Positions 1-58,547 of a stretch of 58,547 nucleotides of DNA are shown one piece after another. Positions within the stretch are counted from its first letter, which is position 1. Each line of letters opens with the position of its first letter. The stretch covers positions 1 to 58,547 of the IMG/VR virus record IMGVR_UViG_3300037156_000120. One strand, written 5' to 3'. The DNA is from a virus. Made by a program: the position numbers and the translations under genes. The notes beneath the pieces were generated by a model. It worked only from the letters and a program-made list of their open reading frames with translations, had not been told where the DNA came from and searched no databases.

Positions 1-18
1 CAGCGGCATGGGAAGCCG
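1..18. repeat. Terminal 18-bp overlap (circular closure), left copy
   Basis: The first 18 bases are identical to 58530-58547. A protein reading frame continues without interruption when the two copies are merged. This is best read as the overlap left where a circular (or circularly permuted/terminally redundant) genome assembly was opened, not as a biological terminal repeat, because the break lies inside a virion gene. Confidence 0.85.
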
Positions 19-281
19 CGCGCGATGCTGTTGTGAATACTGCTACGAAGGGTATCACCGACCCGGAACAGAAAGCTTCGACAGCCAGCGATGCAGTCAC
101 GACATTCGTGGATCAGAACCCAATGCCGACAGACCCTCTTATAGCTGCGTGGAAAAACGGTCTAAACACAGCAATTCAAACCGCCGCAAAAACTGCCAAC
201 ACGCCAGCTGGCGCCGAGGTGGCGAAACGGCAGGCGGTTGATAGGTATATTGCGGGCCATCCGTATCCCGACACTAAATAG
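3..281 (+). CDS. C-terminal part of junction-spanning virion/ejection protein
   Basis: This frame is open from the window start to the TAG at 279-281 and continues the gene that starts at 57542. Merged over the 18-bp overlap, the protein is about 422 aa. The part here is hydrophilic and Ala/Thr/Gln-rich and ends in PYPDTK. It lies 9 bp before the giant internal virion protein, in a run of presumed ejection proteins. No family is recognised. An internal ATG at 33 is in frame but is not the true start. Confidence 0.8.
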   Translation, partial: AAWEAARDAVVNTATKGITDPEQKASTASDAVTTFVDQNPMPTDPLIAAWKNGLNTAIQTAAKTANTPAGAEVAKRQAVDRYIAGHPYPDTK

Positions 282-290
282 GAGTCTGAC

Positions 291-3200
291 TTGTCGCAGG
301 CCGGTCTCATCAACGCGACGCAAGATCAGGGTCTTTCCATTGCTGAGGCCCGGAACTTTCGCGCCCCGCAATACGGGACGGCAACCGTTCCGTCCGGCGG
401 TGAAGGTATGTCTTTAGAAGAAGCGAGAAACTTTCGCCCCGCCACGCCGTTATCTCCGCCTACGTCGCCAGCTGATGCTGATGACGGATTTTTCAAGACG
501 ACCGGCAAGGCGTTAATTCGCGGCGCGGTTGAAGGCGCGACGGATATCGGCGAAGCGCCGACAGCCTTTGAAGATCGCCCAACAGACGAGCAAGACAATT
601 CGCATCTCGGAAAGATACTTGCCACACCTGTCAGCGAAGGCTGGAGTAGCCCTACTTGGTGGGCAGCGCACATAGCACACGATGTGGCTAGCGCAGCTCC
701 GTCTCTTGCGCTCGGCCTCGCTGGTGGGGCTGCCGGTGCTGCTACGGCTGGCGCTCTGACAGCCGAAACTGGCCCCGGCGCGATTGCTGCGGCTGCTGCA
801 GGTGGTCTTGCGGGTAGCGCCGCAGGCTTCGGTCTAGGCTCTGGTCTTTCGGAACTAAAACCTGCCTATCTGAAAGCGCGGGCCGATGGACTCGATCACG
901 ACGAGGCCGTGAGCCGTGCCATGGTAGAAAGCGGCATCGCTGGGGCGTTCGGATCGGTGATGGGCCTCGCGCCAGGCATGTCGTTTTTCGGTAAAACGGT
1001 GGAAAGCGCACTCAAGAAACCCATATCCGAGGCGTTGGCGCAGACATTCGGCGTCATGCCTGCCGTCGGAGCCGCGCAACAAGTCACGCAAGGAGCTGTC
1101 GAGGGTAAACTCCCGACGGCGGGCGAACTTGCAACAGGCTACGCGGAGAATGTTGGTGTTGGTGCTGCTCTTGTCGGCATTCATTCCGCTTTAGGGGTTG
1201 TTAGAAAAACGCCTGCTGACAAGATTGCTGACGATGTCACCGATCCGAATATCGACCTTAACACCGCGATCGACACAGCCGCGCAGGCCGCCAAGGGCGA
1301 GACGCCTGCCGCAGAGAGCATCGTCGCTGGCAAAGATGCGCTCGACGCCGCTGCCGCCCAGAGCAAGATCAGCACCCTGTTCAAAGGGATGAACACAGGC
1401 ACTGCAGAGCAAACCGACAACGGGACTGTTAACTACACGCCTAAGGGCTCCGACATCGCCATGCCAATGGAAGTGCGCGATCCGAGTCAAGAGCCGGAAG
1501 ACGGCAACGGCGTGTCTTCGTCGTTAGCGCAGAAAGTAACAGATCATTATCAAGACGAACATGGTGTCAATGTTGTGTGGGTGAAAGATCCCGGCAAGAA
1601 TGTACCATTCGACGGCGCTGTAGACCCGAATCAGCCGAACACGATATTCCTGTCAGATAACCCTGACCGCGCGATAACCGGCGTCGTCACTCATGAATTC
1701 GGTCACCTGATGGAAAACATCAGGGCGCCCGACACCAAGCTGCCCGACACGATAGGCCCTGACGGCGAAACGATCCCCGGCGCAATTAAACCCGGCGAAC
1801 GCTTCGGTGACCTCCTGAACGAGACCGTGTTGAAAAACATGAACTCCACTGCGTGGGATCAGGCTATCGAAATATTCTCGCCGTCCGCTCCGAAACGTGG
1901 CGCCGTCGACGACAACGGCGCGCCGGTCTACGCGCCCGGCGGCGAAGGCGACGCAGACCACGCGCAGGACATGGCCGTCCACTTCGTCAATGAATTCGCG
2001 AAAGACACGATAGGAGACGTCCAGAAAAACCCCGCTCTCGAACAACTAGTCCTTGGCAAAGTGGCCGACCTTGCGGAAGAGCGTTATGGGCCTGAAGTCG
2101 CCCAGACCATGATGACGAAATTCATGGACGGCATCAAAGCCGCTATGCAGACCGTGCGCGATCTATTTTCTGCGGACAAGAATACCGCATCGCTTTCCGA
2201 AAGCCGTTTTAATAATCTCGCCGAGGTCCACGACGTTGTCGCCAGCATGTTAGCGCACAAGTATTTCGAGAGGTTCGGGGATGAGCCTGCGCCCGTAGAC
2301 GACGTAGCGAACCGAGATAGTTTCTTAAAAGCTGGGACGCCCTCGCCGGCAACCGTAACGGCAGACACAAACCATCCGCTCGGCCCTGCCTATATCGACG
2401 CGCGTACGAAAGCCGCGAGCTATGCCCGCTGGCTCGGCCAGCTCGACGCCAAGCGTCGCGAAGACGCAAAGACGAGCGAACCTGTTCGCGTGTTGCAGCA
2501 GGCGCGTGACGCAATCCTGAACAAGGTTGGTGGTGTCGAAGATCGTCTTACGAAAACGGGTGCTGCACGTCTTGCGGATATCCGCTCACAGCTCGACGCA
2601 CGCCTTAATCCGGTCGGCGACAATGCTGATATGGCGAACGTGCGCGCGGCGATGGTTCGCGAGCATCAGAGAATGGCTGACGCGGCTTCAGTGTCGAAAG
2701 GACCGCAGTTTTCGCCGAAGCAGCGTGACGAAGACAATAAGCCGTTCTTCTCCGCGCTTCAGCGCGGTGTCGAAGACTTGAAGATGGACAAGGCGCCCCC
2801 CGGCCAGTGGGAAGCTACAATCAAAAATCTGCCCGGTATCAAGAGCGAAGAGATCGCTTGGTCCGGTCTGAATGAATTTTTGCGCGGTCAGACGAGACCT
2901 GTCACCAAGACAGAAGTGCTGCAACATCTGCGCGATAATGACGTGCAGATCAATGAAGTCGTTAAAGGCAATACGATCTCGGCTGAAGACGAAGAGGAAC
3001 ACGCTGAAATAAAACAGCGTTATCGCTACGATCCAGACAGCGTGTCGCAAGCCGACTATGATCGCATGGTTGATCTGGAGAAGCGCGCCTACAACTCAGA
3101 AGGCCAGACAAAATTTAGTACATACGCGCTGCCTGGCGGCGAGAACTATCGAGAAATGCTGATGACATTGCCGCCGACGGTGAGAGAAATACCGGCGTGG

Positions 3201-6200
3201 AAGGCGGTTCGACACGACGGTCAAGTAGACAGCACGTACGACAACGAGCTCGCTGCGCGCGATCGCGCCTCTGCGATCGGCGGAACTGTAGAACGGGGAA
3301 AGACAATCCGAGCGGAAGGCGGCTTCAAGTCGAGCCACTTTGACGAGCCGAACATTCTTGCCCACGCGCGCTTCGACGACCGCACCACCGCTGATGGCAA
3401 GAAAGATTTGCATGTTGCGGAGATTCAGAGCGATTGGCATCAAAAAGGCCGTCGAGAAGGATACGCCAAAGATCAACCGCAATTTTGGGTTCGCAACACA
3501 CGCTCTGGTAACGCATCACCTTTCTTCAACACGTTAGAAGAAGCTGACGCATATCGAAACAAGCTTCCTGAAGCGGTGCGCGGACAAACTATTATAAGCA
3601 AGCGTCCCGGCAAAGTCGGAACTGTTCCTGATGCCCCGTTCAAGACAACGTGGCACGAGCTGGCGATGAAGCGCATGCTGCGTTACGCCGCTGAGAACGG
3701 CTACGATCGTCTCAGTTGGGATACTGGTGAGACGCAAGCCGATCGATACGATCTCAGCCATCAAGTGGACAGCATCGGCTATCGTAAAGACGGCGACAAC
3801 ACTTACGAAGTCTCTGCCATAAAAGACGGCGAGAGTGTCATGTCTGAGCACGGTCAAACGCCTGCGCAGTTGGAAAACATTGTTGGCAAGGATGCCGCCA
3901 AGAAAATCGTTGACGGGGAAGGCACACCGCGCGCTGGCGGCGGCAATGTGAAAGACCTTTCCGGCCTTGATCTCAAAGTCGGCGGCGAAGGCATGAAAGG
4001 GTTCTACGACAAGATCCTGCCGAACTTCGTCAACAAATATGTGAAGAAGTGGAACGGCAAAGTCGAGAGAACGACTTTCGAGGCGGACGCAAACCGCAAA
4101 GAGTTCGATCAAGTCCCCTACATTGAAAGCGGAGACACGCCTGTGCATTCGGTCGCTATCACGCCTGAGATGCGCAAGAGCGTCATGCGCGGCCAGCCGA
4201 AATTCAGTCCGCGCAAAATCGAAGAACCGACTGAAGGCAAGCCGGTTCCGAAAGACGTCGCTCTCGCCAGCGGCTTGAAGAACAGCAACAAGGCTGTACT
4301 TAACGATTCGGCGCTGTCTGAGGCTGAAAAACGTGGTAGGCTTATCTCTGATCGCCGCATCAACGCGGCCCTCGCAAAGGAAGCAAATGGACGCCCAGCT
4401 GATGCACAATCAGGCCTTTCAGGCCCCGACGCCGGAAAAGGTAGCGGACGCCTCGACACTGGAGGCTTCACTGACAGCGAAAAACGGGCCTTCGCAAGAG
4501 CCAGCGCCGCCCAAGACGTTCGATCCGCTCGCCTCGGCGGTGAGCCGTCATCCTTCTCTTTCGAGCGAAAGAGCAGCGGAGATGGCGGAAAATCTCGGGT
4601 TCTAAAAAGCCTCGGCGTCACCTATGACGCCGAATGGAAAGCTGGCGCCGGTCTGCGCCGCGTCTACGAGAAAAACGGCAGCAAAGTCCCGCTCAGAATT
4701 CTCGAGCTCACGCCCGGTGATGACAAAAACGCCGCGCGTTTCGAGCAGGCGATCACGGCCAGCAAAAACTCCAGCAAGGATGGCGCCGCCGTCGCGGTCT
4801 ATCCTGTCGAGGACTATAAAAATTTCAAGCTGCTGATGTCCGACGACGGCAAGTCCGGCGCCGCGGTCAAGCCGGACGGCGACATCATCTCGGTGTTTTC
4901 AAACAATGGCACCGGTCACGCGATGTTCGAGGCTGCGATCGCAGCTGGTGGCCGCAAGCTCGACGCCTTCGACACCATCCTGCCCGATTTCTATCACAGC
5001 CACGGCTTCATCGAAGCCGCGCGCACGGCTTGGAATGACGAGTTCGCTCCCGAAGGCTGGGACAAGGCGCATTTCGCCGAATTCAACAACGGCAAGCCGG
5101 ATGTCGTCCTGATGGTTCTCGATCGCGGCAACGTCTCGCCCGTACTCGAGAAATCAAAAGTCTTCAGCGACTGGGACGGCGCTGCTCGCGTGCAGGAAAA
5201 GCTGCTCAAGAAAATGGACCGCGAGCAGCCCGCCGCGACGATCAATCTCCGTCTCGATCGCCTGGACGGCAAGAAGCCGTTCACTGTCGCCCAGGCGAAA
5301 GCCGAGTTGGCAAAATTCGGTGTCGACGCTGTCGCGACCCGTACGCGCAAGATTAACGGCAAGGAAGGCGAGCCCGGTGTCGTGATGAACCTGTCGCGCG
5401 CGCTGACGCCCGAGGAAGCCACGCGCTTCAGCGAGGCGATGAAGCAGGAAGCTATCCCGCAGTTTGCCAATGGCCGCGGCGAGCTGCACGGGCCCAACGC
5501 CGAGAAATGGGGAGATTTCAACCCTGAGAAATTTCATCCGATGCAGGAAGGTCAGGCGCTGCATTCTCCGCGAGTTTCATCCGAAACTCGCGACGCCCTT
5601 ATCAGAAAATATCCCGATCTCGCCCAGATGTTTAGGCGCCCCGCTAAGATATCCGAAGAGCCCGTCACGCCAGAAAAAGTCGAAACGCCTGCTTTCGAAA
5701 AGGAGCATGTCGGCTCGCTGGAAGAAGAGCTGGCCAAGGCAGGCCTTTCCGGGGCCGATAAAACTGCGCCAGCGGCTGAAACGCCCAAGCAGCGCGCCAT
5801 CACGATGCAAAACCCCGAGGGTAATGGCAAACCGATTCAGCGCGCCTTGAACGACGAGGAAACCCGCGCCCTCGAAAATGCGCCGCAGATAGAAGCTGCA
5901 TCGAAGCTGGTCGACATGAACAAGGATCGCGCCATCCGGATCGCTATGCGGAAGGAGCAGCCGCCGAAGGATCTGCTGCCGACCTTCGTATATTTCGAGC
6001 TGGAGCGCCGTGCGCTGGCTGAAGGTGATGACGAGCTTCAGGCCAAGCTCAGAACATCACCACTGGCGAAGGAAGTTACGACAGCCGGTCGTCTTGGACA
6101 ATCCTTCGTGACGCGAGATCCCGTCGCCGCCGCCGTAGACGCGCACATCCAAGTTGTGGAAAATGCTCGCACAGCGGCGCTCAAGGCCAAAGGCGGCGAC

Positions 6201-6332
6201 GTAGTGAAAGTGCAGGCCAAAGCCGAAAAGGAAGTGGCCGAGCAGATGGTAGCAGCGAAGAGACAGGCGCGGGCGCTTTCGCCGCGCGAGAAATGGGCGC
6301 AAACTATCGCCAAAATAACGTGTGCGACATAA
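291..6332 (+). CDS. Giant polyvalent internal virion protein with zincin domain (2013 aa)
   Basis: Large multidomain protein of the polyvalent type, which phages are thought to inject with their DNA. The TTG start at 291 is supported by TAGGAG at 279-284. Parts in order: two EARNFR motifs near the N-terminus; an Ala/Gly-rich hydrophobic stretch (about 120-330) that could cross or disturb a membrane; a zincin-like metallopeptidase site HEFGH at residues 468-472; a conserved phage module (about 815-905, with PFFSALQRGVEDLK); a polyvalent-protein domain with EIQSDW at about 1044; a GNAT-like segment (about 1436-1616); another small domain to about 1760; and a charged helical tail. It is followed by a 627-aa ORF in the +1 frame that looks like its continuation. 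Late gene, between ejection proteins and lysis. The third zinc ligand is not assigned. Role in ejection or host takeover is inferred from family knowledge. Confidence 0.8.
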   Translation: MSQAGLINATQDQGLSIAEARNFRAPQYGTATVPSGGEGMSLEEARNFRPATPLSPPTSPADADDGFFKTTGKALIRGAVEGATDIGEAPTAFEDRPTDEQDNSHLGKILATPVSEGWSSPTWWAAHIAHDVASAAPSLALGLAGGAAGAATAGALTAETGPGAIAAAAAGGLAGSAAGFGLGSGLSELKPAYLKARADGLDHDEAVSRAMVESGIAGAFGSVMGLAPGMSFFGKTVESALKKPISEALAQTFGVMPAVGAAQQVTQGAVEGKLPTAGELATGYAENVGVGAALVGIHSALGVVRKTPADKIADDVTDPNIDLNTAIDTAAQAAKGETPAAESIVAGKDALDAAAAQSKISTLFKGMNTGTAEQTDNGTVNYTPKGSDIAMPMEVRDPSQEPEDGNGVSSSLAQKVTDHYQDEHGVNVVWVKDPGKNVPFDGAVDPNQPNTIFLSDNPDRAITGVVTHEFGHLMENIRAPDTKLPDTIGPDGETIPGAIKPGERFGDLLNETVLKNMNSTAWDQAIEIFSPSAPKRGAVDDNGAPVYAPGGEGDADHAQDMAVHFVNEFAKDTIGDVQKNPALEQLVLGKVADLAEERYGPEVAQTMMTKFMDGIKAAMQTVRDLFSADKNTASLSESRFNNLAEVHDVVASMLAHKYFERFGDEPAPVDDVANRDSFLKAGTPSPATVTADTNHPLGPAYIDARTKAASYARWLGQLDAKRREDAKTSEPVRVLQQARDAILNKVGGVEDRLTKTGAARLADIRSQLDARLNPVGDNADMANVRAAMVREHQRMADAASVSKGPQFSPKQRDEDNKPFFSALQRGVEDLKMDKAPPGQWEATIKNLPGIKSEEIAWSGLNEFLRGQTRPVTKTEVLQHLRDNDVQINEVVKGNTISAEDEEEHAEIKQRYRYDPDSVSQADYDRMVDLEKRAYNSEGQTKFSTYALPGGENYREMLMTLPPTVREIPAWKAVRHDGQVDSTYDNELAARDRASAIGGTVERGKTIRAEGGFKSSHFDEPNILAHARFDDRTTADGKKDLHVAEIQSDWHQKGRREGYAKDQPQFWVRNTRSGNASPFFNTLEEADAYRNKLPEAVRGQTIISKRPGKVGTVPDAPFKTTWHELAMKRMLRYAAENGYDRLSWDTGETQADRYDLSHQVDSIGYRKDGDNTYEVSAIKDGESVMSEHGQTPAQLENIVGKDAAKKIVDGEGTPRAGGGNVKDLSGLDLKVGGEGMKGFYDKILPNFVNKYVKKWNGKVERTTFEADANRKEFDQVPYIESGDTPVHSVAITPEMRKSVMRGQPKFSPRKIEEPTEGKPVPKDVALASGLKNSNKAVLNDSALSEAEKRGRLISDRRINAALAKEANGRPADAQSGLSGPDAGKGSGRLDTGGFTDSEKRAFARASAAQDVRSARLGGEPSSFSFERKSSGDGGKSRVLKSLGVTYDAEWKAGAGLRRVYEKNGSKVPLRILELTPGDDKNAARFEQAITASKNSSKDGAAVAVYPVEDYKNFKLLMSDDGKSGAAVKPDGDIISVFSNNGTGHAMFEAAIAAGGRKLDAFDTILPDFYHSHGFIEAARTAWNDEFAPEGWDKAHFAEFNNGKPDVVLMVLDRGNVSPVLEKSKVFSDWDGAARVQEKLLKKMDREQPAATINLRLDRLDGKKPFTVAQAKAELAKFGVDAVATRTRKINGKEGEPGVVMNLSRALTPEEATRFSEAMKQEAIPQFANGRGELHGPNAEKWGDFNPEKFHPMQEGQALHSPRVSSETRDALIRKYPDLAQMFRRPAKISEEPVTPEKVETPAFEKEHVGSLEEELAKAGLSGADKTAPAAETPKQRAITMQNPEGNGKPIQRALNDEETRALENAPQIEAASKLVDMNKDRAIRIAMRKEQPPKDLLPTFVYFELERRALAEGDDELQAKLRTSPLAKEVTTAGRLGQSFVTRDPVAAAVDAHIQVVENARTAALKAKGGDVVKVQAKAEKEVAEQMVAAKRQARALSPREKWAQTIAKITCAT

Positions 6333-6333
6333 G

Positions 6334-8217
6334 ATGGCATTTTGCGTCCCACCAAACCAAGCTGAGAAACTGATCGCCGCCCTCGAGAAGGCCGGGACGA
6401 CGCCGCCCGACCTGATGGATATGCCGAGCAGCGATGCTCGCCGTGCATTCTTCGAGAAGTTCGTCAGTAAGGAAGATGCTGCGCAGATCAATCTTGCATT
6501 AGAGAAGACCAGCCTTCTGAAAGACCAAAATGCTGGCTACATGCGCTGGTACAACAACATCAAGGAAACTGTCCCGAAAACTGTTCAGCGTGATCTTCTG
6601 CACAAAATTGAAAAGCTTGACCGCGTGTTGAGTCCTGCCGAAGAAAAAGATTTCTATGCCGATCTTGCTGCCAGCAAAGTTGGCACGGCTGTCACCTTCG
6701 AAGAAGGACAGAAGATAACAAAACTCGCGCAAAAAGCGGCGCTGGAGCGCGACAAGGCGACTACGGCTTCGGCTGGCGTGAGTACGGAATTTCTGATGGC
6801 CGCGTCCGATCTCGAGCATTACGTGAAATCCCTGAAGCCGACGACGGTTTATGGATCAATCGGCAGAATGGCCGCCATTATTGCCAGAAACCATCTGCTG
6901 ATGAACCTGTCGACGCCAATCAAGACCACTGCAGGGCAACTAACAAACTCCGTGATGGACCTTTTCACCCGCAGAATGTCGAACCGTGTTCTCAGCGGGG
7001 CGGATCCAGCAACAGCGACCGCGTTGAAGAAAGAAGCCTGGGAAGTATTCCGGGGGTCCAAAAACCAGTTCAATACTGCCTCCATGGAAAGCTATAGAGA
7101 TACCGGCAAGCTCGGCGAGAAAGCGCGCTTTGACGTCTCAGAAGGAATGTTGTCCAGCAATCCGGCTTTGCGCACAGCCGAGGCAGTTGTGCGAGGGTAT
7201 GCGCGACTTACCAACAAGATCGCCATTGACTACGAGCATAATTTTACCTTCACAAAATTCTATCAGAACGCGTTCTTCGACGGCGCGCACATAGGCGCGA
7301 CCAATATCGCCAAGTCGGAAGGATTGGCTGGTGCGGCGTTGAAATCGCGAACTGGCGCCATCATGCGCGATGCCGCGAAGATCGAGCCGGAAACGGACGT
7401 CGGGAAGCTTGTCCGCGTCGAGGCGCAGAAGCAGGCCGCGCGCGTCACGTCGACGAACGAAACCATCATGGCAAAGATGGCGCTAGGCGTGAAGGACGCG
7501 ATGAACAAGTGGGTTCCCGGTCTTGGCGATGCCATGATGCCGATAGCGAAGATACCAGCGAACATCATTTACAACGGTATCGAGAATGCCGGTATCGGTC
7601 TTCCGCACGGCGCGTGGGATATCTTCCAGGGCCGCAAGAAGATACAGTCGGATGATCTGCAGACACGTTACGAAGGTATGGCGCAGTTCGCAAACGGAAT
7701 ACAGCGCGTTGGCCGCACGGTTGGCGTTCTCGCTGCTGCCGCCTTCTTCTCCAGTTTATTCGTGAAAAGAGATTTCCGGACGGATGGATACGGCAATCAT
7801 TTCTTCCGCATTGGCGACATCTGGATCAACACGGAATATCTGAATTTCATCTCACCCGCGTTCGCTGGCGCGATGGAGGTCAAGCAGTATGGCCGCGCCA
7901 ATGACGGCCCCGAGAAGGCGATCGAGAATTATGGCCGCGGCGCGCTTCAAGGCTTGAAGAGCGCGCCCGGTGTCGACGAGATCAGCAATCTGGTCAACAG
8001 AGTTACCAGCGGCGACCCTTTCAAAGGCATCACGAAATACGCCGCTTCTCGCGGCGTTCCAGCCTTTGCGCATAATCTAGCCAATACCAGACCAATGGAC
8101 CGGCTGTTCTTCGGTGCGACTGGCGTCGAGACGCAACACGATGTCGAGCGCGATAGAATCGAGAAAGCACAGCGCGCCGCGCAAAGCAGACGCGAGAATG
8201 AAAGATATAGGCAATAG
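6334..8217 (+). CDS. Ejection protein, second part of the giant protein (627 aa)
   Basis: The frame is +1 relative to the 2013-aa ORF. ATG 6334 lies one base after that ORF's TAA (6330-6332), with no clear Shine-Dalgarno sequence; an in-frame GTG at 6322 also lacks one. Translation therefore probably depends on coupling (termination-reinitiation) or frameshifting. The protein is helical and charged at the N-terminus. It has a hydrophobic segment near residue 475 (VGVLAAAAFFSSLFV) and a basic Arg/Gln-rich C-terminus. The content resembles C-terminal regions of giant podoviral internal proteins. It may be a separate ejection protein or the detached C-terminus of the upstream gene. No catalytic motif seen. 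Confidence 0.7.
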   Translation: MAFCVPPNQAEKLIAALEKAGTTPPDLMDMPSSDARRAFFEKFVSKEDAAQINLALEKTSLLKDQNAGYMRWYNNIKETVPKTVQRDLLHKIEKLDRVLSPAEEKDFYADLAASKVGTAVTFEEGQKITKLAQKAALERDKATTASAGVSTEFLMAASDLEHYVKSLKPTTVYGSIGRMAAIIARNHLLMNLSTPIKTTAGQLTNSVMDLFTRRMSNRVLSGADPATATALKKEAWEVFRGSKNQFNTASMESYRDTGKLGEKARFDVSEGMLSSNPALRTAEAVVRGYARLTNKIAIDYEHNFTFTKFYQNAFFDGAHIGATNIAKSEGLAGAALKSRTGAIMRDAAKIEPETDVGKLVRVEAQKQAARVTSTNETIMAKMALGVKDAMNKWVPGLGDAMMPIAKIPANIIYNGIENAGIGLPHGAWDIFQGRKKIQSDDLQTRYEGMAQFANGIQRVGRTVGVLAAAAFFSSLFVKRDFRTDGYGNHFFRIGDIWINTEYLNFISPAFAGAMEVKQYGRANDGPEKAIENYGRGALQGLKSAPGVDEISNLVNRVTSGDPFKGITKYAASRGVPAFAHNLANTRPMDRLFFGATGVETQHDVERDRIEKAQRAAQSRRENERYRQ

Positions 8218-8248
8218 TGATGACGCTTACCGAGATGGAAACCAGGGC

Positions 8249-8527
8249 ATGAAGCTCGCCAATTGGAACTGGTCGAACATAGACGAGATTGTCGCCAGCT
8301 TCGCGCGACCGTGGCAGCAATATGCCTGCTCCGGTGCCGTAGCGTTCAGCGCGCTCTGGTCTACGATAACAGGCAATGTTGCAATTGCGGCCATTGCGAT
8401 ACCGGCGGCTGCCGCGCTCGCGGGCGGCTCGGCGTACCTTCGCTCTGTAGACAAGAAAACAGCGGCGGCGACCGAAGTTGCCAATTCAAAGCCGTCAGAT
8501 AACACCGTGACAGCGGAGATCAAGTGA
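8249..8527 (+). CDS. Putative holin (92 aa)
   Basis: Small membrane protein at the start of the lysis cassette. From ATG 8249 it begins MKLANWNWSN, has a hydrophobic stretch around YACSGAVAFSALWSTITG and a second one, VAIAAIAIPAAAALAGGSAYL, then a short charged tail. This fits a two-TM holin that releases the endolysin. An upstream in-frame ATG at 8198, inside the end of the previous gene, would add 17 residues; neither start has a strong RBS. The stop overlaps the spanin ATG (TGATG). The function is inferred from topology and position, because holins have little sequence conservation. Confidence 0.55.
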   Translation: MKLANWNWSNIDEIVASFARPWQQYACSGAVAFSALWSTITGNVAIAAIAIPAAAALAGGSAYLRSVDKKTAAATEVANSKPSDNTVTAEIK

Positions 8528-9087
8528 TGCTACCAAATCCCTATGTGATCCTAGCCGTCGTAGCCTTCTTCATCATTTCGATGGGGACAGAAGGCATCCT
8601 CGCATATAACCGGGGCAAAGACGACATGAAGGCGGCTTACACGTCGCAGCAACTTGACATAGCCAACAAGAATTTGAAACTGGCGCAGACGCAAACCGCA
8701 GTAGCCGCCGCAGCAGGAGTGCAGCACGATGATCATGTCACCAAAGTCAATGTCGATACTTCAGCCATCGCGAGACAGATGCAAGGCTTCCTTGCCAACC
8801 TCCCGCATGATCAAAATTCTGATCCTTTCGTGCCTGTGTGGTTTGTCCGCATGCACGACCGTGCAGCAGGCCGACAAGTCACCGCAGACCCCTATCCCGG
8901 CCAATCTGACAGCGCCCCCTCTGACGTTAGATTGTCTGAGGCTGTCGCCATGCTCAATACCAACTACGGGAAATGTGAAGTCAACCGAAAAACCATCGAC
9001 GATATCATAGCCCTTAAACCTGTCTTGCCAGATCCGGTAGCGCCGCCGTCGCAATCGTTCTTGAACAGGATAAACCCCTTCCAATGA
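8527..9087 (+). CDS. Inner-membrane spanin (Rz-like, 186 aa)
   Basis: N-terminal single TM segment (about residues 5-25, VILAVVAFFIISMGTEGILAY) followed by a long periplasmic helical region rich in Gln/Ala/Asp, as in i-spanins, which fuse inner and outer membranes at the last step of Gram-negative lysis. Stronger support comes from the lipoprotein gene nested wholly inside it in the +1 frame (8807-9010), the lambda Rz/Rz1 arrangement. ATG 8527 overlaps the holin stop. A GTG at 8524 is the alternative start. Confidence 0.75.
   Translation: MLPNPYVILAVVAFFIISMGTEGILAYNRGKDDMKAAYTSQQLDIANKNLKLAQTQTAVAAAAGVQHDDHVTKVNVDTSAIARQMQGFLANLPHDQNSDPFVPVWFVRMHDRAAGRQVTADPYPGQSDSAPSDVRLSEAVAMLNTNYGKCEVNRKTIDDIIALKPVLPDPVAPPSQSFLNRINPFQ
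8807..9010 (+). CDS. Outer-membrane spanin lipoprotein (Rz1-like), nested in Rz (67 aa)
   Basis: Short lipoprotein in the +1 frame entirely within the i-spanin gene. It starts MIKILILSCLCGLSAC, a lipoprotein signal with lipobox LSAC and the modified Cys at residue 16. A short periplasmic part rich in Pro, Thr and Ser follows, typical of o-spanins. The frame is open upstream to 8729, but ATG 8807 places the signal peptide correctly. Partner: the 8527-9087 i-spanin. Confidence 0.8.
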   Translation: MIKILILSCLCGLSACTTVQQADKSPQTPIPANLTAPPLTLDCLRLSPCSIPTTGNVKSTEKPSTIS

Positions 9088-9536
9088 GCATTAGCGATCT
9101 TGCCATCGTTGCGAGCATGATCCTCTCGTCCATTTCTATCTTGAGCGTTGTTTATATTGGCGGCTGGCGTTTGGGGCGTTTAGAATTGCAAGTGGCCACC
9201 ATGTGGGAATTCACCCTGCGCCGCGCGCACGTCGAGGTGGTAGATTCAGGATTCGGAACAAGAAACAGTCCGCTCCGCCTGAACGAAAGCGCCACGGTGC
9301 TGATGTCGAAGATGGAGACTGAGTTGCGGGCGCTCTATGCGGAAATGAAGAAGCCTGTTTTGGATCAGGACTTAGCCCTCGCAATAGAGAGGCAGTTCGG
9401 GGAGCGCATCATGGACGAAGTATGTATCCCGAATAAACTGCGCTTAGGGGCGTGCCTCATCATGGCTATTGGCGCAGCGAAGAATGATCCTGTCGTCACG
9501 GCGGTATACACTAAACATTCAAAGGACGCGCGCTAA
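9084..9536 (+). CDS. Small membrane protein in the lysis cassette (150 aa)
   Basis: Overlaps the spanin stop by ATGA. One N-terminal TM segment (about residues 5-27, LAIVASMILSSISILSVVYIGGW) precedes a soluble helical domain with several acidic and basic residues. No family is recognised. Its position between spanins and endolysin suggests a late membrane role, possibly lysis-related. A strong terminator follows. Confidence 0.65.
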   Translation: MSISDLAIVASMILSSISILSVVYIGGWRLGRLELQVATMWEFTLRRAHVEVVDSGFGTRNSPLRLNESATVLMSKMETELRALYAEMKKPVLDQDLALAIERQFGERIMDEVCIPNKLRLGACLIMAIGAAKNDPVVTAVYTKHSKDAR

Positions 9537-9600
9537 AGGTCTTTCCCATCCACTGAAACCGGCCTGCGCCTTTCTTCCCTCGGGCGCTTGTCGAGACTGG

Positions 9601-9628
9601 CCGCCAGCGAAAGCTGGCGGTCCTTTTT
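9601..9628 (+). terminator. Rho-independent terminator before the endolysin gene
   Basis: Perfect 8-bp stem CCGCCAGC / GCTGGCGG with a GAAA tetraloop, followed by TCCTTTTT. This is a textbook intrinsic terminator on the plus strand. It lies 65 bp after the 9536 stop and 40 bp before the endolysin start, so it would reduce endolysin expression unless read through. Confidence 0.85.
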
Positions 9629-9667
9629 ATCAAATTCTCCCGACGTACGCGACGAAAGGTTTCCACC

Positions 9668-10192
9668 ATGCTTCCGACATTCGAGACAGCGTTGCGTCTT
9701 TTGCTTCAACACGAAGGCGGCTTCGTCAACAATAGTTCTGATCCTGGCGGAAGAACCAACCTCGGCGTAACGCAGCGCCAGTGGGAAAAATACGTCGGCC
9801 ACCCGGTAGACGAAGCCGACATGAGGGCCCTTACGCCCGCGCGCGTATCCCCTTTCTACAAGACCGAATATTGGGATGCGATAAAGGGCGACGCGCTGCC
9901 AGCTGGCGTCGATGACTGCCTGCTCGATTGTTGTGTCAACAGCGGCCCCGGGCGCGCAGTAAAGATCCTGCAGGGCGTTCTCGGCCTTGCCGAGGATGGC
10001 GCGATCGGCCCGGCGACGATTACTGCGGTCTCGTCACGATCGCCGCACGACACGATTCCAGCATATTGTGCTGCCCGGCTGGCTTTCCTGAAGACGCTCC
10101 CAACATGGCCGACATTCGGCAAGGGCTGGGAAGCGCGCGTCGTTGAGGTTCAGACCGAGGCGCTGGCTTTCGTCAGCCACGACAAAAGTTAG
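9668..10192 (+). CDS. Endolysin, GH108-type muramidase with peptidoglycan-binding domain (174 aa)
   Basis: Hydrolyses peptidoglycan at the end of infection. The N-terminal signature EGGFVNNSSDPGGRTNLGVT (residues 16-35) is that of glycoside hydrolase family 108, with Glu16 the likely catalytic acid. The C-terminal half (LDCCVNSGPGRAVKILQ, then DGAIGPATITAV) matches the linked peptidoglycan-binding module. The length is normal for single endolysins and there is no signal peptide, so a holin is needed for export. The gene is separated from the rest of the cassette by a terminator and ends 13 bp from the convergent minus-strand gene. Confidence 0.92.
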   Translation: MLPTFETALRLLLQHEGGFVNNSSDPGGRTNLGVTQRQWEKYVGHPVDEADMRALTPARVSPFYKTEYWDAIKGDALPAGVDDCLLDCCVNSGPGRAVKILQGVLGLAEDGAIGPATITAVSSRSPHDTIPAYCAARLAFLKTLPTWPTFGKGWEARVVEVQTEALAFVSHDKS

Positions 10193-10205
10193 GCTCCCTC
10201 TCTGA

Positions 10206-10439
10206 CTATTCTGTTGGGGATTGGCGCGGTGAGCCGTCAGCGTTGCGTGTAAGCGCGACGTTGATCCACATCGCTGTCTCGCGGATGCGGCGTAGAATGT
10301 AGGTCTTGTCCGGGCCGTCATCGAGCGCCTTGTCGATCACGGCGGCATAGTCAGCCGTGGTCTTACGCAGGGCGTTCATCACATCAACCTGCCCATCGGT
10401 CGGCTTGAGATAGTCAAATGTCGAAGGGTGTAAAAGCAT
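10206..10439 (-). CDS. Acb2/Tad1 hairpin-like protein, putative anti-CBASS sponge (77 aa)
   Basis: Short all-helical protein. Two helices, around VDVMNALRKTTADYAAVIDKAL and TYILRRIRETAMWINVALTR, are joined by a GPDKT turn, and the C-terminus has NADGSPR. The ILRxIRETAMWxNVAxTR pattern resembles the Acb2/Tad1 hairpin family, small phage proteins that bind cyclic oligonucleotide signals and so block CBASS or related signalling. It is the last gene of the leftward unit, in an accessory area where anti-defence genes are usual. The family call is from pattern memory; ligand binding is inferred. Confidence 0.6.
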   Translation of the reverse strand: MLLHPSTFDYLKPTDGQVDVMNALRKTTADYAAVIDKALDDGPDKTYILRRIRETAMWINVALTRNADGSPRQSPTE

Positions 10440-10481
10440 TTTCAGTTCTCCTTTATGCCGGGGGAAGGCCCGGCTCCTTAC

Positions 10482-10670
10482 CTAGAATTGTGAAACTGGA
10501 TTGAACCGGGTACTGGCGCGACCATCGGCAAACGCCTTTTCCAATTCTTTCTGGATCAGGTCTTTGGGCCATGCGTCATCCGGCACCGGCTTGGCGTGAG
10601 GCCAGCGAACTTCCCAGCCGAAATCCGTGATCGTGTCGTACAGGTGCTTGGCGCGTTCGGCAGGCGTCAT
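10482..10670 (-). CDS. Hypothetical protein (62 aa)
   Basis: Short soluble protein starting MTPAERAKHLYDTITDFGW, rich in Trp, Lys and Pro. ATG 10670 has GGGAGCAAACC just upstream as a plausible RBS. It sits in the tightly packed small-gene run. No family recognised. Confidence 0.65.
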   Translation of the reverse strand: MTPAERAKHLYDTITDFGWEVRWPHAKPVPDDAWPKDLIQKELEKAFADGRASTRFNPVSQF

Positions 10671-10680
10671 GGTTTGCTCC

Positions 10681-10824
10681 CTACTTGGATATGATTGCGG
10701 CGAGAATGCCGATCAGCAGGACGGTCTGCACCCATGACAGCAGTATTCCGATGGTGACTTGTCTAAGTGCTTCGCGCCGCTCTGGGTCTGTCCGCGCAAT
10801 CCAGTCTCTAGTTTCGTCGTCCAC
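10681..10824 (-). CDS. Small single-TM protein (47 aa)
   Basis: GTG start at 10824 with AGGAG 4-5 bases upstream. A charged N-terminus (DDETRDWIARTDPERREAL) is followed by one hydrophobic segment (TIGILLSWVQTVLLIGILAAII) and a final Lys. Probably an inner-membrane peptide. Function unknown. Confidence 0.65.
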   Translation of the reverse strand: MDDETRDWIARTDPERREALRQVTIGILLSWVQTVLLIGILAAIISK

Positions 10825-10837
10825 GGTCTCTCCTCTC

Positions 10838-11338
10838 TTATTCGTTCACTAGGGCGATGAAGGCACCACCACCGAAAATAAGCGCAAGCATGAATGACAG
10901 CCATCCCCACCACGCGAAGGCGACATTGTGCGGAGATATTCCGATGCCTTTTGGTTCGGCAATGGCCCCGCTAGTGTGAACAAGAGTTTCACGGACGCGC
11001 ATCATGGTGTTGGAAATCTCCAACGGCGCATCATTCTTAGGAAGGGCGCTTAGGATGGCTCGGCTGTCCACCATCCGGCGATACCAGAAGCCAATGTCGT
11101 TTGTCGGGTAGTTGAATAAGACGCCAGTATTCCCGGCGGTCATCCCGTTTCGTTCGGCATAGGCGATGGCCGCGTCTAGCCTCTGCACGGCAATGGCCGG
11201 GTCGGGGGAGGACGCCGCCTGCGAAATGTAATCTTCGCAGTTCAGTCCGAATTGAATGTTGTAATAGATGCGAGTGCCAGCCCACGCCAAAAAGGCGAAG
11301 CAAGCCATCGCGCCGATAAATCCAAAAAACGCTTTCAT
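10838..11338 (-). CDS. Two-TM membrane protein (166 aa)
   Basis: Start ATG 11338 chosen because AAGGGGAGACTTTTG lies directly upstream; the open frame extends further but has no better start. TM segments at the N-terminus (FFGFIGAMACFAFLAWAG) and C-terminus (AFAWWGWLSFMLALIFGGGAFIAL) flank a roughly 115-residue soluble loop. No family recognised. Part of the leftward small-gene run. Confidence 0.7.
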   Translation of the reverse strand: MKAFFGFIGAMACFAFLAWAGTRIYYNIQFGLNCEDYISQAASSPDPAIAVQRLDAAIAYAERNGMTAGNTGVLFNYPTNDIGFWYRRMVDSRAILSALPKNDAPLEISNTMMRVRETLVHTSGAIAEPKGIGISPHNVAFAWWGWLSFMLALIFGGGAFIALVNE

Positions 11339-11351
11339 CAAAAGTCTCCCC

Positions 11352-11558
11352 TTATAGAGATTGAAGTTTGCCAGCGCGGCCATCACGGAAGGTGCGCTGC
11401 TCTCTACCAGCCGCCTTTCCGTTCTGATAGCCGGTGGCATACGCCTTGCGGCTCTCGGTGCTACCGGGGCCGCTTGGCGGGTTGCTGCCGTTGCCGTGGA
11501 GGCCGTCTTGATACCCGGCGCGGGTCCAATCGGCGGCGGTCACAACTTTCGGTTCCAT
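11352..11558 (-). CDS. Small Gly-rich hypothetical protein (68 aa)
   Basis: ATG 11558 follows GGGAGACTTTTC, nearly the same leader as the next gene downstream. Hydrophilic protein with AGYQDGLHGN and YATGYQNGKAAGREQ, two similar GYQ(D/N)G motifs. No family recognised. Confidence 0.65.
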   Translation of the reverse strand: MEPKVVTAADWTRAGYQDGLHGNGSNPPSGPGSTESRKAYATGYQNGKAAGREQRTFRDGRAGKLQSL

Positions 11559-11569
11559 GAAAAGTCTCC

Positions 11570-11746
11570 CTATCTGACTTTCTTAAAGTGTTTGTCCCAG
11601 CACTTGTCGCAGACCGTGAATGTCGTGCCGCCTTCATCCTTTGAGCGGAGCGTCCCGCAATCCTCGCAAGGATAGACGCGATCACTGTTGTTCTTTGGCG
11701 AACGGACCGGCCCGCTACGGTCACAGACTTTAACGACGCTTCGCAT
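11570..11746 (-). CDS. Zinc-ribbon protein (58 aa)
   Basis: Start ATG 11746 with GGGGAGCGAA upstream. Two CxxC knuckles, CEDC and CDKC, about 20 residues apart, form a likely zinc ribbon after a basic N-terminus. It belongs to a group of zinc-binding mini-proteins in this region. Function unknown. Confidence 0.7.
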   Translation of the reverse strand: MRSVVKVCDRSGPVRSPKNNSDRVYPCEDCGTLRSKDEGGTTFTVCDKCWDKHFKKVR

Positions 11747-11749
11747 TTC

Positions 11750-11810
11750 GCTCCCCTACTGATTTTTGTAGCCGGGGAGAAACTGCACCCCAGCCGTGTT
11801 GACCCGCGCC
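11750..11810. repeat. 61-bp perfect direct repeat, copy 1
   Basis: Identical to 13074-13134. It covers the stop and last 16 codons of the gene at 11756-11854, encoding a tail ending VNTAGVQFLPGYKNQ. The second copy is the end of the gene at 13080-13298. Recombination between the copies would delete or duplicate the five genes between them. Confidence 0.95.
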
Positions 11811-11854
11811 TTGTAGCAAGTATCGCATGTGCATGGGCATTCGCCGTGGGTCAT
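11756..11854 (-). CDS. Cys-rich mini-protein with duplicated C-terminus (32 aa)
   Basis: ATG 11854 is preceded by AAAGGAGCGACC, a strong RBS. The N-terminal half has four Cys (CPCTC, then DTC); the C-terminal half is encoded by the 61-bp repeat. It looks like a chimeric or shortened relative of the 13080-13298 gene, with a new start and a new zinc knuckle. Confidence 0.55.
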   Translation of the reverse strand: MTHGECPCTCDTCYKARVNTAGVQFLPGYKNQ

Positions 11855-11864
11855 GGTCGCTCCT

Positions 11865-12170
11865 TTATATCAATTCGCCAAGTTGGAATTTTACGCAAGC
11901 GCGGCGAAACAGCGTGGAAAGTTTCGGTCCTTTGAATGTGTTAGTCTTCTCGACCCAGCCCATCTTCCACCACTTACCTATGCCACAGCACTTCAAACAT
12001 TCCTGCATCGCGGTACGCAACCGCTTCCCGTATCCGCCGTGGCTGCCAGTGCAGCAGCCATAGTGCCACTTAAGACCGGACTCTTCGATGCCATCGCCGG
12101 GTCGCGACATCATAACGCCGCGCGCTTCGAGCCAATCGGCTGCCAGCTTTTCTCTATCGCGGAGTAGCAT
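11865..12170 (-). CDS. Hypothetical protein (101 aa)
   Basis: Starts MLLRDREKLAADWLEARG. Contains a cluster of Cys/His in YGCCTGSHGGYG and CLKCCGIGKWWKMGW that could bind metal. The basic C-terminal part (LFRRACVKFQLGEL) may bind nucleic acid. No family recognised. Confidence 0.6.
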   Translation of the reverse strand: MLLRDREKLAADWLEARGVMMSRPGDGIEESGLKWHYGCCTGSHGGYGKRLRTAMQECLKCCGIGKWWKMGWVEKTNTFKGPKLSTLFRRACVKFQLGELI

Positions 12171-12181
12171 TTCCCGGCTCC

Positions 12182-12673
12182 CTACTTGGCTTCTGTTGAT
12201 ACTGAAACAATCGCAACCAGCAATTCGTGCGAACGCTCAAGATACTGCACCCGCGTTTCTTCGGTCCATGACAGCGCGCCCTTGTCGGCAAGATGCTCGA
12301 TTGCTGCTTCGATCTTCTTGGTCGAAACAGGAAAGCACTCTTTGGCGTTGATCTCTAGATCATTTCGCAGCGTCATCGTGACAGGGACGCGCCGAAGGAA
12401 AAGACCGCCCATGTCGTGATGCTGGCGACTGTTCGGCTCCATGCCGCGCGCCTCAGCGTCACCGGCCCGATACCATTCATGGGTCGCGGTCAAAGATTGA
12501 TCGACACGGTAGAACTCGCTTTGCGCCACGCCATCACAAAAGCGCACCCGACACGGGGCCATGAATGGCGTCGTGCCATCGTCCTTGTCCACGGTGACAT
12601 ACCACGAATTGCACTTCCGGCATGTATAGCGGTTTTTCTGGCCGACTAGGCTGTTGCCGTTCTTGTCGCTCAT
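12182..12673 (-). CDS. Zinc-ribbon-headed hypothetical protein (163 aa)
   Basis: N-terminal CRKC pair and a later APCRVRFC pair suggest a small zinc-binding domain. A helical domain follows with a long amphipathic C-terminal segment. Start ATG 12673 overlaps the upstream gene's stop by one base (TGATG). No family recognised. Confidence 0.7.
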   Translation of the reverse strand: MSDKNGNSLVGQKNRYTCRKCNSWYVTVDKDDGTTPFMAPCRVRFCDGVAQSEFYRVDQSLTATHEWYRAGDAEARGMEPNSRQHHDMGGLFLRRVPVTMTLRNDLEINAKECFPVSTKKIEAAIEHLADKGALSWTEETRVQYLERSHELLVAIVSVSTEAK

Positions 12674-12885
12674 CAGATGAACCCCTTATCCTTTGCCAGC
12701 CATTCTGGCATCGTGAACGTGCCATCGTCGTTCCGCTCTACCTGAGACTTGGGCACCCATTCGGTGTACTGCCCGTCATAGATGCGGAAAGCCTTTTCGG
12801 TTTCGCCTTTGAGTTCGGCGGAAATGTCTACGAGGTCCGACGCGCACTCACCGCGATTGCCAGCGTTGCCGTATGGGAGCACCAT
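12673..12885 (-). CDS. Hypothetical protein (70 aa)
   Basis: ATG 12885 was chosen because AAGGGGAATTTTG precedes it; a longer open frame upstream lacks an RBS and would overlap the next gene. Acidic, soluble, with KAFRIYDGQYTEWVPKSQ and a C-terminal WLAKDKGFI. Short proteins of this kind are common in phage early regions. Function unknown. Confidence 0.7.
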   Translation of the reverse strand: MVLPYGNAGNRGECASDLVDISAELKGETEKAFRIYDGQYTEWVPKSQVERNDDGTFTMPEWLAKDKGFI

Positions 12886-13067
12886 CAAAATTCCCCTTCG
12901 CGTTCGGCATAGTCGCCGCACCAATCTGTTTTCTGCACGATAGGCCAACACGCGAGCCACGGCTTTTTCTCCGCGAGCCTTTCGGCGGCAATCGTCGCGC
13001 CGCATGGAGCCATCCGGCGGCATTGCTCTGTTGGCACATCGAAGAACTTGCATGTCTCACACTTCAC
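12885..13067 (-). CDS. Cys-rich zinc-binding-like protein (60 aa)
   Basis: Cys pattern CETC at the N-terminus, QCRRMAPC in the middle and DWCGDY near the end fits the widespread phage mini-family of CxxC-FF-...-DWCGEF proteins. The ATG of the next gene overlaps its stop (ATGA). Function unknown. Confidence 0.7.
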   Translation of the reverse strand: MKCETCKFFDVPTEQCRRMAPCGATIAAERLAEKKPWLACWPIVQKTDWCGDYAEREGEF

Positions 13068-13073
13068 GGCCCG

Positions 13074-13134
13074 GCTCCCCTACTGATTTTTGTAGCCGGG
13101 GAGAAACTGCACCCCAGCCGTGTTGACCCGCGCC
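13074..13134. repeat. 61-bp perfect direct repeat, copy 2
   Basis: Identical to 11750-11810. Here it forms the 3' end of a normal-length 72-aa zinc-finger gene, suggesting this is the parental copy. Confidence 0.95.
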
Positions 13135-13298
13135 GGACGCCAGACCATGCCGCAATGTTGGCAAGCGTGAGTGTGGTGCGGCTTCGTCGCAAACTCGCCT
13201 TCGTCAATGTGCCGCTCGCCGCAAGCTGGGCACCAGAGCAGCATCGGGAAAATGTCTACCGCGTCTTGGATCATCCGAACGCTTGGCTTCTTGCTCAC
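13080..13298 (-). CDS. Zinc-finger protein with GVQFLPG tail (72 aa)
   Basis: Contains CPAC, then HHTHACQHC about 20 residues later, a likely zinc-binding pair, and the conserved ending VNTAGVQFLPGYKNQ. Proteins with this arrangement (CPxCGxRHxDEGEFATKPHHTH) recur in phages of proteobacteria. Its last 16 codons lie in the 61-bp repeat shared with 11756-11854. Confidence 0.75.
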   Translation of the reverse strand: MSKKPSVRMIQDAVDIFPMLLWCPACGERHIDEGEFATKPHHTHACQHCGMVWRPARVNTAGVQFLPGYKNQ

Positions 13299-13310
13299 GG
13301 CTTCACTCCT

Positions 13311-13733
13311 TCACTGATTTTTGGTTGGCTGGAAGATTACGATTGCAGACGGAAACGGCGCTGAGTTTTTATGACCGCCGAACTTCAACCGTCCACGCAA
13401 AAATTCTACCTGTCCCTTGATCGCGTAGTCATGCCACCACGCAGTATCGGTTCTGGCCGGAACAAGACACACCACCGTCGCGCCAGATTGGGCGCTCTCG
13501 TAAGCCTTCTTCATCCACCGGCCTATCGTGCGACCATAGGGCGGGTTCATCCAGCACACGCCGGTCCACTCCTGCACCAAGCCGTTCTCGGCTTCGGAAA
13601 AGTATTCGTAGCATTTTGTGTTGTCCTTGTTCGCGCAAACATCGCGCACGAAATGCCAGCGCGCATGAAGGCGGTCAAACAAATCTTGCGGCGTTGACCA
13701 TAGATCGGTGGCGCTGCTGAAATGGACGTTCAA
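13311..13733 (-). CDS. Phage DNA N6-adenine methyltransferase, Dam-like (140 aa)
   Basis: Matches the phage DNA N-6-adenine-methyltransferase family: N-terminal FSSATDLWSTPQDLFDRL, DVCANKDN, and the catalytic motif NPPYGR after CWM. Probable activity is transfer of a methyl group from S-adenosylmethionine to adenine in DNA, likely to protect phage DNA or alter regulation. The TTG start at 13733 has GGGAGG five bases upstream and overlaps the stop of the small TM gene (TTGA). The target sequence cannot be read from the protein. Confidence 0.85.
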   Translation of the reverse strand: MNVHFSSATDLWSTPQDLFDRLHARWHFVRDVCANKDNTKCYEYFSEAENGLVQEWTGVCWMNPPYGRTIGRWMKKAYESAQSGATVVCLVPARTDTAWWHDYAIKGQVEFLRGRLKFGGHKNSAPFPSAIVIFQPTKNQ

Positions 13734-13891
13734 TGCGTCCTCCCGAAAGTGATAATTGTCGTGAGGCCAAGGGCGCAAGCCCAATACCCAGCCGCCCACA
13801 AGTTTCCGGCGAACAGCCAGCGCGTCACCGCCAGCCCGTACAGGGTCATGATGACGAAGTTGAAAATGCGAGGGTCTAGCAGGACGGTCAA
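13730..13891 (-). CDS. Single-TM mini-protein, paralogue A (53 aa)
   Basis: TTG start at 13891 with GAGGGAG six bases upstream. It starts TVLLDPRIFNFVIMTLYGL and aligns without gaps over 53 residues to the gene at 15712-15873 (shared LLDPRIFNF, RW, W37, TFG, final His). One or two hydrophobic segments; membrane protein. It ends in TTGA overlap with the Dam-like gene, exactly as its paralogue does with another methyltransferase. Confidence 0.75.
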   Translation of the reverse strand: MTVLLDPRIFNFVIMTLYGLAVTRWLFAGNLWAAGYWACALGLTTIITFGRTH

Positions 13892-13904
13892 AATCGCTCC
13901 CTCG

Positions 13905-14630
13905 TTATGCTGCTTTGGTTCTGGACAATTCCAGCCGCTTTTGCGCCATCACAAAATACTCACCCTCTAGTTCTATGCCAATGAAGTTCCGGCCAGTGTT
14001 GATTGCGGCGTGGCCTGTTGTGCCGCTGCCCATCACATTGTCGAGGATGGTGTCGCCGGGGTTGCTGTAAGTGCGGATCAGATATTCGCAGAGGGCGAGC
14101 GGCTTCTGCGTCGGGTGTTTTCCTCCCCGCTGCTTGTCGCTTGAAAACCGCAGCACATCGCGCGGGTAACGGGTGGTGCTGTCATACGGCGTCCGGTCAT
14201 GCTCGTTATAGACCGGACAATCTTCGCGGCGTTTCTTGGTGGAAACCTTGCGTGCATGGCCGCTGGTCATCTGCGGATTGTAGGTATATCCGCCAGCAGA
14301 GAACACCAAGATATTTTCGTGTGCCTTCATCGGTGCGCGGTTGGCGTTGAGGTGCCCGGTGGCATTTCCCTTTTCCCAAATCCATTCGTGGCGCAGTTCT
14401 TTGATGTTGCTCATACCAAGCATCTTATCGAAGGGCGATTGAGCGAACAGGACGATAGCGCCACGGCATACGCGCCTGAACTCCGGCCATAGCCGCTGCA
14501 GGTCAATGGGGCTATCCCATTTGCAGTTGGTGGTGCCATACGGAAGATCGGCAAGGATCATCGCAGCCGAGCGGCTGTTCAGCCCCGGCAGGATTTCCAT
14601 GCAATCTCCATGTAGTAGATGCGCGGTCAA
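13905..14630 (-). CDS. DNA methyltransferase, beta-class (241 aa)
   Basis: Motif IV appears as DLPYGTTNCKWD near residue 28 and motif I as MGSGTTG near residue 203, with HPTQKP just before it. The order IV, target region, I is that of beta-class DNA amino-methyltransferases. The first proline of DPPY is Leu here, a common phage variant. TTG start at 14630 with AGGAGCGATTT upstream. Likely modifies phage DNA against restriction. Specificity unknown; no cognate endonuclease is nearby, so it is an orphan. Confidence 0.85.
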   Translation of the reverse strand: MTAHLLHGDCMEILPGLNSRSAAMILADLPYGTTNCKWDSPIDLQRLWPEFRRVCRGAIVLFAQSPFDKMLGMSNIKELRHEWIWEKGNATGHLNANRAPMKAHENILVFSAGGYTYNPQMTSGHARKVSTKKRREDCPVYNEHDRTPYDSTTRYPRDVLRFSSDKQRGGKHPTQKPLALCEYLIRTYSNPGDTILDNVMGSGTTGHAAINTGRNFIGIELEGEYFVMAQKRLELSRTKAA

Positions 14631-14688
14631 AATCGCTCCTCGTTTGCAGGGTCGGCGGCTCGGACGATTAGCCCAAGCCGCCTTCCGG

Positions 14689-14838
14689 TTACTTGATCGT
14701 CTTTTCAGATGCGACGGCGCACCGTGCGTTCGCTGCGTTGCAAGCCGCCTGTGAAAACTTCAAGGCGTCGTCCGACTTCTCCGCGCTCGCGGCCTTATCT
14801 ATCAGTTGTTCAACGGCACTTTTCGTCTCAGTCGTCAT
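14689..14838 (-). CDS. Small helical protein (49 aa)
   Basis: ATG 14838, weak RBS (GGAGCTAG). Starts MTTETKSAVEQLIDKA, then ALKFSQAACNAANARCAVA, a single amphipathic Ala-rich helix pattern seen in small proteins of rhizobial phages. Function unknown. Confidence 0.65.
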   Translation of the reverse strand: MTTETKSAVEQLIDKAASAEKSDDALKFSQAACNAANARCAVASEKTIK

Positions 14839-14844
14839 CGGGTT

Positions 14845-15078
14845 CTAGCTCCGATTAGAAAGCCCAGAGCCGCTGGGCGCGGTTTCGAGTGCGTCTAGGA
14901 CGTGCTGCGGGTTATAGCCGGGTTTGAAGTGCCACTCTGCATCTGCCCCGCAATAGGTCATGTCCGCGACATAATTTAGCGCCTCTCTCGCCTTCCGCAG
15001 CTTCGCAGAGGCGGCCATGCGAGCGTCCATATCTCGGTGCTGTTGCTCAACGCTGACGAGAACTTGTGTCCTGCTCAT
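14845..15078 (-). CDS. Hypothetical protein (77 aa)
   Basis: Start ATG 15078 chosen (GGGGCAAAGG upstream) over an upstream in-frame start that overlaps the methyltransferase gene. Helical N-terminus with VSVEQQHRDMDARMAA, ending PSGSGLSNRS. No family recognised. Confidence 0.6.
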   Translation of the reverse strand: MSRTQVLVSVEQQHRDMDARMAASAKLRKAREALNYVADMTYCGADAEWHFKPGYNPQHVLDALETAPSGSGLSNRS

Positions 15079-15088
15079 ACCTTTGCCC

Positions 15089-15715
15089 CTAAACTGCAAG
15101 AGTGAACTGCCGCTGCGCTGCCTCGATGCGCTGGCAGGCAATGTCGAAATACTTTGGATCAATCTCTATGCCGGTGAATTTTCGCTCCATCTGCACCGCC
15201 GCCACGCCGGTTGTCCCACTACCCATGAACGGGTCGAGAATGGTTTCGGCAGGTTCGGGCAATTTAGAAATGCACCACTTCATGACGCGAAGCGGCTTTT
15301 GTGTCGGATGACAGCCGCGCTCTGCGTTAGTGGCCGCGATTGTCTGGTCCACCAACCGAGCGTTGCCGTCTAGATTGGTCCAGGCCATTTCACAATCCGC
15401 CATAGTTATGACGGCATCGCGCTTATACCAGACTAGAAAGCAGCGTGACGGTGGCAAGGAGAAGTAGTTTCCGCCCCAGACCACCGCGCTCTTTGCTTTT
15501 GAGATTGCCAGTTCGATGTTCTTTTGTGGCGCACAGGCATCCCAAACCTTGTATTTGCCCTCGAACTTTTTACCCCATGTTCCGCCTTGCAATTTCTCCC
15601 CAAGCCCATATGGCGGGTCAGTCACCAAAGCATCAGCCGTCCCAAGCGTCGGCAATATCTCCCGGCAGTCTCCCAGGTAGAGCGTAGCGTTTCCGATTGT
15701 CTCAGCCCGGCTCAA
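15089..15715 (-). CDS. DNA methyltransferase, beta-class (208 aa)
   Basis: Motif IV TDPPYG near residue 35, HPTQKPLRVMKW, then motif I DPFMGSGTTG near the C-terminus: a site-specific DNA methyltransferase with circular order IV-TRD-I. N-terminal GNATLYLGDC is the usual beginning of this family. TTG start at 15715 overlaps the stop of the small TM gene (TTGA); a longer frame exists but would run through that gene. Third methyltransferase in 2.4 kb. Orphan, presumably anti-restriction or regulatory. Confidence 0.87.
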   Translation of the reverse strand: MSRAETIGNATLYLGDCREILPTLGTADALVTDPPYGLGEKLQGGTWGKKFEGKYKVWDACAPQKNIELAISKAKSAVVWGGNYFSLPPSRCFLVWYKRDAVITMADCEMAWTNLDGNARLVDQTIAATNAERGCHPTQKPLRVMKWCISKLPEPAETILDPFMGSGTTGVAAVQMERKFTGIEIDPKYFDIACQRIEAAQRQFTLAV

Positions 15716-15873
15716 TGTTTGTACCCGAATGTGACAGTTAGCGTGATAGCGAGCGCCGAGAGCCAGTAGCAGCAATCGGCCCATGACCCATTGATGGCCC
15801 AGCGCATCGCATTGGCGCAGTACAGGCCAATGATGATGAAGTTAAAAATGCGCGGGTCTAGAAGATAGGCCAC
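15712..15873 (-). CDS. Single-TM mini-protein, paralogue B (53 aa)
   Basis: GTG start at 15873 with GAGGAGCAACC upstream. Starts AYLLDPRIFNFIIIGLY and aligns gaplessly with the 13730-13891 product. Hydrophobic, rich in Trp and Cys; likely membrane-bound. It is translationally coupled to the downstream methyltransferase by a TTGA overlap. Confidence 0.75.
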   Translation of the reverse strand: MAYLLDPRIFNFIIIGLYCANAMRWAINGSWADCCYWLSALAITLTVTFGYKH

Positions 15874-15882
15874 GGTTGCTCC

Positions 15883-16074
15883 TCATTTAACCAGTGTTGG
15901 CTTAGAAAGTTGTCTGGCGGCTGAAACAGTCGTCTGAGTGAACGAGCTATTCAAATCCTCGCGGCTCAGATAGTTCATTTCGCCCTTCCCACATTCCCAG
16001 CAAATAACTTCGCGCTCGCTGTCCTCCAAGTTTCCGCAATGGCCGCAGCGCCATATTCCTTTTATCTTCGCCAT
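15883..16074 (-). CDS. Zinc-ribbon protein (63 aa)
   Basis: ATG 16074 preceded by GAGGGAGACGGGC. CGHCGN and CWECGKGE knuckles, about 17 residues apart, form a rubredoxin-like zinc ribbon. Ser/Thr-rich C-terminus. Function unknown. Confidence 0.7.
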   Translation of the reverse strand: MAKIKGIWRCGHCGNLEDSEREVICWECGKGEMNYLSREDLNSSFTQTTVSAARQLSKPTLVK

Positions 16075-16085
16075 GCCCGTCTCCC

Positions 16086-16223
16086 TCAGTGGAAAGTGAT
16101 GTGGTGAAACGCCCACCAGATGGCAGCCGGTATCCCGACAACGACAGCCGCAGCCGCGACGATCATCCCGAAGATGCCGAATTTAATCAGCGTGTCTAAG
16201 CCGTCGAACATACCCGGTCCCAT
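16086..16223 (-). CDS. Single-TM mini-protein (45 aa)
   Basis: ATG 16223 preceded by GGGGGATAATC. Starts MGPGMFDGLDTLIKFG, with one TM segment IFGMIVAAAAVVVGIPAAIWW and a His-rich end FHHITFH. Likely an inner-membrane peptide. Function unknown. Confidence 0.65.
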   Translation of the reverse strand: MGPGMFDGLDTLIKFGIFGMIVAAAAVVVGIPAAIWWAFHHITFH

Positions 16224-16225
16224 GA

Positions 16226-16411
16226 TTATCCCCCTGCTTGAAGTTGTGGCGCGATGTTCGCCAGTCGTGTTTGATCCAGCCGCAGGCGCTCACCGTAATA
16301 GGCAATGGCCCACCGAAGGGTAATGGCCTCGCAATCCACGCACGGTTCATCAAACGTCTTTCCGTGGGAACAGCCTTTGCGCTTTACGTCTGACAAATTC
16401 GGCTCCTTCAA
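16226..16411 (-). CDS. Cys/His mini-protein (61 aa)
   Basis: TTG start at 16411 overlaps the previous gene's stop (TTGA). The motif CSHGKTFDEPCVDC is a likely zinc site, followed by an amphipathic helix. Such short CxHG-x-CxxC proteins are frequent in proteobacterial phages. Function unknown. Confidence 0.65.
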   Translation of the reverse strand: MKEPNLSDVKRKGCSHGKTFDEPCVDCEAITLRWAIAYYGERLRLDQTRLANIAPQLQAGG

Positions 16412-16947
16412 TCTGCTAGATGTTTTGGTGGACGCCCGACGCCAACGCCGCGCGGCTTCAAAAGCTGATAGGCCAAGCTGCGGGTCAGGCCGATCAGGGC
16501 CAACACTTCCGCCAGCTTCAATTTCGGATTGCGCCAGTGAACCAGCATTTCGCGCTCGGACATTTTGGCCCGGTCCACTATCTCCTGGCGGCGCTTCTCG
16601 GCCAGATATGCCTCCGAAGGCTTCTCAGGCTCCAGCGCGGCATCGCGCATCGTTACGCCGTGGGTTTTGCTGTCCTGGCCGGTCACAATGTCATGGACGG
16701 TCACGCCCTGGCCGTGGAAGCGTTCCAGCGCCTTGCGGATCGCCACCTTGCCGCCGAAGCTGCGAAGGCCATCCACGGTGCCAAGGCGCTCGCCGCTCTT
16801 GAGCGTGATCTTCGACCAATGCTCTGACGGCTCCCAGCCTTCGTAAATATCCTTGCCGCGAACGCCCATATCCACCATGCGGGCGAAAACCTTCTTGGTC
16901 CCGGCATAGTATCTAATTGGTTTTGGGGCTGGTTTTTCTTTAAGCAT
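16408..16947 (-). CDS. Resolvase-like HTH protein without visible catalytic serine (179 aa)
   Basis: The overall pattern resembles a small serine recombinase: an early YYAG segment where YARVS would stand, LKSGERLGTVDGLRSFGG, RKALERFHGQGVTVHDIV, and a C-terminal HTH (KLAEVLALIGLTRSLAYQLL) followed by a basic GRPPK tail. I do not find the nucleophilic serine, so it is probably a DNA-binding protein rather than an active recombinase. ATG 16947 lies only 9 bp from the -10 box of a promoter whose -10 is covered by a perfect palindrome, so it may regulate itself. The family assignment is tentative. Confidence 0.5.
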   Translation of the reverse strand: MLKEKPAPKPIRYYAGTKKVFARMVDMGVRGKDIYEGWEPSEHWSKITLKSGERLGTVDGLRSFGGKVAIRKALERFHGQGVTVHDIVTGQDSKTHGVTMRDAALEPEKPSEAYLAEKRRQEIVDRAKMSEREMLVHWRNPKLKLAEVLALIGLTRSLAYQLLKPRGVGVGRPPKHLAD

Positions 16948-16955
16948 GGAAACAT

Positions 16956-16984
16956 TCCATAGCCTATGGACAATTACCCGTCAA
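16956..16984 (-). promoter_or_regulatory. Sigma70-like promoter with palindromic operator
   Basis: On the minus strand, -35 TTGACG (16979-16984), a 17-bp spacer, and -10 TATGGA (16956-16961). A perfect 15-bp palindrome TCCATAGCCTATGGA (16956-16970) covers the -10 and part of the spacer. The expected start of transcription, near 16949, is almost at the ATG (16947), so the message would be leaderless or nearly so. The core ATAG-C-CTAT resembles the element at the other early promoters. Confidence 0.7.
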
Positions 16985-17100
16985 GGGCGTATATCGCTGG
17001 AACTGACCCTGGCTGAGGCTTTATGCCAGCGCAAGTTGGTTCTGGGGACTAGACCACGCCGATGCCGAAGCGGTGGGGCTCAAATTACAAGAGAGGCCGA
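16985..17100. other. Non-coding gap upstream of the 16.95-kb promoter
   Basis: About 116 bp between the SNF2-like helicase stop and the promoter. I see no supported gene and no clear terminator, so transcription from the replication genes may run into the small-gene operon. Confidence 0.5.
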
Positions 17101-18483
17101 TCAAGCGGCGCGCTTCATGTAATCGAGCAGCGCCTCTTGGACGCTTTTCTTGCCGACAAGACGATCATAGACGCCGAGATCCATCGTGTGGCGCGCGAGG
17201 ATCAAATGCACGAAGACCGGGCGATCGTAACCAGACTGCTTCTGGCGCATCGGGCCAATGCGCTCGATGATCTGCATGAAGTTTTCCAGATTCCAGTCGA
17301 CGCCAAAGAACACGAGGATATTGCCGCCATCCTGCAGATTCAGGCCGTGACCGGCTGACGCCGGGTGCGCAAAGAGAATCGGGATCTTGCCCGCGTTCCA
17401 ATCCGCTTCGGTGCTGGGCTTCGCGTCGAGCACGCGGCCATTGGGAAACGCTTTCTGAAGGCGCTCGAGATCCGCGACAAAATTATAGGCGACCAGAACC
17501 GGCGTGCCGTTCGCCTCTTCGATCACGCTCTTCAGCGCATCGATCTTGGCGTCGTGCAGCTCTTCCCACTGGCCTTTTGTTTCCGATATGTCGCTGTCGC
17601 CGGTATAGCAGAAGCCATTGGCGATCTGCAGTAGCTTGCTGGTCTTGACCGCAGCGTTGGCGGCGCCGACACCCTTTCCCTTGATCTCCGTGAATTTCTT
17701 CTTCTCCATTTCGCGGTAGATCTTGCGGACGCTATCGGGCAGATCCACGAAAACCTGATTGTAGATCGGCTCGTCGACGTCGAGACCTTTGACGGTGATG
17801 TAGACGTCGTGAACCTTCACGTGGATCTCGCTCTCGGCGTGCGCCATCGGCTCGAGGCTGTAGCCATCCTTACCGCGCTGAAACCAGCGGTTTTCGAAAG
17901 CCGTGAATGAATCGCCGAGACGCGCGCCTTTATCGATGAAATAGGTCTGGCCCCATAGATCCTTGAGCCCATTAGGCGACGGCGTGCCTGTCAGGCCGAT
18001 AAGACGGGTGATCTTGTCGAAGGCGACCTTCTTCAGCGCCTGCCCGCGCTTGGCGCCCTGTGTGACGCGCGTGCCTTTGAGCCGGGTGAATTCATCGGGA
18101 ATGACGGTATGAAACGGCCAGTCATCGCCCAGTTCTTCGACCAGCCACGGGACGTTCTCATAATTGATGGCCATGATCTGCGCGTCGACAGTCAGCGCCT
18201 TCTCGCGCTCTTTCGGTGTGCCGGTGATGATCGATGCGCGCAGATGGTTCAGATGCTTCCATTTCTCGAGCTCAGGCCCCCAGACTGTGCGCGCGACGCG
18301 CAGGGGCGCGATTACCAACGCCGGGAAGATGTCATCCTCGACCAGCGTCAGCTGGTCGAGCGCTGTCAGCGTGCAGACCGTCTTACCGCCGCCCATCGGC
18401 GCCCAGATCCCGCAACGCTTGTTGTCGCGAATGAACTGCATCGTCGGGTATTGATAGTCGTGCGGGACGAAGATCCTGCTCAC
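17101..18483 (-). CDS. SNF2-like superfamily 2 helicase (460 aa)
   Basis: ATP-dependent DNA translocase/helicase of the phage SNF2-like type. Walker A APMGGGKT (residues 28-35), DEFT in place of DEAH (130-133), motif III TGTPSPNG (165-172), and C-terminal motifs HPASAGHGLNLQDGG and QIIERIGPMRQ. Family members usually carry an Arg-rich ERIGRxRQ, so the Gly-Pro in ERIGPM is slightly unusual. It overlaps the VRR-NUC gene by ATGA-type spacing. The trio helicase, VRR-NUC and polymerase A is a common phage replication/recombination block. Confidence 0.9.
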   Translation of the reverse strand: MSRIFVPHDYQYPTMQFIRDNKRCGIWAPMGGGKTVCTLTALDQLTLVEDDIFPALVIAPLRVARTVWGPELEKWKHLNHLRASIITGTPKEREKALTVDAQIMAINYENVPWLVEELGDDWPFHTVIPDEFTRLKGTRVTQGAKRGQALKKVAFDKITRLIGLTGTPSPNGLKDLWGQTYFIDKGARLGDSFTAFENRWFQRGKDGYSLEPMAHAESEIHVKVHDVYITVKGLDVDEPIYNQVFVDLPDSVRKIYREMEKKKFTEIKGKGVGAANAAVKTSKLLQIANGFCYTGDSDISETKGQWEELHDAKIDALKSVIEEANGTPVLVAYNFVADLERLQKAFPNGRVLDAKPSTEADWNAGKIPILFAHPASAGHGLNLQDGGNILVFFGVDWNLENFMQIIERIGPMRQKQSGYDRPVFVHLILARHTMDLGVYDRLVGKKSVQEALLDYMKRAA

Positions 18484-18788
18484 GATTTTATAACCACATG
18501 TGCTTTTATGAAATCATCGATCTTCTCGATCGTATCCAGAATGAACACGGTGATGCCACTCTCGCGCAACTTTTTGTGCTCTTCCAGCTGCTGCGGTTCA
18601 GCTTTTCCGCCGGGGCGCTTCAACTCTACGAAATAGATATAAGCTGGCTTGTAAGGCGCAGATGGCCACCAGACCATGCGATCGGGCGCGCCGTTACGTC
18701 CAATCCATTTAATTTTTCGGACAAAGCCGCCAGATACGCGCATTTGTTCTACGAGATAGTTTTCGATTTTTCCTTCAGGCGTTGTCAC
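18480..18788 (-). CDS. VRR-NUC domain nuclease (102 aa)
   Basis: Compact PD-(D/E)XK nuclease of the VRR-NUC type: GAPDRMVWWP, then YFVELKRPGGKAEPQQ and LRESG. Asp in GAPD and Glu/Lys in VELK are the expected catalytic residues. Probably a structure-specific (junction/flap) nuclease in phage replication. It overlaps the genes on both sides by 4 bp. Confidence 0.92.
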   Translation of the reverse strand: MTTPEGKIENYLVEQMRVSGGFVRKIKWIGRNGAPDRMVWWPSAPYKPAYIYFVELKRPGGKAEPQQLEEHKKLRESGITVFILDTIEKIDDFIKAHVVIKS

Positions 18789-20776
18789 GATTGATCCTTA
18801 CGATATCTGTGTGTCTCGAAGCCAGCTGCTGCGAGCGGCAAACCTTGCATCCACGTCGTTTTTTCTATCATCATTTTGGAAAGAGCTTCGTCTGTGAATT
18901 CTTCAGTGTCGGGCGTCTCGGTGATCAGCTCGTCGTGTGCGTGGAGACAGACTTCATAGCCAGCTTGTTCCGCGGCTTTCATACCGCGAGCAAGAATATC
19001 ACGGGCGACTTTTTCAGTGACGTTCTGCAGCAACTTCGGGCCATAGGTGTCGAGCTGCGTCCATTGCCGGGTGTATTGATCAATGCCGTCATAGACCAGC
19101 TGGCCGTCTTCGCGCTCATCGACTGCAGGATATGAAAGATAGCTGCCGGAAGGCGTCTTGATGCGCAGCCATTTTACGCCGTTGTGAACGACGCAATCCA
19201 TCTCCAAAACACCAGCAACAAATCTGCCGCCGACATTTCGAACAGCCTGACGGCAAGCCCATTCGAGATCGTACCAGAAAGATTTGATCGCAGGATGCGC
19301 CTTGCGCCATTTCTGAACGATCTCGACGACTTCGCTCTCCGGAAGCGACACGCCGTACGCCGCGCCCATTTTCATAAACGCGCCGACCGCACCACCATAT
19401 TGCAAGCTCAACTCCATGACCTTGCCGACAGCGCGCATCAGACCGAGGCCGTGTTTCTTGTCGGCGATCACCATCTCGGGCGTTACGCCGAAAGCGCGAG
19501 CATAGGCGAGCACATAGATGTCGTGACCGATGCCTTTATCGTACTCGAAGAAAGCGCGAACCTTCCACGCCTCGCCAGCCAGCCACGCAACTACGCGGCC
19601 TTCGATATTGCTGAGATCCGCGATCACCAGCTTTTTGCCGAATTCAGAAATCAGCGTACCACGCACCGCCGAGGCGCAGAGATCCATGACAGTCGCGAAT
19701 TTTATTTCATCGCTGGTATCGAAGATCAGATCTTCGCAATCGGCTTTCATGGCCGCAATGCCCAGATCTATGAGATCTTGTTTTATGGTTGGGCGCGGAA
19801 GATTCTGCGGCTGAAACAGACGCCCGCTCCACCGAAGCGTCCGGCCCGCTCCGCAGAATTGCAGCGTGCCGCGCAGGCGCTTATCGCGCGTGGATGTGCC
19901 TTTCACCAAGACGGTATATTTCGCCGGGCTGGTGGCCGCCGCCTGCTGGCGAATCTCCAGCAGCTCGCGAACGGCTTCCGTCATCTCATCTTTCAGCGCC
20001 GTGGCTACGGTGCCCTTGGTCATGTCGACCATATTGAAATTGTGCTCTTCACCGAGATGTTCGAGGAGCTTCGCACGCTGCGTGGCCGAGCCGACTTTAC
20101 CATCAGTGAGTTTGTCCATGCGCGCCGCTAGAAGTATTTGCGACCGAGCGGCGGCGCGCAGGGCTGCATGCGCCAGATCCATGTCGACCTTGATGCCGCG
20201 ATCGTTGATCTTCTGGTCGAGGATCCAGAGCTCGCATTCTTTGGGTGTCAGATTCCAACGCGGCATAAGCCTGCGGCATTCGCGCATCGAGACGATATCG
20301 AAACCAGCGTACTCGACAAACTCGGCCCATTCCTTCGGATGGGTCTCTTTAGTCGCGCGGCGCAGCTTCATGTTCTTGGGGCGCGGCTTGCAGAAAAGAT
20401 TGATCAGCTTTTTGCCGGTCTTCTTTTTCGCCATGTCCTCGGCGACGCCCAGCACTTGGCAGAGCTGATCCAATCCGCCAGGCAAGGCGTGCGCGTAGGC
20501 CGTGACCATCGTGTCTTCGATCTTCTCGACCGGGATCCTGACGCCGCAAGCGGCGAACATCGTACGGTCAAAAAAGCTGTTGTGAATGATGATCGTGTCG
20601 GCGTCGTCGATCATCGCCTGGATCTGCGCTGGCACAAAATCCTCAAGCACGTCGACAGGATTATCGTCCCACGCATATGCGGTGAGGATGATCTCGACGC
20701 GCTCAGAATAGGCGTACGTCCCGTTCTTCAACGGGATGTCGCTCCACGTTTCCGCATCAATGTGTAAAACAGCCAC
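18785..20776 (-). CDS. Family A DNA polymerase with 3'-5' exonuclease domain (663 aa)
   Basis: Replicative polymerase. The exonuclease domain begins at once with HIDAET (Asp7, Glu9) and a later IIHNSFFDR. Polymerase motif A is IADLSNIEGR (about residue 384), motif B the helix RAVGKVMELSLQYGG (about 446), motif C HAHDELITE (about 612). No 5'-3' exonuclease domain. The size is close to the T7-type enzymes. GTG start at 20776 with AAGGAAAATGCGAA upstream, a leader shared with several other early genes. A hairpin with a T-run precedes it. Confidence 0.95.
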   Translation of the reverse strand: MAVLHIDAETWSDIPLKNGTYAYSERVEIILTAYAWDDNPVDVLEDFVPAQIQAMIDDADTIIIHNSFFDRTMFAACGVRIPVEKIEDTMVTAYAHALPGGLDQLCQVLGVAEDMAKKKTGKKLINLFCKPRPKNMKLRRATKETHPKEWAEFVEYAGFDIVSMRECRRLMPRWNLTPKECELWILDQKINDRGIKVDMDLAHAALRAAARSQILLAARMDKLTDGKVGSATQRAKLLEHLGEEHNFNMVDMTKGTVATALKDEMTEAVRELLEIRQQAAATSPAKYTVLVKGTSTRDKRLRGTLQFCGAGRTLRWSGRLFQPQNLPRPTIKQDLIDLGIAAMKADCEDLIFDTSDEIKFATVMDLCASAVRGTLISEFGKKLVIADLSNIEGRVVAWLAGEAWKVRAFFEYDKGIGHDIYVLAYARAFGVTPEMVIADKKHGLGLMRAVGKVMELSLQYGGAVGAFMKMGAAYGVSLPESEVVEIVQKWRKAHPAIKSFWYDLEWACRQAVRNVGGRFVAGVLEMDCVVHNGVKWLRIKTPSGSYLSYPAVDEREDGQLVYDGIDQYTRQWTQLDTYGPKLLQNVTEKVARDILARGMKAAEQAGYEVCLHAHDELITETPDTEEFTDEALSKMMIEKTTWMQGLPLAAAGFETHRYRKDQS

Positions 20777-20800
20777 TTCGCATTTTCCTTGTCAGCAATT

Positions 20801-20835
20801 AGAAAAGCGGCGCCCAGCCGTTAAACCGGGCGCCG
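20801..20835 (-). terminator. Intrinsic terminator/attenuator between GapR and polymerase genes
   Basis: Minus-strand stem CGGCGCCC / GGGCGCCG with a 12-nt loop, followed by CTTTTCT. It lies after the GapR stop and upstream of the polymerase RBS. No promoter is obvious between them, so it may attenuate rather than fully stop transcription. Confidence 0.65.
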
Positions 20836-20839
20836 GTAC

Positions 20840-21097
20840 TCAGACCAGATCGTTGAAATCAAGACCGACAGCCGATCGATAAAGATCGAGGATCGCATCC
20901 TGTTCCTGCAGATCCGCCTTGTCCAGCTTACGCAAGCGGACAATCATCCGCATAATCCGAGTATTGAAACCGGTGCCTTTGGCCTCGGAGTAAATTTCCC
21001 GAATGTCTGCAGATATGGTGTCCTTCTCTTCCGTCAGGCGCTCGACGCGCTCGATAAAAGATTTCAAAACATCCTTGGCGAATCCGCTTTTCGCCAT
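20840..21097 (-). CDS. gapR: GapR family (DUF2312) nucleoid-associated protein (85 aa)
   Basis: Nearly full-length match in memory to DUF2312/GapR: FIERVERLTEEKDTISADI, REIYSEAKGTGFNTRIMRMI, RLRKLDKADLQEQDAILDLY. In alphaproteobacteria GapR binds AT-rich overtwisted DNA ahead of replication forks and assists topoisomerases. The protein is coiled-coil and probably tetrameric. Its place between the ssDNA-binding-like DUF2815 gene and the polymerase fits a role in phage replication or in competing with the host protein. ATG overlaps the upstream stop (TGATG). Confidence 0.88.
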   Translation of the reverse strand: MAKSGFAKDVLKSFIERVERLTEEKDTISADIREIYSEAKGTGFNTRIMRMIVRLRKLDKADLQEQDAILDLYRSAVGLDFNDLV

Positions 21098-21663
21098 CAG
21101 GTCAGACTTTCGTCTTCGTCGGCGGCAAGATCCTTGAAGTCCTCGCCCGTCGCCGGGGTCGAACCACCGAAGGCTTCGCCGTCTTTAGCAAACATCACAC
21201 CGGCGATGTTGGCGTTGATGCGGCGACCCCACTTGTTGTCCTGCGCCCAGATATCAATCTTGGCGTGGACGAAACACCCCGAGTAGATCAACGACTTGAT
21301 GTCACGGGGGTCCGTGACTTCGCGGTTGAACTTGTCGAACACGGTGGGACGGTTCTTGCTGCGCGTCGACAGCGAGAACATGCCTTCAAAACCGGCATAG
21401 GCTTCGCCGGTCTTCTTGTTGCGATAGGACGCCTTCACGAAGCACAATTTCTTGTCTTCCTTCAGAAGCTCCAGCACGCTGGTCGCCTTGTCTTTCCACT
21501 GCTCTTTGGCAACCGCCGCCATGGCGTCCTCGATCAGTTGAACCTCGGGCGACTTCGGGACGATGATGAACTTCGCCTGATACGCAGGCTCACCTTCGCC
21601 GAACGCTTCCGGCTTGTCCAAGGCCGGGAAAGAGATACGGACATTCTTCAGTCGCAGTTCCAT
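21097..21663 (-). CDS. DUF2815 protein, probable ssDNA-binding protein (188 aa)
   Basis: Starts MELRLKNVRISFPALDKPEAF and contains AKFIIVPKSPEVQLIEDAM and FVHAKIDIWAQDNKWGRRIN, the hallmarks of DUF2815, a phage family with an OB-like fold thought to bind single-stranded DNA. Acidic C-terminal tail (LAADEDESLT), as in SSB-type proteins. It sits between the DUF2800 nuclease gene and gapR in the replication block. Confidence 0.85.
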   Translation of the reverse strand: MELRLKNVRISFPALDKPEAFGEGEPAYQAKFIIVPKSPEVQLIEDAMAAVAKEQWKDKATSVLELLKEDKKLCFVKASYRNKKTGEAYAGFEGMFSLSTRSKNRPTVFDKFNREVTDPRDIKSLIYSGCFVHAKIDIWAQDNKWGRRINANIAGVMFAKDGEAFGGSTPATGEDFKDLAADEDESLT

Positions 21664-21666
21664 TTT

Positions 21667-22881
21667 TCAGTCTTCCTTTTCGCTGCTTGCAATTAAATCC
21701 CGGAAGGTTTCTTCCGAGACAGTCGAAACGTCCAACGCCGGACGCTTATCCGTGACGAGAGCCACGGATGGTTTGCCGTCGCTGCGGGTAATCAGATTCT
21801 GCATCTTCGCCCACAGCTTCGACTTTGTCTTCTTGAGAAGCTTTTCAGCCGTGGTCGGGCTAATCAGCTTCATGTCGTACATTTCACTCTGCTTCAACTT
21901 AGCGCTCTTCATCGCGTCCGTCGCAGCAACCTCATCGGCCCAGGCACGGTTGCCCTTACGCCCCTCGACGATCTTATAGCCCGGCACGTCTCGCCGGTCG
22001 AAGAGACGACGCTCGGTCTCCGCACGAATCGCCTTGCACCAATGCTCGACCAGCGGGACTTTATCCATCGCGTTGGCCAGAGCATTCTCGTTCACTTCCG
22101 CGAGATCCGCGAAATCGTCTTTGGTGGCCAGATGACCGACGATTCCATGGACCTCTTCTTTCAAAGCCGGGCACGTCGCCTTGGCCTTGCAGAATCGGCA
22201 TTGCTTCTCGCCCGGAACAAGGTCAGCAGTTTCATCCGCGCCGAGAGCAAGACTCGCGGCGAGCTTCGCCGTCTCTATGAACAGCTCCAGCTTTTCAGGC
22301 GCGATGCAGCAATCGCTAATATGATCAATGCGCGGCTGGAAGATGATCATCACGTAGTCGTTAGCGTCGACCATCATGCCGTAGTCATTAACCGCGCCGA
22401 CAAGATAGAGCAGCGCTTGCTCGTTGTCCTCGGCATCGACCTTGACGCCCATCCCGTATTTCAGATCGATGACAGTAACGCGATCTGGAAATAGAATGAT
22501 GACGTCTGCCGTGCCGGTGCTGCCCGGCACGCCAATCGCTTCAGAGAAATCGACGCGCTTCTCGACGAGAATCTGGCCGGTCTCGCCAGCAGTCTGATAA
22601 ACGAATTCGATATAATTCTCGACATGCTCGACCATGTCTTTGGTGACGCAAAACTCGAATTCATCGGCGGACATCATGCGACCGAGATAATCTTCGGGCA
22701 CATCTTTTTTGCCGTCCAGCCGGGCTTGAATGCATTCAGAACCGATTTGATGCGCGATGGTGCCTTCCGCCGCGTACTTCGAGGGTTGATCCTTGATCTT
22801 GCTTTCCAGGGCAAGGCTCCCCGGGCAACGCATCCAGCGATGCGCACCCGAGGGGGAGAGCATTGAATGTTCTCCTGCCAT
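21667..22881 (-). CDS. DUF2800 RecB-like nuclease (404 aa)
   Basis: Phage exonuclease-like protein. N-terminal LSPSGAHRWMRCPGS and EGTIAHQIG are family signatures; the PD-(D/E)XK core is GTADVIILFPDRVTVIDLKYG (Asp, then Asp-x-Lys). A Cys cluster CRFCKAKATC may hold zinc or an Fe-S cluster. Usually found with DUF2815, as here, suggesting a recombination/replication pair. The start is three bases after the upstream gene's region, with no operon break. Confidence 0.88.
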   Translation of the reverse strand: MAGEHSMLSPSGAHRWMRCPGSLALESKIKDQPSKYAAEGTIAHQIGSECIQARLDGKKDVPEDYLGRMMSADEFEFCVTKDMVEHVENYIEFVYQTAGETGQILVEKRVDFSEAIGVPGSTGTADVIILFPDRVTVIDLKYGMGVKVDAEDNEQALLYLVGAVNDYGMMVDANDYVMIIFQPRIDHISDCCIAPEKLELFIETAKLAASLALGADETADLVPGEKQCRFCKAKATCPALKEEVHGIVGHLATKDDFADLAEVNENALANAMDKVPLVEHWCKAIRAETERRLFDRRDVPGYKIVEGRKGNRAWADEVAATDAMKSAKLKQSEMYDMKLISPTTAEKLLKKTKSKLWAKMQNLITRSDGKPSVALVTDKRPALDVSTVSEETFRDLIASSEKED

Positions 22882-22885
22882 GGTC

Positions 22886-23236
22886 CTAGACGTCCAGCGC
22901 GGTGTCGACAGCCGCGATGAAAGCCGGATACTGGTCGGCCTTCAGCTGCGGCGCCTTCTCGACGCCAAACTTCGCCAGAACTTCCAGCGCAGCCGGGCGG
23001 CCCTTAGCTTCAGCCAGCTTCAGGACACGCCGCGCGATGTCCTTGGCATAGCTGATTTCGGCGACGTCGGTCTTGGAGGCGGTCTTCTCTTCCTTCGGCG
23101 CGGTTTCCTTGGGCGCTTTGTTTGCTTCTTTGGGCGCTTCGGCTCTGGAGACGGTGGTAGCGACTTGCTCACCCGCGAAATGCGCGACGATTGCGTCAAA
23201 CTCCGCGAGGGTATCTGCTTCAATATTGATTCTCAT
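22886..23236 (-). CDS. Hypothetical replication-region protein (116 aa)
   Basis: Start ATG 23236 chosen (AAAGGACCATACAAA upstream). N-terminal MRINIEADTLAEFDAIVAHF, then a Lys/Glu/Ala/Pro-rich linker (about 35-65) and a helical C-terminal part (ARRVLKLAEAKGRPAALEVL). This layout, with a linker and a C-terminal rHDD-like region, is seen in phage ssDNA-binding-associated proteins. Function uncertain. Confidence 0.7.
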   Translation of the reverse strand: MRINIEADTLAEFDAIVAHFAGEQVATTVSRAEAPKEANKAPKETAPKEEKTASKTDVAEISYAKDIARRVLKLAEAKGRPAALEVLAKFGVEKAPQLKADQYPAFIAAVDTALDV

Positions 23237-23350
23237 TTTGTATGGTCCTTTGGTTGGTGGTTGTAGACTCAATTCGCTTGCTAGAATTTTCGCATATGAG
23301 CAGTTAGCAAGTCGTCCTGCTTATCTGATTCAATTATAGAATTGCAATAG
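23237..23350 (-). promoter_or_regulatory. Intergenic region with possible minus-strand promoter
   Basis: AT-rich 114-bp gap. A perfect minus-strand -10 TATAAT (23333-23338) is present but without a good -35 at 17 bp. Two GANTC sites (near 23266 and 23328), the CcrM methylation target read by GcrA-type factors, lie in the gap. ATAGCTAT at 23347-23354 resembles the operator core seen elsewhere. Weak evidence overall. Confidence 0.35.
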
Positions 23351-23566
23351 CTATCTCCGCGTCTGATTAGCAATTTGTTGTATTTCGAGATCCCATAGAG
23401 CTTTGTGACCACGAGTCATGACGTAGACGCGATACTCGCTCGCCACAACAATCATGTCTTGGAATTGAATCAACCCAACTATTTTCTGGCCGTCTTCCGG
23501 ACCCCAAAAATCTTGAAGTGTTGGGCGATAGCGCCAGCGATTCCAGATGCGCATAAACCAGTTCAT
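23351..23566 (-). CDS. Hypothetical basic protein (71 aa)
   Basis: ATG 23566 follows AGGAGACCGAG. Basic, Trp-rich start MNWFMRIWNRWRYRP, then a small beta-rich domain (KIVGLIQFQDMIVVASEYRVYVM). Could be membrane-associated at its N-terminus. No family recognised. Confidence 0.65.
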   Translation of the reverse strand: MNWFMRIWNRWRYRPTLQDFWGPEDGQKIVGLIQFQDMIVVASEYRVYVMTRGHKALWDLEIQQIANQTRR

Positions 23567-23575
23567 CTCGGTCTC

Positions 23576-25633
23576 CTATTTGTGAAAAAACACATATCCA
23601 TGTTTCAGTTCGAGCAGAGCTTCCTTGCCTTTGCAGAGAGCCATCACGGATCTGCGGACATTACCCTTGCGATTGTCGCGCTCGTCTTCTCCTGGAACTG
23701 GCATCGCCTCGGCGCAGACATTAATGAACTCTTCCGTCGGCATGCTTTCAATACTCTTGTCAATCGTATCGACCATGTCGAGGACAAAAGATTCCATCTT
23801 CGTGTAACTTCTCACGCCGCTACGCGGCTTGTCGTCGGCTGGCGGCATCGGCACCTCGGCATCGACCGCAACGCATGACGTGATGTCGTCGCCGTCGGCA
23901 TCCCTGCCGACCGTAATGATCTCCAGCTTGAAGCCCCACTGCAGGCCGTCGTCACCGTCTTTCATCTTACTGATGCGAATCTCGCGCCCGCCATTTTCAT
24001 ATTTGATGATCTCGATCTCGGCATCGGCTGCGGCCTTGATACCAGACCAGCCGCGCGCGCCGCGCGCTGCATCTTTACCCGCGTGGTGGATCAGCAGCAC
24101 AGGCGCACCGGTCGCCTCGCGCAGCGCCTTTGCGTTGCCCATCGCGAGACCCATGTCTTCGCCAGCATTCTCGTTGGCGCCGGGCGTCACTTGCGCGAAG
24201 GTATCGGCGATGATCAAATCGACGCCGCCACCGGCACGGATTGTTGAGACTACCTCGAAAATCTCTTCCTTTTGGAGAAAGTTAGGCGCGGCGACGATGA
24301 CACCGATGTCCATCCCGGCCAGGTCTAGGCCGTGGTGCTGGGCGTAAGCCTTGAGCCGCTTGCCCACCCCGCCGCCGCCTTCCGCCGCGATGATCAGCAC
24401 ACGACCTTTTTTCGATTTGTGACCGCGCCAGTCTTCGCCCCGGGCTATCGCCGCGGCCAGATCCAGCGCCACAAAACTCTTGCCGGACCCGCTGGCGCCG
24501 AATAGCACGATCACGTCGGCCCGGGGGATCACCCCCTTGATCAGCCAGTCCCCGGGCGGGCGCCGGGACAGGGCGTTGGCGGACACCATGGGGTACTTGC
24601 CCGCGAAGCCTTCCGGCGTAGCCACGGCGCCCTTGGGATCGCCTGCCGGGGTCTCGGCCACCGCCGCCTCTACCTCCTCCACCGTGGCCGCCTGCTGGGG
24701 CTGGGCGGCCTGGTTGGCCAGCTTTACCATCCTGATCACCGACGCCATGGTGACCGGCCTGCGACCCGCTGGGCGGGGTCTGGAAAAGCTTTCCCACTGA
24801 GCCCTCAGAGCCTCGCTAGAGGGGTATTTGCCACCATTCGCCGACCATTCATCCCAGAGAGCCAGGCCGGTGTCGTCACCCTCGCACTCGAAATGTAACG
24901 CCATGCCGACGCGGATCCAGTCGTCCCGGCCCATGTCAGGGTCCAACTGGGCAAGCAGCTCGGTCATGCGGTCTATGGACAAGCCCAGCGGCTTCTCCAG
25001 CCCAGCGAAGGGATCATCACCCGCGGCGCCCGGCGCCTGCCGATCTTCGCCGAAGCGACGGCTGCAGAGATCCTTGAATTCAGGGGTAACATTTTCGATT
25101 GTGTCTTCGAGGCCCAACAGTTCGACATGGGGGAGCAAATTTCCTGTCAGCGTCACGAACCCGCTGGTAGAAAAAACTTCAAAGCCATACTGCCCCGGTG
25201 CTGTTTTACTCTTGTGATTTCCTATGTTGCCGTAAAATAAAGCGCGAACACCTTTTCCGCTCGGACTAAATTCTGAGTATGTGTTGCGCACAAGATTTTG
25301 AATCTCAGCATCTATACCAGCTTCACCAACGCAATTGTCTGCGTCCACGGCGACGATATTTTCACCTTCCAGCAATGCCAGTCCGATACCGTCGAAGCCG
25401 TATTCCGCAACGGCGCTGCGCGCGATTTGGAAAGTTGTCAGCTGCGCACGATCTTCTGCGCTTCCTTGATGCCCGCGTCGTTTTCCGCCGTGGGGATAAT
25501 ATGGGATTTTTCTAGGTTTGTTTTCGCCCGGATATGTTTCAAGCCGATACGCAACCCAGATCTTTCGGTCCCGTATGTCTGCCGGGGCCAAAATCTGAGA
25601 TGCGCGCGTTTGAGCAGCGGGTGCGGTCGACAC
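23576..25633 (-). CDS. Primase-polymerase/RepA-like helicase fusion (685 aa)
   Basis: Replication initiation protein. N-terminal primase-polymerase domain (about 15-170; IGLALLEGENIVAVDADNC, SPSGKGVRALFYG); PriCT-type segment (about 215-305; MTELLAQLDPDMGRDDWIRVGMAL); then a RecA-fold ATPase of the RepA/AAA_25 type with Walker A FGASGSGKSFVALD (about 377-390), VLIIAAEGGGGVGKRL, and Walker B LIIADTFAQ. The C-terminus is an extra small domain. GTG start with only a weak GAAAG upstream. GC content is clearly higher in the central part (about 24.3-25.0 kb) than at both ends. Confidence 0.9.
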   Translation of the reverse strand: MSTAPAAQTRASQILAPADIRDRKIWVAYRLETYPGENKPRKIPYYPHGGKRRGHQGSAEDRAQLTTFQIARSAVAEYGFDGIGLALLEGENIVAVDADNCVGEAGIDAEIQNLVRNTYSEFSPSGKGVRALFYGNIGNHKSKTAPGQYGFEVFSTSGFVTLTGNLLPHVELLGLEDTIENVTPEFKDLCSRRFGEDRQAPGAAGDDPFAGLEKPLGLSIDRMTELLAQLDPDMGRDDWIRVGMALHFECEGDDTGLALWDEWSANGGKYPSSEALRAQWESFSRPRPAGRRPVTMASVIRMVKLANQAAQPQQAATVEEVEAAVAETPAGDPKGAVATPEGFAGKYPMVSANALSRRPPGDWLIKGVIPRADVIVLFGASGSGKSFVALDLAAAIARGEDWRGHKSKKGRVLIIAAEGGGGVGKRLKAYAQHHGLDLAGMDIGVIVAAPNFLQKEEIFEVVSTIRAGGGVDLIIADTFAQVTPGANENAGEDMGLAMGNAKALREATGAPVLLIHHAGKDAARGARGWSGIKAAADAEIEIIKYENGGREIRISKMKDGDDGLQWGFKLEIITVGRDADGDDITSCVAVDAEVPMPPADDKPRSGVRSYTKMESFVLDMVDTIDKSIESMPTEEFINVCAEAMPVPGEDERDNRKGNVRRSVMALCKGKEALLELKHGYVFFHK

Positions 25634-25644
25634 AGAAAAACTTT

Positions 25645-26436
25645 CTACGCGCTAAGTTCTTGGCGCTTGTTGACGTTGTATCGGTCGCGGAGAGAAACAG
25701 AATTTTCGTCGCCGTTAACGAAAACGGGTTCTACAAATATTTTCTTCGAGAACTGATTTTTTGGCCCGAAGTGTTGGAGACGAACATGACCGCGGCGAAG
25801 ATGCGGTCGAACGATAACAACACCTGTTGATGCGCCGCTTTCGTCTGTCGTTGTTAGAACAGGAAGCGAAAGCGTTGTTGTGTACGCATAATTTTTCTTA
25901 GCGCGCGGTTTGCCGATACCAAGTTTTTCTAGCTTCGATGGTTTCTCTTCCACCCTGTTTTTACGAACGACTTTTGTCGCTAGACCTACGATCAGAGCGC
26001 GAATCATATTTGCAGCGAAAGCCGATAAATTGCTCACGAGCTCGTTTGTACTTAGAACGTGTTCCCCGATAAGAACTTCAGGACCATAGGATTTTAGATG
26101 ATCAGTGAGATTCTCTGCGTGAGCGCCGTCTCGGCGTATCGTCTCCAAGAACGCAGAACCAAACTTTGTGCTGCCGTCAGAATTACGAATACACAATTCC
26201 CAAGTCGCGGTGCTGGAAATGCTTGAAAGATCGATAGTCCACATTTCTTTGTTTTTTGTAGACCGTACAAACTGACAATAAAGTGCGCTCTTTTCTTTGA
26301 AGGTTATACAGAAAGAAGAAAAGGGTGTGTGGTCGATGCCCAGTTCAGACATCGCCTCAATCGTTGCACAAACTTCGTCTGGATCGAAAGCGCGAAGTAT
26401 ATCGTCACTGAGAAAAAAGTTTTCCAGCTTCTCCAT
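25645..26436 (-). CDS. Hypothetical protein with PHLRRGHVR motif (263 aa)
   Basis: Start ATG 26436 chosen (AAGGGGCCGCGTATC upstream) over a longer frame overlapping the HTH gene. Helical N-terminal half, TM-like stretch AFAANMIRALIVGL, a basic linker, and a C-terminal VIVRPHLRRGHVRLQHFG that recurs at the end of many phage and mobile-element hypothetical proteins. Noticeably AT-richer than its neighbours, hinting at separate acquisition. Function unknown. Confidence 0.75.
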   Translation of the reverse strand: MEKLENFFLSDDILRAFDPDEVCATIEAMSELGIDHTPFSSFCITFKEKSALYCQFVRSTKNKEMWTIDLSSISSTATWELCIRNSDGSTKFGSAFLETIRRDGAHAENLTDHLKSYGPEVLIGEHVLSTNELVSNLSAFAANMIRALIVGLATKVVRKNRVEEKPSKLEKLGIGKPRAKKNYAYTTTLSLPVLTTTDESGASTGVVIVRPHLRRGHVRLQHFGPKNQFSKKIFVEPVFVNGDENSVSLRDRYNVNKRQELSA

Positions 26437-26459
26437 GATACGCGGCCCCTTATTGGAAA

Positions 26460-26672
26460 TTAGATATTTAGCAGTTTGGCAAGTTGCGGATTGATCAGTT
26501 TGCTTCGCGGAACCTTGGTCTTGTTCTCGATCTGGACGGCGCGCTTCGGAGGCACCCAGCCCCGTTCGATCCACAGATAGACGATTTGATGCGAGACTTT
26601 GAGAAAGGCGGCAAGGGCGGTGACACCCCCGGCACGCTCCACGGCGGTGTCGAGATTCATAGGCGCGGTCAT
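26460..26672 (-). CDS. YdaS/Cro-like HTH regulator (70 aa)
   Basis: Starts MTAPMNLDTAVERAGGVTALAAFL, followed by KVSHQIVYLWIERGWVPPKRAVQIE, the pattern of the YdaS_antitoxin/Cro family in which the HTH reads sVSxxxVxxWxxRG-xVPxxRaxxIE. Single-domain DNA-binding repressor. GGAG lies upstream of the ATG. A candidate regulator of the leftward promoters or of the switch away from early transcription. No matching toxin (YdaT) is seen. Confidence 0.85.
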   Translation of the reverse strand: MTAPMNLDTAVERAGGVTALAAFLKVSHQIVYLWIERGWVPPKRAVQIENKTKVPRSKLINPQLAKLLNI

Positions 26673-26710
26673 GTGATTCGGTCTCCAGCGGGCGGCGAAG
26701 ATAGGTTCAA

Positions 26711-26977
26711 TCAGCCGGTTGATGCAAGGCTTTTTTCAACCAACGTCGCGTAACCAGCAATATCATGCCAGTGATCGACGAAACTCGGATCGCCGGACAA
26801 GATACGCGACACTTTAACAGCCACCATATCCAGCGACTCTCGCATTTCCGATGACAACCGATGCCAGCCATCAGTATTATGCATGGTCGACTTCAAATTA
26901 GCAGCCACAAATGCCTGCACAGCGTAATCGCCGTGGGTAGCGTCACGCGCCACAAGCGTTTCCTTGATATCACCCAT
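26711..26977 (-). CDS. DUF6378-like phage protein (88 aa)
   Basis: MGDIKETLVARDATHGDYAVQAFVAANLK and DMVAVKVSRILSGDPSFVDHWHDIAGYATL match a widespread phage family of unknown function (DUF6378-like), with DPSFxDHWxDIAGYATLVE its hallmark. ATG 26977 lies in the end of the upstream gene; ATG 26986 is an alternative. Confidence 0.75.
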   Translation of the reverse strand: MGDIKETLVARDATHGDYAVQAFVAANLKSTMHNTDGWHRLSSEMRESLDMVAVKVSRILSGDPSFVDHWHDIAGYATLVEKSLASTG

Positions 26978-27155
26978 GGTAGTCAACCGTGTCGCCGCAC
27001 TCGGCGCAAAGAATGACGTCCTTCGTCATCTCCTGCGCGCATTCCCAGAACTCGATCCAGTTCTTCGCGCCTATTGTCGCGCGGCGTTGCACGCGCGTCT
27101 CCTGGCCGTCTTGTTTGATAACGACGCTGTCTGAATTAATATCAAAATCGATCAT
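26970..27155 (-). CDS. Hypothetical protein (61 aa)
   Basis: ATG 27155 chosen because GGAG lies seven bases upstream; a TTG at 27167 is also in frame. Acidic beta-rich start MIDFDINSDSVVIKQDGQE and a C-terminal CAECGDTVDYHG that may bind metal. Function unknown. First gene after the 225-bp non-coding region. Confidence 0.65.
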   Translation of the reverse strand: MIDFDINSDSVVIKQDGQETRVQRRATIGAKNWIEFWECAQEMTKDVILCAECGDTVDYHG

Positions 27156-27167
27156 CACGGTCTCCAA

Positions 27168-27392
27168 TAGTTAGGCGCCGGATTTTGAAGAGATCCAGCA
27201 AACTCTGTTACCCGCGTCAAGCTGAACAGGCTTTGTTCAGACCCTTCCCCGCCAGTTTGTGCTGGGCTTACGACCTGGGTTTTGGCGACGCGGGGTATTC
27301 AGCGCCCCGACTTATCCACCGCTCGGGGCCACACAGTGCTGTAGATTTCCGAGGAGTGGGACCCACTCGAAAATCTCTGAATCCTTCCGGGA
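27168..27392. other. Non-coding region with inverted repeats and DnaA-box-like 9-mer
   Basis: No supported gene. It contains: a perfect 7-bp inverted repeat CTGAACA-GGCTT-TGTTCAG (27222-27240); TTATCCACC (27311-27319), one mismatch from a DnaA box; a perfect palindrome GAGTGGG-A-CCCACTC (27354-27368) inside a longer imperfect inverted repeat with GATTT-type flanks (about 27344-27375). On the minus strand a TTGACG is present without a good -10. Candidate origin or regulatory/RNA element. Confidence 0.5.
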
Positions 27393-27809
27393 TTAACGCG
27401 CCTTTCTCTGGTACATCGGTTGAAAAGCAATTTGGCAATGTCCAACGCAATACGCAGACCCGGCTTTAGGCTGGGCGCCACAATAAATAACACCGTCGGA
27501 CGCATCATAAGGCCAGCGGCAATGATAATCGCGCAGACCCATCGTGTCGATCGGCGGATGCGCGGGCAGCAATTCAGTCACGGGTATTAGCTCAGACTTT
27601 GGTTGTGGTGCGTGCCGTGGTACTGCCGCTGGCCGGGAGCGAACAAACGTCGGGAAGCGTTTCGGCAAATCTGACGAGCGATGCACGGCGCCTAGAACGG
27701 AATTGCGCGTCCGGCCCGGAAGCGCCCTGCTTATAGTGGACGCCGACGCGCCGCCCAGCCACATCTCGCGAAGCGTCTTAAGCTCATCCTCGCTCCAGCT
27801 CGATCCCAT
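27393..27809 (-). CDS. gcrA: GcrA-family cell-cycle regulator (138 aa)
   Basis: N-terminal SSWSEDELKTLREMWLGG, then SASTISRALPGRTRNSVLGAVHR, is the GcrA DNA-binding helix-turn-helix. C-terminal CRWPYDASDGVIYCGAQ and SAYCVGHCQIAFQP match the GcrA domain that contacts sigma70 and often carries Cys/His. In alphaproteobacteria GcrA stimulates transcription at promoters with CcrM-methylated GANTC. Start ATG 27809 (MGSSW) chosen; it overlaps the upstream TM gene by ATGA. A phage copy could redirect host RNA polymerase to phage promoters or alter the host cell cycle. Confidence 0.85.
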   Translation of the reverse strand: MGSSWSEDELKTLREMWLGGASASTISRALPGRTRNSVLGAVHRSSDLPKRFPTFVRSRPAAVPRHAPQPKSELIPVTELLPAHPPIDTMGLRDYHCRWPYDASDGVIYCGAQPKAGSAYCVGHCQIAFQPMYQRKAR

Positions 27810-27970
27810 CACGGCATGAGCCCGATACTGACGCAGATCAAAAAGAAATACAGCCCGACTCCGCAGGCCGCCAATAAGACGATGGCGAGCACGGTCGCAA
27901 TGATATCCCCCAGCGTCGCGACCCTCAACGACGGCGGCTCGTAGCAGTATCCGGTTTCCCGTTTTTTCAT
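27809..27970 (-). CDS. Single-TM mini-protein upstream of GcrA (53 aa)
   Basis: ATG 27970. Basic N-terminus MKKRETGYCYEPPS, TM segment IIATVLAIVLLAACGVGLYFFLI, short end. It overlaps gcrA by ATGA, so the two are probably co-translated. The LAAC could resemble a lipobox but lies too deep for a usual signal. Function unknown. Confidence 0.65.
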   Translation of the reverse strand: MKKRETGYCYEPPSLRVATLGDIIATVLAIVLLAACGVGLYFFLICVSIGLMP

Positions 27971-28011
27971 GGCGCACCCCAGTCAACAGCCCGACAGACT
28001 AGGCAGATCAA

Positions 28012-28179
28012 TCAGATGATTGCAAGAGCCTTCTTACGCTCCCGGGCTCTGGCGTTTACGTTTTTCATACTTTCGTTGTACCGCGCGCGATCGCGCACGG
28101 TGATCTTGGCCTCGGCGATCTTAGCCGAAACCTTTCCAGACCCCTTGCACAGGGGGCAGTCGCGGGTTGCCTTGCTCAT
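28012..28179 (-). CDS. CxxC mini-protein (55 aa)
   Basis: ATG 28179. N-terminal CPLCKGSGKVSAKI, half of a DnaJ-type zinc knuckle, followed by a basic helix ending RERKKALAII. Common small phage protein type. Function unknown. Confidence 0.65.
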   Translation of the reverse strand: MSKATRDCPLCKGSGKVSAKIAEAKITVRDRARYNESMKNVNARARERKKALAII

Positions 28180-28526
28180 TTTCCGGCTCTTTCCTTGATG
28201 ATCTTAAGCTCGGGCTTGCGGCGTTGTGGCCGCCTGGCGCGAACTTTGACTACTTGCGCCACGCTGGCGACGAAGCCCTCGCCTTTAAATCTGGCCTCGA
28301 CCCCCTTGCTGTTCAACGCCAGGACAATGGCCGACGCATCGAGAACAGGCAGATGACCAACCACCAAGGTTCTGCCGCCCAGCTCAGTCGGCACCTGTAT
28401 GATCAGCGTCACGATCGCATCTGGCTGGACATCTTCCAGCAGATCCGGAACGTACTGGCCGAAAACGAGCGGCGCCGCGCCAGCAAGCCAGCGACGAAAA
28501 AGACGATGCGCGGTTTTGAATTTCAT
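28176..28526 (-). CDS. Hypothetical protein (116 aa)
   Basis: ATG 28526 chosen over a TTG at 28559. Hydrophobic central part (DAIVTLIIQVPTELGGRTLVV, SAIVLALNSKGVEARF) suggesting an alpha/beta fold, and a very basic C-terminus (KVRARRPQRRKPELKIIKER) that may bind nucleic acid. It overlaps both neighbours. No family recognised. Confidence 0.65.
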   Translation of the reverse strand: MKFKTAHRLFRRWLAGAAPLVFGQYVPDLLEDVQPDAIVTLIIQVPTELGGRTLVVGHLPVLDASAIVLALNSKGVEARFKGEGFVASVAQVVKVRARRPQRRKPELKIIKERAGK

Positions 28527-28603
28527 TTGCCGACACCATCGCCGCCGATAGCGACCCAAGTCAACAACACCAAAATGATCACAGCAACTGCGTAAACTAA
28601 CAT
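28523..28603 (-). CDS. 26-residue single-TM peptide
   Basis: ATG 28603 with AAGGATGATCTG upstream. The product is almost only a TM helix (LVYAVAVIILVLLTWVAIGG) with a short tail. Start and stop overlap the neighbouring genes (TGATG and ATGA), which supports it as a real coupled gene despite its size. Confidence 0.5.
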   Translation of the reverse strand: MLVYAVAVIILVLLTWVAIGGDGVGK

Positions 28604-28764
28604 CAGATCATCCTTCCTGTTGCGCGCTTGTCGTCGTTAACGATTTCCTGCGCGCCCTGCCGGTTCTTGGATTGGCCCAGCCAGTCGCCGCAGAAACGAG
28701 CGACCCAGCGCGGCGTGTCGTAGCCGCAGTATTCGCGGGCGATAGTGTAGCGCTTGTCAGTCAT
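28603..28764 (-). CDS. Hypothetical protein (53 aa)
   Basis: ATG 28764, overlapping the upstream gene by 4 bp. Starts MTDKRYTIAREYCGYDTPRW; a compact domain with two Cys. This short MxxRYxIxREyCGy-type protein recurs in phages. Function unknown. Confidence 0.65.
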   Translation of the reverse strand: MTDKRYTIAREYCGYDTPRWVARFCGDWLGQSKNRQGAQEIVNDDKRATGRMI

Positions 28765-29066
28765 CCGTTATCCAGTTCAAGACTAAGACGCACAATTTCC
28801 ATTTTGTCTTTAGCGCGACCTTTGACCGGCGTGTATTCGAGCCCGCTGACGTCCCTATAACCTGTTTCCCAGTCCACCGTCGTTCTGGTGCTGGCGCGGC
28901 CCTTGCACCAAGCTGTCAGAGCAAGATGCGCCGCCTTGTGCGAGGCGAAGAGACGAGGCAGCGGGCCAGCAACCGGCTCGCTATACGTAAAGCCCTTGCC
29001 GTTGCCCTGCGGCAAAAACTTTCCCACACCCTTTTCTCGTATGGCAAAGAAATGACCAATAATCAT
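28761..29066 (-). CDS. Hypothetical protein (101 aa)
   Basis: Begins MIIGHFFAIREKGVGKFLPQ. Alpha/beta character with ASHKAAHLALTAW. It overlaps neighbours by 4 bp on each side, so it is part of a translationally coupled chain. No family recognised. Confidence 0.7.
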   Translation of the reverse strand: MIIGHFFAIREKGVGKFLPQGNGKGFTYSEPVAGPLPRLFASHKAAHLALTAWCKGRASTRTTVDWETGYRDVSGLEYTPVKGRAKDKMEIVRLSLELDNG

Positions 29067-29425
29067 GCTCCGATTCTCCCCAGTTTACGCGCCTCGTCGG
29101 CGTACTCCGACAAAGTCATCCGCGGCGTGAACCAGTAGTCGCGCTCGATGCCCAGACCGAGGCGCCCGCGAACGGACTGCAGCTCGCGAAGCGACACGCT
29201 GCCCAGCTCGACGCAATCCATACCAAGGTCACACAAGCCGAAAGCAGTGTCGCCGTCTTCATCGAGCTCCGAAATCAGCCACGTCGCCGCGCCACACGGG
29301 TTAAAGAACTTGACCACCGGACTAAAGTCGATCGTGTTTCCGGTCTTCTCCATCGCCGCGGCATTAGCGCGGCCATTGGCCAGCAACTTCTTCAGCAGCG
29401 GCGCGGTGAGAAATTTCTGGCTCAT
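29063..29425 (-). CDS. DUF2958 protein (120 aa)
   Basis: Clear DUF2958 pattern: LKKLLANGR, DFSPVVKFFNPCGAATWLI, ELDEDGDTAFGLCDLGM, ELGSVSLRELQSVRG and a C-terminal LSEYADEAR. The family is common on plasmids, integrative elements and phages; its biochemical role is unknown. Confidence 0.9.
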   Translation of the reverse strand: MSQKFLTAPLLKKLLANGRANAAAMEKTGNTIDFSPVVKFFNPCGAATWLISELDEDGDTAFGLCDLGMDCVELGSVSLRELQSVRGRLGLGIERDYWFTPRMTLSEYADEARKLGRIGA

Positions 29426-29625
29426 GATACTGCATCAAGCTTTCCGTCGACCCAACGATAATTCACCGGGTCAGAACTTTCAACCACGCGCGTATCGCGC
29501 ACCGTGAACCAACGAAACATTAAGTCGTGCACGTTGCCTTCAGCCTCTTCGCGCGTGGCGAAGCGCAAGCCGTTGCCAACGAATTTTCCATCGCGATCGG
29601 CGATGACTTCAGGAGCAAAGCTCAT
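29422..29625 (-). CDS. Hypothetical protein (67 aa)
   Basis: Starts MSFAPEVIADRDGKFVGN, with FATREEAEGNVHDLMFRW and DTRVVESSDPVNYRW, a short family often beside DUF2958 in mobile elements. It overlaps neighbours by 4 bp. Function unknown. Confidence 0.75.
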   Translation of the reverse strand: MSFAPEVIADRDGKFVGNGLRFATREEAEGNVHDLMFRWFTVRDTRVVESSDPVNYRWVDGKLDAVS

Positions 29626-29867
29626 GACTTCGCTCCCTTCAACAAAGCCTTGAGCTCGGCCTTAACAGACCTTGCAACAGAACCGCGCCAGGTGGTGGCA
29701 TTGCTCAGAAAGTAGAGCACGACGCTCTGGCCGCTATCGGCGCCGTAAGGATCGGTGACCTTGTCCATCTGGCGCATTGCGTTGAGATACGGCACGGCGC
29801 CGAAGTAAACCGGGTGCCAATCCTTGCGGATCTCGCCAGCAATTTCACTGATTGATCTATTCGTCAT
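29622..29867 (-). CDS. Hypothetical protein (81 aa)
   Basis: Contains AGEIRKDWHPVYFGAVPYL and MRQMDKVTDPYGADSGQSVV, a conserved small phage/plasmid family. ATG 29867 preceded by AAGGAAAATGCGAA, the shared early leader. Function unknown. Confidence 0.8.
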   Translation of the reverse strand: MTNRSISEIAGEIRKDWHPVYFGAVPYLNAMRQMDKVTDPYGADSGQSVVLYFLSNATTWRGSVARSVKAELKALLKGAKS

Positions 29868-29898
29868 TTCGCATTTTCCTTCTTGTATCTTCCCAGTG

Positions 29899-29927
29899 AT
29901 AATAGACGCCTATCGAAAAGGTTGCAA
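29899..29927 (-). promoter_or_regulatory. Early promoter with ATAG-N4-CTAT operator
   Basis: Minus strand: -35 TTGCAA (29922-29927), 17-bp spacer, -10 TATTAT (29899-29904). The 12-bp element ATAGACGCCTAT (29902-29913) overlaps the -10 at the same offset as in the 33.2-kb promoter. Drives the 29.87-kb gene leftward. Confidence 0.75.
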
Positions 29928-29957
29928 GGGGGTGGTTGCATTTATTTTACCACCCCC
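29928..29957. terminator. Hairpin GGGGGTGG / CCACCCCC
   Basis: Perfect 8-bp stem with a 14-nt AT-rich loop between the stop of the 29964-30398 gene and the promoter. On the minus strand it is followed by TTGCAACCTTTT, so it may end or weaken transcription from upstream before the new promoter. The T-run is interrupted, so strength is uncertain. Confidence 0.5.
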
Positions 29958-29963
29958 GAGCCC

Positions 29964-30398
29964 TTAATCGCGGCCCAGATCGACCGTGAGTTCCCGGCCC
30001 AGAGCCTTTTTGGCCAGCTCCAGCCCGTCCTGCCAGTCGGCGAGATCGCCGTCAGACGACACTTTCACCATCCACGCCCAGTCGGCTATGGCCGCGAGCA
30101 CCGCAGTGACCACAACGTCATAAGGCTTGTTCGCGGTCTCACAGAAAGCAAACTTCTGCGCAGCCTGCTCGAAAAAGAACGTCTCGTGGCCGTCGTCTTC
30201 GACACCATTGAAGCGGATTAGCGCCGCGCCGCCGTCAGCATTCTGGCGTTTTACTTCCGGCACTTTTTTCGGCTCGTCATATTCCCAGGCAAGCGGCACA
30301 GGCGACGCGGCGATGATCTTCTCGGCATCGTCGCAGATCAGCTGCCACGTCTTGAGCGGTATTGGCTTGGCAGTTTTCCAGTAATGTGTATATCCCAT
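29964..30398 (-). CDS. Conserved phage MGYTHYW protein (144 aa)
   Basis: Starts MGYTHYWKTAKPIPLKTW; contains HETFFFEQAAQKFAFCETANKPYD, both typical of a widespread phage and mobile-element family of unknown function. ATG preceded by AAGGAAAATACGAA. Confidence 0.85.
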   Translation of the reverse strand: MGYTHYWKTAKPIPLKTWQLICDDAEKIIAASPVPLAWEYDEPKKVPEVKRQNADGGAALIRFNGVEDDGHETFFFEQAAQKFAFCETANKPYDVVVTAVLAAIADWAWMVKVSSDGDLADWQDGLELAKKALGRELTVDLGRD

Positions 30399-30416
30399 TT
30401 CGTATTTTCCTTTTCG

Positions 30417-31172
30417 CTAGTGGTCGATGAAAACTATCGGCTCGTCAGTACTCCAGCACAAAGCGCAGCTCGAGCAGCACACCTCATCGCCCTCGGTCTG
30501 AGCTGGGCAAACGATGCCCTCGGCGATGCGACCACGCGCCGTCACGTCCTTGATCGTCACGGTGCCCATCTCGCCGCCGCGTTCGCTCCAGCGTATCCGC
30601 CAGCGATCAGGAAACGTTGCATTCATCACCGCGATGCGCTGACCCTCGGGCGAATGCTTCTCACAACGCGTGTAGCCGTAAACGTGCAGCTCGGGGTGCT
30701 TGAACATCAGATCGTCCCACAGTTGGACGTACTGCCGCGAATAAAAATCCCCAAGAATGTGCAAACGAATTACAAAGCCCCGCGGATGTTTGCGGGCAAG
30801 CGTTGCGACCTGACCCGGGATGATCTTCTCCAAAGCCGGGCCAGCCTTCCATCGCGTTGGCCATTGCATATGATTTCCGTAGCAGGAATGCCAGCTGCCG
30901 CAAATCGTCGGGCATGTCGCGCGTTCTTCAAGCGTAAGCGTATAAATCGGCATGCCGCTCCACGCGCCCTTGATCACGCGGTTTCCGATCTTGCTGTTGT
31001 TCTTGCCTTCCTTGAACAGCATCGCGGAATAATCCGGCACCGCGACGCGGCTCGGAAAGATCGTCGTCGCCTCGACGATCGCATTGTGATCCGGCTTCAG
31101 GACCATCGGCTTACCGAGGCGCCCGTGCTTGACGTGACGCCGCAGTGTTCTCGGTTTGACGGTGGTCTTCAT
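30417..31172 (-). CDS. GP88-like Cys-rich phage protein (251 aa)
   Basis: Start ATG 31172 (MKTTVKPRT) chosen over an upstream start within the neighbouring gene. Contains ATCPTICGSWHSCYGN, HPRGFVIRLHILGDFYS and a C-terminal VCCSSCALCW cluster, matching the mycobacteriophage gene-product-88 type family. Cys spacing and the alpha/beta layout recall Fe-S or radical-SAM-like phage proteins, but the enzyme activity is not established. It overlaps the upstream gene by ATGA. Confidence 0.75.
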   Translation of the reverse strand: MKTTVKPRTLRRHVKHGRLGKPMVLKPDHNAIVEATTIFPSRVAVPDYSAMLFKEGKNNSKIGNRVIKGAWSGMPIYTLTLEERATCPTICGSWHSCYGNHMQWPTRWKAGPALEKIIPGQVATLARKHPRGFVIRLHILGDFYSRQYVQLWDDLMFKHPELHVYGYTRCEKHSPEGQRIAVMNATFPDRWRIRWSERGGEMGTVTIKDVTARGRIAEGIVCPAQTEGDEVCCSSCALCWSTDEPIVFIDH

Positions 31173-31570
31173 TTCTCGAAAGCCTCGCCGTTCATCGCCA
31201 TCATCAGCGCTTTCTCGACAGCAGCGCACATTGCTTCGAAGCCGTAATTAACGGTAGTGCATTTGCGGCGGTGAAAAGGATTTATAGATCCGCCAGCGAC
31301 GCACCCGAAGGCATCAGTCAAACGGTCGTCGCTGCGCAGACCCATGTGCCAGGCGAGAACAAACGTGCCTTCGCGCATTTGGCCGCTGTCGCCGTCAAGG
31401 TCGATCGTCACGTCAAGGCCGCGCGGCGTTGAGACGTGTAGCCAGATCGCGCGGCCATGCGTCATGATCACGTCGCGCACAATTTCAGCGCCGGTTTTTA
31501 CGGCGATGGCTTCCAGACGCGCAGCCATGGTCTCGCGATCTTTCGCGCGGGCGACAGATAGAATTTTCAT
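31169..31570 (-). CDS. Hypothetical protein (133 aa)
   Basis: Start ATG 31570 (MKILSVARAKDRE) chosen; the longer frame upstream is out of context. Alpha/beta protein with IVRDVIMTHGRAIWLHVST and a C-terminal NYGFEAMCAAVEKALM. No family recognised. First gene of a coupled pair with the GP88-like gene. Confidence 0.65.
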   Translation of the reverse strand: MKILSVARAKDRETMAARLEAIAVKTGAEIVRDVIMTHGRAIWLHVSTPRGLDVTIDLDGDSGQMREGTFVLAWHMGLRSDDRLTDAFGCVAGGSINPFHRRKCTTVNYGFEAMCAAVEKALMMAMNGEAFEK

Positions 31571-31575
31571 GGGTC

Positions 31576-31773
31576 TCAGCCTTTCCTGTTGTTGATGAAG
31601 CGATCGACCGCCGCGTTGATATCGGCGCCGCCAACGCGAACCCGGCGCGGAAACGTCGTGATCGAATGACCGGCGGCGAGATGTTCGCGCAGGCCCGGCG
31701 TGCGCGACTGCGCTTGGCTCTCGTGGCCGAAAGGGTTCTCGGCCACTACGTCGTTGAGATAAAAATCGTTCAT
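31576..31773 (-). CDS. Hypothetical protein (65 aa)
   Basis: ATG 31773 preceded by AGGAGAACCGCCT. MNDFYLNDVVAENPFG, then GLREHLAAGHSITTFP and RVGGADINAAVDRFI. First gene after the 31.8-kb promoter. No family recognised. Confidence 0.65.
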   Translation of the reverse strand: MNDFYLNDVVAENPFGHESQAQSRTPGLREHLAAGHSITTFPRRVRVGGADINAAVDRFINNRKG

Positions 31774-31795
31774 AGGCGGTTCTCCTGTCTTCCCC

Positions 31796-31827
31796 GCCTA
31801 TAAAACATAGGCGTCTATCTATGTCAA
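31796..31827 (-). promoter_or_regulatory. Early promoter with overlapping inverted repeat
   Basis: Minus strand: -35 TTGACA (31822-31827); -10 TTTTAT at 16 bp or TTTATA at 17 bp. Perfect inverted repeat CGCCTAT-AAAAC-ATAGGCG (31796-31814... arms 31795-31801 and 31807-31813) sits on the -10, and the 12-mer ATAGGCGTCTAT (31807-31818) is the same operator element as at 29.9 kb, in the opposite orientation. Confidence 0.7.
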
Positions 31828-31922
31828 CCCGCCGGTTGCGAAAAAGTTGCAGGGTTCCGAAATCTGGGATAAGCCTGATTCGCGCCTGCCGCGCACATCT
31901 CAATCCACAAAGGAAAGACCGC

Positions 31923-32309
31923 ATGCTGAACAAGATCATACAGAAGGTCGCCAACCTGATCACCACCGACGTCGACCCGGCCCTGTGCCGGGTTTATGAT
32001 GACATCGTCCGCGATCTCGAGGCCCTGCGCGAAAGCATGGGCGCGCCCGCCCCTACCTACCCAATCGACCCGGCCCAGTCCGAACTGCCGCTGGAGGCCG
32101 TCTCGGTGGGCGAGGGCGTCATATGGTGCGAGCCGCTGGCCGCGTCCGAGGCCGTCCCGGTGGGCGTCGACATCCCGCTTGGTCTCACTGCCCCCGCCAG
32201 CGCGGCGCCGCCCCAGCCCGCCCCGCTGCCCGGCTCCGAGGCCCTGGTCGACACTCTGCAGGCAGCCCACGACGTGGCCAAGGCCGACGATTCCTGCGGC
32301 ACTGCCTAA
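31923..32309 (+). CDS. Moron-like hypothetical protein (128 aa)
   Basis: Plus-strand gene inside the leftward early region. Start ATG 31923 with AAAGGAAAGACCGC upstream. N-terminal MLNKIIQKVANLITTD, then a Pro/Ala/Glu-rich acidic part. Much higher GC (third positions nearly all G or C) than the surroundings. It is followed immediately by a strong bidirectional terminator. Function unknown. Confidence 0.65.
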   Translation: MLNKIIQKVANLITTDVDPALCRVYDDIVRDLEALRESMGAPAPTYPIDPAQSELPLEAVSVGEGVIWCEPLAASEAVPVGVDIPLGLTAPASAAPPQPAPLPGSEALVDTLQAAHDVAKADDSCGTA

Positions 32310-32311
32310 AC

Positions 32312-32345
32312 AAAAAGGCCGGTAGAAACGCCCACCGGCCTTTTT
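32312..32345. terminator. Strong bidirectional terminator
   Basis: Perfect 12-bp inverted repeat AAAAAGGCCGGT / ACCGGCCTTTTT with a 10-nt loop. It gives a GC stem with a T-run on both strands, ending both the 31923 gene and the leftward gene at 32395. Confidence 0.9.
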
Positions 32346-32394
32346 GTAACTATGCTGCACTGCAATATATCGAAATCGTTATGTGCCAGGCTGA

Positions 32395-32766
32395 TCAGCC
32401 CAGCGGGCGCCCCGCTTTCTGCTGCTCGACGGCAGCCCGGGCGCTGGGACGCCAGTCGGTGGCGATCCAACCCGCCACCGCGGCGAGCAGCTGCTCCAGA
32501 TCAGCGGCATTGAGGTTCAGGTGCTTGGCCAGGCGCTGGAGATTACGGTCGAGGGTGGCCAGCGCCCCGACAAAGGCGCCGTGCTCGTACTCGCCGTCGC
32601 GCGTGACGAAGTCGCACATGACATAGCCGTCGAACGTGACGCTGGCCCGGCCAACGAAGTGAGGGCCCTCGTCATAGCAATCGTCGCCCAGGGCGTAGGC
32701 GAGGATGGCGCCCAGCTGGGTCTGGAGGGTGGCGGAGAGAATGCGGGCTTGAAGTTCGGGGGTCAT
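32395..32766 (-). CDS. Hypothetical protein (123 aa)
   Basis: Starts MTPELQARILSATLQTQLG; helical, with GYVMCDFVTRDGEYEHGAF and LNLNAADLEQLLAAVAGWI. GC-rich like its neighbours. AACTGAAAGGAACTGAAAA precedes the ATG. No family recognised. Confidence 0.65.
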   Translation of the reverse strand: MTPELQARILSATLQTQLGAILAYALGDDCYDEGPHFVGRASVTFDGYVMCDFVTRDGEYEHGAFVGALATLDRNLQRLAKHLNLNAADLEQLLAAVAGWIATDWRPSARAAVEQQKAGRPLG

Positions 32767-32874
32767 TTTTCAGTTCCTTTCAGTTGTTTTCAGGGGTGGT
32801 GCTCAAATCGGTCGTAAACGGCTGGGGAAGGCGCTGGGGAGCGGGTTTAGGGTGGTGCTCTCCAGCGCCCGGTC
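32767..32874. other. Intergenic segment with a short direct repeat
   Basis: 108 bp without a gene. The minus strand holds two copies of GAGCACCACCC about 45 bp apart. No promoter or terminator is convincing. Confidence 0.5.
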
Positions 32875-33192
32875 TCAGCGGTCCTCGACGCGGACGCGGC
32901 TATAACCGGCTCTGGTCTTCATGTGGTGCCGGAACCAGTTGTCGTTCACGCCCATCTCGCGCAGTTTCTTCTCCATGTCGCTGGCGTCCGGCGACTCGCT
33001 GGGGGCGATCTCAGAGACGCTGGCGGCGAAGAGCCGGCCCTCGTGGCGGCCCGGGCCCATAGCAATGATGTCGGCCTTGAGCGGCTTGGCCTGGGCCTCG
33101 AGCTCGGCAATTTGTGCGTTCAAAGAGCCCAGCACATCGATGGAGCTCTGGGCATTGTGGCCAATCTTGGCGATGGTGGCGGTCATGTTCAT
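32875..33192 (-). CDS. Hypothetical protein, first gene of the leftward unit (105 aa)
   Basis: ATG 33192 preceded by AAGGAAAATGCAAG (shared early leader); a second ATG at 33186 is possible. N-terminal coiled coil (SLNAQIAELEAQAKPLKADI), then a small C-terminal domain with DNWFRHHMKTRAGYSRVRV. Proteins of this size and end are common in phage early regions. Directly behind the main leftward promoter. Confidence 0.75.
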   Translation of the reverse strand: MNMTATIAKIGHNAQSSIDVLGSLNAQIAELEAQAKPLKADIIAMGPGRHEGRLFAASVSEIAPSESPDASDMEKKLREMGVNDNWFRHHMKTRAGYSRVRVEDR

Positions 33193-33232
33193 CTTGCATT
33201 TTCCTTTTTGGTTGTTTGCAGTCAGTAACGTA

Positions 33233-33261
33233 ACAATAGACCCCTATTCAACGCTTGTCAA
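33233..33261 (-). promoter_or_regulatory. Main leftward early promoter
   Basis: Minus strand: consensus -35 TTGACA (33256-33261), 17-bp spacer, -10 TATTGT (33233-33238). The element ATAGACCCCTAT (33236-33247) overlaps the -10 exactly as at 29.9 kb. Drives the leftward unit. Confidence 0.8.
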
Positions 33262-33498
33262 ATGAAAAAGTTGCACCTGGCCGGTGGCCTGCGGCGCGGC
33301 CCCCAAATTAGCGAAGGGCTTGTTAACTCTTGCTTTTAACTCACGGCGGAACTCTGCGCATATATGGGGTAATATGAGTTAAATATTGAGAATGATTCGC
33401 AGACTTCACTCGGCATGCCAAATCTTCCTACTGCACTAAGGCTATATCACATCCGAAGGGAACCTAAGCTTCGGTGATATAGGCTAGTGCGTACTTTG
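33262..33498. promoter_or_regulatory. Divergent intergenic region with hairpin
   Basis: No gene. AT-rich segment with two near-copies of TTAACTC-type words near 33320-33345, then a long imperfect hairpin at 33442-33481: CTATATCA, bulge, CCGAAG, loop GGAACCTAAG, CTTCGG, TGATATAG. It lies just upstream of the rightward promoter. It may be an operator, an RNA structure or part of an origin. Confidence 0.5.
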
Positions 33499-33527
33499 TT
33501 GACAGAGCGTAGGCCGGAGCTTTATAC
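33499..33527 (+). promoter_or_regulatory. Rightward promoter for the AP2 gene
   Basis: -35 TTGACA (33499-33504), 17-bp spacer, -10 TTATAC (33522-33527). The expected start is near 33534, 22 bp before ATG 33556. It lacks the ATAG-N4-CTAT element of the leftward promoters, so it may be regulated differently. Confidence 0.75.
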
Positions 33528-33555
33528 CACGAGTTTATCAAGCGGAGATTTTAAA

Positions 33556-34092
33556 ATGACAGGCACCCTCGAAAATAAGCGCGCCGAGGCGAAAGAGTAC
33601 CCGGGCGTTTCCTACGATGCTCGCATTCGAAAGTTTGTGGCGAACATAACCGTCAATGGAAAACGGACCTATCTTGGCAGCTTCGATGTTGCTGAAGATG
33701 CTGGCGCGACGTGGGCTCTTCATCGGTCGGATAATCCCGTCGTTCGAAAACGTAACGCAGATGGTGAGGCGGTCAGCTTCGCGCACGTATATCGTGAATT
33801 CCTGACAGAGGTGCAGGCGGCTAACAAGGATGCAGGCAAAGACACACCGTTTGGCAGACTCGAGCCCAAGGATACTTTTCGGGCGCCGGACGGCCAGTGG
33901 TTTGATCTTGAGAGGGTTCAGTATGCTCAGCGCAAGGGCGGAAAGAAATGGGTTTTTTACGTGTGGTCGTCTCCCTGCAGGATTTGCAAGACCATCTACG
34001 AGACTAAAACTTTGGCGGGGAAGGTGCTGACAGGGATCACGCGAAACTGCCCCCAGCACCGCGGCAAGTCTGCTGGCGACGGCTTGTCATGA
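33556..34092 (+). CDS. AP2-domain DNA-binding protein (178 aa)
   Basis: AP2/ERF-type domain at about residues 15-55: YPGVSYDARIRKFVANITV, then NGKRTYLGSFDVAEDAG. The C-terminal part has CRICKTIYE and NCPQH, a likely zinc site. ATG 33556 preceded by GCGGAGATTTTAAA. AP2 domains in phages occur in homing endonucleases and in stand-alone DNA-binding proteins; no HNH motif is seen here. First gene of the rightward unit, so it may be a late-gene regulator. Confidence 0.75.
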   Translation: MTGTLENKRAEAKEYPGVSYDARIRKFVANITVNGKRTYLGSFDVAEDAGATWALHRSDNPVVRKRNADGEAVSFAHVYREFLTEVQAANKDAGKDTPFGRLEPKDTFRAPDGQWFDLERVQYAQRKGGKKWVFYVWSSPCRICKTIYETKTLAGKVLTGITRNCPQHRGKSAGDGLS

Positions 34093-34275
34093 CTAGTGCG
34101 CCCGACTTGGTAGAGTTTGATGATAAAATTTGGGTGTTGGTCCGAACGAGCACGACATGGCTCTCGAGGGTAATTGGGATCTGATCTAGGCTGGACAGAT
34201 CGTAACGAATCAGGCACTTAGTTGGGCCGCGCTGCTGCGCTTCGCGGTGGCTGCTTCACGATGAAGGGCTAGACC

Positions 34276-34707
34276 ATGAGCGCTGCGGGTGCCTCCGATA
34301 CTTCTTCCGACGACACTGATCCCACTGCTGGCGTTGATACGTCTGATGACTCTACGCCGCAGGCTACTGTTCTCTGTACCATCATGAATAACGGCGATGG
34401 GACGTTTTCTTTAATTGCTGGAGATGACAGCGATGACGCTTCCGGCGCCAGCGCGAGTGGCGATGATACGGATGCCAGCGCTTCCAGCGATGACGCTGCA
34501 GGCGCTGGTGAAGGCGCTGAAGGCCTTCCGCCTGCAGCTGGTGGCGTTGCTGCCTCGTCTGCGGGCCAGACGTTCACGTCGCCTGGGCCGCTTCTGAAGG
34601 CTGTGCTCGATCTGGTGAAGACCGCGCAGGAATCTGGCGGCGGATCGGACGAGGACAACTTTGCGGCGGGCTTCAGCGGTGACAAGACACCCATTGCAAA
34701 ATCCTGA
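34276..34707 (+). CDS. Very acidic Ser/Asp/Ala-rich protein (143 aa)
   Basis: ATG 34276 with AAGGGCTAGACC upstream. Low-complexity runs of Asp, Ser, Ala and Gly over most of its length, with an ordered-looking PLLKAVLDLVKTAQE and an ending FAAGFSGDKTPIAKS. Might mimic DNA or act as a flexible virion or scaffold factor. Purely descriptive; no family recognised. Confidence 0.6.
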   Translation: MSAAGASDTSSDDTDPTAGVDTSDDSTPQATVLCTIMNNGDGTFSLIAGDDSDDASGASASGDDTDASASSDDAAGAGEGAEGLPPAAGGVAASSAGQTFTSPGPLLKAVLDLVKTAQESGGGSDEDNFAAGFSGDKTPIAKS

Positions 34708-34760
34708 AGAGCAGGACTTTGTGTCCCTTATCAATTCGGTTGATGGGGCGGCGTATCGAT

Positions 34761-34913
34761 ATGCCGCCCATCCCGGGTGATGGCCCGATCGTTTACATCA
34801 ATGGTATCGGCGATCTCACGATCGTCGCTCGCCTTGCGCCCGGTGAAGCTCTGGCTGCAATTTGGTCTTGGCGCGTGGGCGATGACTCCTGGCTTAGAAA
34901 TTACGCGTGTTGA
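34761..34913 (+). CDS. Hypothetical protein (50 aa)
   Basis: Start ATG 34761 (MPPIPGDGPIVYING) preferred to a GTG at 34719. Hydrophobic middle (DLTIVARLAPGEALAAIWSW). RBS weak. No family recognised. Confidence 0.45.
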   Translation: MPPIPGDGPIVYINGIGDLTIVARLAPGEALAAIWSWRVGDDSWLRNYAC

Positions 34914-34937
34914 TCTTGTAACGAAAAGGAGAAAGTC

Positions 34938-35135
34938 ATGGCTAAACTTACGAGCAAAGGTCGCAACAGTCTTCCGGCTAAAGATTTCGCTGGGCCAAAG
35001 CGTTCGTTTCCTATCCCAGATGCCAGTCATGCTCGGAATGCTTTGGCGCGCGTTGCCAACAAAAGCCCGGCAGTCAAGGCTGAAGTCAGATCAGCTGTTC
35101 ACCGGAAATTTCCCGGCATCAATGGCGGGAAGTAA
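34938..35135 (+). CDS. Conserved small phage protein, MAKLT-type (65 aa)
   Basis: AAAAGGAGAAAGTC before ATG 34938. MAKLTSKGRNSLPAKDFAGP, PIPDASHARNALARV, and VRSAVHRKFPGI match a widely conserved short phage protein (DUF6582-like) often found near structural genes. Basic; function unknown. Confidence 0.8.
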   Translation: MAKLTSKGRNSLPAKDFAGPKRSFPIPDASHARNALARVANKSPAVKAEVRSAVHRKFPGINGGK

Positions 35136-35161
35136 TTCCGTAACGCAGAGTTTTTGAGCAG

Positions 35162-35677
35162 ATGTCGAACGAAGACCTTGTTGATCACGCTGTTGATGAC
35201 GAGCAAGAACTTGTTGAAACAAAGGCTTTAAGCCCGCGTCATGAGCTTTTCTGCAAGACTTATGTGAGCAATGGCGGCAACGCGACACGAGCCTATATCG
35301 CGTGCGGCTATTCGCCTGATGGCGCGATACAAAATGCCAGTCGCTTGATGACCAACGATAACGTAACGAAGCGAATTGCAGAATTGCAGGGCAAAGTCCA
35401 TCAGCGCACTGAGATGACTTTGGAAAAAACTCTTCAGGAGATTGCTGCTGTTGCGCAGTTTGATCAGCGAAAACTCTTCTATGAAGATGGCACACCAGTG
35501 CCGCGCCACTTGCTTGACGACGACACGTCAGCTGCGATTTCGCATGAAGGAAAAAACGGCATCGTGCCGTTCAACAAATTGTCTGCGCTCGACATGTCGA
35601 TGAAATATCTGGGCGCGTACGAGAAAGACAATTCGCAGAAGAGCAGCAATCTTGCGATTCAGATCATTCTGGAGTGA
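35162..35677 (+). CDS. terS: Terminase small subunit (171 aa)
   Basis: Recognises phage DNA for packaging. SPRHELFCKTYVSNGGNATRAYIACGYSP and RLMTNDNVTKRIAELQ are the Terminase_2 HTH pattern, followed by an oligomerisation helix and a C-terminal LSALDMSMKYLGAY. Two genes upstream of the large subunit. The stop overlaps the next start (GTGA). Confidence 0.88.
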   Translation: MSNEDLVDHAVDDEQELVETKALSPRHELFCKTYVSNGGNATRAYIACGYSPDGAIQNASRLMTNDNVTKRIAELQGKVHQRTEMTLEKTLQEIAAVAQFDQRKLFYEDGTPVPRHLLDDDTSAAISHEGKNGIVPFNKLSALDMSMKYLGAYEKDNSQKSSNLAIQIILE

Positions 35678-36180
35678 GCGATATGGCCGGGCTGTGGGAT
35701 TTGATCAAAGATAAAGTATCGGCGCTGACGTCGATCGCCAACGACGAGATTCAGGAAGCAACAGATCCTGTGCGCGGCGCGCCGATCAGGACGCGCAGGA
35801 CTGAAGGCTTGAAGTTTGCGCCCGTCAATCGTTCTGCTTATCTCGAGCTGGAGAACGGCGGCTCGATTGAATTCGTCGGCGAGGCCGAAGATCTTGTGTC
35901 GCAGCTCGATCTCGAAAACCCGAACTTGGATCTCGTGACTGAAGACGCGCCAGCGTACACGTTCACTGCCGATCTGCCTGCAGAGCCAGCGCGCAAGCTT
36001 GGCTGCACTGATGGCCGCGGCAAGATCGCGCGTGAGATCAAGAAGCGGGAAGAAGGTGATCGATCGAAAGGTGGCAGGCCGCGCAAGTTTGCGTCGAATG
36101 CTGAACGTCAGGCGGCGTATCGCTTGCGTGAAGCGATCAAGGCGTTGCCGCCGCTGCCTCACACGCGCAAAAACAAATGA
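35674..36180 (+). CDS. Hypothetical protein between terminase genes (168 aa)
   Basis: GTG 35674 overlaps the terS stop; ATG 35683 is an in-frame alternative. Starts MAGLWDLIKDKVSALTS. Acidic middle with EFVGEAEDLVSQLDLENPN, then a basic C-terminus (KGGRPRKFASNAERQAAYRLREA) that reads like a DNA-binding helix. The gene between terS and terL may be a packaging accessory factor. No family recognised. Confidence 0.7.
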   Translation: MSDMAGLWDLIKDKVSALTSIANDEIQEATDPVRGAPIRTRRTEGLKFAPVNRSAYLELENGGSIEFVGEAEDLVSQLDLENPNLDLVTEDAPAYTFTADLPAEPARKLGCTDGRGKIAREIKKREEGDRSKGGRPRKFASNAERQAAYRLREAIKALPPLPHTRKNK

Positions 36181-37628
36181 ACAACCGAGATCTCGTCGAC
36201 GATGACGGGCCCATGTTCGATCTCACGCGCGATGATATGCCGCGTGATGGTGACAAGCCGCTCGGCATGCTGCGTGGTGATCTGGGCGAGAACCGGCCGC
36301 GCCAGATCGTCCAGATCAGATTGCCGAAGCGATGCGGTTTCCTCATGGAGATGCATCGCTTCAAGGTGCTGCATGGTGGCCGCGGCGGCGGCAAGTCGTG
36401 GGCGGTTGCTGATGCATTGCTGGCGCTCGGCGCCGCGCAGGAGCTGCGCATCCTGTGCGCACGCGAGATTCAGGATTCGATCAAGCAGTCCGTGCATAAG
36501 CTGCTGTCTGATCGCATTGCAGCGCTTGGTTTGGGCGCGTTCTACAAGATCCTCGACAACGAGATCCGCGGCGTCAACGGCACCGAGATCACCTTCACTG
36601 GTCTTGGCCGCCACACCGCGGAATCGATCAAGTCGTTCGAAGGCATCGACATCGTCTGGATCGAAGAGGCGCAGACCGTTGCTGAGCGTAGCTGGGCGAT
36701 TCTCATCCCGACGATACGCGCCAAGAACAGCGAGATCTGGGTCACGTTCAATCCGGACATGGACACGGATCCTGTGTGGCAGCGCTTCATCGTCAACAGG
36801 CCGACCGACGAGGCGCCATTCGATTGCGTCGTGGTCGAGATCAACTGGAACAACAACAAGCATTTTCCCGAGGTGCTCGATCGTGAGCGCAAGCACTGCA
36901 AGAAAGTCTCGCCAGACGATTACGACAACATCTGGGAAGGCAAGTGCCGCACCTCGATTGCCGGTGCCATCTACGCGCGTGAGCTCAACGAGATGGACAT
37001 CACGCAGCGCATTAGGCCGATGCCGTACGATCCGCGTTATCCCGTGCATTGCATCTGGGATCTGGGCTGGAATGACGCGATGACTGTGGTGATGGTGCAG
37101 AAGCCGCAGCCGTCGGTGGCCAACATCATCAACTATTTCGAAGATAGCTTTCAGCGCTATGACGAGGTGATCAGGGATCTGCGCTTGCTCAATTACAATT
37201 GGGGTTGGGACTGGTTGCCGCACGATAGTAGTCACACCAATCCAATCACGGGCACGAATGCCTTCATTACACTGAAGCGGCTGGGTCGGTGCGTGAAGCC
37301 GCCTATGGAACGCACGGATCCAGAGGCGCGCATCAGGGCAGCGCGCATGATGTTTCCGCGCATTTACATTGATCCGTCAGTGTTCAAGCGCGGAACTGGA
37401 TGGCTTGGCGGCGCCAGGTTGATCGAATGCCTTCGCCACTATCGTCGCAGCGTGCCGCAAACAACCGGCGAGCCGGGATCGCCGCGGCATGATGAATATT
37501 GTCACGGGGCAGACGCATTTGGCGCGACCGCAGAGGTGATCGATCAGATCGTCAACGATGCTGACGTGGTGCGCCGCGCGCTGCCTGTCTATAGCAACTC
37601 AGACCCAACGATGGGTTTACTTGGGTGA
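36177..37628 (+). CDS. terL: Terminase large subunit (483 aa)
   Basis: DNA-packaging motor. Walker A HGGRGGGKS (residues 66-74), Walker B IDIVWIEEAQ (157-166), FNPD (191-194), and a C-terminal RNase H-like nuclease with IWDLGWNDAM (Asp295) and HDEYCHGADAFG near the end. This is the Terminase_3/PBSX-like pattern. It overlaps the upstream gene by ATGA. The nuclease cuts concatemers at packaging; the cutting strategy (cos, pac or repeats) cannot be decided from this sequence alone. Confidence 0.95.
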   Translation: MNNRDLVDDDGPMFDLTRDDMPRDGDKPLGMLRGDLGENRPRQIVQIRLPKRCGFLMEMHRFKVLHGGRGGGKSWAVADALLALGAAQELRILCAREIQDSIKQSVHKLLSDRIAALGLGAFYKILDNEIRGVNGTEITFTGLGRHTAESIKSFEGIDIVWIEEAQTVAERSWAILIPTIRAKNSEIWVTFNPDMDTDPVWQRFIVNRPTDEAPFDCVVVEINWNNNKHFPEVLDRERKHCKKVSPDDYDNIWEGKCRTSIAGAIYARELNEMDITQRIRPMPYDPRYPVHCIWDLGWNDAMTVVMVQKPQPSVANIINYFEDSFQRYDEVIRDLRLLNYNWGWDWLPHDSSHTNPITGTNAFITLKRLGRCVKPPMERTDPEARIRAARMMFPRIYIDPSVFKRGTGWLGGARLIECLRHYRRSVPQTTGEPGSPRHDEYCHGADAFGATAEVIDQIVNDADVVRRALPVYSNSDPTMGLLG

Positions 37629-37651
37629 ACAACAACAGCAAGGAGAAGACC

Positions 37652-37903
37652 ATGGACAAATATGTTGCGCGTGTTTTCAAAGCGGTGAATGCGGATTTTG
37701 ACGTGAAGAGGGCGACGTTCTATCTGTCACCAAGCACGACGATAAAGATCACGCGCCAACGTCGCGGGCGCGCCTCGCGCCAGACCTATCTGCTCACGGT
37801 CGGCACCGCCAATTACCTCGAGCACAAATTCATCAAGACTTGCAAGAAGGCGGGTGAAGCTTTCCCGGTTAAGAAGATCCAGTTGCAGCGCTATCGGAGC
37901 TGA
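37652..37903 (+). CDS. Hypothetical basic protein (83 aa)
   Basis: ATG 37652 chosen because AAGGAGAAGACC lies directly upstream; a GTG at 37625 is worse. Basic beta-rich protein (ATFYLSPSTTIKITRQRRGR, TYLLTVG). No family recognised; small gene typical after terL. Confidence 0.7.
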   Translation: MDKYVARVFKAVNADFDVKRATFYLSPSTTIKITRQRRGRASRQTYLLTVGTANYLEHKFIKTCKKAGEAFPVKKIQLQRYRS

Positions 37904-37907
37904 CACG

Positions 37908-38126
37908 ATGAGCGACGAAGCGAAAGTCATATCGATGCTTGGCGTGCGGTTGAATTCGCTCGCTGGGTTGATCGTCGACCAGACCATCGCTGACTGCGTC
38001 GGGCGCTATACTCACATCGTGATCATCGGCAAGCTGCCGGACGGTTCGATCGAAGCGAACAGCCCGCATACGTGCGAGACTGCGCTCTGGATGCTCGAGC
38101 GCGCCAAGAAGATCGTGATGGATTAG
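37908..38126 (+). CDS. Hypothetical protein (72 aa)
   Basis: Start ATG 37908 (MSDEAKVISMLGVRLNSLAG). Alpha/beta with GRYTHIVIIGKLPDGSIEAN and a C-terminal helix. The spacing to the previous stop is 4 bp. Function unknown. Confidence 0.65.
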   Translation: MSDEAKVISMLGVRLNSLAGLIVDQTIADCVGRYTHIVIIGKLPDGSIEANSPHTCETALWMLERAKKIVMD

Positions 38127-38256
38127 CGTTACAAAACTTGAAGGCTCTTGCGAACTGCCACGAATTTGATCATGACGGTTAATCAAGCGTGTCGTGGCTG
38201 GTGCGTTCTGGAACGCCGAGAGGCTGTCCCAACCCTTTGATGGAAGCCAGTGTCTC

Positions 38257-40080
38257 ATGGGATTCAAGAATCGCGATCGTGTATGGGAGAACACTTCGTC
38301 GAGCGCATTGCTCGACTTCGTTCTCGCTGGCGCGATCGGATCGCCTTACGAAGCGTTCAACGCTACCGGCAATTATTCTGACGGCGACACGTTCAAGTAT
38401 TGCGCCTTTGCTGATGCGCAGTGGGAAACAGCCACTGGCACTTACGTCGCCGCAGGCAATAAGGTCACGCGACCAGCCACTGTCGACGAGAATTCTCTCG
38501 GCACCACAGCCAAGATCAACTTCGCGTCGCCGCCGCAGATCTTCGTCACCTTCACCGCGGGCTTTGCGCAGCTGCTGATCGGCAGCGCGACTGGCAGTCT
38601 GCTGACATCGGCTAATGGTGGCCTGCCGTCATGGACGGCGCTCGGCACTGGCGTGCTGACTGCTCTCACCAACACGGCGGGCGCTGCGGGCGGATTTGCT
38701 ACCTACTCATCTCTCGGGACTGCGGCGTTCACTGCGTCGTCTGCTTATGACGTTGCTGGGGCTGCTGCTGCCGTCACGCCTACAACACTCGGCTTGGTCA
38801 TCGGAACGAACACGCAAGCCTATGCGGCGAACCTGACGACCTGGGCCGGGAAAACGCCTTACGCCGGAACCGTCACTGTCACAACTGGTAAGACCGGCAA
38901 CTTTACGAATTCCATTACGATCTCAGGAACTGATAGTTCGACTCTGAATGTCGGGACTGGTGGCACGCTTGGCACGGCTGCCTACACGGCATCGTCTGCC
39001 TATGACGTCGCGGGTGCGGCGGTAACACCCACTACGCTCGGTCTGGTCATCGGAACAAACACGCAAGCCTACAACGCCAATCTGACGGCGATAAACCAGG
39101 CGCTTACCACCACATCAAGTCCGTCATTCACGACTGTCACGGCGGCGCTGACAGGCCACGCATCGCTTGATCTGGCGTTTGCTGGCGGCACGATCAGCGG
39201 CACCGTCACCGGCCCAGACAGCGGGACTTGGACTTCCGGTGGTCTAAACAATGTCGCCAAGCAAAGCGTTATTATCAACGGCGGCTTTACTATAAACCAG
39301 CGCACCTACGTGTCCGCCGCGACTCTCGCCGCAGGTGCTTACGGGCATGATCGCTGGAAGGCGGGAGCGAGTGGCGGCAATTACTCCTTCACCCAACTCA
39401 AGAGTTCGACAGCGATCACCATTGCGACCAGCAAGTCTCTGATCCAAGTTGTCGAGGATGTAGATGTCGTAGGCGGCACATATACGCTGTCATGGACAGG
39501 CACCGCGACGGCACGCTGCACCATCAACAGTGCAACGCCTTCAGGTAACTTCGCCGTCAGTCCAATAACCGTGACTGGGCAGACGGCAGGCACTACGATG
39601 TCTGTAGAGTTTACTGGCGCGAATGCCGCCGGTGGAAGCTCCGTCGCGACGAACGCCGGGACACTCGGCACTGTCAAGCTCGAAACTGGCTCTGTCGCCA
39701 CGCCTTATGTCGAGGATGTTTACTCGGTGCTGTTGGAGAAGTGTCTGCGATATTGTTCGATGTATATCGCGGCTGCAAATACTGGTGTGGTCGGACCAGC
39801 ACCGATAGGTTTTGCAATATCAACGACCATTATCATATTTCGGGGCTCCTATGTAGTCCCTATGCGGACGGTCCCGACACTACTTACATCGGCAGGTTTG
39901 CAAGTGACGGGGAACCTAGGAACCGCGACGCCGTCTTCTATTGTTATAGCGAATGATGCGTCAGGACTGTTGTTTTCTATAAACGCAACGCTTGGCTCGC
40001 CTACGACAGCAGGGGCATCATTCGCTCTAATCGGTACGACAGCTAACTCTGACTATCTGCTACTGACAGCGGAACTTTGA
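38257..40080 (+). CDS. Tail fibre/receptor-binding-like protein (607 aa)
   Basis: Starts MGFKNRDRVWENTSS, the phage fibre N-terminal pattern DRVxETT...GDTxxYAI with WETATGTYVAAGNKVTR. The middle holds two copies of a module (TASSAYDVAGAA ... TPTTLGLVIGTNTQAY; 38720-38838 and 38977-39088). The C-terminal domain runs from INGGFTINQRTYVS through YGHDRWKAG to LEKCLRYCSMY, as in carbohydrate-recognition ends of tail fibres. ATG 38257 preferred over GTG 38194 because it matches the family N-terminus. Probably host adhesion. Confidence 0.75.
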   Translation: MGFKNRDRVWENTSSSALLDFVLAGAIGSPYEAFNATGNYSDGDTFKYCAFADAQWETATGTYVAAGNKVTRPATVDENSLGTTAKINFASPPQIFVTFTAGFAQLLIGSATGSLLTSANGGLPSWTALGTGVLTALTNTAGAAGGFATYSSLGTAAFTASSAYDVAGAAAAVTPTTLGLVIGTNTQAYAANLTTWAGKTPYAGTVTVTTGKTGNFTNSITISGTDSSTLNVGTGGTLGTAAYTASSAYDVAGAAVTPTTLGLVIGTNTQAYNANLTAINQALTTTSSPSFTTVTAALTGHASLDLAFAGGTISGTVTGPDSGTWTSGGLNNVAKQSVIINGGFTINQRTYVSAATLAAGAYGHDRWKAGASGGNYSFTQLKSSTAITIATSKSLIQVVEDVDVVGGTYTLSWTGTATARCTINSATPSGNFAVSPITVTGQTAGTTMSVEFTGANAAGGSSVATNAGTLGTVKLETGSVATPYVEDVYSVLLEKCLRYCSMYIAAANTGVVGPAPIGFAISTTIIIFRGSYVVPMRTVPTLLTSAGLQVTGNLGTATPSSIVIANDASGLLFSINATLGSPTTAGASFALIGTTANSDYLLLTAEL

Positions 40081-40089
40081 GGAAGAAAG

Positions 40090-40350
40090 ATGAGCAGTTA
40101 TCAGTTAATCGAATCAAGTTTCCCACCTTCTGTGCTTCCGACCTCTGTTACAAGAGAATTAGACCGGGCTAGTATCCCTCTTGCACAAGACAATTGCGAT
40201 TGCGTCCAGTTCCTTGCAGACTGGAAAGCTGGCACTAAGGTAACAAACGCGGACGGCTCTCCGGCGCCATACAGCGACGACGCAGTGCGTGCGCTTGGGT
40301 TGGCGCTGGAAACTATCCAAACGCCAACAGTTATTGCGGTTGCGTCCTGA
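40090..40350 (+). CDS. Hypothetical protein, possible fibre accessory (86 aa)
   Basis: RBS GAGGAAGAAAG. The C-terminal half (DCVQFLADWKAGTKVTNADG, PAPYSDDAVRALGL) resembles ends of tail-fibre assembly proteins that list a position and a short acidic tail. It directly follows the fibre gene, which fits a chaperone. Tentative. Confidence 0.5.
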   Translation: MSSYQLIESSFPPSVLPTSVTRELDRASIPLAQDNCDCVQFLADWKAGTKVTNADGSPAPYSDDAVRALGLALETIQTPTVIAVAS

Positions 40351-40466
40351 TGTTCGGGTTTTCCTGCTTTAGCGCTTCGCCGTTCGGGGATACCGGCATA
40401 GTGGTGGGGCCGATAGGCCTCTTCGAAGAATTTTTGTATTTCTGCCGTCATCGCGGCAGGCGATGA
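40350..40466 (+). CDS. Possible 38-aa ORF overlapping by TGATG
   Basis: ATG 40350 shares its A with the previous stop. The product starts MFGFSCFSASPFGDTG, a Phe/Gly/Ser motif seen in small phage and rhizobial peptides. Otherwise the 40351-40581 gap has only a TTGACA (near 40490) without a good -10 and a CTGCCG/CGGCAG hairpin. Confidence 0.35.
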   Translation: MFGFSCFSASPFGDTGIVVGPIGLFEEFLYFCRHRGRR

Positions 40467-40581
40467 AACGTAACGCATTACAAACTTGCGTCTTGACATT
40501 GCTTTGGATTAGATGAAGGCCGATTGATTTGCTTTCGTGCCGTCGTGATGACGCCACAGACCCGTTGATGGAGATCCGCGC

Positions 40582-40947
40582 ATGGCCGTGATCAAGCCTA
40601 CTATTACAGCCGTTGGCCGTGGTGACGGCTCGACGCTTCAAGCCATCTGGACGCCGGTAACCGAGGCGGATTCGTGCGCCGCGATCAGCTACCCAGAGTG
40701 TAGCGACAAATCCATCCAGGCCATCGGCACGTTCGGCGGCAGTTCGGTTGCCCTTAACGGCAGCAATTACGGCACCACTTACGCCGCTCTGCGAGATCCT
40801 GGCGGCACCACGATCGCCTTGTCATCGGCCGGCATCAAGGCCGTGCTGGAAAACACCACAGCGATCCAGCCGTCGATAACTGGTGGCACCAACCAATCCC
40901 TCACCATCGCGATGCTTCTCCACCTCACTAACCCCTTGAGGCAATAA
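40582..40947 (+). CDS. Virion structural protein, decoration-like (121 aa)
   Basis: Compact beta-rich protein. ATG after GGAGATCCGCGC. QAIWTPVTEADSCAAISYPECSDKS and SIQAIGTFGGSSVALNGSNYG match a conserved phage structural family (one-domain beta-sandwich: FGTFGG-xV-xxGSN-DG-xW-xL-DP-G). Likely a capsid or appendage component. Confidence 0.7.
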   Translation: MAVIKPTITAVGRGDGSTLQAIWTPVTEADSCAAISYPECSDKSIQAIGTFGGSSVALNGSNYGTTYAALRDPGGTTIALSSAGIKAVLENTTAIQPSITGGTNQSLTIAMLLHLTNPLRQ

Positions 40948-40949
40948 CC

Positions 40950-41498
40950 ATGTCGAACTTAACTGATGCCGCAGACGTAGCCCTTCAGCTTGGTGACAGG
41001 CTCCAGGCGTTTGTCACCGTGGCGAATGCCCTGAAGACCCTTGGCTCCATCGACACCGCCACTGCCGAGCGTAAGCAGGGTCTGATCGATGCTGTTGCCG
41101 CCCATCAAGCCATGCTGGCGCAGATCACGGTGGCGCAAGCCGATCTTGATACCGTCGAGGCAACGAATGCCGCAAACATTCAGGACGCCAAAAACAAAAT
41201 TGCTGATCTGCAGGCTGAAGCTGAAAAAGAAGCCGACGACGTTCGCGCCAAGGCCGCGCAGGACGCGGCCACCATGCTTGCCAATGCCCAAGAAGAACAC
41301 AACATCGCCATGGCCAGTTATAAGGAGAGAATTGCTGCCGCGTCCGCGCAACTCGTGAACGCCAACAGCGCCCTTGCACAAGCGCAAAGCGACCGCGCCG
41401 CCGCCCAGACGGATCTCGCTGCCTTGCAGACGCAGCGCGATGATATCGCAAAGCAGATCGACGACCTCAAAGCCGCCGCCCGTAATGTTTTGGCATAG
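40950..41498 (+). CDS. Coiled-coil structural protein (182 aa)
   Basis: Almost entirely heptad-rich alpha helix (about 40-175), Ala/Gln/Lys/Asp-rich, e.g. LQAEAEKEADDVRAKAAQ and QTDLAALQTQRDDIAKQIDD. Likely an oligomeric stalk or assembly factor. RBS GAGGCAATAACC. No family recognised. Confidence 0.65.
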   Translation: MSNLTDAADVALQLGDRLQAFVTVANALKTLGSIDTATAERKQGLIDAVAAHQAMLAQITVAQADLDTVEATNAANIQDAKNKIADLQAEAEKEADDVRAKAAQDAATMLANAQEEHNIAMASYKERIAAASAQLVNANSALAQAQSDRAAAQTDLAALQTQRDDIAKQIDDLKAAARNVLA

Positions 41499-41507
41499 GA
41501 GATCACG

Positions 41508-41912
41508 ATGAGCATATTTCCGGCCTTTAATTCGACAGTGAAGCCGCTTAGTGCCCGCATTCTCGCGGCCTGGGATCGCTGGCTCACCGACCCGGTGACG
41601 GGCGCAATCGTCGGTGTGAAGAATCCGAACGCCAACGGCGCCGATGCGCGCTTCATTCCCGTCGATCTTACGGCAGACCAGATCGCCGCGCCGACCGCGG
41701 CCATGCTCGCGGATATCGACGCCACCTATCGCCTGAATGTCGCGCCCTACACAAGATATCAATCGGACGGCACGAATTTAGTTCTGGCGGGCGGCAGCAC
41801 GGCAGACGTGATCGTTCCGGCTGGCTACAGCGTCATGTACTACGCGCCTCTCACGATCACGCAGCAGCTTGTCGTTCAGGGACAGGTCACTGTGCAGAAT
41901 CTCCCGGCATAA
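41508..41912 (+). CDS. Virion structural protein (134 aa)
   Basis: TAGGAG upstream of ATG. MSIFPAFNSTVKPLSARIL, then a beta-rich part ending VMYYAPLTITQQLVVQGQVTVQ. Part of the appendage block; probably a small adaptor or fibre base. No family recognised. Confidence 0.6.
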   Translation: MSIFPAFNSTVKPLSARILAAWDRWLTDPVTGAIVGVKNPNANGADARFIPVDLTADQIAAPTAAMLADIDATYRLNVAPYTRYQSDGTNLVLAGGSTADVIVPAGYSVMYYAPLTITQQLVVQGQVTVQNLPA

Positions 41913-41951
41913 ACATCACCCCATCACCCCAACACAAAGGATTCCAATCCC

Positions 41952-43499
41952 ATGGCTTCAACTGCATCCGCGATTATCACTCCGAATGCCCTCAAAGGTC
42001 AGCCGGGCTCTGCTGATGCTGGCGGCGCGATGGCTGTTACTGGCGGCGTCGGTGGCGCAACCAACAATGCTGGCGGCGCGACGTCGCTGACCGGCGGCGC
42101 GGGCGCCGGTACCGGCGCTGGTGGCGCGTCAACCGTCACTGGCGGTGCGAGCGGAGCAGGCGCCACTGGCGCAGGCGGTGCCGCGACGATCACGGGCGGC
42201 GCTGCTGCTTCCACCAATGATGTCGGCGGCGTCGCATCGCTGGTCGGCGGCGCGGGCAACGGCACGGGCAACGGCGCTGCTGCCGTGATTGCTGGCGGTG
42301 TCGGCGGTGCGACTTCAGGTATCGGTGGCGCTGTCACAGCCACGGGCGGCACAGGTGGAACGTCGGCGGGCGCTGGCGGCGCCGTCACGCTTCTGGGCGG
42401 CACGGCAACGGCTGCCGCGACTGCGGGCGGCGCGGTGTCGATGACAGGCGGAACGTCCACAACTTCCGCAGCTGGCGCGACCGCAAGAGTGGCCGGTGGC
42501 GTCGGCGGAACGACCGGTGCAGGCGGCGCGGTTACGGTTGTCGGCGGCGTCGGTGGCTCAACTTCCGGAGCAGGCGGCGCGGTAAACGTTACGGGCGGCG
42601 CCTCTGCCGCCACGGCTGGCACGGGCGGTGCAGTTACGATCGTTGCCGGTGTCGGCACGACTACGGGCGCTGGCGGCGCGGTTTCCGTAACGACCGGCGC
42701 GGGCGGCACGTCCGGCCTGTCCGGCACGATGACGCTGGCGACTGGCGCGGGCGGCACGACTTCCGCTTCCGGCGCGATCACCATCCAATCCGGCGCGGTC
42801 ACCGCGGGCGCGGGCGCGGCTTCGGGCGCCATCACCATCACGTCGGCGGCTGGCGCGACCGGCACGACCGGCACGGCGGGCGGCGCGTCTGGCGCACTCA
42901 CCATCGGCAGCAATGCTGGCGGCACGTCCGGCACGTCGACCGGCGGCGCGGGCGGTGCCCTCGCACTCTCGACCGGAGCGGGTGGCGCGGTTGTCACCTC
43001 GACCGGCACGGGCGGAGCGGGCGGTGCTCTCTCCATCGTGGCTGGCGCAGGCGGCGGCACCAATGCCGTGGTCGGCGGCGCGGGCGGCAACGTCACCATC
43101 ACGGCGGGCGCTGGCGCAACCGGCTCAACCACTGGCGGCGCGGCTGGCACGGTCGTCATCACGGCGGGCGCGGCTGGTTCCGGCAGCAACGTCAACGGCG
43201 GCAATATCGACTTGGTGCCTGGCGCTGTCAGCGCCACGGCGCTCAATGGTCATGTCCGCATCGCGCCTTCCGTCGCGACAGCTTCTGGCGGTGTCTCGGC
43301 TGGCACCATCGCGTCGCGCCTCGGTTTGCTGTTCGGCTCGACGGCTGGCTTCGGCATCTACGCTGGTACCGGCACGCCGACGCTCACCGCTGCGCAGGGT
43401 TCGCTCTATCTCAATGCTGCGGGCTCAAGCACCAGCACACGTTTATACGTAAATTCGGACGGCGGAACTACCTGGGTAGCGATGACGTCCGCGTCGTAA
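41952..43499 (+). CDS. Gly-rich repetitive fibre protein, beta-solenoid-like (515 aa)
   Basis: Residues 15-430 are a near-periodic array of GG(A)x(V/I/L)x(G)G units, about 15-18 residues each, with Gly, Ala, Thr and Val making up most of the sequence (e.g. GGAVTVVGGVGGSTSGAG). No charged or aromatic residues occur for long stretches. The C-terminal 70 residues contain FGIYAGTGTPTLTAAQGSLYLNA and STRLYVNSDGGTTWVAM, a known phage-fibre cap. Probably a stacked beta or polyglycine-II-like shaft with a terminal cap. A strong terminator follows. Confidence 0.7.
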   Translation: MASTASAIITPNALKGQPGSADAGGAMAVTGGVGGATNNAGGATSLTGGAGAGTGAGGASTVTGGASGAGATGAGGAATITGGAAASTNDVGGVASLVGGAGNGTGNGAAAVIAGGVGGATSGIGGAVTATGGTGGTSAGAGGAVTLLGGTATAAATAGGAVSMTGGTSTTSAAGATARVAGGVGGTTGAGGAVTVVGGVGGSTSGAGGAVNVTGGASAATAGTGGAVTIVAGVGTTTGAGGAVSVTTGAGGTSGLSGTMTLATGAGGTTSASGAITIQSGAVTAGAGAASGAITITSAAGATGTTGTAGGASGALTIGSNAGGTSGTSTGGAGGALALSTGAGGAVVTSTGTGGAGGALSIVAGAGGGTNAVVGGAGGNVTITAGAGATGSTTGGAAGTVVITAGAAGSGSNVNGGNIDLVPGAVSATALNGHVRIAPSVATASGGVSAGTIASRLGLLFGSTAGFGIYAGTGTPTLTAAQGSLYLNAAGSSTSTRLYVNSDGGTTWVAMTSAS

Positions 43500-43512
43500 T
43501 CTGAAAACCGCG

Positions 43513-43534
43513 CCGGGGCGGCTCCCCGGTTTTT
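43513..43534 (+). terminator. Intrinsic terminator after the Gly-rich fibre
   Basis: Stem CCGGGG / CCCCGG with loop CGGCT and TTTTT directly after. Separates the fibre/appendage block from the portal-capsid block. Confidence 0.85.
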
Positions 43535-43554
43535 ACTTCTTGAGGACCGCAAGA

Positions 43555-44034
43555 ATGACAATGAAACTTAAAGTTCAGCACATAATGGATGCGACGCTAA
43601 TCTTGTCGCAGATCATCCGCGAAGACAGGCCGATGCCGCAGAAGGGCAAGTATCGTCTTGCTCGCATGCATCCCAAGCTCAATGCCGAGTTCATGATCAT
43701 CAATACCAGGCGCGATGAGATGATCACGGCCTACAACCACCACGGGATGATTCCGAATCCGGAGAACAATCTGACCGACGAGGCGCGCGAAGCCATGGTC
43801 GCTGCTGGTCATCTCGACAAGCTGCCGCCCAAGGAAATCGAGGATCCGCAATTCTCGGTGCCCGCCGATAAGCTCGCCGAATTCCAGGCCGCGTGGAAGG
43901 AAATCGCCGAGTCGGAAATCGAAGTCGACGTGCAGCCGTTGCCGCTCGACCAGATCGTCTTCCCCGGCGATCTCGACAACGGCAGCATCACTGCTCATGA
44001 GTTCATTATTCTCGGTGATTTGGTAGTCGAATGA
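43555..44034 (+). CDS. Conserved hypothetical upstream of portal (159 aa)
   Basis: ATG 43555 (TGAGGA upstream); ATG 43561 and TTG 43540 also possible. MKLKVQHIMDATLILSQII and LARMHPKLNAEFMIINTRRDEMI suggest a helical protein; FSVPADKLAEFQAAWKEIAE near the end. It overlaps the portal gene by ATGA. This position suggests a head-assembly partner. Function unknown. Confidence 0.7.
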   Translation: MTMKLKVQHIMDATLILSQIIREDRPMPQKGKYRLARMHPKLNAEFMIINTRRDEMITAYNHHGMIPNPENNLTDEAREAMVAAGHLDKLPPKEIEDPQFSVPADKLAEFQAAWKEIAESEIEVDVQPLPLDQIVFPGDLDNGSITAHEFIILGDLVVE

Positions 44035-46652
44035 GTCTAGCCAAAGATGATCTCGCTGGTCTTCCGGACGATGTCCGAGACCTGATACGTCCCCATCTGG
44101 ATCCCGCTGCGGATACACTGGAGTCGATCAGTCTTGCCATTTCGCAAAAGCGCGATGATGCCAAGACAGCGAGATTATCTTCTGGCATCGAAGCCATATG
44201 GGAGGAGTGCGAAGAGGCCTACATCGGCGTCGACGCAGCCAACCGCGGTGAGTTCGGCACCGGCACCTGGGCGAAGCCCATGAGCTCTGACGGCCCGGTC
44301 ACCACCAAGACCGCGCCGCAGGCTACCGATCACAAGTCCACCGTCTTCCTTCGCCTGACTGCACGTTACGTCGACGCTGGCACGGCGAAACTGGCCGAGA
44401 TCCTGCTGCCCGCCAACGACAAGGCCTTCTCGATCACCGAGACGCCGCTGCCTGATCTGATCAAGGCGAAAGATGATCACTCTCAAGTGATGAGTGACGA
44501 AGGAATTCCGCTGACGCGGCCCGCGAAGCCGGGCGAAGTGCCCGCTGCAACGCCGCCGCCCGGCTCGCCGATGATGGCTCCCGCGCCATCAACCTCCGGG
44601 CCGGTTGCCCCAGTCGCAGGATCCTCTCCGCCTGCGGCTGTTGGTGCGACGCCTGCCACTGCCCCAGCTGGAGCGGTCCAGGCTGGGGCAGTTGGCCCGA
44701 CGCCAGCGCCGCGCGTACCGCTCACCGTGTCGGATCTCGCGAATGAGAACCTCGAGCTTGCGCGCAAGAAGGCCAAGATGGCCGAGACGCGCATCTACGA
44801 CTGGATGGTTAAGTCGCGTTACACGACGGAAATGCGCAAGGTCATCTTCGATGCCGCGAAGCTCGGTTCCGGCGTCGTCAAGGGCCCGTTTCCGAAAGCG
44901 TCGCGCGGCATCGCTGTCAACAAGGCGAAGGACGGCGGCGTCGACATCGAGATCAAGGATGACGTCAAGCCCGGCTACAAGCGGGTCGATCTCAATAACG
45001 CATTCCCCGACCCCTCGTGCGGCGAAGATATTCACGATGGCGATTATTTCTTCGAGCGCGATTACCTGTCCGCGCGTCAGGTGCGTAAGCTCAAGAAGCT
45101 CGCCGGTTACGTCGGATCCCAGATCGACAAGGTGCTCACCGAGGGCCCGCAGATCGCGACCACGTCGCAGACCGCGCCCTCGAAACTCGATGATCAGACG
45201 CTGAAGAAAGGCCGCTTCGAGGTCTGGTATTACTACGGCATGCTGACGCGCGACGAGCTCAATTGTGTCTCGACGGCGAGCGGCAAAGCTCTCACCAAGG
45301 ACGACGTGCCGGAAGACAAGCAACAGGTCTACGCGATCTGCACCATGATCAATTCAACGGTCGTGCGCGCGACGATCAATCCGCTCGACAGCGGCGAATT
45401 CCCTTATCACATTATGTGCTGGCAGCGCCGCGCCGGTTACTGGGCAGGCATCGGTGTCGCCGAGCAGCTTCGCGCGCCGCAGCGCATGCTCAACGCCGCG
45501 ACCCGCGCGATGCTCAACAACGCAGGCAAATCCGCTGGTAGTCAGATCGTCCTCGATCAAGGTGCTATCACACCAGCCGACGGCAACTTCACGATCACGC
45601 CGGACAAGATTTGGTACAAGTCCGGCGACAGCATGGGTCAGGATGTCAACGAGGCGTTTGCGATCCACGAAATTCCGAACGTCACCGATCAGATGCTCAA
45701 GATCATCGACTTCGCGCTGAAGCAGGCCGAAGAGGTGACATCAATTCCGCTGGTAACGCAGGGCCAGTCCGGCGCCACGACGCCGGAAACTTTCGGCGCG
45801 ACCCAGCTGCAGGACAACAACGCCAACCAGTTGCTTCGGAATATCGGATGGTCGTTTGATGACAGCGTCACCGAGCCGTTGGTGCGCCAGTCTTACGAAT
45901 ATCTGCTGCTGGATCCGGATGTGCCCGAGGAGGAGAAGGGCGATTTCGTTATCAACGCGCATGGCTCGATCGCGCTGGTCGAGCGTGCGATCCAGAACCA
46001 GACGCTCGCCCAGTTGCTGCCTGTTTCGCTCAATCCTGCTTACGGCATTGACCCGAAGCGCTGCGCCAAGGAATTCTTGAAGTCCAAGAGCTTCAATCCG
46101 GTGGATCTCAATTATACCAACGAAGAGCTGGCCGACATGGCCAAGAACCAACCGCAGCCAATCCCGGTTCAGGTCGCCAACATCAACGCCAGCGTGGTGC
46201 GCGATGGTCTTGTGGCGAAACAGAGCGCCGCCGATCAGACCGTGCAGCATGAGCAGGCATTGCACGAAGCCGAGCAGGCGCTCGCTGGTCAGGATACGCA
46301 GAACGACACCGCGAGAATCGCAGCCGAACAGCAGCGCACCCAGACCGAAGCTACGGTACGCCTGCATGAAATCCAGATGAAGCGCGATGTTGCGATCATG
46401 GATTACGCCAATCGCATGAACATCAGCCTTGCCCAGGCGAAGAAGGATTTGGCGAAGACGGCCATGACGCTGCAGGCGCAGCGCGATCTGAACGCTGCCG
46501 ATAATGCCGTGGATCTTCACAAACACCACAATCCGTCGCCGGTTGATGGTAGCAGCAAGAAGCAACCCACGCACATCATTCCGAGCAATGCCGCCAAACC
46601 GCTGGCGCAGACACCGGGCCGCGCTCCTAACGGGCGGGCATTTGAACAATGA
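44031..46652 (+). CDS. Portal protein (873 aa)
   Basis: Head-tail connector and DNA entry channel. Large podovirus-type portal: N-terminal helical part with WEECEEAYIG and TVFLRLTARYVDAGTAKLAE; an unusual Pro/Ala-rich insert at about residues 163-235; wing/stem region with KVIFDAAKLGSGVVKGP, WYYYGMLTRDELN and MCWQRRAGYWAGIGVAEQL; C-terminal Gln/Ala-rich helical barrel and a His-rich end. It starts within the ATGA of the upstream gene and is followed by scaffold and capsid genes. Confidence 0.88.
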   Translation: MSLAKDDLAGLPDDVRDLIRPHLDPAADTLESISLAISQKRDDAKTARLSSGIEAIWEECEEAYIGVDAANRGEFGTGTWAKPMSSDGPVTTKTAPQATDHKSTVFLRLTARYVDAGTAKLAEILLPANDKAFSITETPLPDLIKAKDDHSQVMSDEGIPLTRPAKPGEVPAATPPPGSPMMAPAPSTSGPVAPVAGSSPPAAVGATPATAPAGAVQAGAVGPTPAPRVPLTVSDLANENLELARKKAKMAETRIYDWMVKSRYTTEMRKVIFDAAKLGSGVVKGPFPKASRGIAVNKAKDGGVDIEIKDDVKPGYKRVDLNNAFPDPSCGEDIHDGDYFFERDYLSARQVRKLKKLAGYVGSQIDKVLTEGPQIATTSQTAPSKLDDQTLKKGRFEVWYYYGMLTRDELNCVSTASGKALTKDDVPEDKQQVYAICTMINSTVVRATINPLDSGEFPYHIMCWQRRAGYWAGIGVAEQLRAPQRMLNAATRAMLNNAGKSAGSQIVLDQGAITPADGNFTITPDKIWYKSGDSMGQDVNEAFAIHEIPNVTDQMLKIIDFALKQAEEVTSIPLVTQGQSGATTPETFGATQLQDNNANQLLRNIGWSFDDSVTEPLVRQSYEYLLLDPDVPEEEKGDFVINAHGSIALVERAIQNQTLAQLLPVSLNPAYGIDPKRCAKEFLKSKSFNPVDLNYTNEELADMAKNQPQPIPVQVANINASVVRDGLVAKQSAADQTVQHEQALHEAEQALAGQDTQNDTARIAAEQQRTQTEATVRLHEIQMKRDVAIMDYANRMNISLAQAKKDLAKTAMTLQAQRDLNAADNAVDLHKHHNPSPVDGSSKKQPTHIIPSNAAKPLAQTPGRAPNGRAFEQ

Positions 46653-46870
46653 GCAACGACAAGGTGCCCTTCATTCTTACGTCCGGCGATAAGGTCAGCC
46701 CGACATGGCAGAAGCTCTGCGAGCATTTGGAAAATAAGCTCAAGGATCTTCGTGGCAAGAATGATGACTCGAAGCTCGACGCAATTCAGACCGCAGCACT
46801 TCGCGGTCAAATCCAGACTCTCAAGTCGCTTTTGCAACTTGGAGACATATCGCCGGTCATTCCCGACTGA
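46649..46870 (+). CDS. Small protein after portal (73 aa)
   Basis: ATGA overlap with portal. MSNDKVPFILTSGDKVSPTWQKL, then helix KLDAIQTAALRGQIQTLKSLL. A short conserved-looking protein between portal and scaffold in this phage type. Function unknown. Confidence 0.7.
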   Translation: MSNDKVPFILTSGDKVSPTWQKLCEHLENKLKDLRGKNDDSKLDAIQTAALRGQIQTLKSLLQLGDISPVIPD

Positions 46871-46921
46871 CGGTTAAACAGGTGCCAGTGACGGAAACGC
46901 CGCTGGTCTTAGGAGTTTGAA

Positions 46922-47806
46922 ATGACAGAGAAGACAGAAGTTGTTGACGACACGCAAGCCGACAAGGATTTCGAGGCGGGCTTCACTGCGACTGTAGCGG
47001 CACCGGTAACGGCGGCGTCTGTGGTTGTTGAGGATCCTGCTCTGAAGGCCGATGCGCCTGCGCCGGTCGTGGAGGATCCTGCCGTTGTGGTAGCGCCTCC
47101 CGCAGCGGCACCTGAATATGTCCAGATCACGAAAGAGCAGTTCGCCTCTCTCGAGGCCGCCGCCGCAAAGGTTGGCGACTTCGATAAGAAATTCGACAAG
47201 GCTTTCGGCACGGTCGGCGGCATGCAGGATGTCATCAAGCAATTACAGTCCGCAACGCCCAAAGGCGAGGCCGTCGTGATAAGCGACGACATGTTCGCCG
47301 AAATGGCCGAGGACTATCCGCAGTTGGCTGCGCAGTTTCGTGGCGTCCTCGAGAAAGTTCTCAAGGGTGCTCGCGGTACCGGCACCGCTGACCCGGCTTC
47401 TGTTGACCCCGCCGTGGTTACCAAGATGGTCGCCGATGGCATCAAGCAGCGCGAAATGGATGCGCTGGAGGATGATCATCCCGGCTGGAAGACCATAGTC
47501 GGGGCTGTCGAGAGCGCGGAAAAAGCCGATCCGAACAATCTGTTTCGGAAATGGCTTACCACGCAATCCGAGGCGTATCGAACCAAGATCACTTCCACGC
47601 AGTCAGCGTCCGTGCTGGCGAAGGCGATCGACAGGTTCAAGGAAGCGACGAAAACGCCGCCTCCCCCGCCGAAGGCCCCAACTCTTAAGGACTTGGCCCG
47701 CAAGGCCAATCTCAAGGCCGCAATTCCCCTCAGAGGCGACGGCAATCCGCCACCGCCTTCCAAAAACGCCGACGATGAATTCGAAGCAGGATTCAGGTCT
47801 GGCTAG
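46922..47806 (+). CDS. Capsid scaffolding protein (294 aa)
   Basis: RBS TAGGAGTTTGA. Acidic N-terminus (KDFEAGFTATVAAP), Pro/Ala-rich linker, long helices (LEAAAAKVGDFDKKFDKAFG), Lys/Pro-rich region and an ending DDEFEAGFRSG. Position just before the major capsid gene, plus charge and helix content, fit a scaffold. The DFxAGF motif at both ends may be the capsid-binding element. Confidence 0.75.
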   Translation: MTEKTEVVDDTQADKDFEAGFTATVAAPVTAASVVVEDPALKADAPAPVVEDPAVVVAPPAAAPEYVQITKEQFASLEAAAAKVGDFDKKFDKAFGTVGGMQDVIKQLQSATPKGEAVVISDDMFAEMAEDYPQLAAQFRGVLEKVLKGARGTGTADPASVDPAVVTKMVADGIKQREMDALEDDHPGWKTIVGAVESAEKADPNNLFRKWLTTQSEAYRTKITSTQSASVLAKAIDRFKEATKTPPPPPKAPTLKDLARKANLKAAIPLRGDGNPPPPSKNADDEFEAGFRSG

Positions 47807-47828
47807 CTCTTGAAAGGAGCACCTTCTC

Positions 47829-48899
47829 ATGGCTTTGCAAAATTTTACGATGACTCCGGGTCGGCTCAACAAGTACAAGGGCCAGATCCTTGCGCATGCT
47901 GTGCCGGTTGAAGTTCTTGGCCGTACGGGTCGCCAGATCCCGTTCCCCAAGAACCAGTCCGACACCTATGTCGCTCGCAAGTGGCTCCCTTACGGTGCTA
48001 CCGCGACCAGCGGCAACACGCAGAATCAGTTCTTCGCGAACGGTACTGGCGATCGCGGCAACGCGATCGTGCAGGCTCATCAGACTGCGGAAGGCGTGAC
48101 GCCGCTGCCCGACAGCATCATGCCGCTGGACATCACTGTCGTGATGCAGCAGTACGCCTGCCTTTACGGCTTCACTGACAAGACCTACGACCTCTATGAG
48201 GACGATATTCCGCAGGCCATGATCACCCAGATTGGCGAGCGCGTCACGTTCGTCAACGAGATGATCCTCTACGGGGCGCTGCGTGCTTGCACCAACCAGT
48301 ATTTCGGCGGCACCGGCACGACCATCGCCACCGTCAATGGTGGTATGACGCTGGGTATGGTTCGCAAGATCGCCAAGAACTTGCAGGCCAATCACGGCAA
48401 GCCGGTCAACGCGATGCTGAAGGCTTCCCAGAACTACGGCACCGATGCCGTGGCGCCGGGCTTCACCGTCTACTGCCATACGGATCTCGAGCCCGACATT
48501 CGCGATCTGCCGAACTTCATCTCCGCTGAGAAGTATGCGACGGGCACCGCGATGCCGAATGAAATCGGCAAGTGCGAACGCTTCCGCTTCATTACTTCAC
48601 CCGATCTGCCTTCCATTCAGGATGGCGGTGCGGCGATCGGCGCCACTGGTCTCTACTCGACCTCGCTTGCCAACATCGACGTGTATCCCTTCATCGTCGC
48701 TGCGGCGGATGCTTGGGGTCAGGTCGCGGTTCGCGGCAAGGACAGCCTCAACCCGACCTATCTGCCCCCGGGCGAGAAGTCGAAGTCGGATCCGCTCGGC
48801 CAGCGTGGCTATGCGGGCACGATCTGGTGGAAGGCCGTGATGATCGAAAATCAAGGATGGATGGCAGTTGGTTTCGTCGGCTCCAAGGTTCTGACGTAA
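47829..48899 (+). CDS. Major capsid protein, N4-gp56 family (356 aa)
   Basis: RBS AAAGGAGCACCTTCTC. N-terminal MALQNFTMTPGRLNKYKGQILAHA and IPFPKNQSDTYVARKW, AEGVTPLPDSIMPLDITVVMQQY, YEDDIPQAMITQIGERV, and C-terminal RGKDSLNPTYLPPGEKSKSDPLGQ are hallmarks of the N4-gp56 family HK97-fold capsid. Expected to form the icosahedral shell with the preceding scaffold. Confidence 0.92.
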   Translation: MALQNFTMTPGRLNKYKGQILAHAVPVEVLGRTGRQIPFPKNQSDTYVARKWLPYGATATSGNTQNQFFANGTGDRGNAIVQAHQTAEGVTPLPDSIMPLDITVVMQQYACLYGFTDKTYDLYEDDIPQAMITQIGERVTFVNEMILYGALRACTNQYFGGTGTTIATVNGGMTLGMVRKIAKNLQANHGKPVNAMLKASQNYGTDAVAPGFTVYCHTDLEPDIRDLPNFISAEKYATGTAMPNEIGKCERFRFITSPDLPSIQDGGAAIGATGLYSTSLANIDVYPFIVAAADAWGQVAVRGKDSLNPTYLPPGEKSKSDPLGQRGYAGTIWWKAVMIENQGWMAVGFVGSKVLT

Positions 48900-48941
48900 A
48901 CCCGGGTTGATTCCCTAACTTCCTGAGAAAGGAAAAACCCT

Positions 48942-49463
48942 ATGTTTACCGATACCCTCACTCGATACCTCGAGGCGGTGAAAGATTACACTTCGCAGTG
49001 GAATCTTCGCAAAATCCTCGAGCCGATCTTCGATCGAGAATCCTCTCTCGCGCTCAATACCGCGGGTCTGGCCATCAAGGGTGCTAGCGCGAGTCCTACT
49101 GTAGCGTCGGGAGCGGCGGATTGTTATCTGCTCGCTAACGGCGTCCTGCAGAAGATCACCGCTGCCACCGACATGCCTGCTCTTGTCGGAACGGTTCTCA
49201 CTGCCACGTTCAACGTCTTCTGCTTCTTCATTGATTCTGCGGGCACGAAAACCGTGGCGATGGGGACGGCAGGCTCGACTTTGGCGAAGCTGGCGTTTCC
49301 CCAGTTTCCGCAGAAGAAGGCGTTGATCGGCTTTGTCATCATCGCTCCGACCGGCTCTGGCAGTTTCGTTGGCGGCTCGACTAACCTGGATGACGGTGGT
49401 GTCATTCCGGGCGCTGTGTTCATCAACGGCATCGGCTTCGATCCTTACTGCTTGATCGGCTAA
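48942..49463 (+). CDS. Virion structural protein, head-fibre-like (173 aa)
   Basis: MFTDTLTRYLEAVKDY followed by a beta-rich domain (ALIGFVIIAPTGSGSFVGG). It shares layout with the next gene (value-then-GxIIF/GFVII repeat region), so the two may form a paired capsid decoration or head fibre. RBS GAGAAAGGAAAAACCC. Confidence 0.65.
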   Translation: MFTDTLTRYLEAVKDYTSQWNLRKILEPIFDRESSLALNTAGLAIKGASASPTVASGAADCYLLANGVLQKITAATDMPALVGTVLTATFNVFCFFIDSAGTKTVAMGTAGSTLAKLAFPQFPQKKALIGFVIIAPTGSGSFVGGSTNLDDGGVIPGAVFINGIGFDPYCLIG

Positions 49464-49504
49464 GTCGCCGGTTTCAACAATCTCTGTCTCGAAAGGACAA
49501 CACA

Positions 49505-50035
49505 ATGGACTATCAATCGGCTGTTCCCGTCACGATGTGTTTGAGCAAGGTCACCCTTGCTGCGGGAACCACTTCAACCTTGAGCACCACCGGTACCACG
49601 ACCTACGCGATCCGGGGCAAGGCCTACACCAAAGCGGCACTGAGCAATGTGGTCACGCCGACAACTGACTGGGCTACCGGCAAGGCGTTCTTGCCCTGCC
49701 CGGCCAGTTCCGGCACGGTCTACATGATCGGCCTTGATAGCGGCGGGACTGTTCGCGCTGTTCAGGGTACTGTGGTTTCGACAGACGGCGTCGCTCAGAG
49801 CGCGACGGCCTTCAATAACGGTGCTCCGCAGTTCGGCGGAGACGGCCCCGCCGGGTCCGGCTCCACTGACAACGACTTCTGCCCGATCGGTTACATCATC
49901 TTCAAGGCTGACAGCACGGCGAGTTCTTCGCCGGGCGCGGTTCTTGGCTCAGCTAATTTGGCTACGCCAGCGACCGGCATGAGCTACTCGTTTGTGGATG
50001 TGATCACCCAACCGGATCGTCCGCAGATCGCCTAA
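49505..50035 (+). CDS. Virion structural protein, head-fibre-like (176 aa)
   Basis: Beta-rich, Thr/Ser/Gly-rich: YAIRGKAYTKAALSN, PCPASSGTVYMIGLDSGG, FCPIGYIIFKADSTASSS. Matches the pattern of small phage surface proteins encoded right after the capsid gene. ATG follows CGAAAGGACAACACA. Confidence 0.65.
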   Translation: MDYQSAVPVTMCLSKVTLAAGTTSTLSTTGTTTYAIRGKAYTKAALSNVVTPTTDWATGKAFLPCPASSGTVYMIGLDSGGTVRAVQGTVVSTDGVAQSATAFNNGAPQFGGDGPAGSGSTDNDFCPIGYIIFKADSTASSSPGAVLGSANLATPATGMSYSFVDVITQPDRPQIA

Positions 50036-50043
50036 TGACCTAA

Positions 50044-50077
50044 CGGCGAGGGGCATTGTGCTCCTCGCCGCCTTTCT
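50044..50077 (+). terminator. Hairpin, probable terminator
   Basis: Perfect 8-bp stem CGGCGAGG / CCTCGCCG with an 11-nt loop, followed by CCTTTCT. Likely a partial terminator after the capsid-related genes that lowers expression of the tail genes. Confidence 0.6.
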
Positions 50078-50091
50078 ACCAGGAGAAAAAC

Positions 50092-50595
50092 ATGCGTACC
50101 GAATTACACACCAGTGACATCAAAATCGACCAGAACAGTGATCTGGTTGGTGATGTCGCGCTGAAAGACCGCGAAAGTCCCATTGTCATCGCTGACAAGC
50201 CCTTGAATTCCGATTATCTGGATGAGCTGGCCTTCAACGAAGAGCCCGTCACTATCCGCCTCGAGCCCAGCACCGACAAGAACGCGGCGACTTGGTTTCC
50301 GATCTGGGTCAACGGCAAGGGTGCTGAAGTCCTGATCGATGACAAGTGGGTCGCTTTCGGTTATCTGCCGGTCGCTGTCCCGCTGGTGGTCAAGCGCAAA
50401 TATGTCGAAGTGATTCTGCGCGCCAAGATCGACAACGTCACCACCGAGATCGTCGATCTCAAGACCGATGCGGCCAACGACAAGGAAAATCGCGTGAAGC
50501 GCTTCACCACGGCGGTTCACTCTTTCTCGATCCTGCATGACAAAAATCCGATGGGTAATGCATGGATCAACGAAATCCGTCGCAGGAATATGTAA
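50092..50595 (+). CDS. Virion-associated hypothetical protein (167 aa)
   Basis: Start ATG 50092 chosen (CCAGGAGAAAAAC upstream). MRTELHTSDIKIDQNSDLVGD; beta-rich middle with TIRLEPSTDKNAATWFP; C-terminal HDKNPMGNAWINEI. Similar proteins lie between capsid and tail adaptor in podophages. Function unknown. Confidence 0.75.
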   Translation: MRTELHTSDIKIDQNSDLVGDVALKDRESPIVIADKPLNSDYLDELAFNEEPVTIRLEPSTDKNAATWFPIWVNGKGAEVLIDDKWVAFGYLPVAVPLVVKRKYVEVILRAKIDNVTTEIVDLKTDAANDKENRVKRFTTAVHSFSILHDKNPMGNAWINEIRRRNM

Positions 50596-50598
50596 CCC

Positions 50599-51312
50599 AT
50601 GAACTATCTTCAACTTTCTCAACGGTTGGCGCAGGAGGTGGGTGTCAGTGGAGCGCTGACGGCAACTGTTGGGCAAGTGGGGAGTCTTCTGCGTATCGTG
50701 ACGTGGATCAATCAGGCTTGGTACGAGCTTCAGACCAAGCACGACGATTGGTCGTGGATGAAATCGAGTTACCTTCTCGGCGGCGGCGTGTCCTTCGCGA
50801 CCGTCGCCGGGCAGGCTTCATATCCTCTCGGCACTGGCGTCGGAACAGTTGGCGTCACAGCTGCTAATTTCGGAAAGTGGGTCGAAGATAGTTTCCGCAA
50901 TTACGCGACGGCGGCCAGCTACACGAACGAAATCTTCATGGACCCGATCACCTTCGAGAGCTGGCGCAATTCCTATATGTACGGCGCGATGCGCAATGTG
51001 AAAACGCGCCCTGTTGCTGCCGCGATTGGACCGGACAAATCTGTTTGTGTCGGTCCACCGTCTGACGGCTCTTGGACCGTCACGGGCGACTATTTCATCG
51101 CGCCGTCGCAAATGGCTGCCGACATCGATGTACCGACTGGTTTACCGCTGCAGTATCACATGGCGATCGTCTATCTCGCCATGCAGATGTACGCTGGTTA
51201 CGAGTCCGCGTCGGAAGTCTTTCAGCGCGGGGAAGCTGGCTACAATAAAGCACTCGCCGAACTCGAAAGACAATATGCGCCGCGTATCGGCTTCGCCGGG
51301 AGTCTTTGCTGA
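50599..51312 (+). CDS. Tail adaptor protein (237 aa)
   Basis: Head-tail adaptor ring. N-terminal LSQRLAQEVGVSGALTATVG, VTWINQAWYELQTKHDDWSW, MYGAMRNVKTRPVAAAIGPDK and a C-terminal YAGYESASEVFQRGEAGYNKA match the conserved phage adaptor family that binds below the portal in podoviruses. Confidence 0.85.
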   Translation: MNYLQLSQRLAQEVGVSGALTATVGQVGSLLRIVTWINQAWYELQTKHDDWSWMKSSYLLGGGVSFATVAGQASYPLGTGVGTVGVTAANFGKWVEDSFRNYATAASYTNEIFMDPITFESWRNSYMYGAMRNVKTRPVAAAIGPDKSVCVGPPSDGSWTVTGDYFIAPSQMAADIDVPTGLPLQYHMAIVYLAMQMYAGYESASEVFQRGEAGYNKALAELERQYAPRIGFAGSLC

Positions 51313-53441
51313 TGGCGCGCGCTATGAGGTCCATGCAGCAATCGTTTCCGGCAGTAAAGTATTCGGTTACTCGGCTTGGCAGCGGCGTGACTTCGTCCGG
51401 CGTATCATTTCCTGGCGGCCTTGATCAAACGACACCGAGCCTTCAGTTACAGCCCGGCGCCTGCCGCGACGCCATCAATTTTGAATGTAGTCAGTCCGGC
51501 GGTTATGCGCGCATCGAGGGCTACGAGCGCTTTGACGGGCGCCTGTCACCCAGTTCGGCGTCTTATCAAATTATTCAAGTCTCGGCGTTCGTAAACGTCC
51601 CGGTGGTTGGAAACACGATCACTCAGGCGGTCAGCGGTGCCACGGGAAAGGTGGTTGCTGTCGTCAGCGCGAGCGGCGTTTCTTACGTCGCAATTACCAA
51701 GATCACGGGGGTGTTTGATTTTACCGATACCATCTCTGTCGGCGCCACTCTGATCGGAACCGTTATTTTGCAAACTGCGTTGATCACGTCTAAGACCGGC
51801 GCGCAGTATCTCGCGCTGGCGGCGGATGTTTATCGCGCGGATATCGGAGCTGTGCCTGGATCGGGCGCTATCCTCGGTGTCGTCGCCATGAATTTCAGCG
51901 GCACTGACAACGTCTACGCTTTCCGCGGCAACGCTGGAAACACTGCGGTTGCGATCTACAAGCAAAGTGCGTCAGGCTGGACGTTGGTTCCTTTCTATAA
52001 AACCGTCAGCTTCACTACCGGCGGCGTCGCAACGCCAGCCGACGGCGAGACGCTTACGCAAGGCGGCGTGACGGCAACCGTGAAACGTGTCGTGACGCAG
52101 TCGGGAGCGTGGACTGGCGCAGCGGCTGGCCAGTTTGTCATCACGACTCCGAGCGGCGGAAACTTCTCGGGGGCTGGCGCGACGTTGAGCGGTGGCGCTA
52201 CCGTCACTCTTACAGGCATCCAGACTGCGATAACCTTGATCCCCGGCGGCAAGTTTGTTTTTGCCAAGGGAAATTTCTCCGGGCAGTCAACTACACGCCG
52301 GATTTACGGCGTCGATGGCGTCAACAAGGCTTTTGAGTTCGACGGCGGCACGCTCGTTCCAATCGCTACCGGCTTGTCGCCCGACAATCCGAAGTTCATC
52401 TGCATTCACAAGAATTTCCTGTTCCTGTCGAAAGACAGCTCCATCATCTATTCAGGTGCGGGAGTTCCGTATAAATTTGGTTCAGTTGCCGGTGGCGGCG
52501 AGATCGCGACCGGCGACAACGTTACCGGTCTCATCACGCTGCCTGGCAGCCAGACGACAGCCACACTTTGCGTCTACATGCGCAGCAACACGTCGTTCCT
52601 TTACGGCACAGACCCGACGACTTTCAATTTTGTCACCTTCAACACAGGTATCGGCGCTCTCTCGTATACGTGCCAAAATCTGGCCGATACTTTCGCGCTC
52701 GATGATCTCGGTGTCGTCACGCTGAAGACGACCCTGAATTACGGCAACTTTTTGCCGAGCTCGCTGACGAAAGACTTGTACCCATTCATCAAGAATGAGC
52801 GGGCCAAAGTAACTTGTTCGAGCCTGATGCGGTCGAAGAGCCAGTACCGTCTGTTTTTCAGCGATGGCTACGGTCTCTATCTGACATCCGTGAATCAGCA
52901 GTATCTCGGCGCGATGCCGGTTCTGTTTCCGAATCCAGTGAACTGCGTCGACGAGGACGATTCCTCCGATTTCGGAATGGTAAGCTATTTTGGCTCCAAT
53001 GACGGGCTCGGATATGTGTATCAACTCGATATGGGAACGTCGTTTGATGGTGGTGTGATCGACGCGCACATTTCACTGGCGTGGGATGCTTTGAAATCGC
53101 CGCGCATTCTCAAGCGTTTCCGCGCGGCCAGCATCGAGATGCAAGGCAATGCGTACGCGCAGATCAGCTTTGGCTACCAGCTCGGCTATGGGAGCCTAAA
53201 TATCGGCCAACCTGCCAACGTCAACTACTCTTCAGGATTTTCTGGTGTTCCGCTGTGGGATAGTTTCGTGTGGGATAATTTCATCTGGGACGGTCAGACG
53301 TTGATGCCAACAGACGTCGACATGACAGGCACTGCCGAGAATGTTCAGGTGATCCTTAGCTCGACGACGAATTACATTGCGGCCTTTAACGTCAATAGTG
53401 TGATTTACCAGTACACTTCACGCAGAGGAATGCGCGTATGA
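51312..53441 (+). CDS. Tail nozzle/tubular-B-like protein (709 aa)
   Basis: Starts in TGATG overlap with the adaptor gene (ATG 51312). N-terminal FPGGLDQTTPSLQLQPGACRDAINFECSQSGGYARIEGYERF is the signature of podoviral nozzle/stabilisation proteins, with a propeller-like middle (YRLFFSDGYGLYLTS; YVYQLDMGTSFDGGVI). Forms the tail tube end that the fibres and spikes attach to. The position right after the adaptor supports this. Confidence 0.8.
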   Translation: MARAMRSMQQSFPAVKYSVTRLGSGVTSSGVSFPGGLDQTTPSLQLQPGACRDAINFECSQSGGYARIEGYERFDGRLSPSSASYQIIQVSAFVNVPVVGNTITQAVSGATGKVVAVVSASGVSYVAITKITGVFDFTDTISVGATLIGTVILQTALITSKTGAQYLALAADVYRADIGAVPGSGAILGVVAMNFSGTDNVYAFRGNAGNTAVAIYKQSASGWTLVPFYKTVSFTTGGVATPADGETLTQGGVTATVKRVVTQSGAWTGAAAGQFVITTPSGGNFSGAGATLSGGATVTLTGIQTAITLIPGGKFVFAKGNFSGQSTTRRIYGVDGVNKAFEFDGGTLVPIATGLSPDNPKFICIHKNFLFLSKDSSIIYSGAGVPYKFGSVAGGGEIATGDNVTGLITLPGSQTTATLCVYMRSNTSFLYGTDPTTFNFVTFNTGIGALSYTCQNLADTFALDDLGVVTLKTTLNYGNFLPSSLTKDLYPFIKNERAKVTCSSLMRSKSQYRLFFSDGYGLYLTSVNQQYLGAMPVLFPNPVNCVDEDDSSDFGMVSYFGSNDGLGYVYQLDMGTSFDGGVIDAHISLAWDALKSPRILKRFRAASIEMQGNAYAQISFGYQLGYGSLNIGQPANVNYSSGFSGVPLWDSFVWDNFIWDGQTLMPTDVDMTGTAENVQVILSSTTNYIAAFNVNSVIYQYTSRRGMRV

Positions 53442-54355
53442 CGACCCCGTATTATAACACCAGCGGCGCACCGACGACTGGCGCGAACGGCTACTCCGCT
53501 ACCATCCGCGCGGAGTTCACAGCTATCGCTGCGGGCTTCGCTCTTCTACCTTCCGCACTGACGGCCAACAAGGCTGTCGTCATGAATGCTGGCGGCACTG
53601 GCATGACGGTGACGGCGGGATCCCTGGCGCTCGCTGGTGATCTCGCGACTACGGGCGCGTTCAACACGACGTTGGTGGCAGGCGCGTCAACTACACTGAC
53701 GCTTCCTGCCGTCAGTGGAACGCTGGCGACACTGGCTGGTACGGAAACGCTGACGAATAAGACGTTAGGCGGGGTGACGGTTACGGGAACTATAATATGC
53801 GCCAGCATACGGGCTAACGGCGCGGGCGCTGGCGGTCGTATCAGCGCCCTTGTCACCGGGTCGGATATAAACTTCTATAGCAATAGCACGGGGCTTCCTA
53901 ACGATCATTCTTGGGAACATTTTGTCGGTCAAATAAATGGCGGCGGCTATGGCGCAATTATTTACGGCAACGGCGACATTGTTAACCAAAACAATTATTA
54001 CGGCGCAATCTCGGACGCCAAGTTGAAGCAAGATATTGTTCCGGCTGTTTCGCAGTGGAGTGACATTAAAGCTATCGGCGGTATTGTTAAAAAATACCAT
54101 CTTAAATCTGATCCGACAGGACCGCTTCAGCTTGGTCTTGTTGCTCAAGATTTGCAGGCGATAAGCCCCGGTCTTGTTGGTGCGACTGACGATTATGAGA
54201 TTGGCGAACCTGACGAGAACGGCAAGCCGACGCGAGTAATGCTTGGCACGCAAACACTGCATGTTAATTACAGCGTTCTCTACATGAAGGCCGTGAAGGC
54301 GTTGGGCGAAGCGCTTGTCCGCATTGAAGCGCTAGAAGCGAAGGTGTCCTTATGA
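53438..54355 (+). CDS. Tail spike/fibre with S74 intramolecular chaperone (305 aa)
   Basis: N-terminal PYYNTSGAPTTGANGYSATI and repetitive linkers (TLAGTETLTNKTLGGVT, as in many fibres), then a C-terminal peptidase S74 domain starting ISDAKLKQDIVPAV with a Ser-Asp-Lys core. The S74 domain cleaves itself after trimerisation. Short fibre; the receptor domain between is small. ATGA overlap with the nozzle gene. Confidence 0.85.
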   Translation: MTTPYYNTSGAPTTGANGYSATIRAEFTAIAAGFALLPSALTANKAVVMNAGGTGMTVTAGSLALAGDLATTGAFNTTLVAGASTTLTLPAVSGTLATLAGTETLTNKTLGGVTVTGTIICASIRANGAGAGGRISALVTGSDINFYSNSTGLPNDHSWEHFVGQINGGGYGAIIYGNGDIVNQNNYYGAISDAKLKQDIVPAVSQWSDIKAIGGIVKKYHLKSDPTGPLQLGLVAQDLQAISPGLVGATDDYEIGEPDENGKPTRVMLGTQTLHVNYSVLYMKAVKALGEALVRIEALEAKVSL

Positions 54356-55626
54356 GCAGCGCAGGAACACTCGCACCGACAGATCCGACCTCCACAGCGG
54401 GACTGATCAACGCCGCGCCCGGCATGGCGTCGGCTATCCCAGGCGTCACGCCGTCCGGAGCAACGCCGGGCGCGCCGGTTACTGGTTATATTCCCGCTGG
54501 CGCGACGTCGTCGAATGCCAAGACGACAGGTTATGACGCGAACGGTTTCCCGGTCACGTCGGATCAGACCGTCGCCGGTCAGATATCGAGCATCATCGCA
54601 TCCGGCTCGCCGCTGATGGAGCAGGCTCAGACGAACGCGCGCAATCTGATGAATCAGCGCGGGCTCATCAATTCGACGCAAGGCATCACCGCTGATCAAA
54701 GCGCGCTCTACGCCGCCGCGACGCCAATCGCGACGGCTGACGCTGCTCGCTATTCTTCTGCCTCGGATCAAACAGTCGCGGCGAAGAACGCTGCGGCTGC
54801 GGCAGAGGCTGCTGCGAAGAATGCGGCAGGACTACAAGATGCAAACCTCCAGACCCAAACCAGTCAATATAACGCCGGGCAAACGAACGCTTCTCTGGCG
54901 TCGTCCGCGTCGGCATCCAACGCCGCATCGCTTACCGCCCAACAGATCGCCGGGTCGACGAATATTGCTGACATCCAGTCGAAGAGTTCTCAGGCTATTG
55001 CTGCGTTGCAGGCCGACACGACACTGTCCGTTCAGGATAAGTCGAACGCATCGGCGCAAATCATCGCCGCCATTCAGTCCAACACGACACTGTCCGTTCA
55101 GGATAAGTCGAACGCATCGGCGCAAATCATCGCCGCCATTCAGTCCAACACGTCGATGTCCGTCGCGGACAAGAATAACGTATCGTCGCAGCTTATTGCT
55201 GCCATTCAGTCCAACACGTCGATGTCCGTCGCGGACAAGAATAACGTATCGTCGCAGCTTATTGCTGCCATAAATTCCAGCACCACTCTTTCGGAAACCG
55301 ATAAACAAACCGTGTCGGCGCAGGTCGTTGCCGCGATGAACAATCAAAATGCCCAGATCATACAGCAGGCGTCCGCAACGTCAGCACAGCAGCTGGCAAC
55401 CATCAATAACACGAACGCCCAGCTGCTGCAGACGTCGACTGGGGCCTCGCAGATGTATACGCAGGCCATTTCTCAGATGGCTGCGATTGCCACGAGCACG
55501 TCTCTCGATCCAGGTCAGAAGGCAACGGCTCTTAATAACGCCGTGCAACAACTGAACGACGGTCTCGCCGCCATATCTTCCATCGCCAACATACCGGGCG
55601 TCCAGTCGACGTTAGTGTTCAATTGA
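54352..55626 (+). CDS. Virion internal/ejection protein with 22-aa tandem repeats (424 aa)
   Basis: Low-complexity, Ala/Ser/Gln/Asn-rich, long helices. Residues about 218-327 are five consecutive 22-residue repeats of the type AIQSNTxxSVxDKxNxSxQxIA, two pairs of which are identical at DNA level. RGLINSTQGITADQSALYA is a conserved segment in phage ejection proteins. It overlaps the S74 gene by ATGA. Likely packaged inside the head and ejected with the DNA. Confidence 0.65.
   Translation: MSSAGTLAPTDPTSTAGLINAAPGMASAIPGVTPSGATPGAPVTGYIPAGATSSNAKTTGYDANGFPVTSDQTVAGQISSIIASGSPLMEQAQTNARNLMNQRGLINSTQGITADQSALYAAATPIATADAARYSSASDQTVAAKNAAAAAEAAAKNAAGLQDANLQTQTSQYNAGQTNASLASSASASNAASLTAQQIAGSTNIADIQSKSSQAIAALQADTTLSVQDKSNASAQIIAAIQSNTTLSVQDKSNASAQIIAAIQSNTSMSVADKNNVSSQLIAAIQSNTSMSVADKNNVSSQLIAAINSSTTLSETDKQTVSAQVVAAMNNQNAQIIQQASATSAQQLATINNTNAQLLQTSTGASQMYTQAISQMAAIATSTSLDPGQKATALNNAVQQLNDGLAAISSIANIPGVQSTLVFN
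55003..55332. repeat. Five 66-bp coding tandem repeats
   Basis: Units at 55003, 55069, 55135, 55201 and 55267, each 66 bp. Units 1 and 2 agree over about 55 bases, and units 3 and 4 are identical; unit 5 has diverged. The reading frame is kept, so it is a coding duplication, not CRISPR. Confidence 0.92.
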
Positions 55627-56006
55627 TGATCACGCGCGCTGAAATCATTGATCGCATCTGGGAGGCGGCAGAGCCGGAAGTCTTCATTCCGAAAGCCGCA
55701 TTCATGGCTGGTCTTGACAGCTGGGATATCCAACCCGTCGAGATCGACGGCGAAATGGCGTTCGTAACGATGACGAACGGCCCAGCATTTCATTTCCACA
55801 GTTTCGACACCGGGCACGCGATTTCGCGTCGGATGATCAAGGATTTTCTCAAACGGATCACAGATCACTACGGCTATGCGACGACCAAGACGCCGAAGGA
55901 AGATACGCGGCAACATCGCTTCAATCTGATGTTCGGTTTCAAGGTTGTCGGCATGGACGAATATGATATCTTCTACCGGATCGACAGGAGCGGGCCATGC
56001 CAATAA
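55626..56006 (+). CDS. GNAT-like small virion protein (126 aa)
   Basis: ATG 55626 overlaps the previous stop (TGATG). MITRAEIIDRIWEAAEPEVF; ISRRMIKDFLKRITDHYGYA; ending FNLMFGFKVVGMDEYDIFYRID. The fold order and its place before the ejection genes resemble the GNAT-like protein of T7-type phages (gp13), which helps virion assembly. Similarity is by arrangement and C-terminal pattern; no acetyl-CoA loop is obvious. Confidence 0.55.
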   Translation: MITRAEIIDRIWEAAEPEVFIPKAAFMAGLDSWDIQPVEIDGEMAFVTMTNGPAFHFHSFDTGHAISRRMIKDFLKRITDHYGYATTKTPKEDTRQHRFNLMFGFKVVGMDEYDIFYRIDRSGPCQ

Positions 56007-57007
56007 TTGCAGTCGGAATAGCGGTAGCGACAGCAATTGGCGAGGCTGGTGCTATCGGGGGCCTTCTTGCTGGTACGATCACGGCGACAACCGTCCTTGG
56101 AACGATGGCCGCTGTTGGCGCGACGATTGGCGCTATCGGTGCCGTTACTGGCGACAAGTCGTTACAGACGGCTGGCATGATCGTTGGCGGCATCGGCGGG
56201 ATTGGTTCTCTTGCAGCTGGTGCCGGTCTTTTTGGCGACGCAACTACATCTGCTGCTAACGCATTTGGCGGCGCAACGACAGCGGCAGACATTCCGGCGA
56301 CAGCGTCGGCCAGCGTTATGAACGGCGCTGGTGGCGCCGTATCGGACGCGACGGCAGCCATGGCGGCATCAGGGCCTACCAGCGCAGATATCATCGGAAG
56401 CGTTACAGGGAACATAAGTCTTCCGGGCGCAGCTACCGACACGTTGGCCAGCGCGGCCAGCGCGGCCAGTCCGACGACAATTACCGGCAACACCTTGAGC
56501 GGCGGTCTCGGTAATAACATAAAGCTGGCCGTACCTCTCGCGGACGCGAACCCAACCGGTACTGGCGCAACGGCGGAGTCAGACTATCTGTCGTCGCTTG
56601 CTGTGCCGTCGACGAATACTGTTAACGGCACACCTGGCGTGCCATACACGCCAACTGCGGCGCAAATGGCTAATACCCCTATTGCGCCGATTACGGTCAC
56701 GCCTCTGGCGCAGGCCACGTCTGCGCCAGCCGACCCCACCGTATTCGATAAAGTGTTGGGCGCGTTCACGACCAGCACCAATAACAATCTTGGCCTGATT
56801 GGCATGGGTGTCGTACAGTCCGCCGGATCACTCCTGTCCGGCGCGACTAGCACGCTGACACCTGCCCAGGTCGCGTCTTACAACGCGCAGGCTGCTGCGA
56901 ATAACGCGAACGCGGCAATGACGACGATGCAGGCCGCCAACATGAGCGGCGCGATTCCGACGGCGTCGCGCGGCAGTCTGATGAATTCTGTCACGGGAGC
57001 AGTCTAA
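55997..57007 (+). CDS. Hydrophobic Gly/Ala-rich internal virion protein (336 aa)
   Basis: Overlaps the previous gene by 10 bp; AGGAGCGGGCC precedes ATG. The first 80 residues are strongly hydrophobic with Gly-rich runs (VGIAVATAIGEAGAIGGLLA; IGAIGAVTGDKSLQTAGMIV), reminiscent of membrane-penetrating ejection proteins. The rest is Thr/Ala-rich with AQAAANNANAAMTTMQAANM near the end. Likely forms part of the ejection conduit. Confidence 0.65.
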   Translation: MPIIAVGIAVATAIGEAGAIGGLLAGTITATTVLGTMAAVGATIGAIGAVTGDKSLQTAGMIVGGIGGIGSLAAGAGLFGDATTSAANAFGGATTAADIPATASASVMNGAGGAVSDATAAMAASGPTSADIIGSVTGNISLPGAATDTLASAASAASPTTITGNTLSGGLGNNIKLAVPLADANPTGTGATAESDYLSSLAVPSTNTVNGTPGVPYTPTAAQMANTPIAPITVTPLAQATSAPADPTVFDKVLGAFTTSTNNNLGLIGMGVVQSAGSLLSGATSTLTPAQVASYNAQAAANNANAAMTTMQAANMSGAIPTASRGSLMNSVTGAV

Positions 57008-57552
57008 TGGCCGCACTTCTCCAAAATAATATTCTCGAGGCTAGCGAGCAGAAGATCGAGAGCCAGCTGACGCCGCAGAACAAAGTCAACTATATGAAAA
57101 TAGTTGTCGCTGGAATGCGCGCTGCGATGGCAAAGGGCCCGAACAGCATCGTGGCGTCTCTGCATCAGAGCAAGGATCCCGTCAGCGATTGTGCGGTCGG
57201 CGCCGTGAAGCTTTGCTTACTGATGGCTCACACGTCGCGCGGCACGATGCCGCCGAAAGCAATGGTCCCGGCAGGGATGACACTGATGTTGCATGCGTTG
57301 GATTTCTGTGACAAATCCGGCATCGCGAAGATCGGAACGCCCGAGCTTGTTCGCGCCACGCACCTCTTCACCAATGAGATTTTCAAGGCGTTCAAGATCT
57401 CGCCGCAGATGCTGCAGAACGCGGCCACCAAAGTCCACGGCATCATGCAGGATCCGACGAAGATGGAAATGCTGAAGCATCAGGCGGGCATGACGAAAAA
57501 TCCCAACGCACCGGTTCCGACGCCAGTAGAGGGAGAGAAAAATGCCGTTTGA
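57007..57552 (+). CDS. Conserved helical virion-region protein (181 aa)
   Basis: TAATG overlap with the previous gene. MAALLQNNILEASEQKIESQL, then VAGMRAAMAKGPNSIVASLHQS, a helical region with GAVKLCLLMAHTS and KAMVPAGMTLMLHALDF. Such proteins are conserved beside ejection genes in this phage type and may be a virion assembly factor. Function unknown. Confidence 0.7.
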   Translation: MAALLQNNILEASEQKIESQLTPQNKVNYMKIVVAGMRAAMAKGPNSIVASLHQSKDPVSDCAVGAVKLCLLMAHTSRGTMPPKAMVPAGMTLMLHALDFCDKSGIAKIGTPELVRATHLFTNEIFKAFKISPQMLQNAATKVHGIMQDPTKMEMLKHQAGMTKNPNAPVPTPVEGEKNAV

Positions 57553-58547
57553 TATTTCAGCCGGACTTTCCTTGATGGGTAGCACCGTCGCCAAGTCGGC
57601 TGGCGACAGCATGCTGGAGATGCAGAAGGCCGATCTGGAGAACCAGAAGATCATCCTTGCTGATCAGCTCGCGGGAAATCGTGAAGAGAAGGGGCGTCAA
57701 GCACAAGCTGTGATAGACGCGGCGGGACGGCAACAGTCGTCTGATCTTGCTGTGTCGGCTGACAAGGCTGAGACGCAGAACGCAGCTGATCTTGCGCTTC
57801 AGCAAGCCCCAAAACTCGCTGCCGTGCGGGATACCATAGATCAGTTACACGCGAGCGATCTAACATGGGCGAAAAACAGGCAGATCATAACTGACGCAAA
57901 TTCTACCGTCGACCAGCGTGCTGCCGCGAATGCGTCTAACACAGAGGTATTGGCGAATAATCTGAAGATAAATGCGCTGAAACAAACGCAGGCTCTTCAG
58001 AAGCAACTGATGGCGACTACAGACCCAGATAAGCGTGCGAATATCTTTCAGCAACTCACAGACGCCACTACAGACGCTCAAACCATCGTTGCCGCGAAGA
58101 TGGCGGAAGAGGGCAAATACAAGGACGATGTCAGCAGATATTCGTCTGCAACATTGCGCCAGACACAGGCTCAGAGCGCGTTGAATGCTGCGATAAAAGA
58201 CGGCGCAGACGACCCGACGCTTGCTACTGCGAGAGCGGACTTGGATGCGGCGAGGGTACAGGCTAATAACGCTGCGTCAGTGCTGACTACTTCCACTTCT
58301 GACAGAGCGCCGAAATTACCGGCGCTGCCTACGGACCCGACGCAACTTAAGGACGGCACGGTATATGATAACGGGTACGGCGCTCCGATGCGCGCGAAAG
58401 GCGGAAAACTATTTCCCGTCGACCCGGGAAGTGTAGCCGTTCCGCCTGCGGCTGGTTCTGGTACTACAAGTCTCATGGGGCGCGACACTTCTACGCCCGC
58501 CACAGCGCCGGTATCTAAGTATAAAACACCAGCGGCATGGGAAGCCG
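57542..58547 (+). CDS. N-terminal part of junction-spanning virion/ejection protein
   Basis: ATG 57542 (GGGAGAGAAAA upstream) overlaps the previous gene by 11 bp. The 335 codons here remain open to the window end, and the frame continues at position 3 to the stop at 281 (about 422 aa in total). Starts MPFDISAGLSLMGSTVAKSA; the next 200 residues are coiled-coil-like, Gln/Ala/Asp-rich, followed by a Pro/Gly-rich segment (LPALPTDPTQLKDGTVYDNG). Likely an ejection protein. Confidence 0.85.
   Translation, partial: MPFDISAGLSLMGSTVAKSAGDSMLEMQKADLENQKIILADQLAGNREEKGRQAQAVIDAAGRQQSSDLAVSADKAETQNAADLALQQAPKLAAVRDTIDQLHASDLTWAKNRQIITDANSTVDQRAAANASNTEVLANNLKINALKQTQALQKQLMATTDPDKRANIFQQLTDATTDAQTIVAAKMAEEGKYKDDVSRYSSATLRQTQAQSALNAAIKDGADDPTLATARADLDAARVQANNAASVLTTSTSDRAPKLPALPTDPTQLKDGTVYDNGYGAPMRAKGGKLFPVDPGSVAVPPAAGSGTTSLMGRDTSTPATAPVSKYKTPAAWEA
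58530..58547. repeat. Terminal 18-bp overlap (circular closure), right copy
   Basis: Exact copy of bases 1-18. Joining the ends gives a circle of 58529 bp and restores a 422-aa open reading frame across the junction. Confidence 0.85.

Follow-up and report, generated by a model that had tools for sequence, protein, structure and literature searches.

A giant protein gene at the end of a podovirus virion operon combines zincin-like, EIQSDW and GNAT-like modules: a known kind of protein in a new architecture

Introduction

Why would a phage encode a protein of 2013 amino acids directly behind its virion genes, and what might such a protein do? The window, that is, the whole stretch of DNA analysed here (58,547 nt), is an entire IMG/VR virus record, and the giant gene in question lies close to its first base. 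A reading made from the sequence alone had described the product, P0001, as a polyvalent protein composed of at least five separable modules, including a zincin protease and a GNAT-like segment. Phage polyvalent proteins with a zincin-like metallopeptidase are large, multi-domain proteins that adjoin virion genes and combine a zincin with a host-modifying enzyme; the role of the zincin in them has been left open, and processing of the P1 protein DdrB has been reported (Iyer et al. 2017, PMC5512222).

Results

The giant gene closes a virion operon

The open reading frame of P0001 is present as claimed, on the + strand at 291..6332. It starts with TTG, immediately 3' of the stop codon of the preceding gene, and the likely ribosome-binding site AGGAG (280..284, + strand) lies 6 bases 5' of this TTG and overlaps that stop codon. 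The preceding gene (422 aa, + strand) crosses the ends of the record, its first part at 57542..58547 and its end at 1..281, and the joined frame closes without a stop. Because the two record ends share 18 bp (CAGCGGCATGGGAAGCCG) and their junction opens the 422-aa gene, the record probably represents a complete genome assembled as a circle.

The giant gene is the end of a podovirus virion operon. It is preceded, in this order, by an SU10-type portal gene, capsid, adaptor and tail genes, a 181-aa gene and the 422-aa gene; genes for a major head protein and the terminase are present in the phage. The 422-aa protein is a coiled, ejection-type protein in the ejection-gene block beside the giant gene, and over its N-terminus it shares 45-63% identity with the product of the gene in the same place in three related contigs (L019, L173 and L180). 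The closest portal protein (39% identity) comes from the uncultured phage MW202426, in which a giant of 3145 aa is encoded after a 408-aa gene; the C-terminal part of this giant matches large phage protein families.

One base after the P0001 stop lies the start codon of a second open reading frame, P0002 (6334..8217, + strand, 627 aa), for which sequence searches detected no relatives. It occupies the place that in the relatives of P0001 is taken by a fused LPD38 C-terminal region; its own assignment to LPD38 was rejected, with neither a match nor any similarity to that domain. A sequencing frameshift involving the ORF 6322-8217 was likewise rejected: the join would be confined to the 11 bases between the stop in that frame (6316-6318) and the P0001 stop (6330-6332), and because this interval contains no long single-base run, a true two-gene arrangement is the likelier explanation. 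From the layout, P0002 is likely translationally coupled to the giant gene.

Module composition of P0001

Searches of P0001 against Pfam, NCBIfam and PADLOC yielded no significant family, and the Pfam search found neither LPD38 nor any other polyvalent domain. Zincin, EIQSDW and GNAT modules nevertheless each have independent relatives. A count of five fully separable modules is not supported, given that two of those proposed form one unit (see below). The "hydrophobic segment" is a fair term for the Ala/Gly-rich N-terminal region delineated by composition and hydropathy (residues 118-306; 642..1208, + strand), but a loose one, with a single window exceeding 1.4 on the Kyte-Doolittle scale. 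This region weakly resembles the N-termini of other phage giants (best E 1e-4). Near the other end, residues 1660-1752 (5268..5546, + strand) form a conserved stretch matching phrog_11722 (E 1.9e-5), and residues 1750-2013 yielded no matches in HMM or phmmer searches. This stretch and P0002 are both additions to the modules listed in the sequence-only reading.

The zincin-like metallopeptidase domain spans residues 400-690 (1488..2360, + strand), as judged from conservation, a structural model and a match to the metallo-protease family phrog_87 (E 0.006). The motif HEFGH (residues 468-472; 1692-1706, + strand) is weak evidence when taken alone, HExxH being present in 3.75% of P0001 shuffles; it is convincing here because the H/E/H residues and the downstream E568, a third-ligand candidate (1992-1994, + strand), are conserved in relatives. 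Specifically, H468, E469, H472, H564 and E568 are identical across four aligned proteins (from the window, L180, L174 and L175, where L019, L171 and L174 denote the same contig), and HELGH and a corresponding FNE occur in L195, within a region of weaker zincin similarity. Residues 308-805 as a whole have relatives in L019, L173, L175 and L180 at 32-35% identity. A pattern search for zincin relatives in genome contigs found none; L180 and L195 were reached through their EIQSDW modules. In the model (mean pLDDT about 65-89), a helix and strands are followed by the HExxH helix and a Glu-bearing helix, which fits the order of an N-terminal helix, a small sheet, an HExxH helix and a Glu helix described for these zincins (Iyer et al. 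2017, PMC5512222). Residue conservation favours the proposed zincin, and the element order is compatible with it, but the listed PDB matches of the 917-residue model covering zincin and EIQSDW include no zincin.

Residues 1352-1612 (4344..5126, + strand), with a conserved N-terminal helical extension, are by their predicted structure a GNAT-like fold and a putative acetyltransferase. The segment has 481 viral matches, the best 80 of which are 42-60% identical, and its modelled core is confident (pLDDT mostly >85 over 1440-1610), with strands and helices in the GNAT order. Its best PDB matches are all GNATs, namely the GNAT domains of N-acetylglutamate synthase (NAGS; probability 0.92, E 0.055-0.2), and superposition on 4nf1 gave a TM score of 0.53 by target length. 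For neither this model nor the 917-residue model was there a PDB match with E <0.001. The module has no Pfam match; in an hhalign comparison with Acetyltransf_1 proteins from four genomes, used as a positive control, the GxG and FYxxxGF regions were aligned with E 0.0036 and a probability of only 9%. On the strength of the viral relatives, the confident model and the fold matches, the GNAT-like segment recognised earlier is upheld. Solo relatives of the module are annotated as acetyltransferases in Streptomyces phages and are among the first genes, at the left, early genome end, in T7-like Pseudomonas phages. A virion-borne form is supported by Microbacterium phages, in which the module and a minor capsid protein make up one fusion.

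A widespread module without a Pfam family

Between the zincin-like and GNAT-like parts lies the EIQSDW module (residues 813-1308; 2727..4214, + strand), named after the motif at residue 1044. The sequence-only reading had separated from it a conserved phage module of 90 residues (about 813-900); in 95 non-redundant relatives, the two align as one unit of ~500 residues and are here treated as such. The module has no Pfam match, yet at least 585 viral stretches match it, as do at least 120 in bacterial or archaeal genomes. Across an alignment of 61 sequences, 13 polar or aromatic positions never vary (Y953, E955, H1016, N1021, H1025, R1027, R1031, E1044, Q1046, S1047, D1048, W1121 and Y1239), and because of this invariance we suggest that the module is an enzyme of unassigned reaction.

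EIQSDW occurs in 108 ORFs longer than 1500 aa and in 38 ORFs of 500-1000 aa. In the 330 residues that follow it in 99 proteins, ART-PolyVal was found in 8/99, RadC in 2/99, and LPD3, LPD23, LPD37, KfrB, HD and PRTase in 1/99 each; overall, modules of the P0001 type share polypeptides with ART-PolyVal, PBECR5, LPD1, LPD3, LPD23, LPD37, LPD38, RadC and InPase. Terminase, portal or tail-tube genes were present in the fetched flank of 32/80 viral EIQSDW loci, as assessed with a small query set. In the Pelagibacter phage HTVC028P, EIQSDW is part of a gene flanked by 'internal protein A' and 'internal virion protein'.

Outside its own family, single-domain matches of EIQSDW in fold searches were mostly GNATs: spermidine acetyltransferases in the PDB (probability up to 0.69) and N-acyltransferases in a viral fold library. 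Because the E values exceeded 0.1, the rmsd was large and the profile comparison with GNATs, which aligned the alpha3-beta5 stretch, was non-significant (probability 0.2%), a GNAT-like fold of this module is put forward only as a hypothesis. Profile comparison found no homology between the EIQSDW and GNAT modules of P0001. The length of ORF-33 of PPpW-4 (140 aa) fits the fold hit V5YTU6; this protein shows no sequence relation to the GNAT module and matches EIQSDW weakly (E 0.01). An ADP-ribosyltransferase (ART) fold, which had also been proposed for checking, was found nowhere in P0001: the ART-PolyVal profile does not match the protein, and the listed fold matches of EIQSDW include no ART, so that its assignment as an ART was rejected.

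Syntenic relatives share a constant part and differ in other enzymes

Five contigs (L173, L175, L019, L180 and L195/L292) carry the virion genes of the window, in the same order, upstream of a giant protein. The upstream operon genes of L173, L175, L019 and L180 are mostly 38-63% identical to those of the window; the genes in common are the 181-aa gene (52-55%) and the first part of the 422-aa gene for L173, L019 and L180, and the adaptor, tail, 127-aa and 181-aa genes (38-59%) for L175. The genes from the capsid (71%) through the tail (tail protein 52%) are common to the window and L195/L292. Each of the five giants begins with the zincin, and EIQSDW is present in 4/4 giants long enough to judge, that of L173 ending with its contig at 863 aa, after the zincin.

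The remaining domains differ. The order is zincin-EIQSDW-GNAT in the window, zincin-EIQSDW-ART-LPD38 in L175 (ART-PolyVal, E 3.8e-10), zincin-PBECR5-ART-EIQSDW-LPD38 in L180, zincin-helicase (strawberry-notch)-EIQSDW-LPD38 in L019 and zincin-EIQSDW in L195, in which these two domains were looked for. The payloads of this lineage accordingly comprise GNAT (in the window), ART, RNase with ART, and helicase, and the ART of L175 directly follows EIQSDW, in the same place as the GNAT of the window. Because the syntenic contigs keep zincin and, where the giant is long enough to judge, EIQSDW, while the other enzymes differ, the virion genes, zincin and EIQSDW are the constant part, and the other enzymes are the variable part. 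The assignment of P0001 to the polyvalent type is also borne out: in these relatives zincin and EIQSDW share polypeptides with LPD38 and, twice, with ART-PolyVal, and the gene ends a virion operon.

As to the suggestion that the exact combination may be undescribed, zincin-EIQSDW-GNAT was absent from every other fetched protein, but the parts are common, and EIQSDW and GNAT occur together, in either order, in 9 other ORFs, of which some are apparently from duplicate contigs.

Host

The replication genes would agree with the proposed alphaproteobacterial host, with a DNA polymerase 58.6% identical to that of Caulobacter phages and the same replication gene order. In addition, distant relatives of the capsid and tail genes (29-38%, long matches) adjoin the gene for an EIQSDW-LPD38 protein on a contig in a Phenylobacterium MAG. 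The terminase is 49% identical to that of Pseudomonas phages such as H66. However, the structural genes have their nearest relative in a contig from a Nitrospirales MAG (L195/L292; major capsid protein 71%), and 298 other genomes of the family of Phenylobacterium contained no relative; L180 is an Acidobacteriia MAG contig. Phage contigs in MAGs may be misbinned. Alphaproteobacteria are candidate hosts of this phage.

Discussion

P0001 belongs to a known kind of protein but has a new architecture, and the present analysis adds to this the exchange of payloads among syntenic relatives and the EIQSDW module, so far uncatalogued. Taken as a whole, the observations are probably best explained by a podovirus polyvalent protein that is packaged in the virion and injected, with a self-cutting zincin and a GNAT payload. 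Judging by the position of its gene, P0001 would be made late, at the same time as the proteins of head, tail and ejection apparatus, and would then enter the capsid and, when a cell is infected, leave it along with the DNA. A probable role of the N-terminal hydrophobic region is to let the protein cross or sit in a membrane, and the zincin would most likely cut the giant that contains it into functional pieces, whether before delivery or afterwards. The GNAT, for which the fold is supported, would be the payload of this particular phage and most likely acetylates a host protein in favour of the phage. EIQSDW would be a conserved enzyme-like part, found with the zincin in every relative long enough to judge, and P0002 probably supplies the C-terminal part that is fused in the relatives. 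Against this explanation stand the lack of LPD38 and of any other Pfam polyvalent domain in P0001, the lack of PDB matches with E <0.001 for either model and of any zincin among those listed, and the lack of relatives of P0002.

Packaging has a precedent in the podovirus JC1, because purified virions yielded 51 peptides of gp69, a 4515-aa, LPD38-bearing protein whose gene closes a comparable gene block (PMC9144972). It is very unlikely that P0001 is instead produced within the infected cell without ever being packaged, and has a late role or one against superinfecting phages. The solo GNAT relatives at the early genome end of T7-like Pseudomonas phages, which are made after entry, would agree with such a role, but the late virion-operon position of the giant gene, the fusion of the GNAT module to a minor capsid protein and the presence of JC1 gp69 in virions all speak against it. 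We also consider it quite unlikely that P0001 is mainly a structural ejection protein, forming a DNA channel in the manner of T7 gp15/gp16, with enzyme-like domains that are decayed or structural. The location of the gene in the ejection block, beside the coiled 422-aa protein, and of EIQSDW in the same block of HTVC028P agrees with this possibility; indeed, P0001 resembles the T7-type internal virion proteins (gp14-gp15-gp16) in coming after the tail genes, a likeness of position. However, the presumed catalytic residues are kept, both the zincin H/E/H/E and the EIQSDW invariants, and, unlike a structural core, the payload varies between phages while the virion genes stay.

A different question is what the zincin cuts. 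That it is a weapon or a wall-opening enzyme, which cuts a host protein or aids penetration, is a reading left open for the zincins of polyvalent proteins by Iyer et al. (PMC5512222), and one that we regard as unlikely for P0001: the zincin is constant while the other domains vary, which fits a service role, and processing is reported for P1 DdrB. Self-processing by the zincin of an injected protein is therefore the reading that we retain. With a lower degree of confidence, and as a possibility that we would not favour over its negation, EIQSDW could be an unrecognised and very common GNAT-like enzyme of polyvalent proteins, with E1044 on the strand of the GNAT general base and the Tyr of RYDLS as the acid. 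In that case, P0001 would have two acyltransferase-like domains and would consist of a fixed delivery and processing frame (hydrophobic region, zincin and EIQSDW) and an exchangeable payload slot.

Comparison with known systems shows how far the likeness extends. P0001 shares with the polyvalent proteins of Iyer et al. (PMC5512222) its size, its multiple domains, its place beside virion genes and the pairing of a zincin with a host-modifying enzyme, and its same-locus relatives are alike also in LPD38 and ART-PolyVal; it differs in having no Pfam polyvalent domain, in the separate ORF for the C-terminal part and in the zincin, EIQSDW and GNAT combination. The DarB-like giants JC1 gp69 and Bcep22 gp75 (PMC9144972) are similarly encoded in a virion morphogenesis module, after the gene for a ~500-aa virion protein, and have an LPD38 C-terminus, as do the relatives of P0001. 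They have been found in virions, as is predicted for P0001. For JC1 gp69, LT-like, methylase/helicase, LPD3 and LPD38 domains are reported but zincin, EIQSDW and GNAT are not; no Burkholderia phage was among the P0001 matches. The GNAT module resembles the first phage GNAT family of Iyer et al. in its prophage setting, in the ART within the same giants and in solo forms in phages of Actinobacteria; this likeness is one of setting, and no Pfam model matches the module of P0001.

The contigs compared here amount to a natural experiment, in which the enzymes of the giant are exchanged at a constant locus within one lineage, itself recognised from capsid and tail genes. Such exchange makes the polyvalent-protein idea testable, as frame against payload. 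It also brings to light two domain families that are missing from Pfam, although each has hundreds of viral members, and one of them, EIQSDW, is often a neighbour of polyvalent domains.

The genome is probably complete, because an exact 18-bp direct repeat is present at both ends of the window (1-18 and 58530-58547) and joining these ends closes a 422-aa reading frame across the junction.

At its N-terminus, the giant polyvalent-type protein carries a near-identical repeat pair, LSIAEARNFR (residues 15-24; window 333-362) and MSLEEARNFR (residues 40-49; window 408-437), which might function as a packaging or docking signal. Syntenic with the window is a locus of an Acidobacteriia MAG contig (L180 4193-13966) that encodes a giant protein whose domains include PBECR5 RNase and ART. 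In Pelagibacter phage HTVC028P, one ejection block (L256 3610-9089) holds a gene annotated as acetyltransferase together with internal protein A and a 954-aa EIQSDW-bearing gene. Stand-alone relatives of the GNAT module occur in T7-like Pseudomonas phages (L288 752-1231; L289 1697-2167) among the first genes of the genome, the usual place of host-takeover genes in such phages.

The replication block (17101-25633) comprises primase/helicase, DUF2800, a 188-aa gene, DNA polymerase and an SNF2-like helicase. The replication genes of Caulobacter phage RW are ordered in the same way; an insertion lengthens its polymerase gene, and the match is split in two pieces.

Adjoining the structural genes, a repetitive 515-aa protein rich in Gly, Ala and Thr (41952-43499), for which no PHROGs match was found, lies in a stretch with a GC content of 68%.
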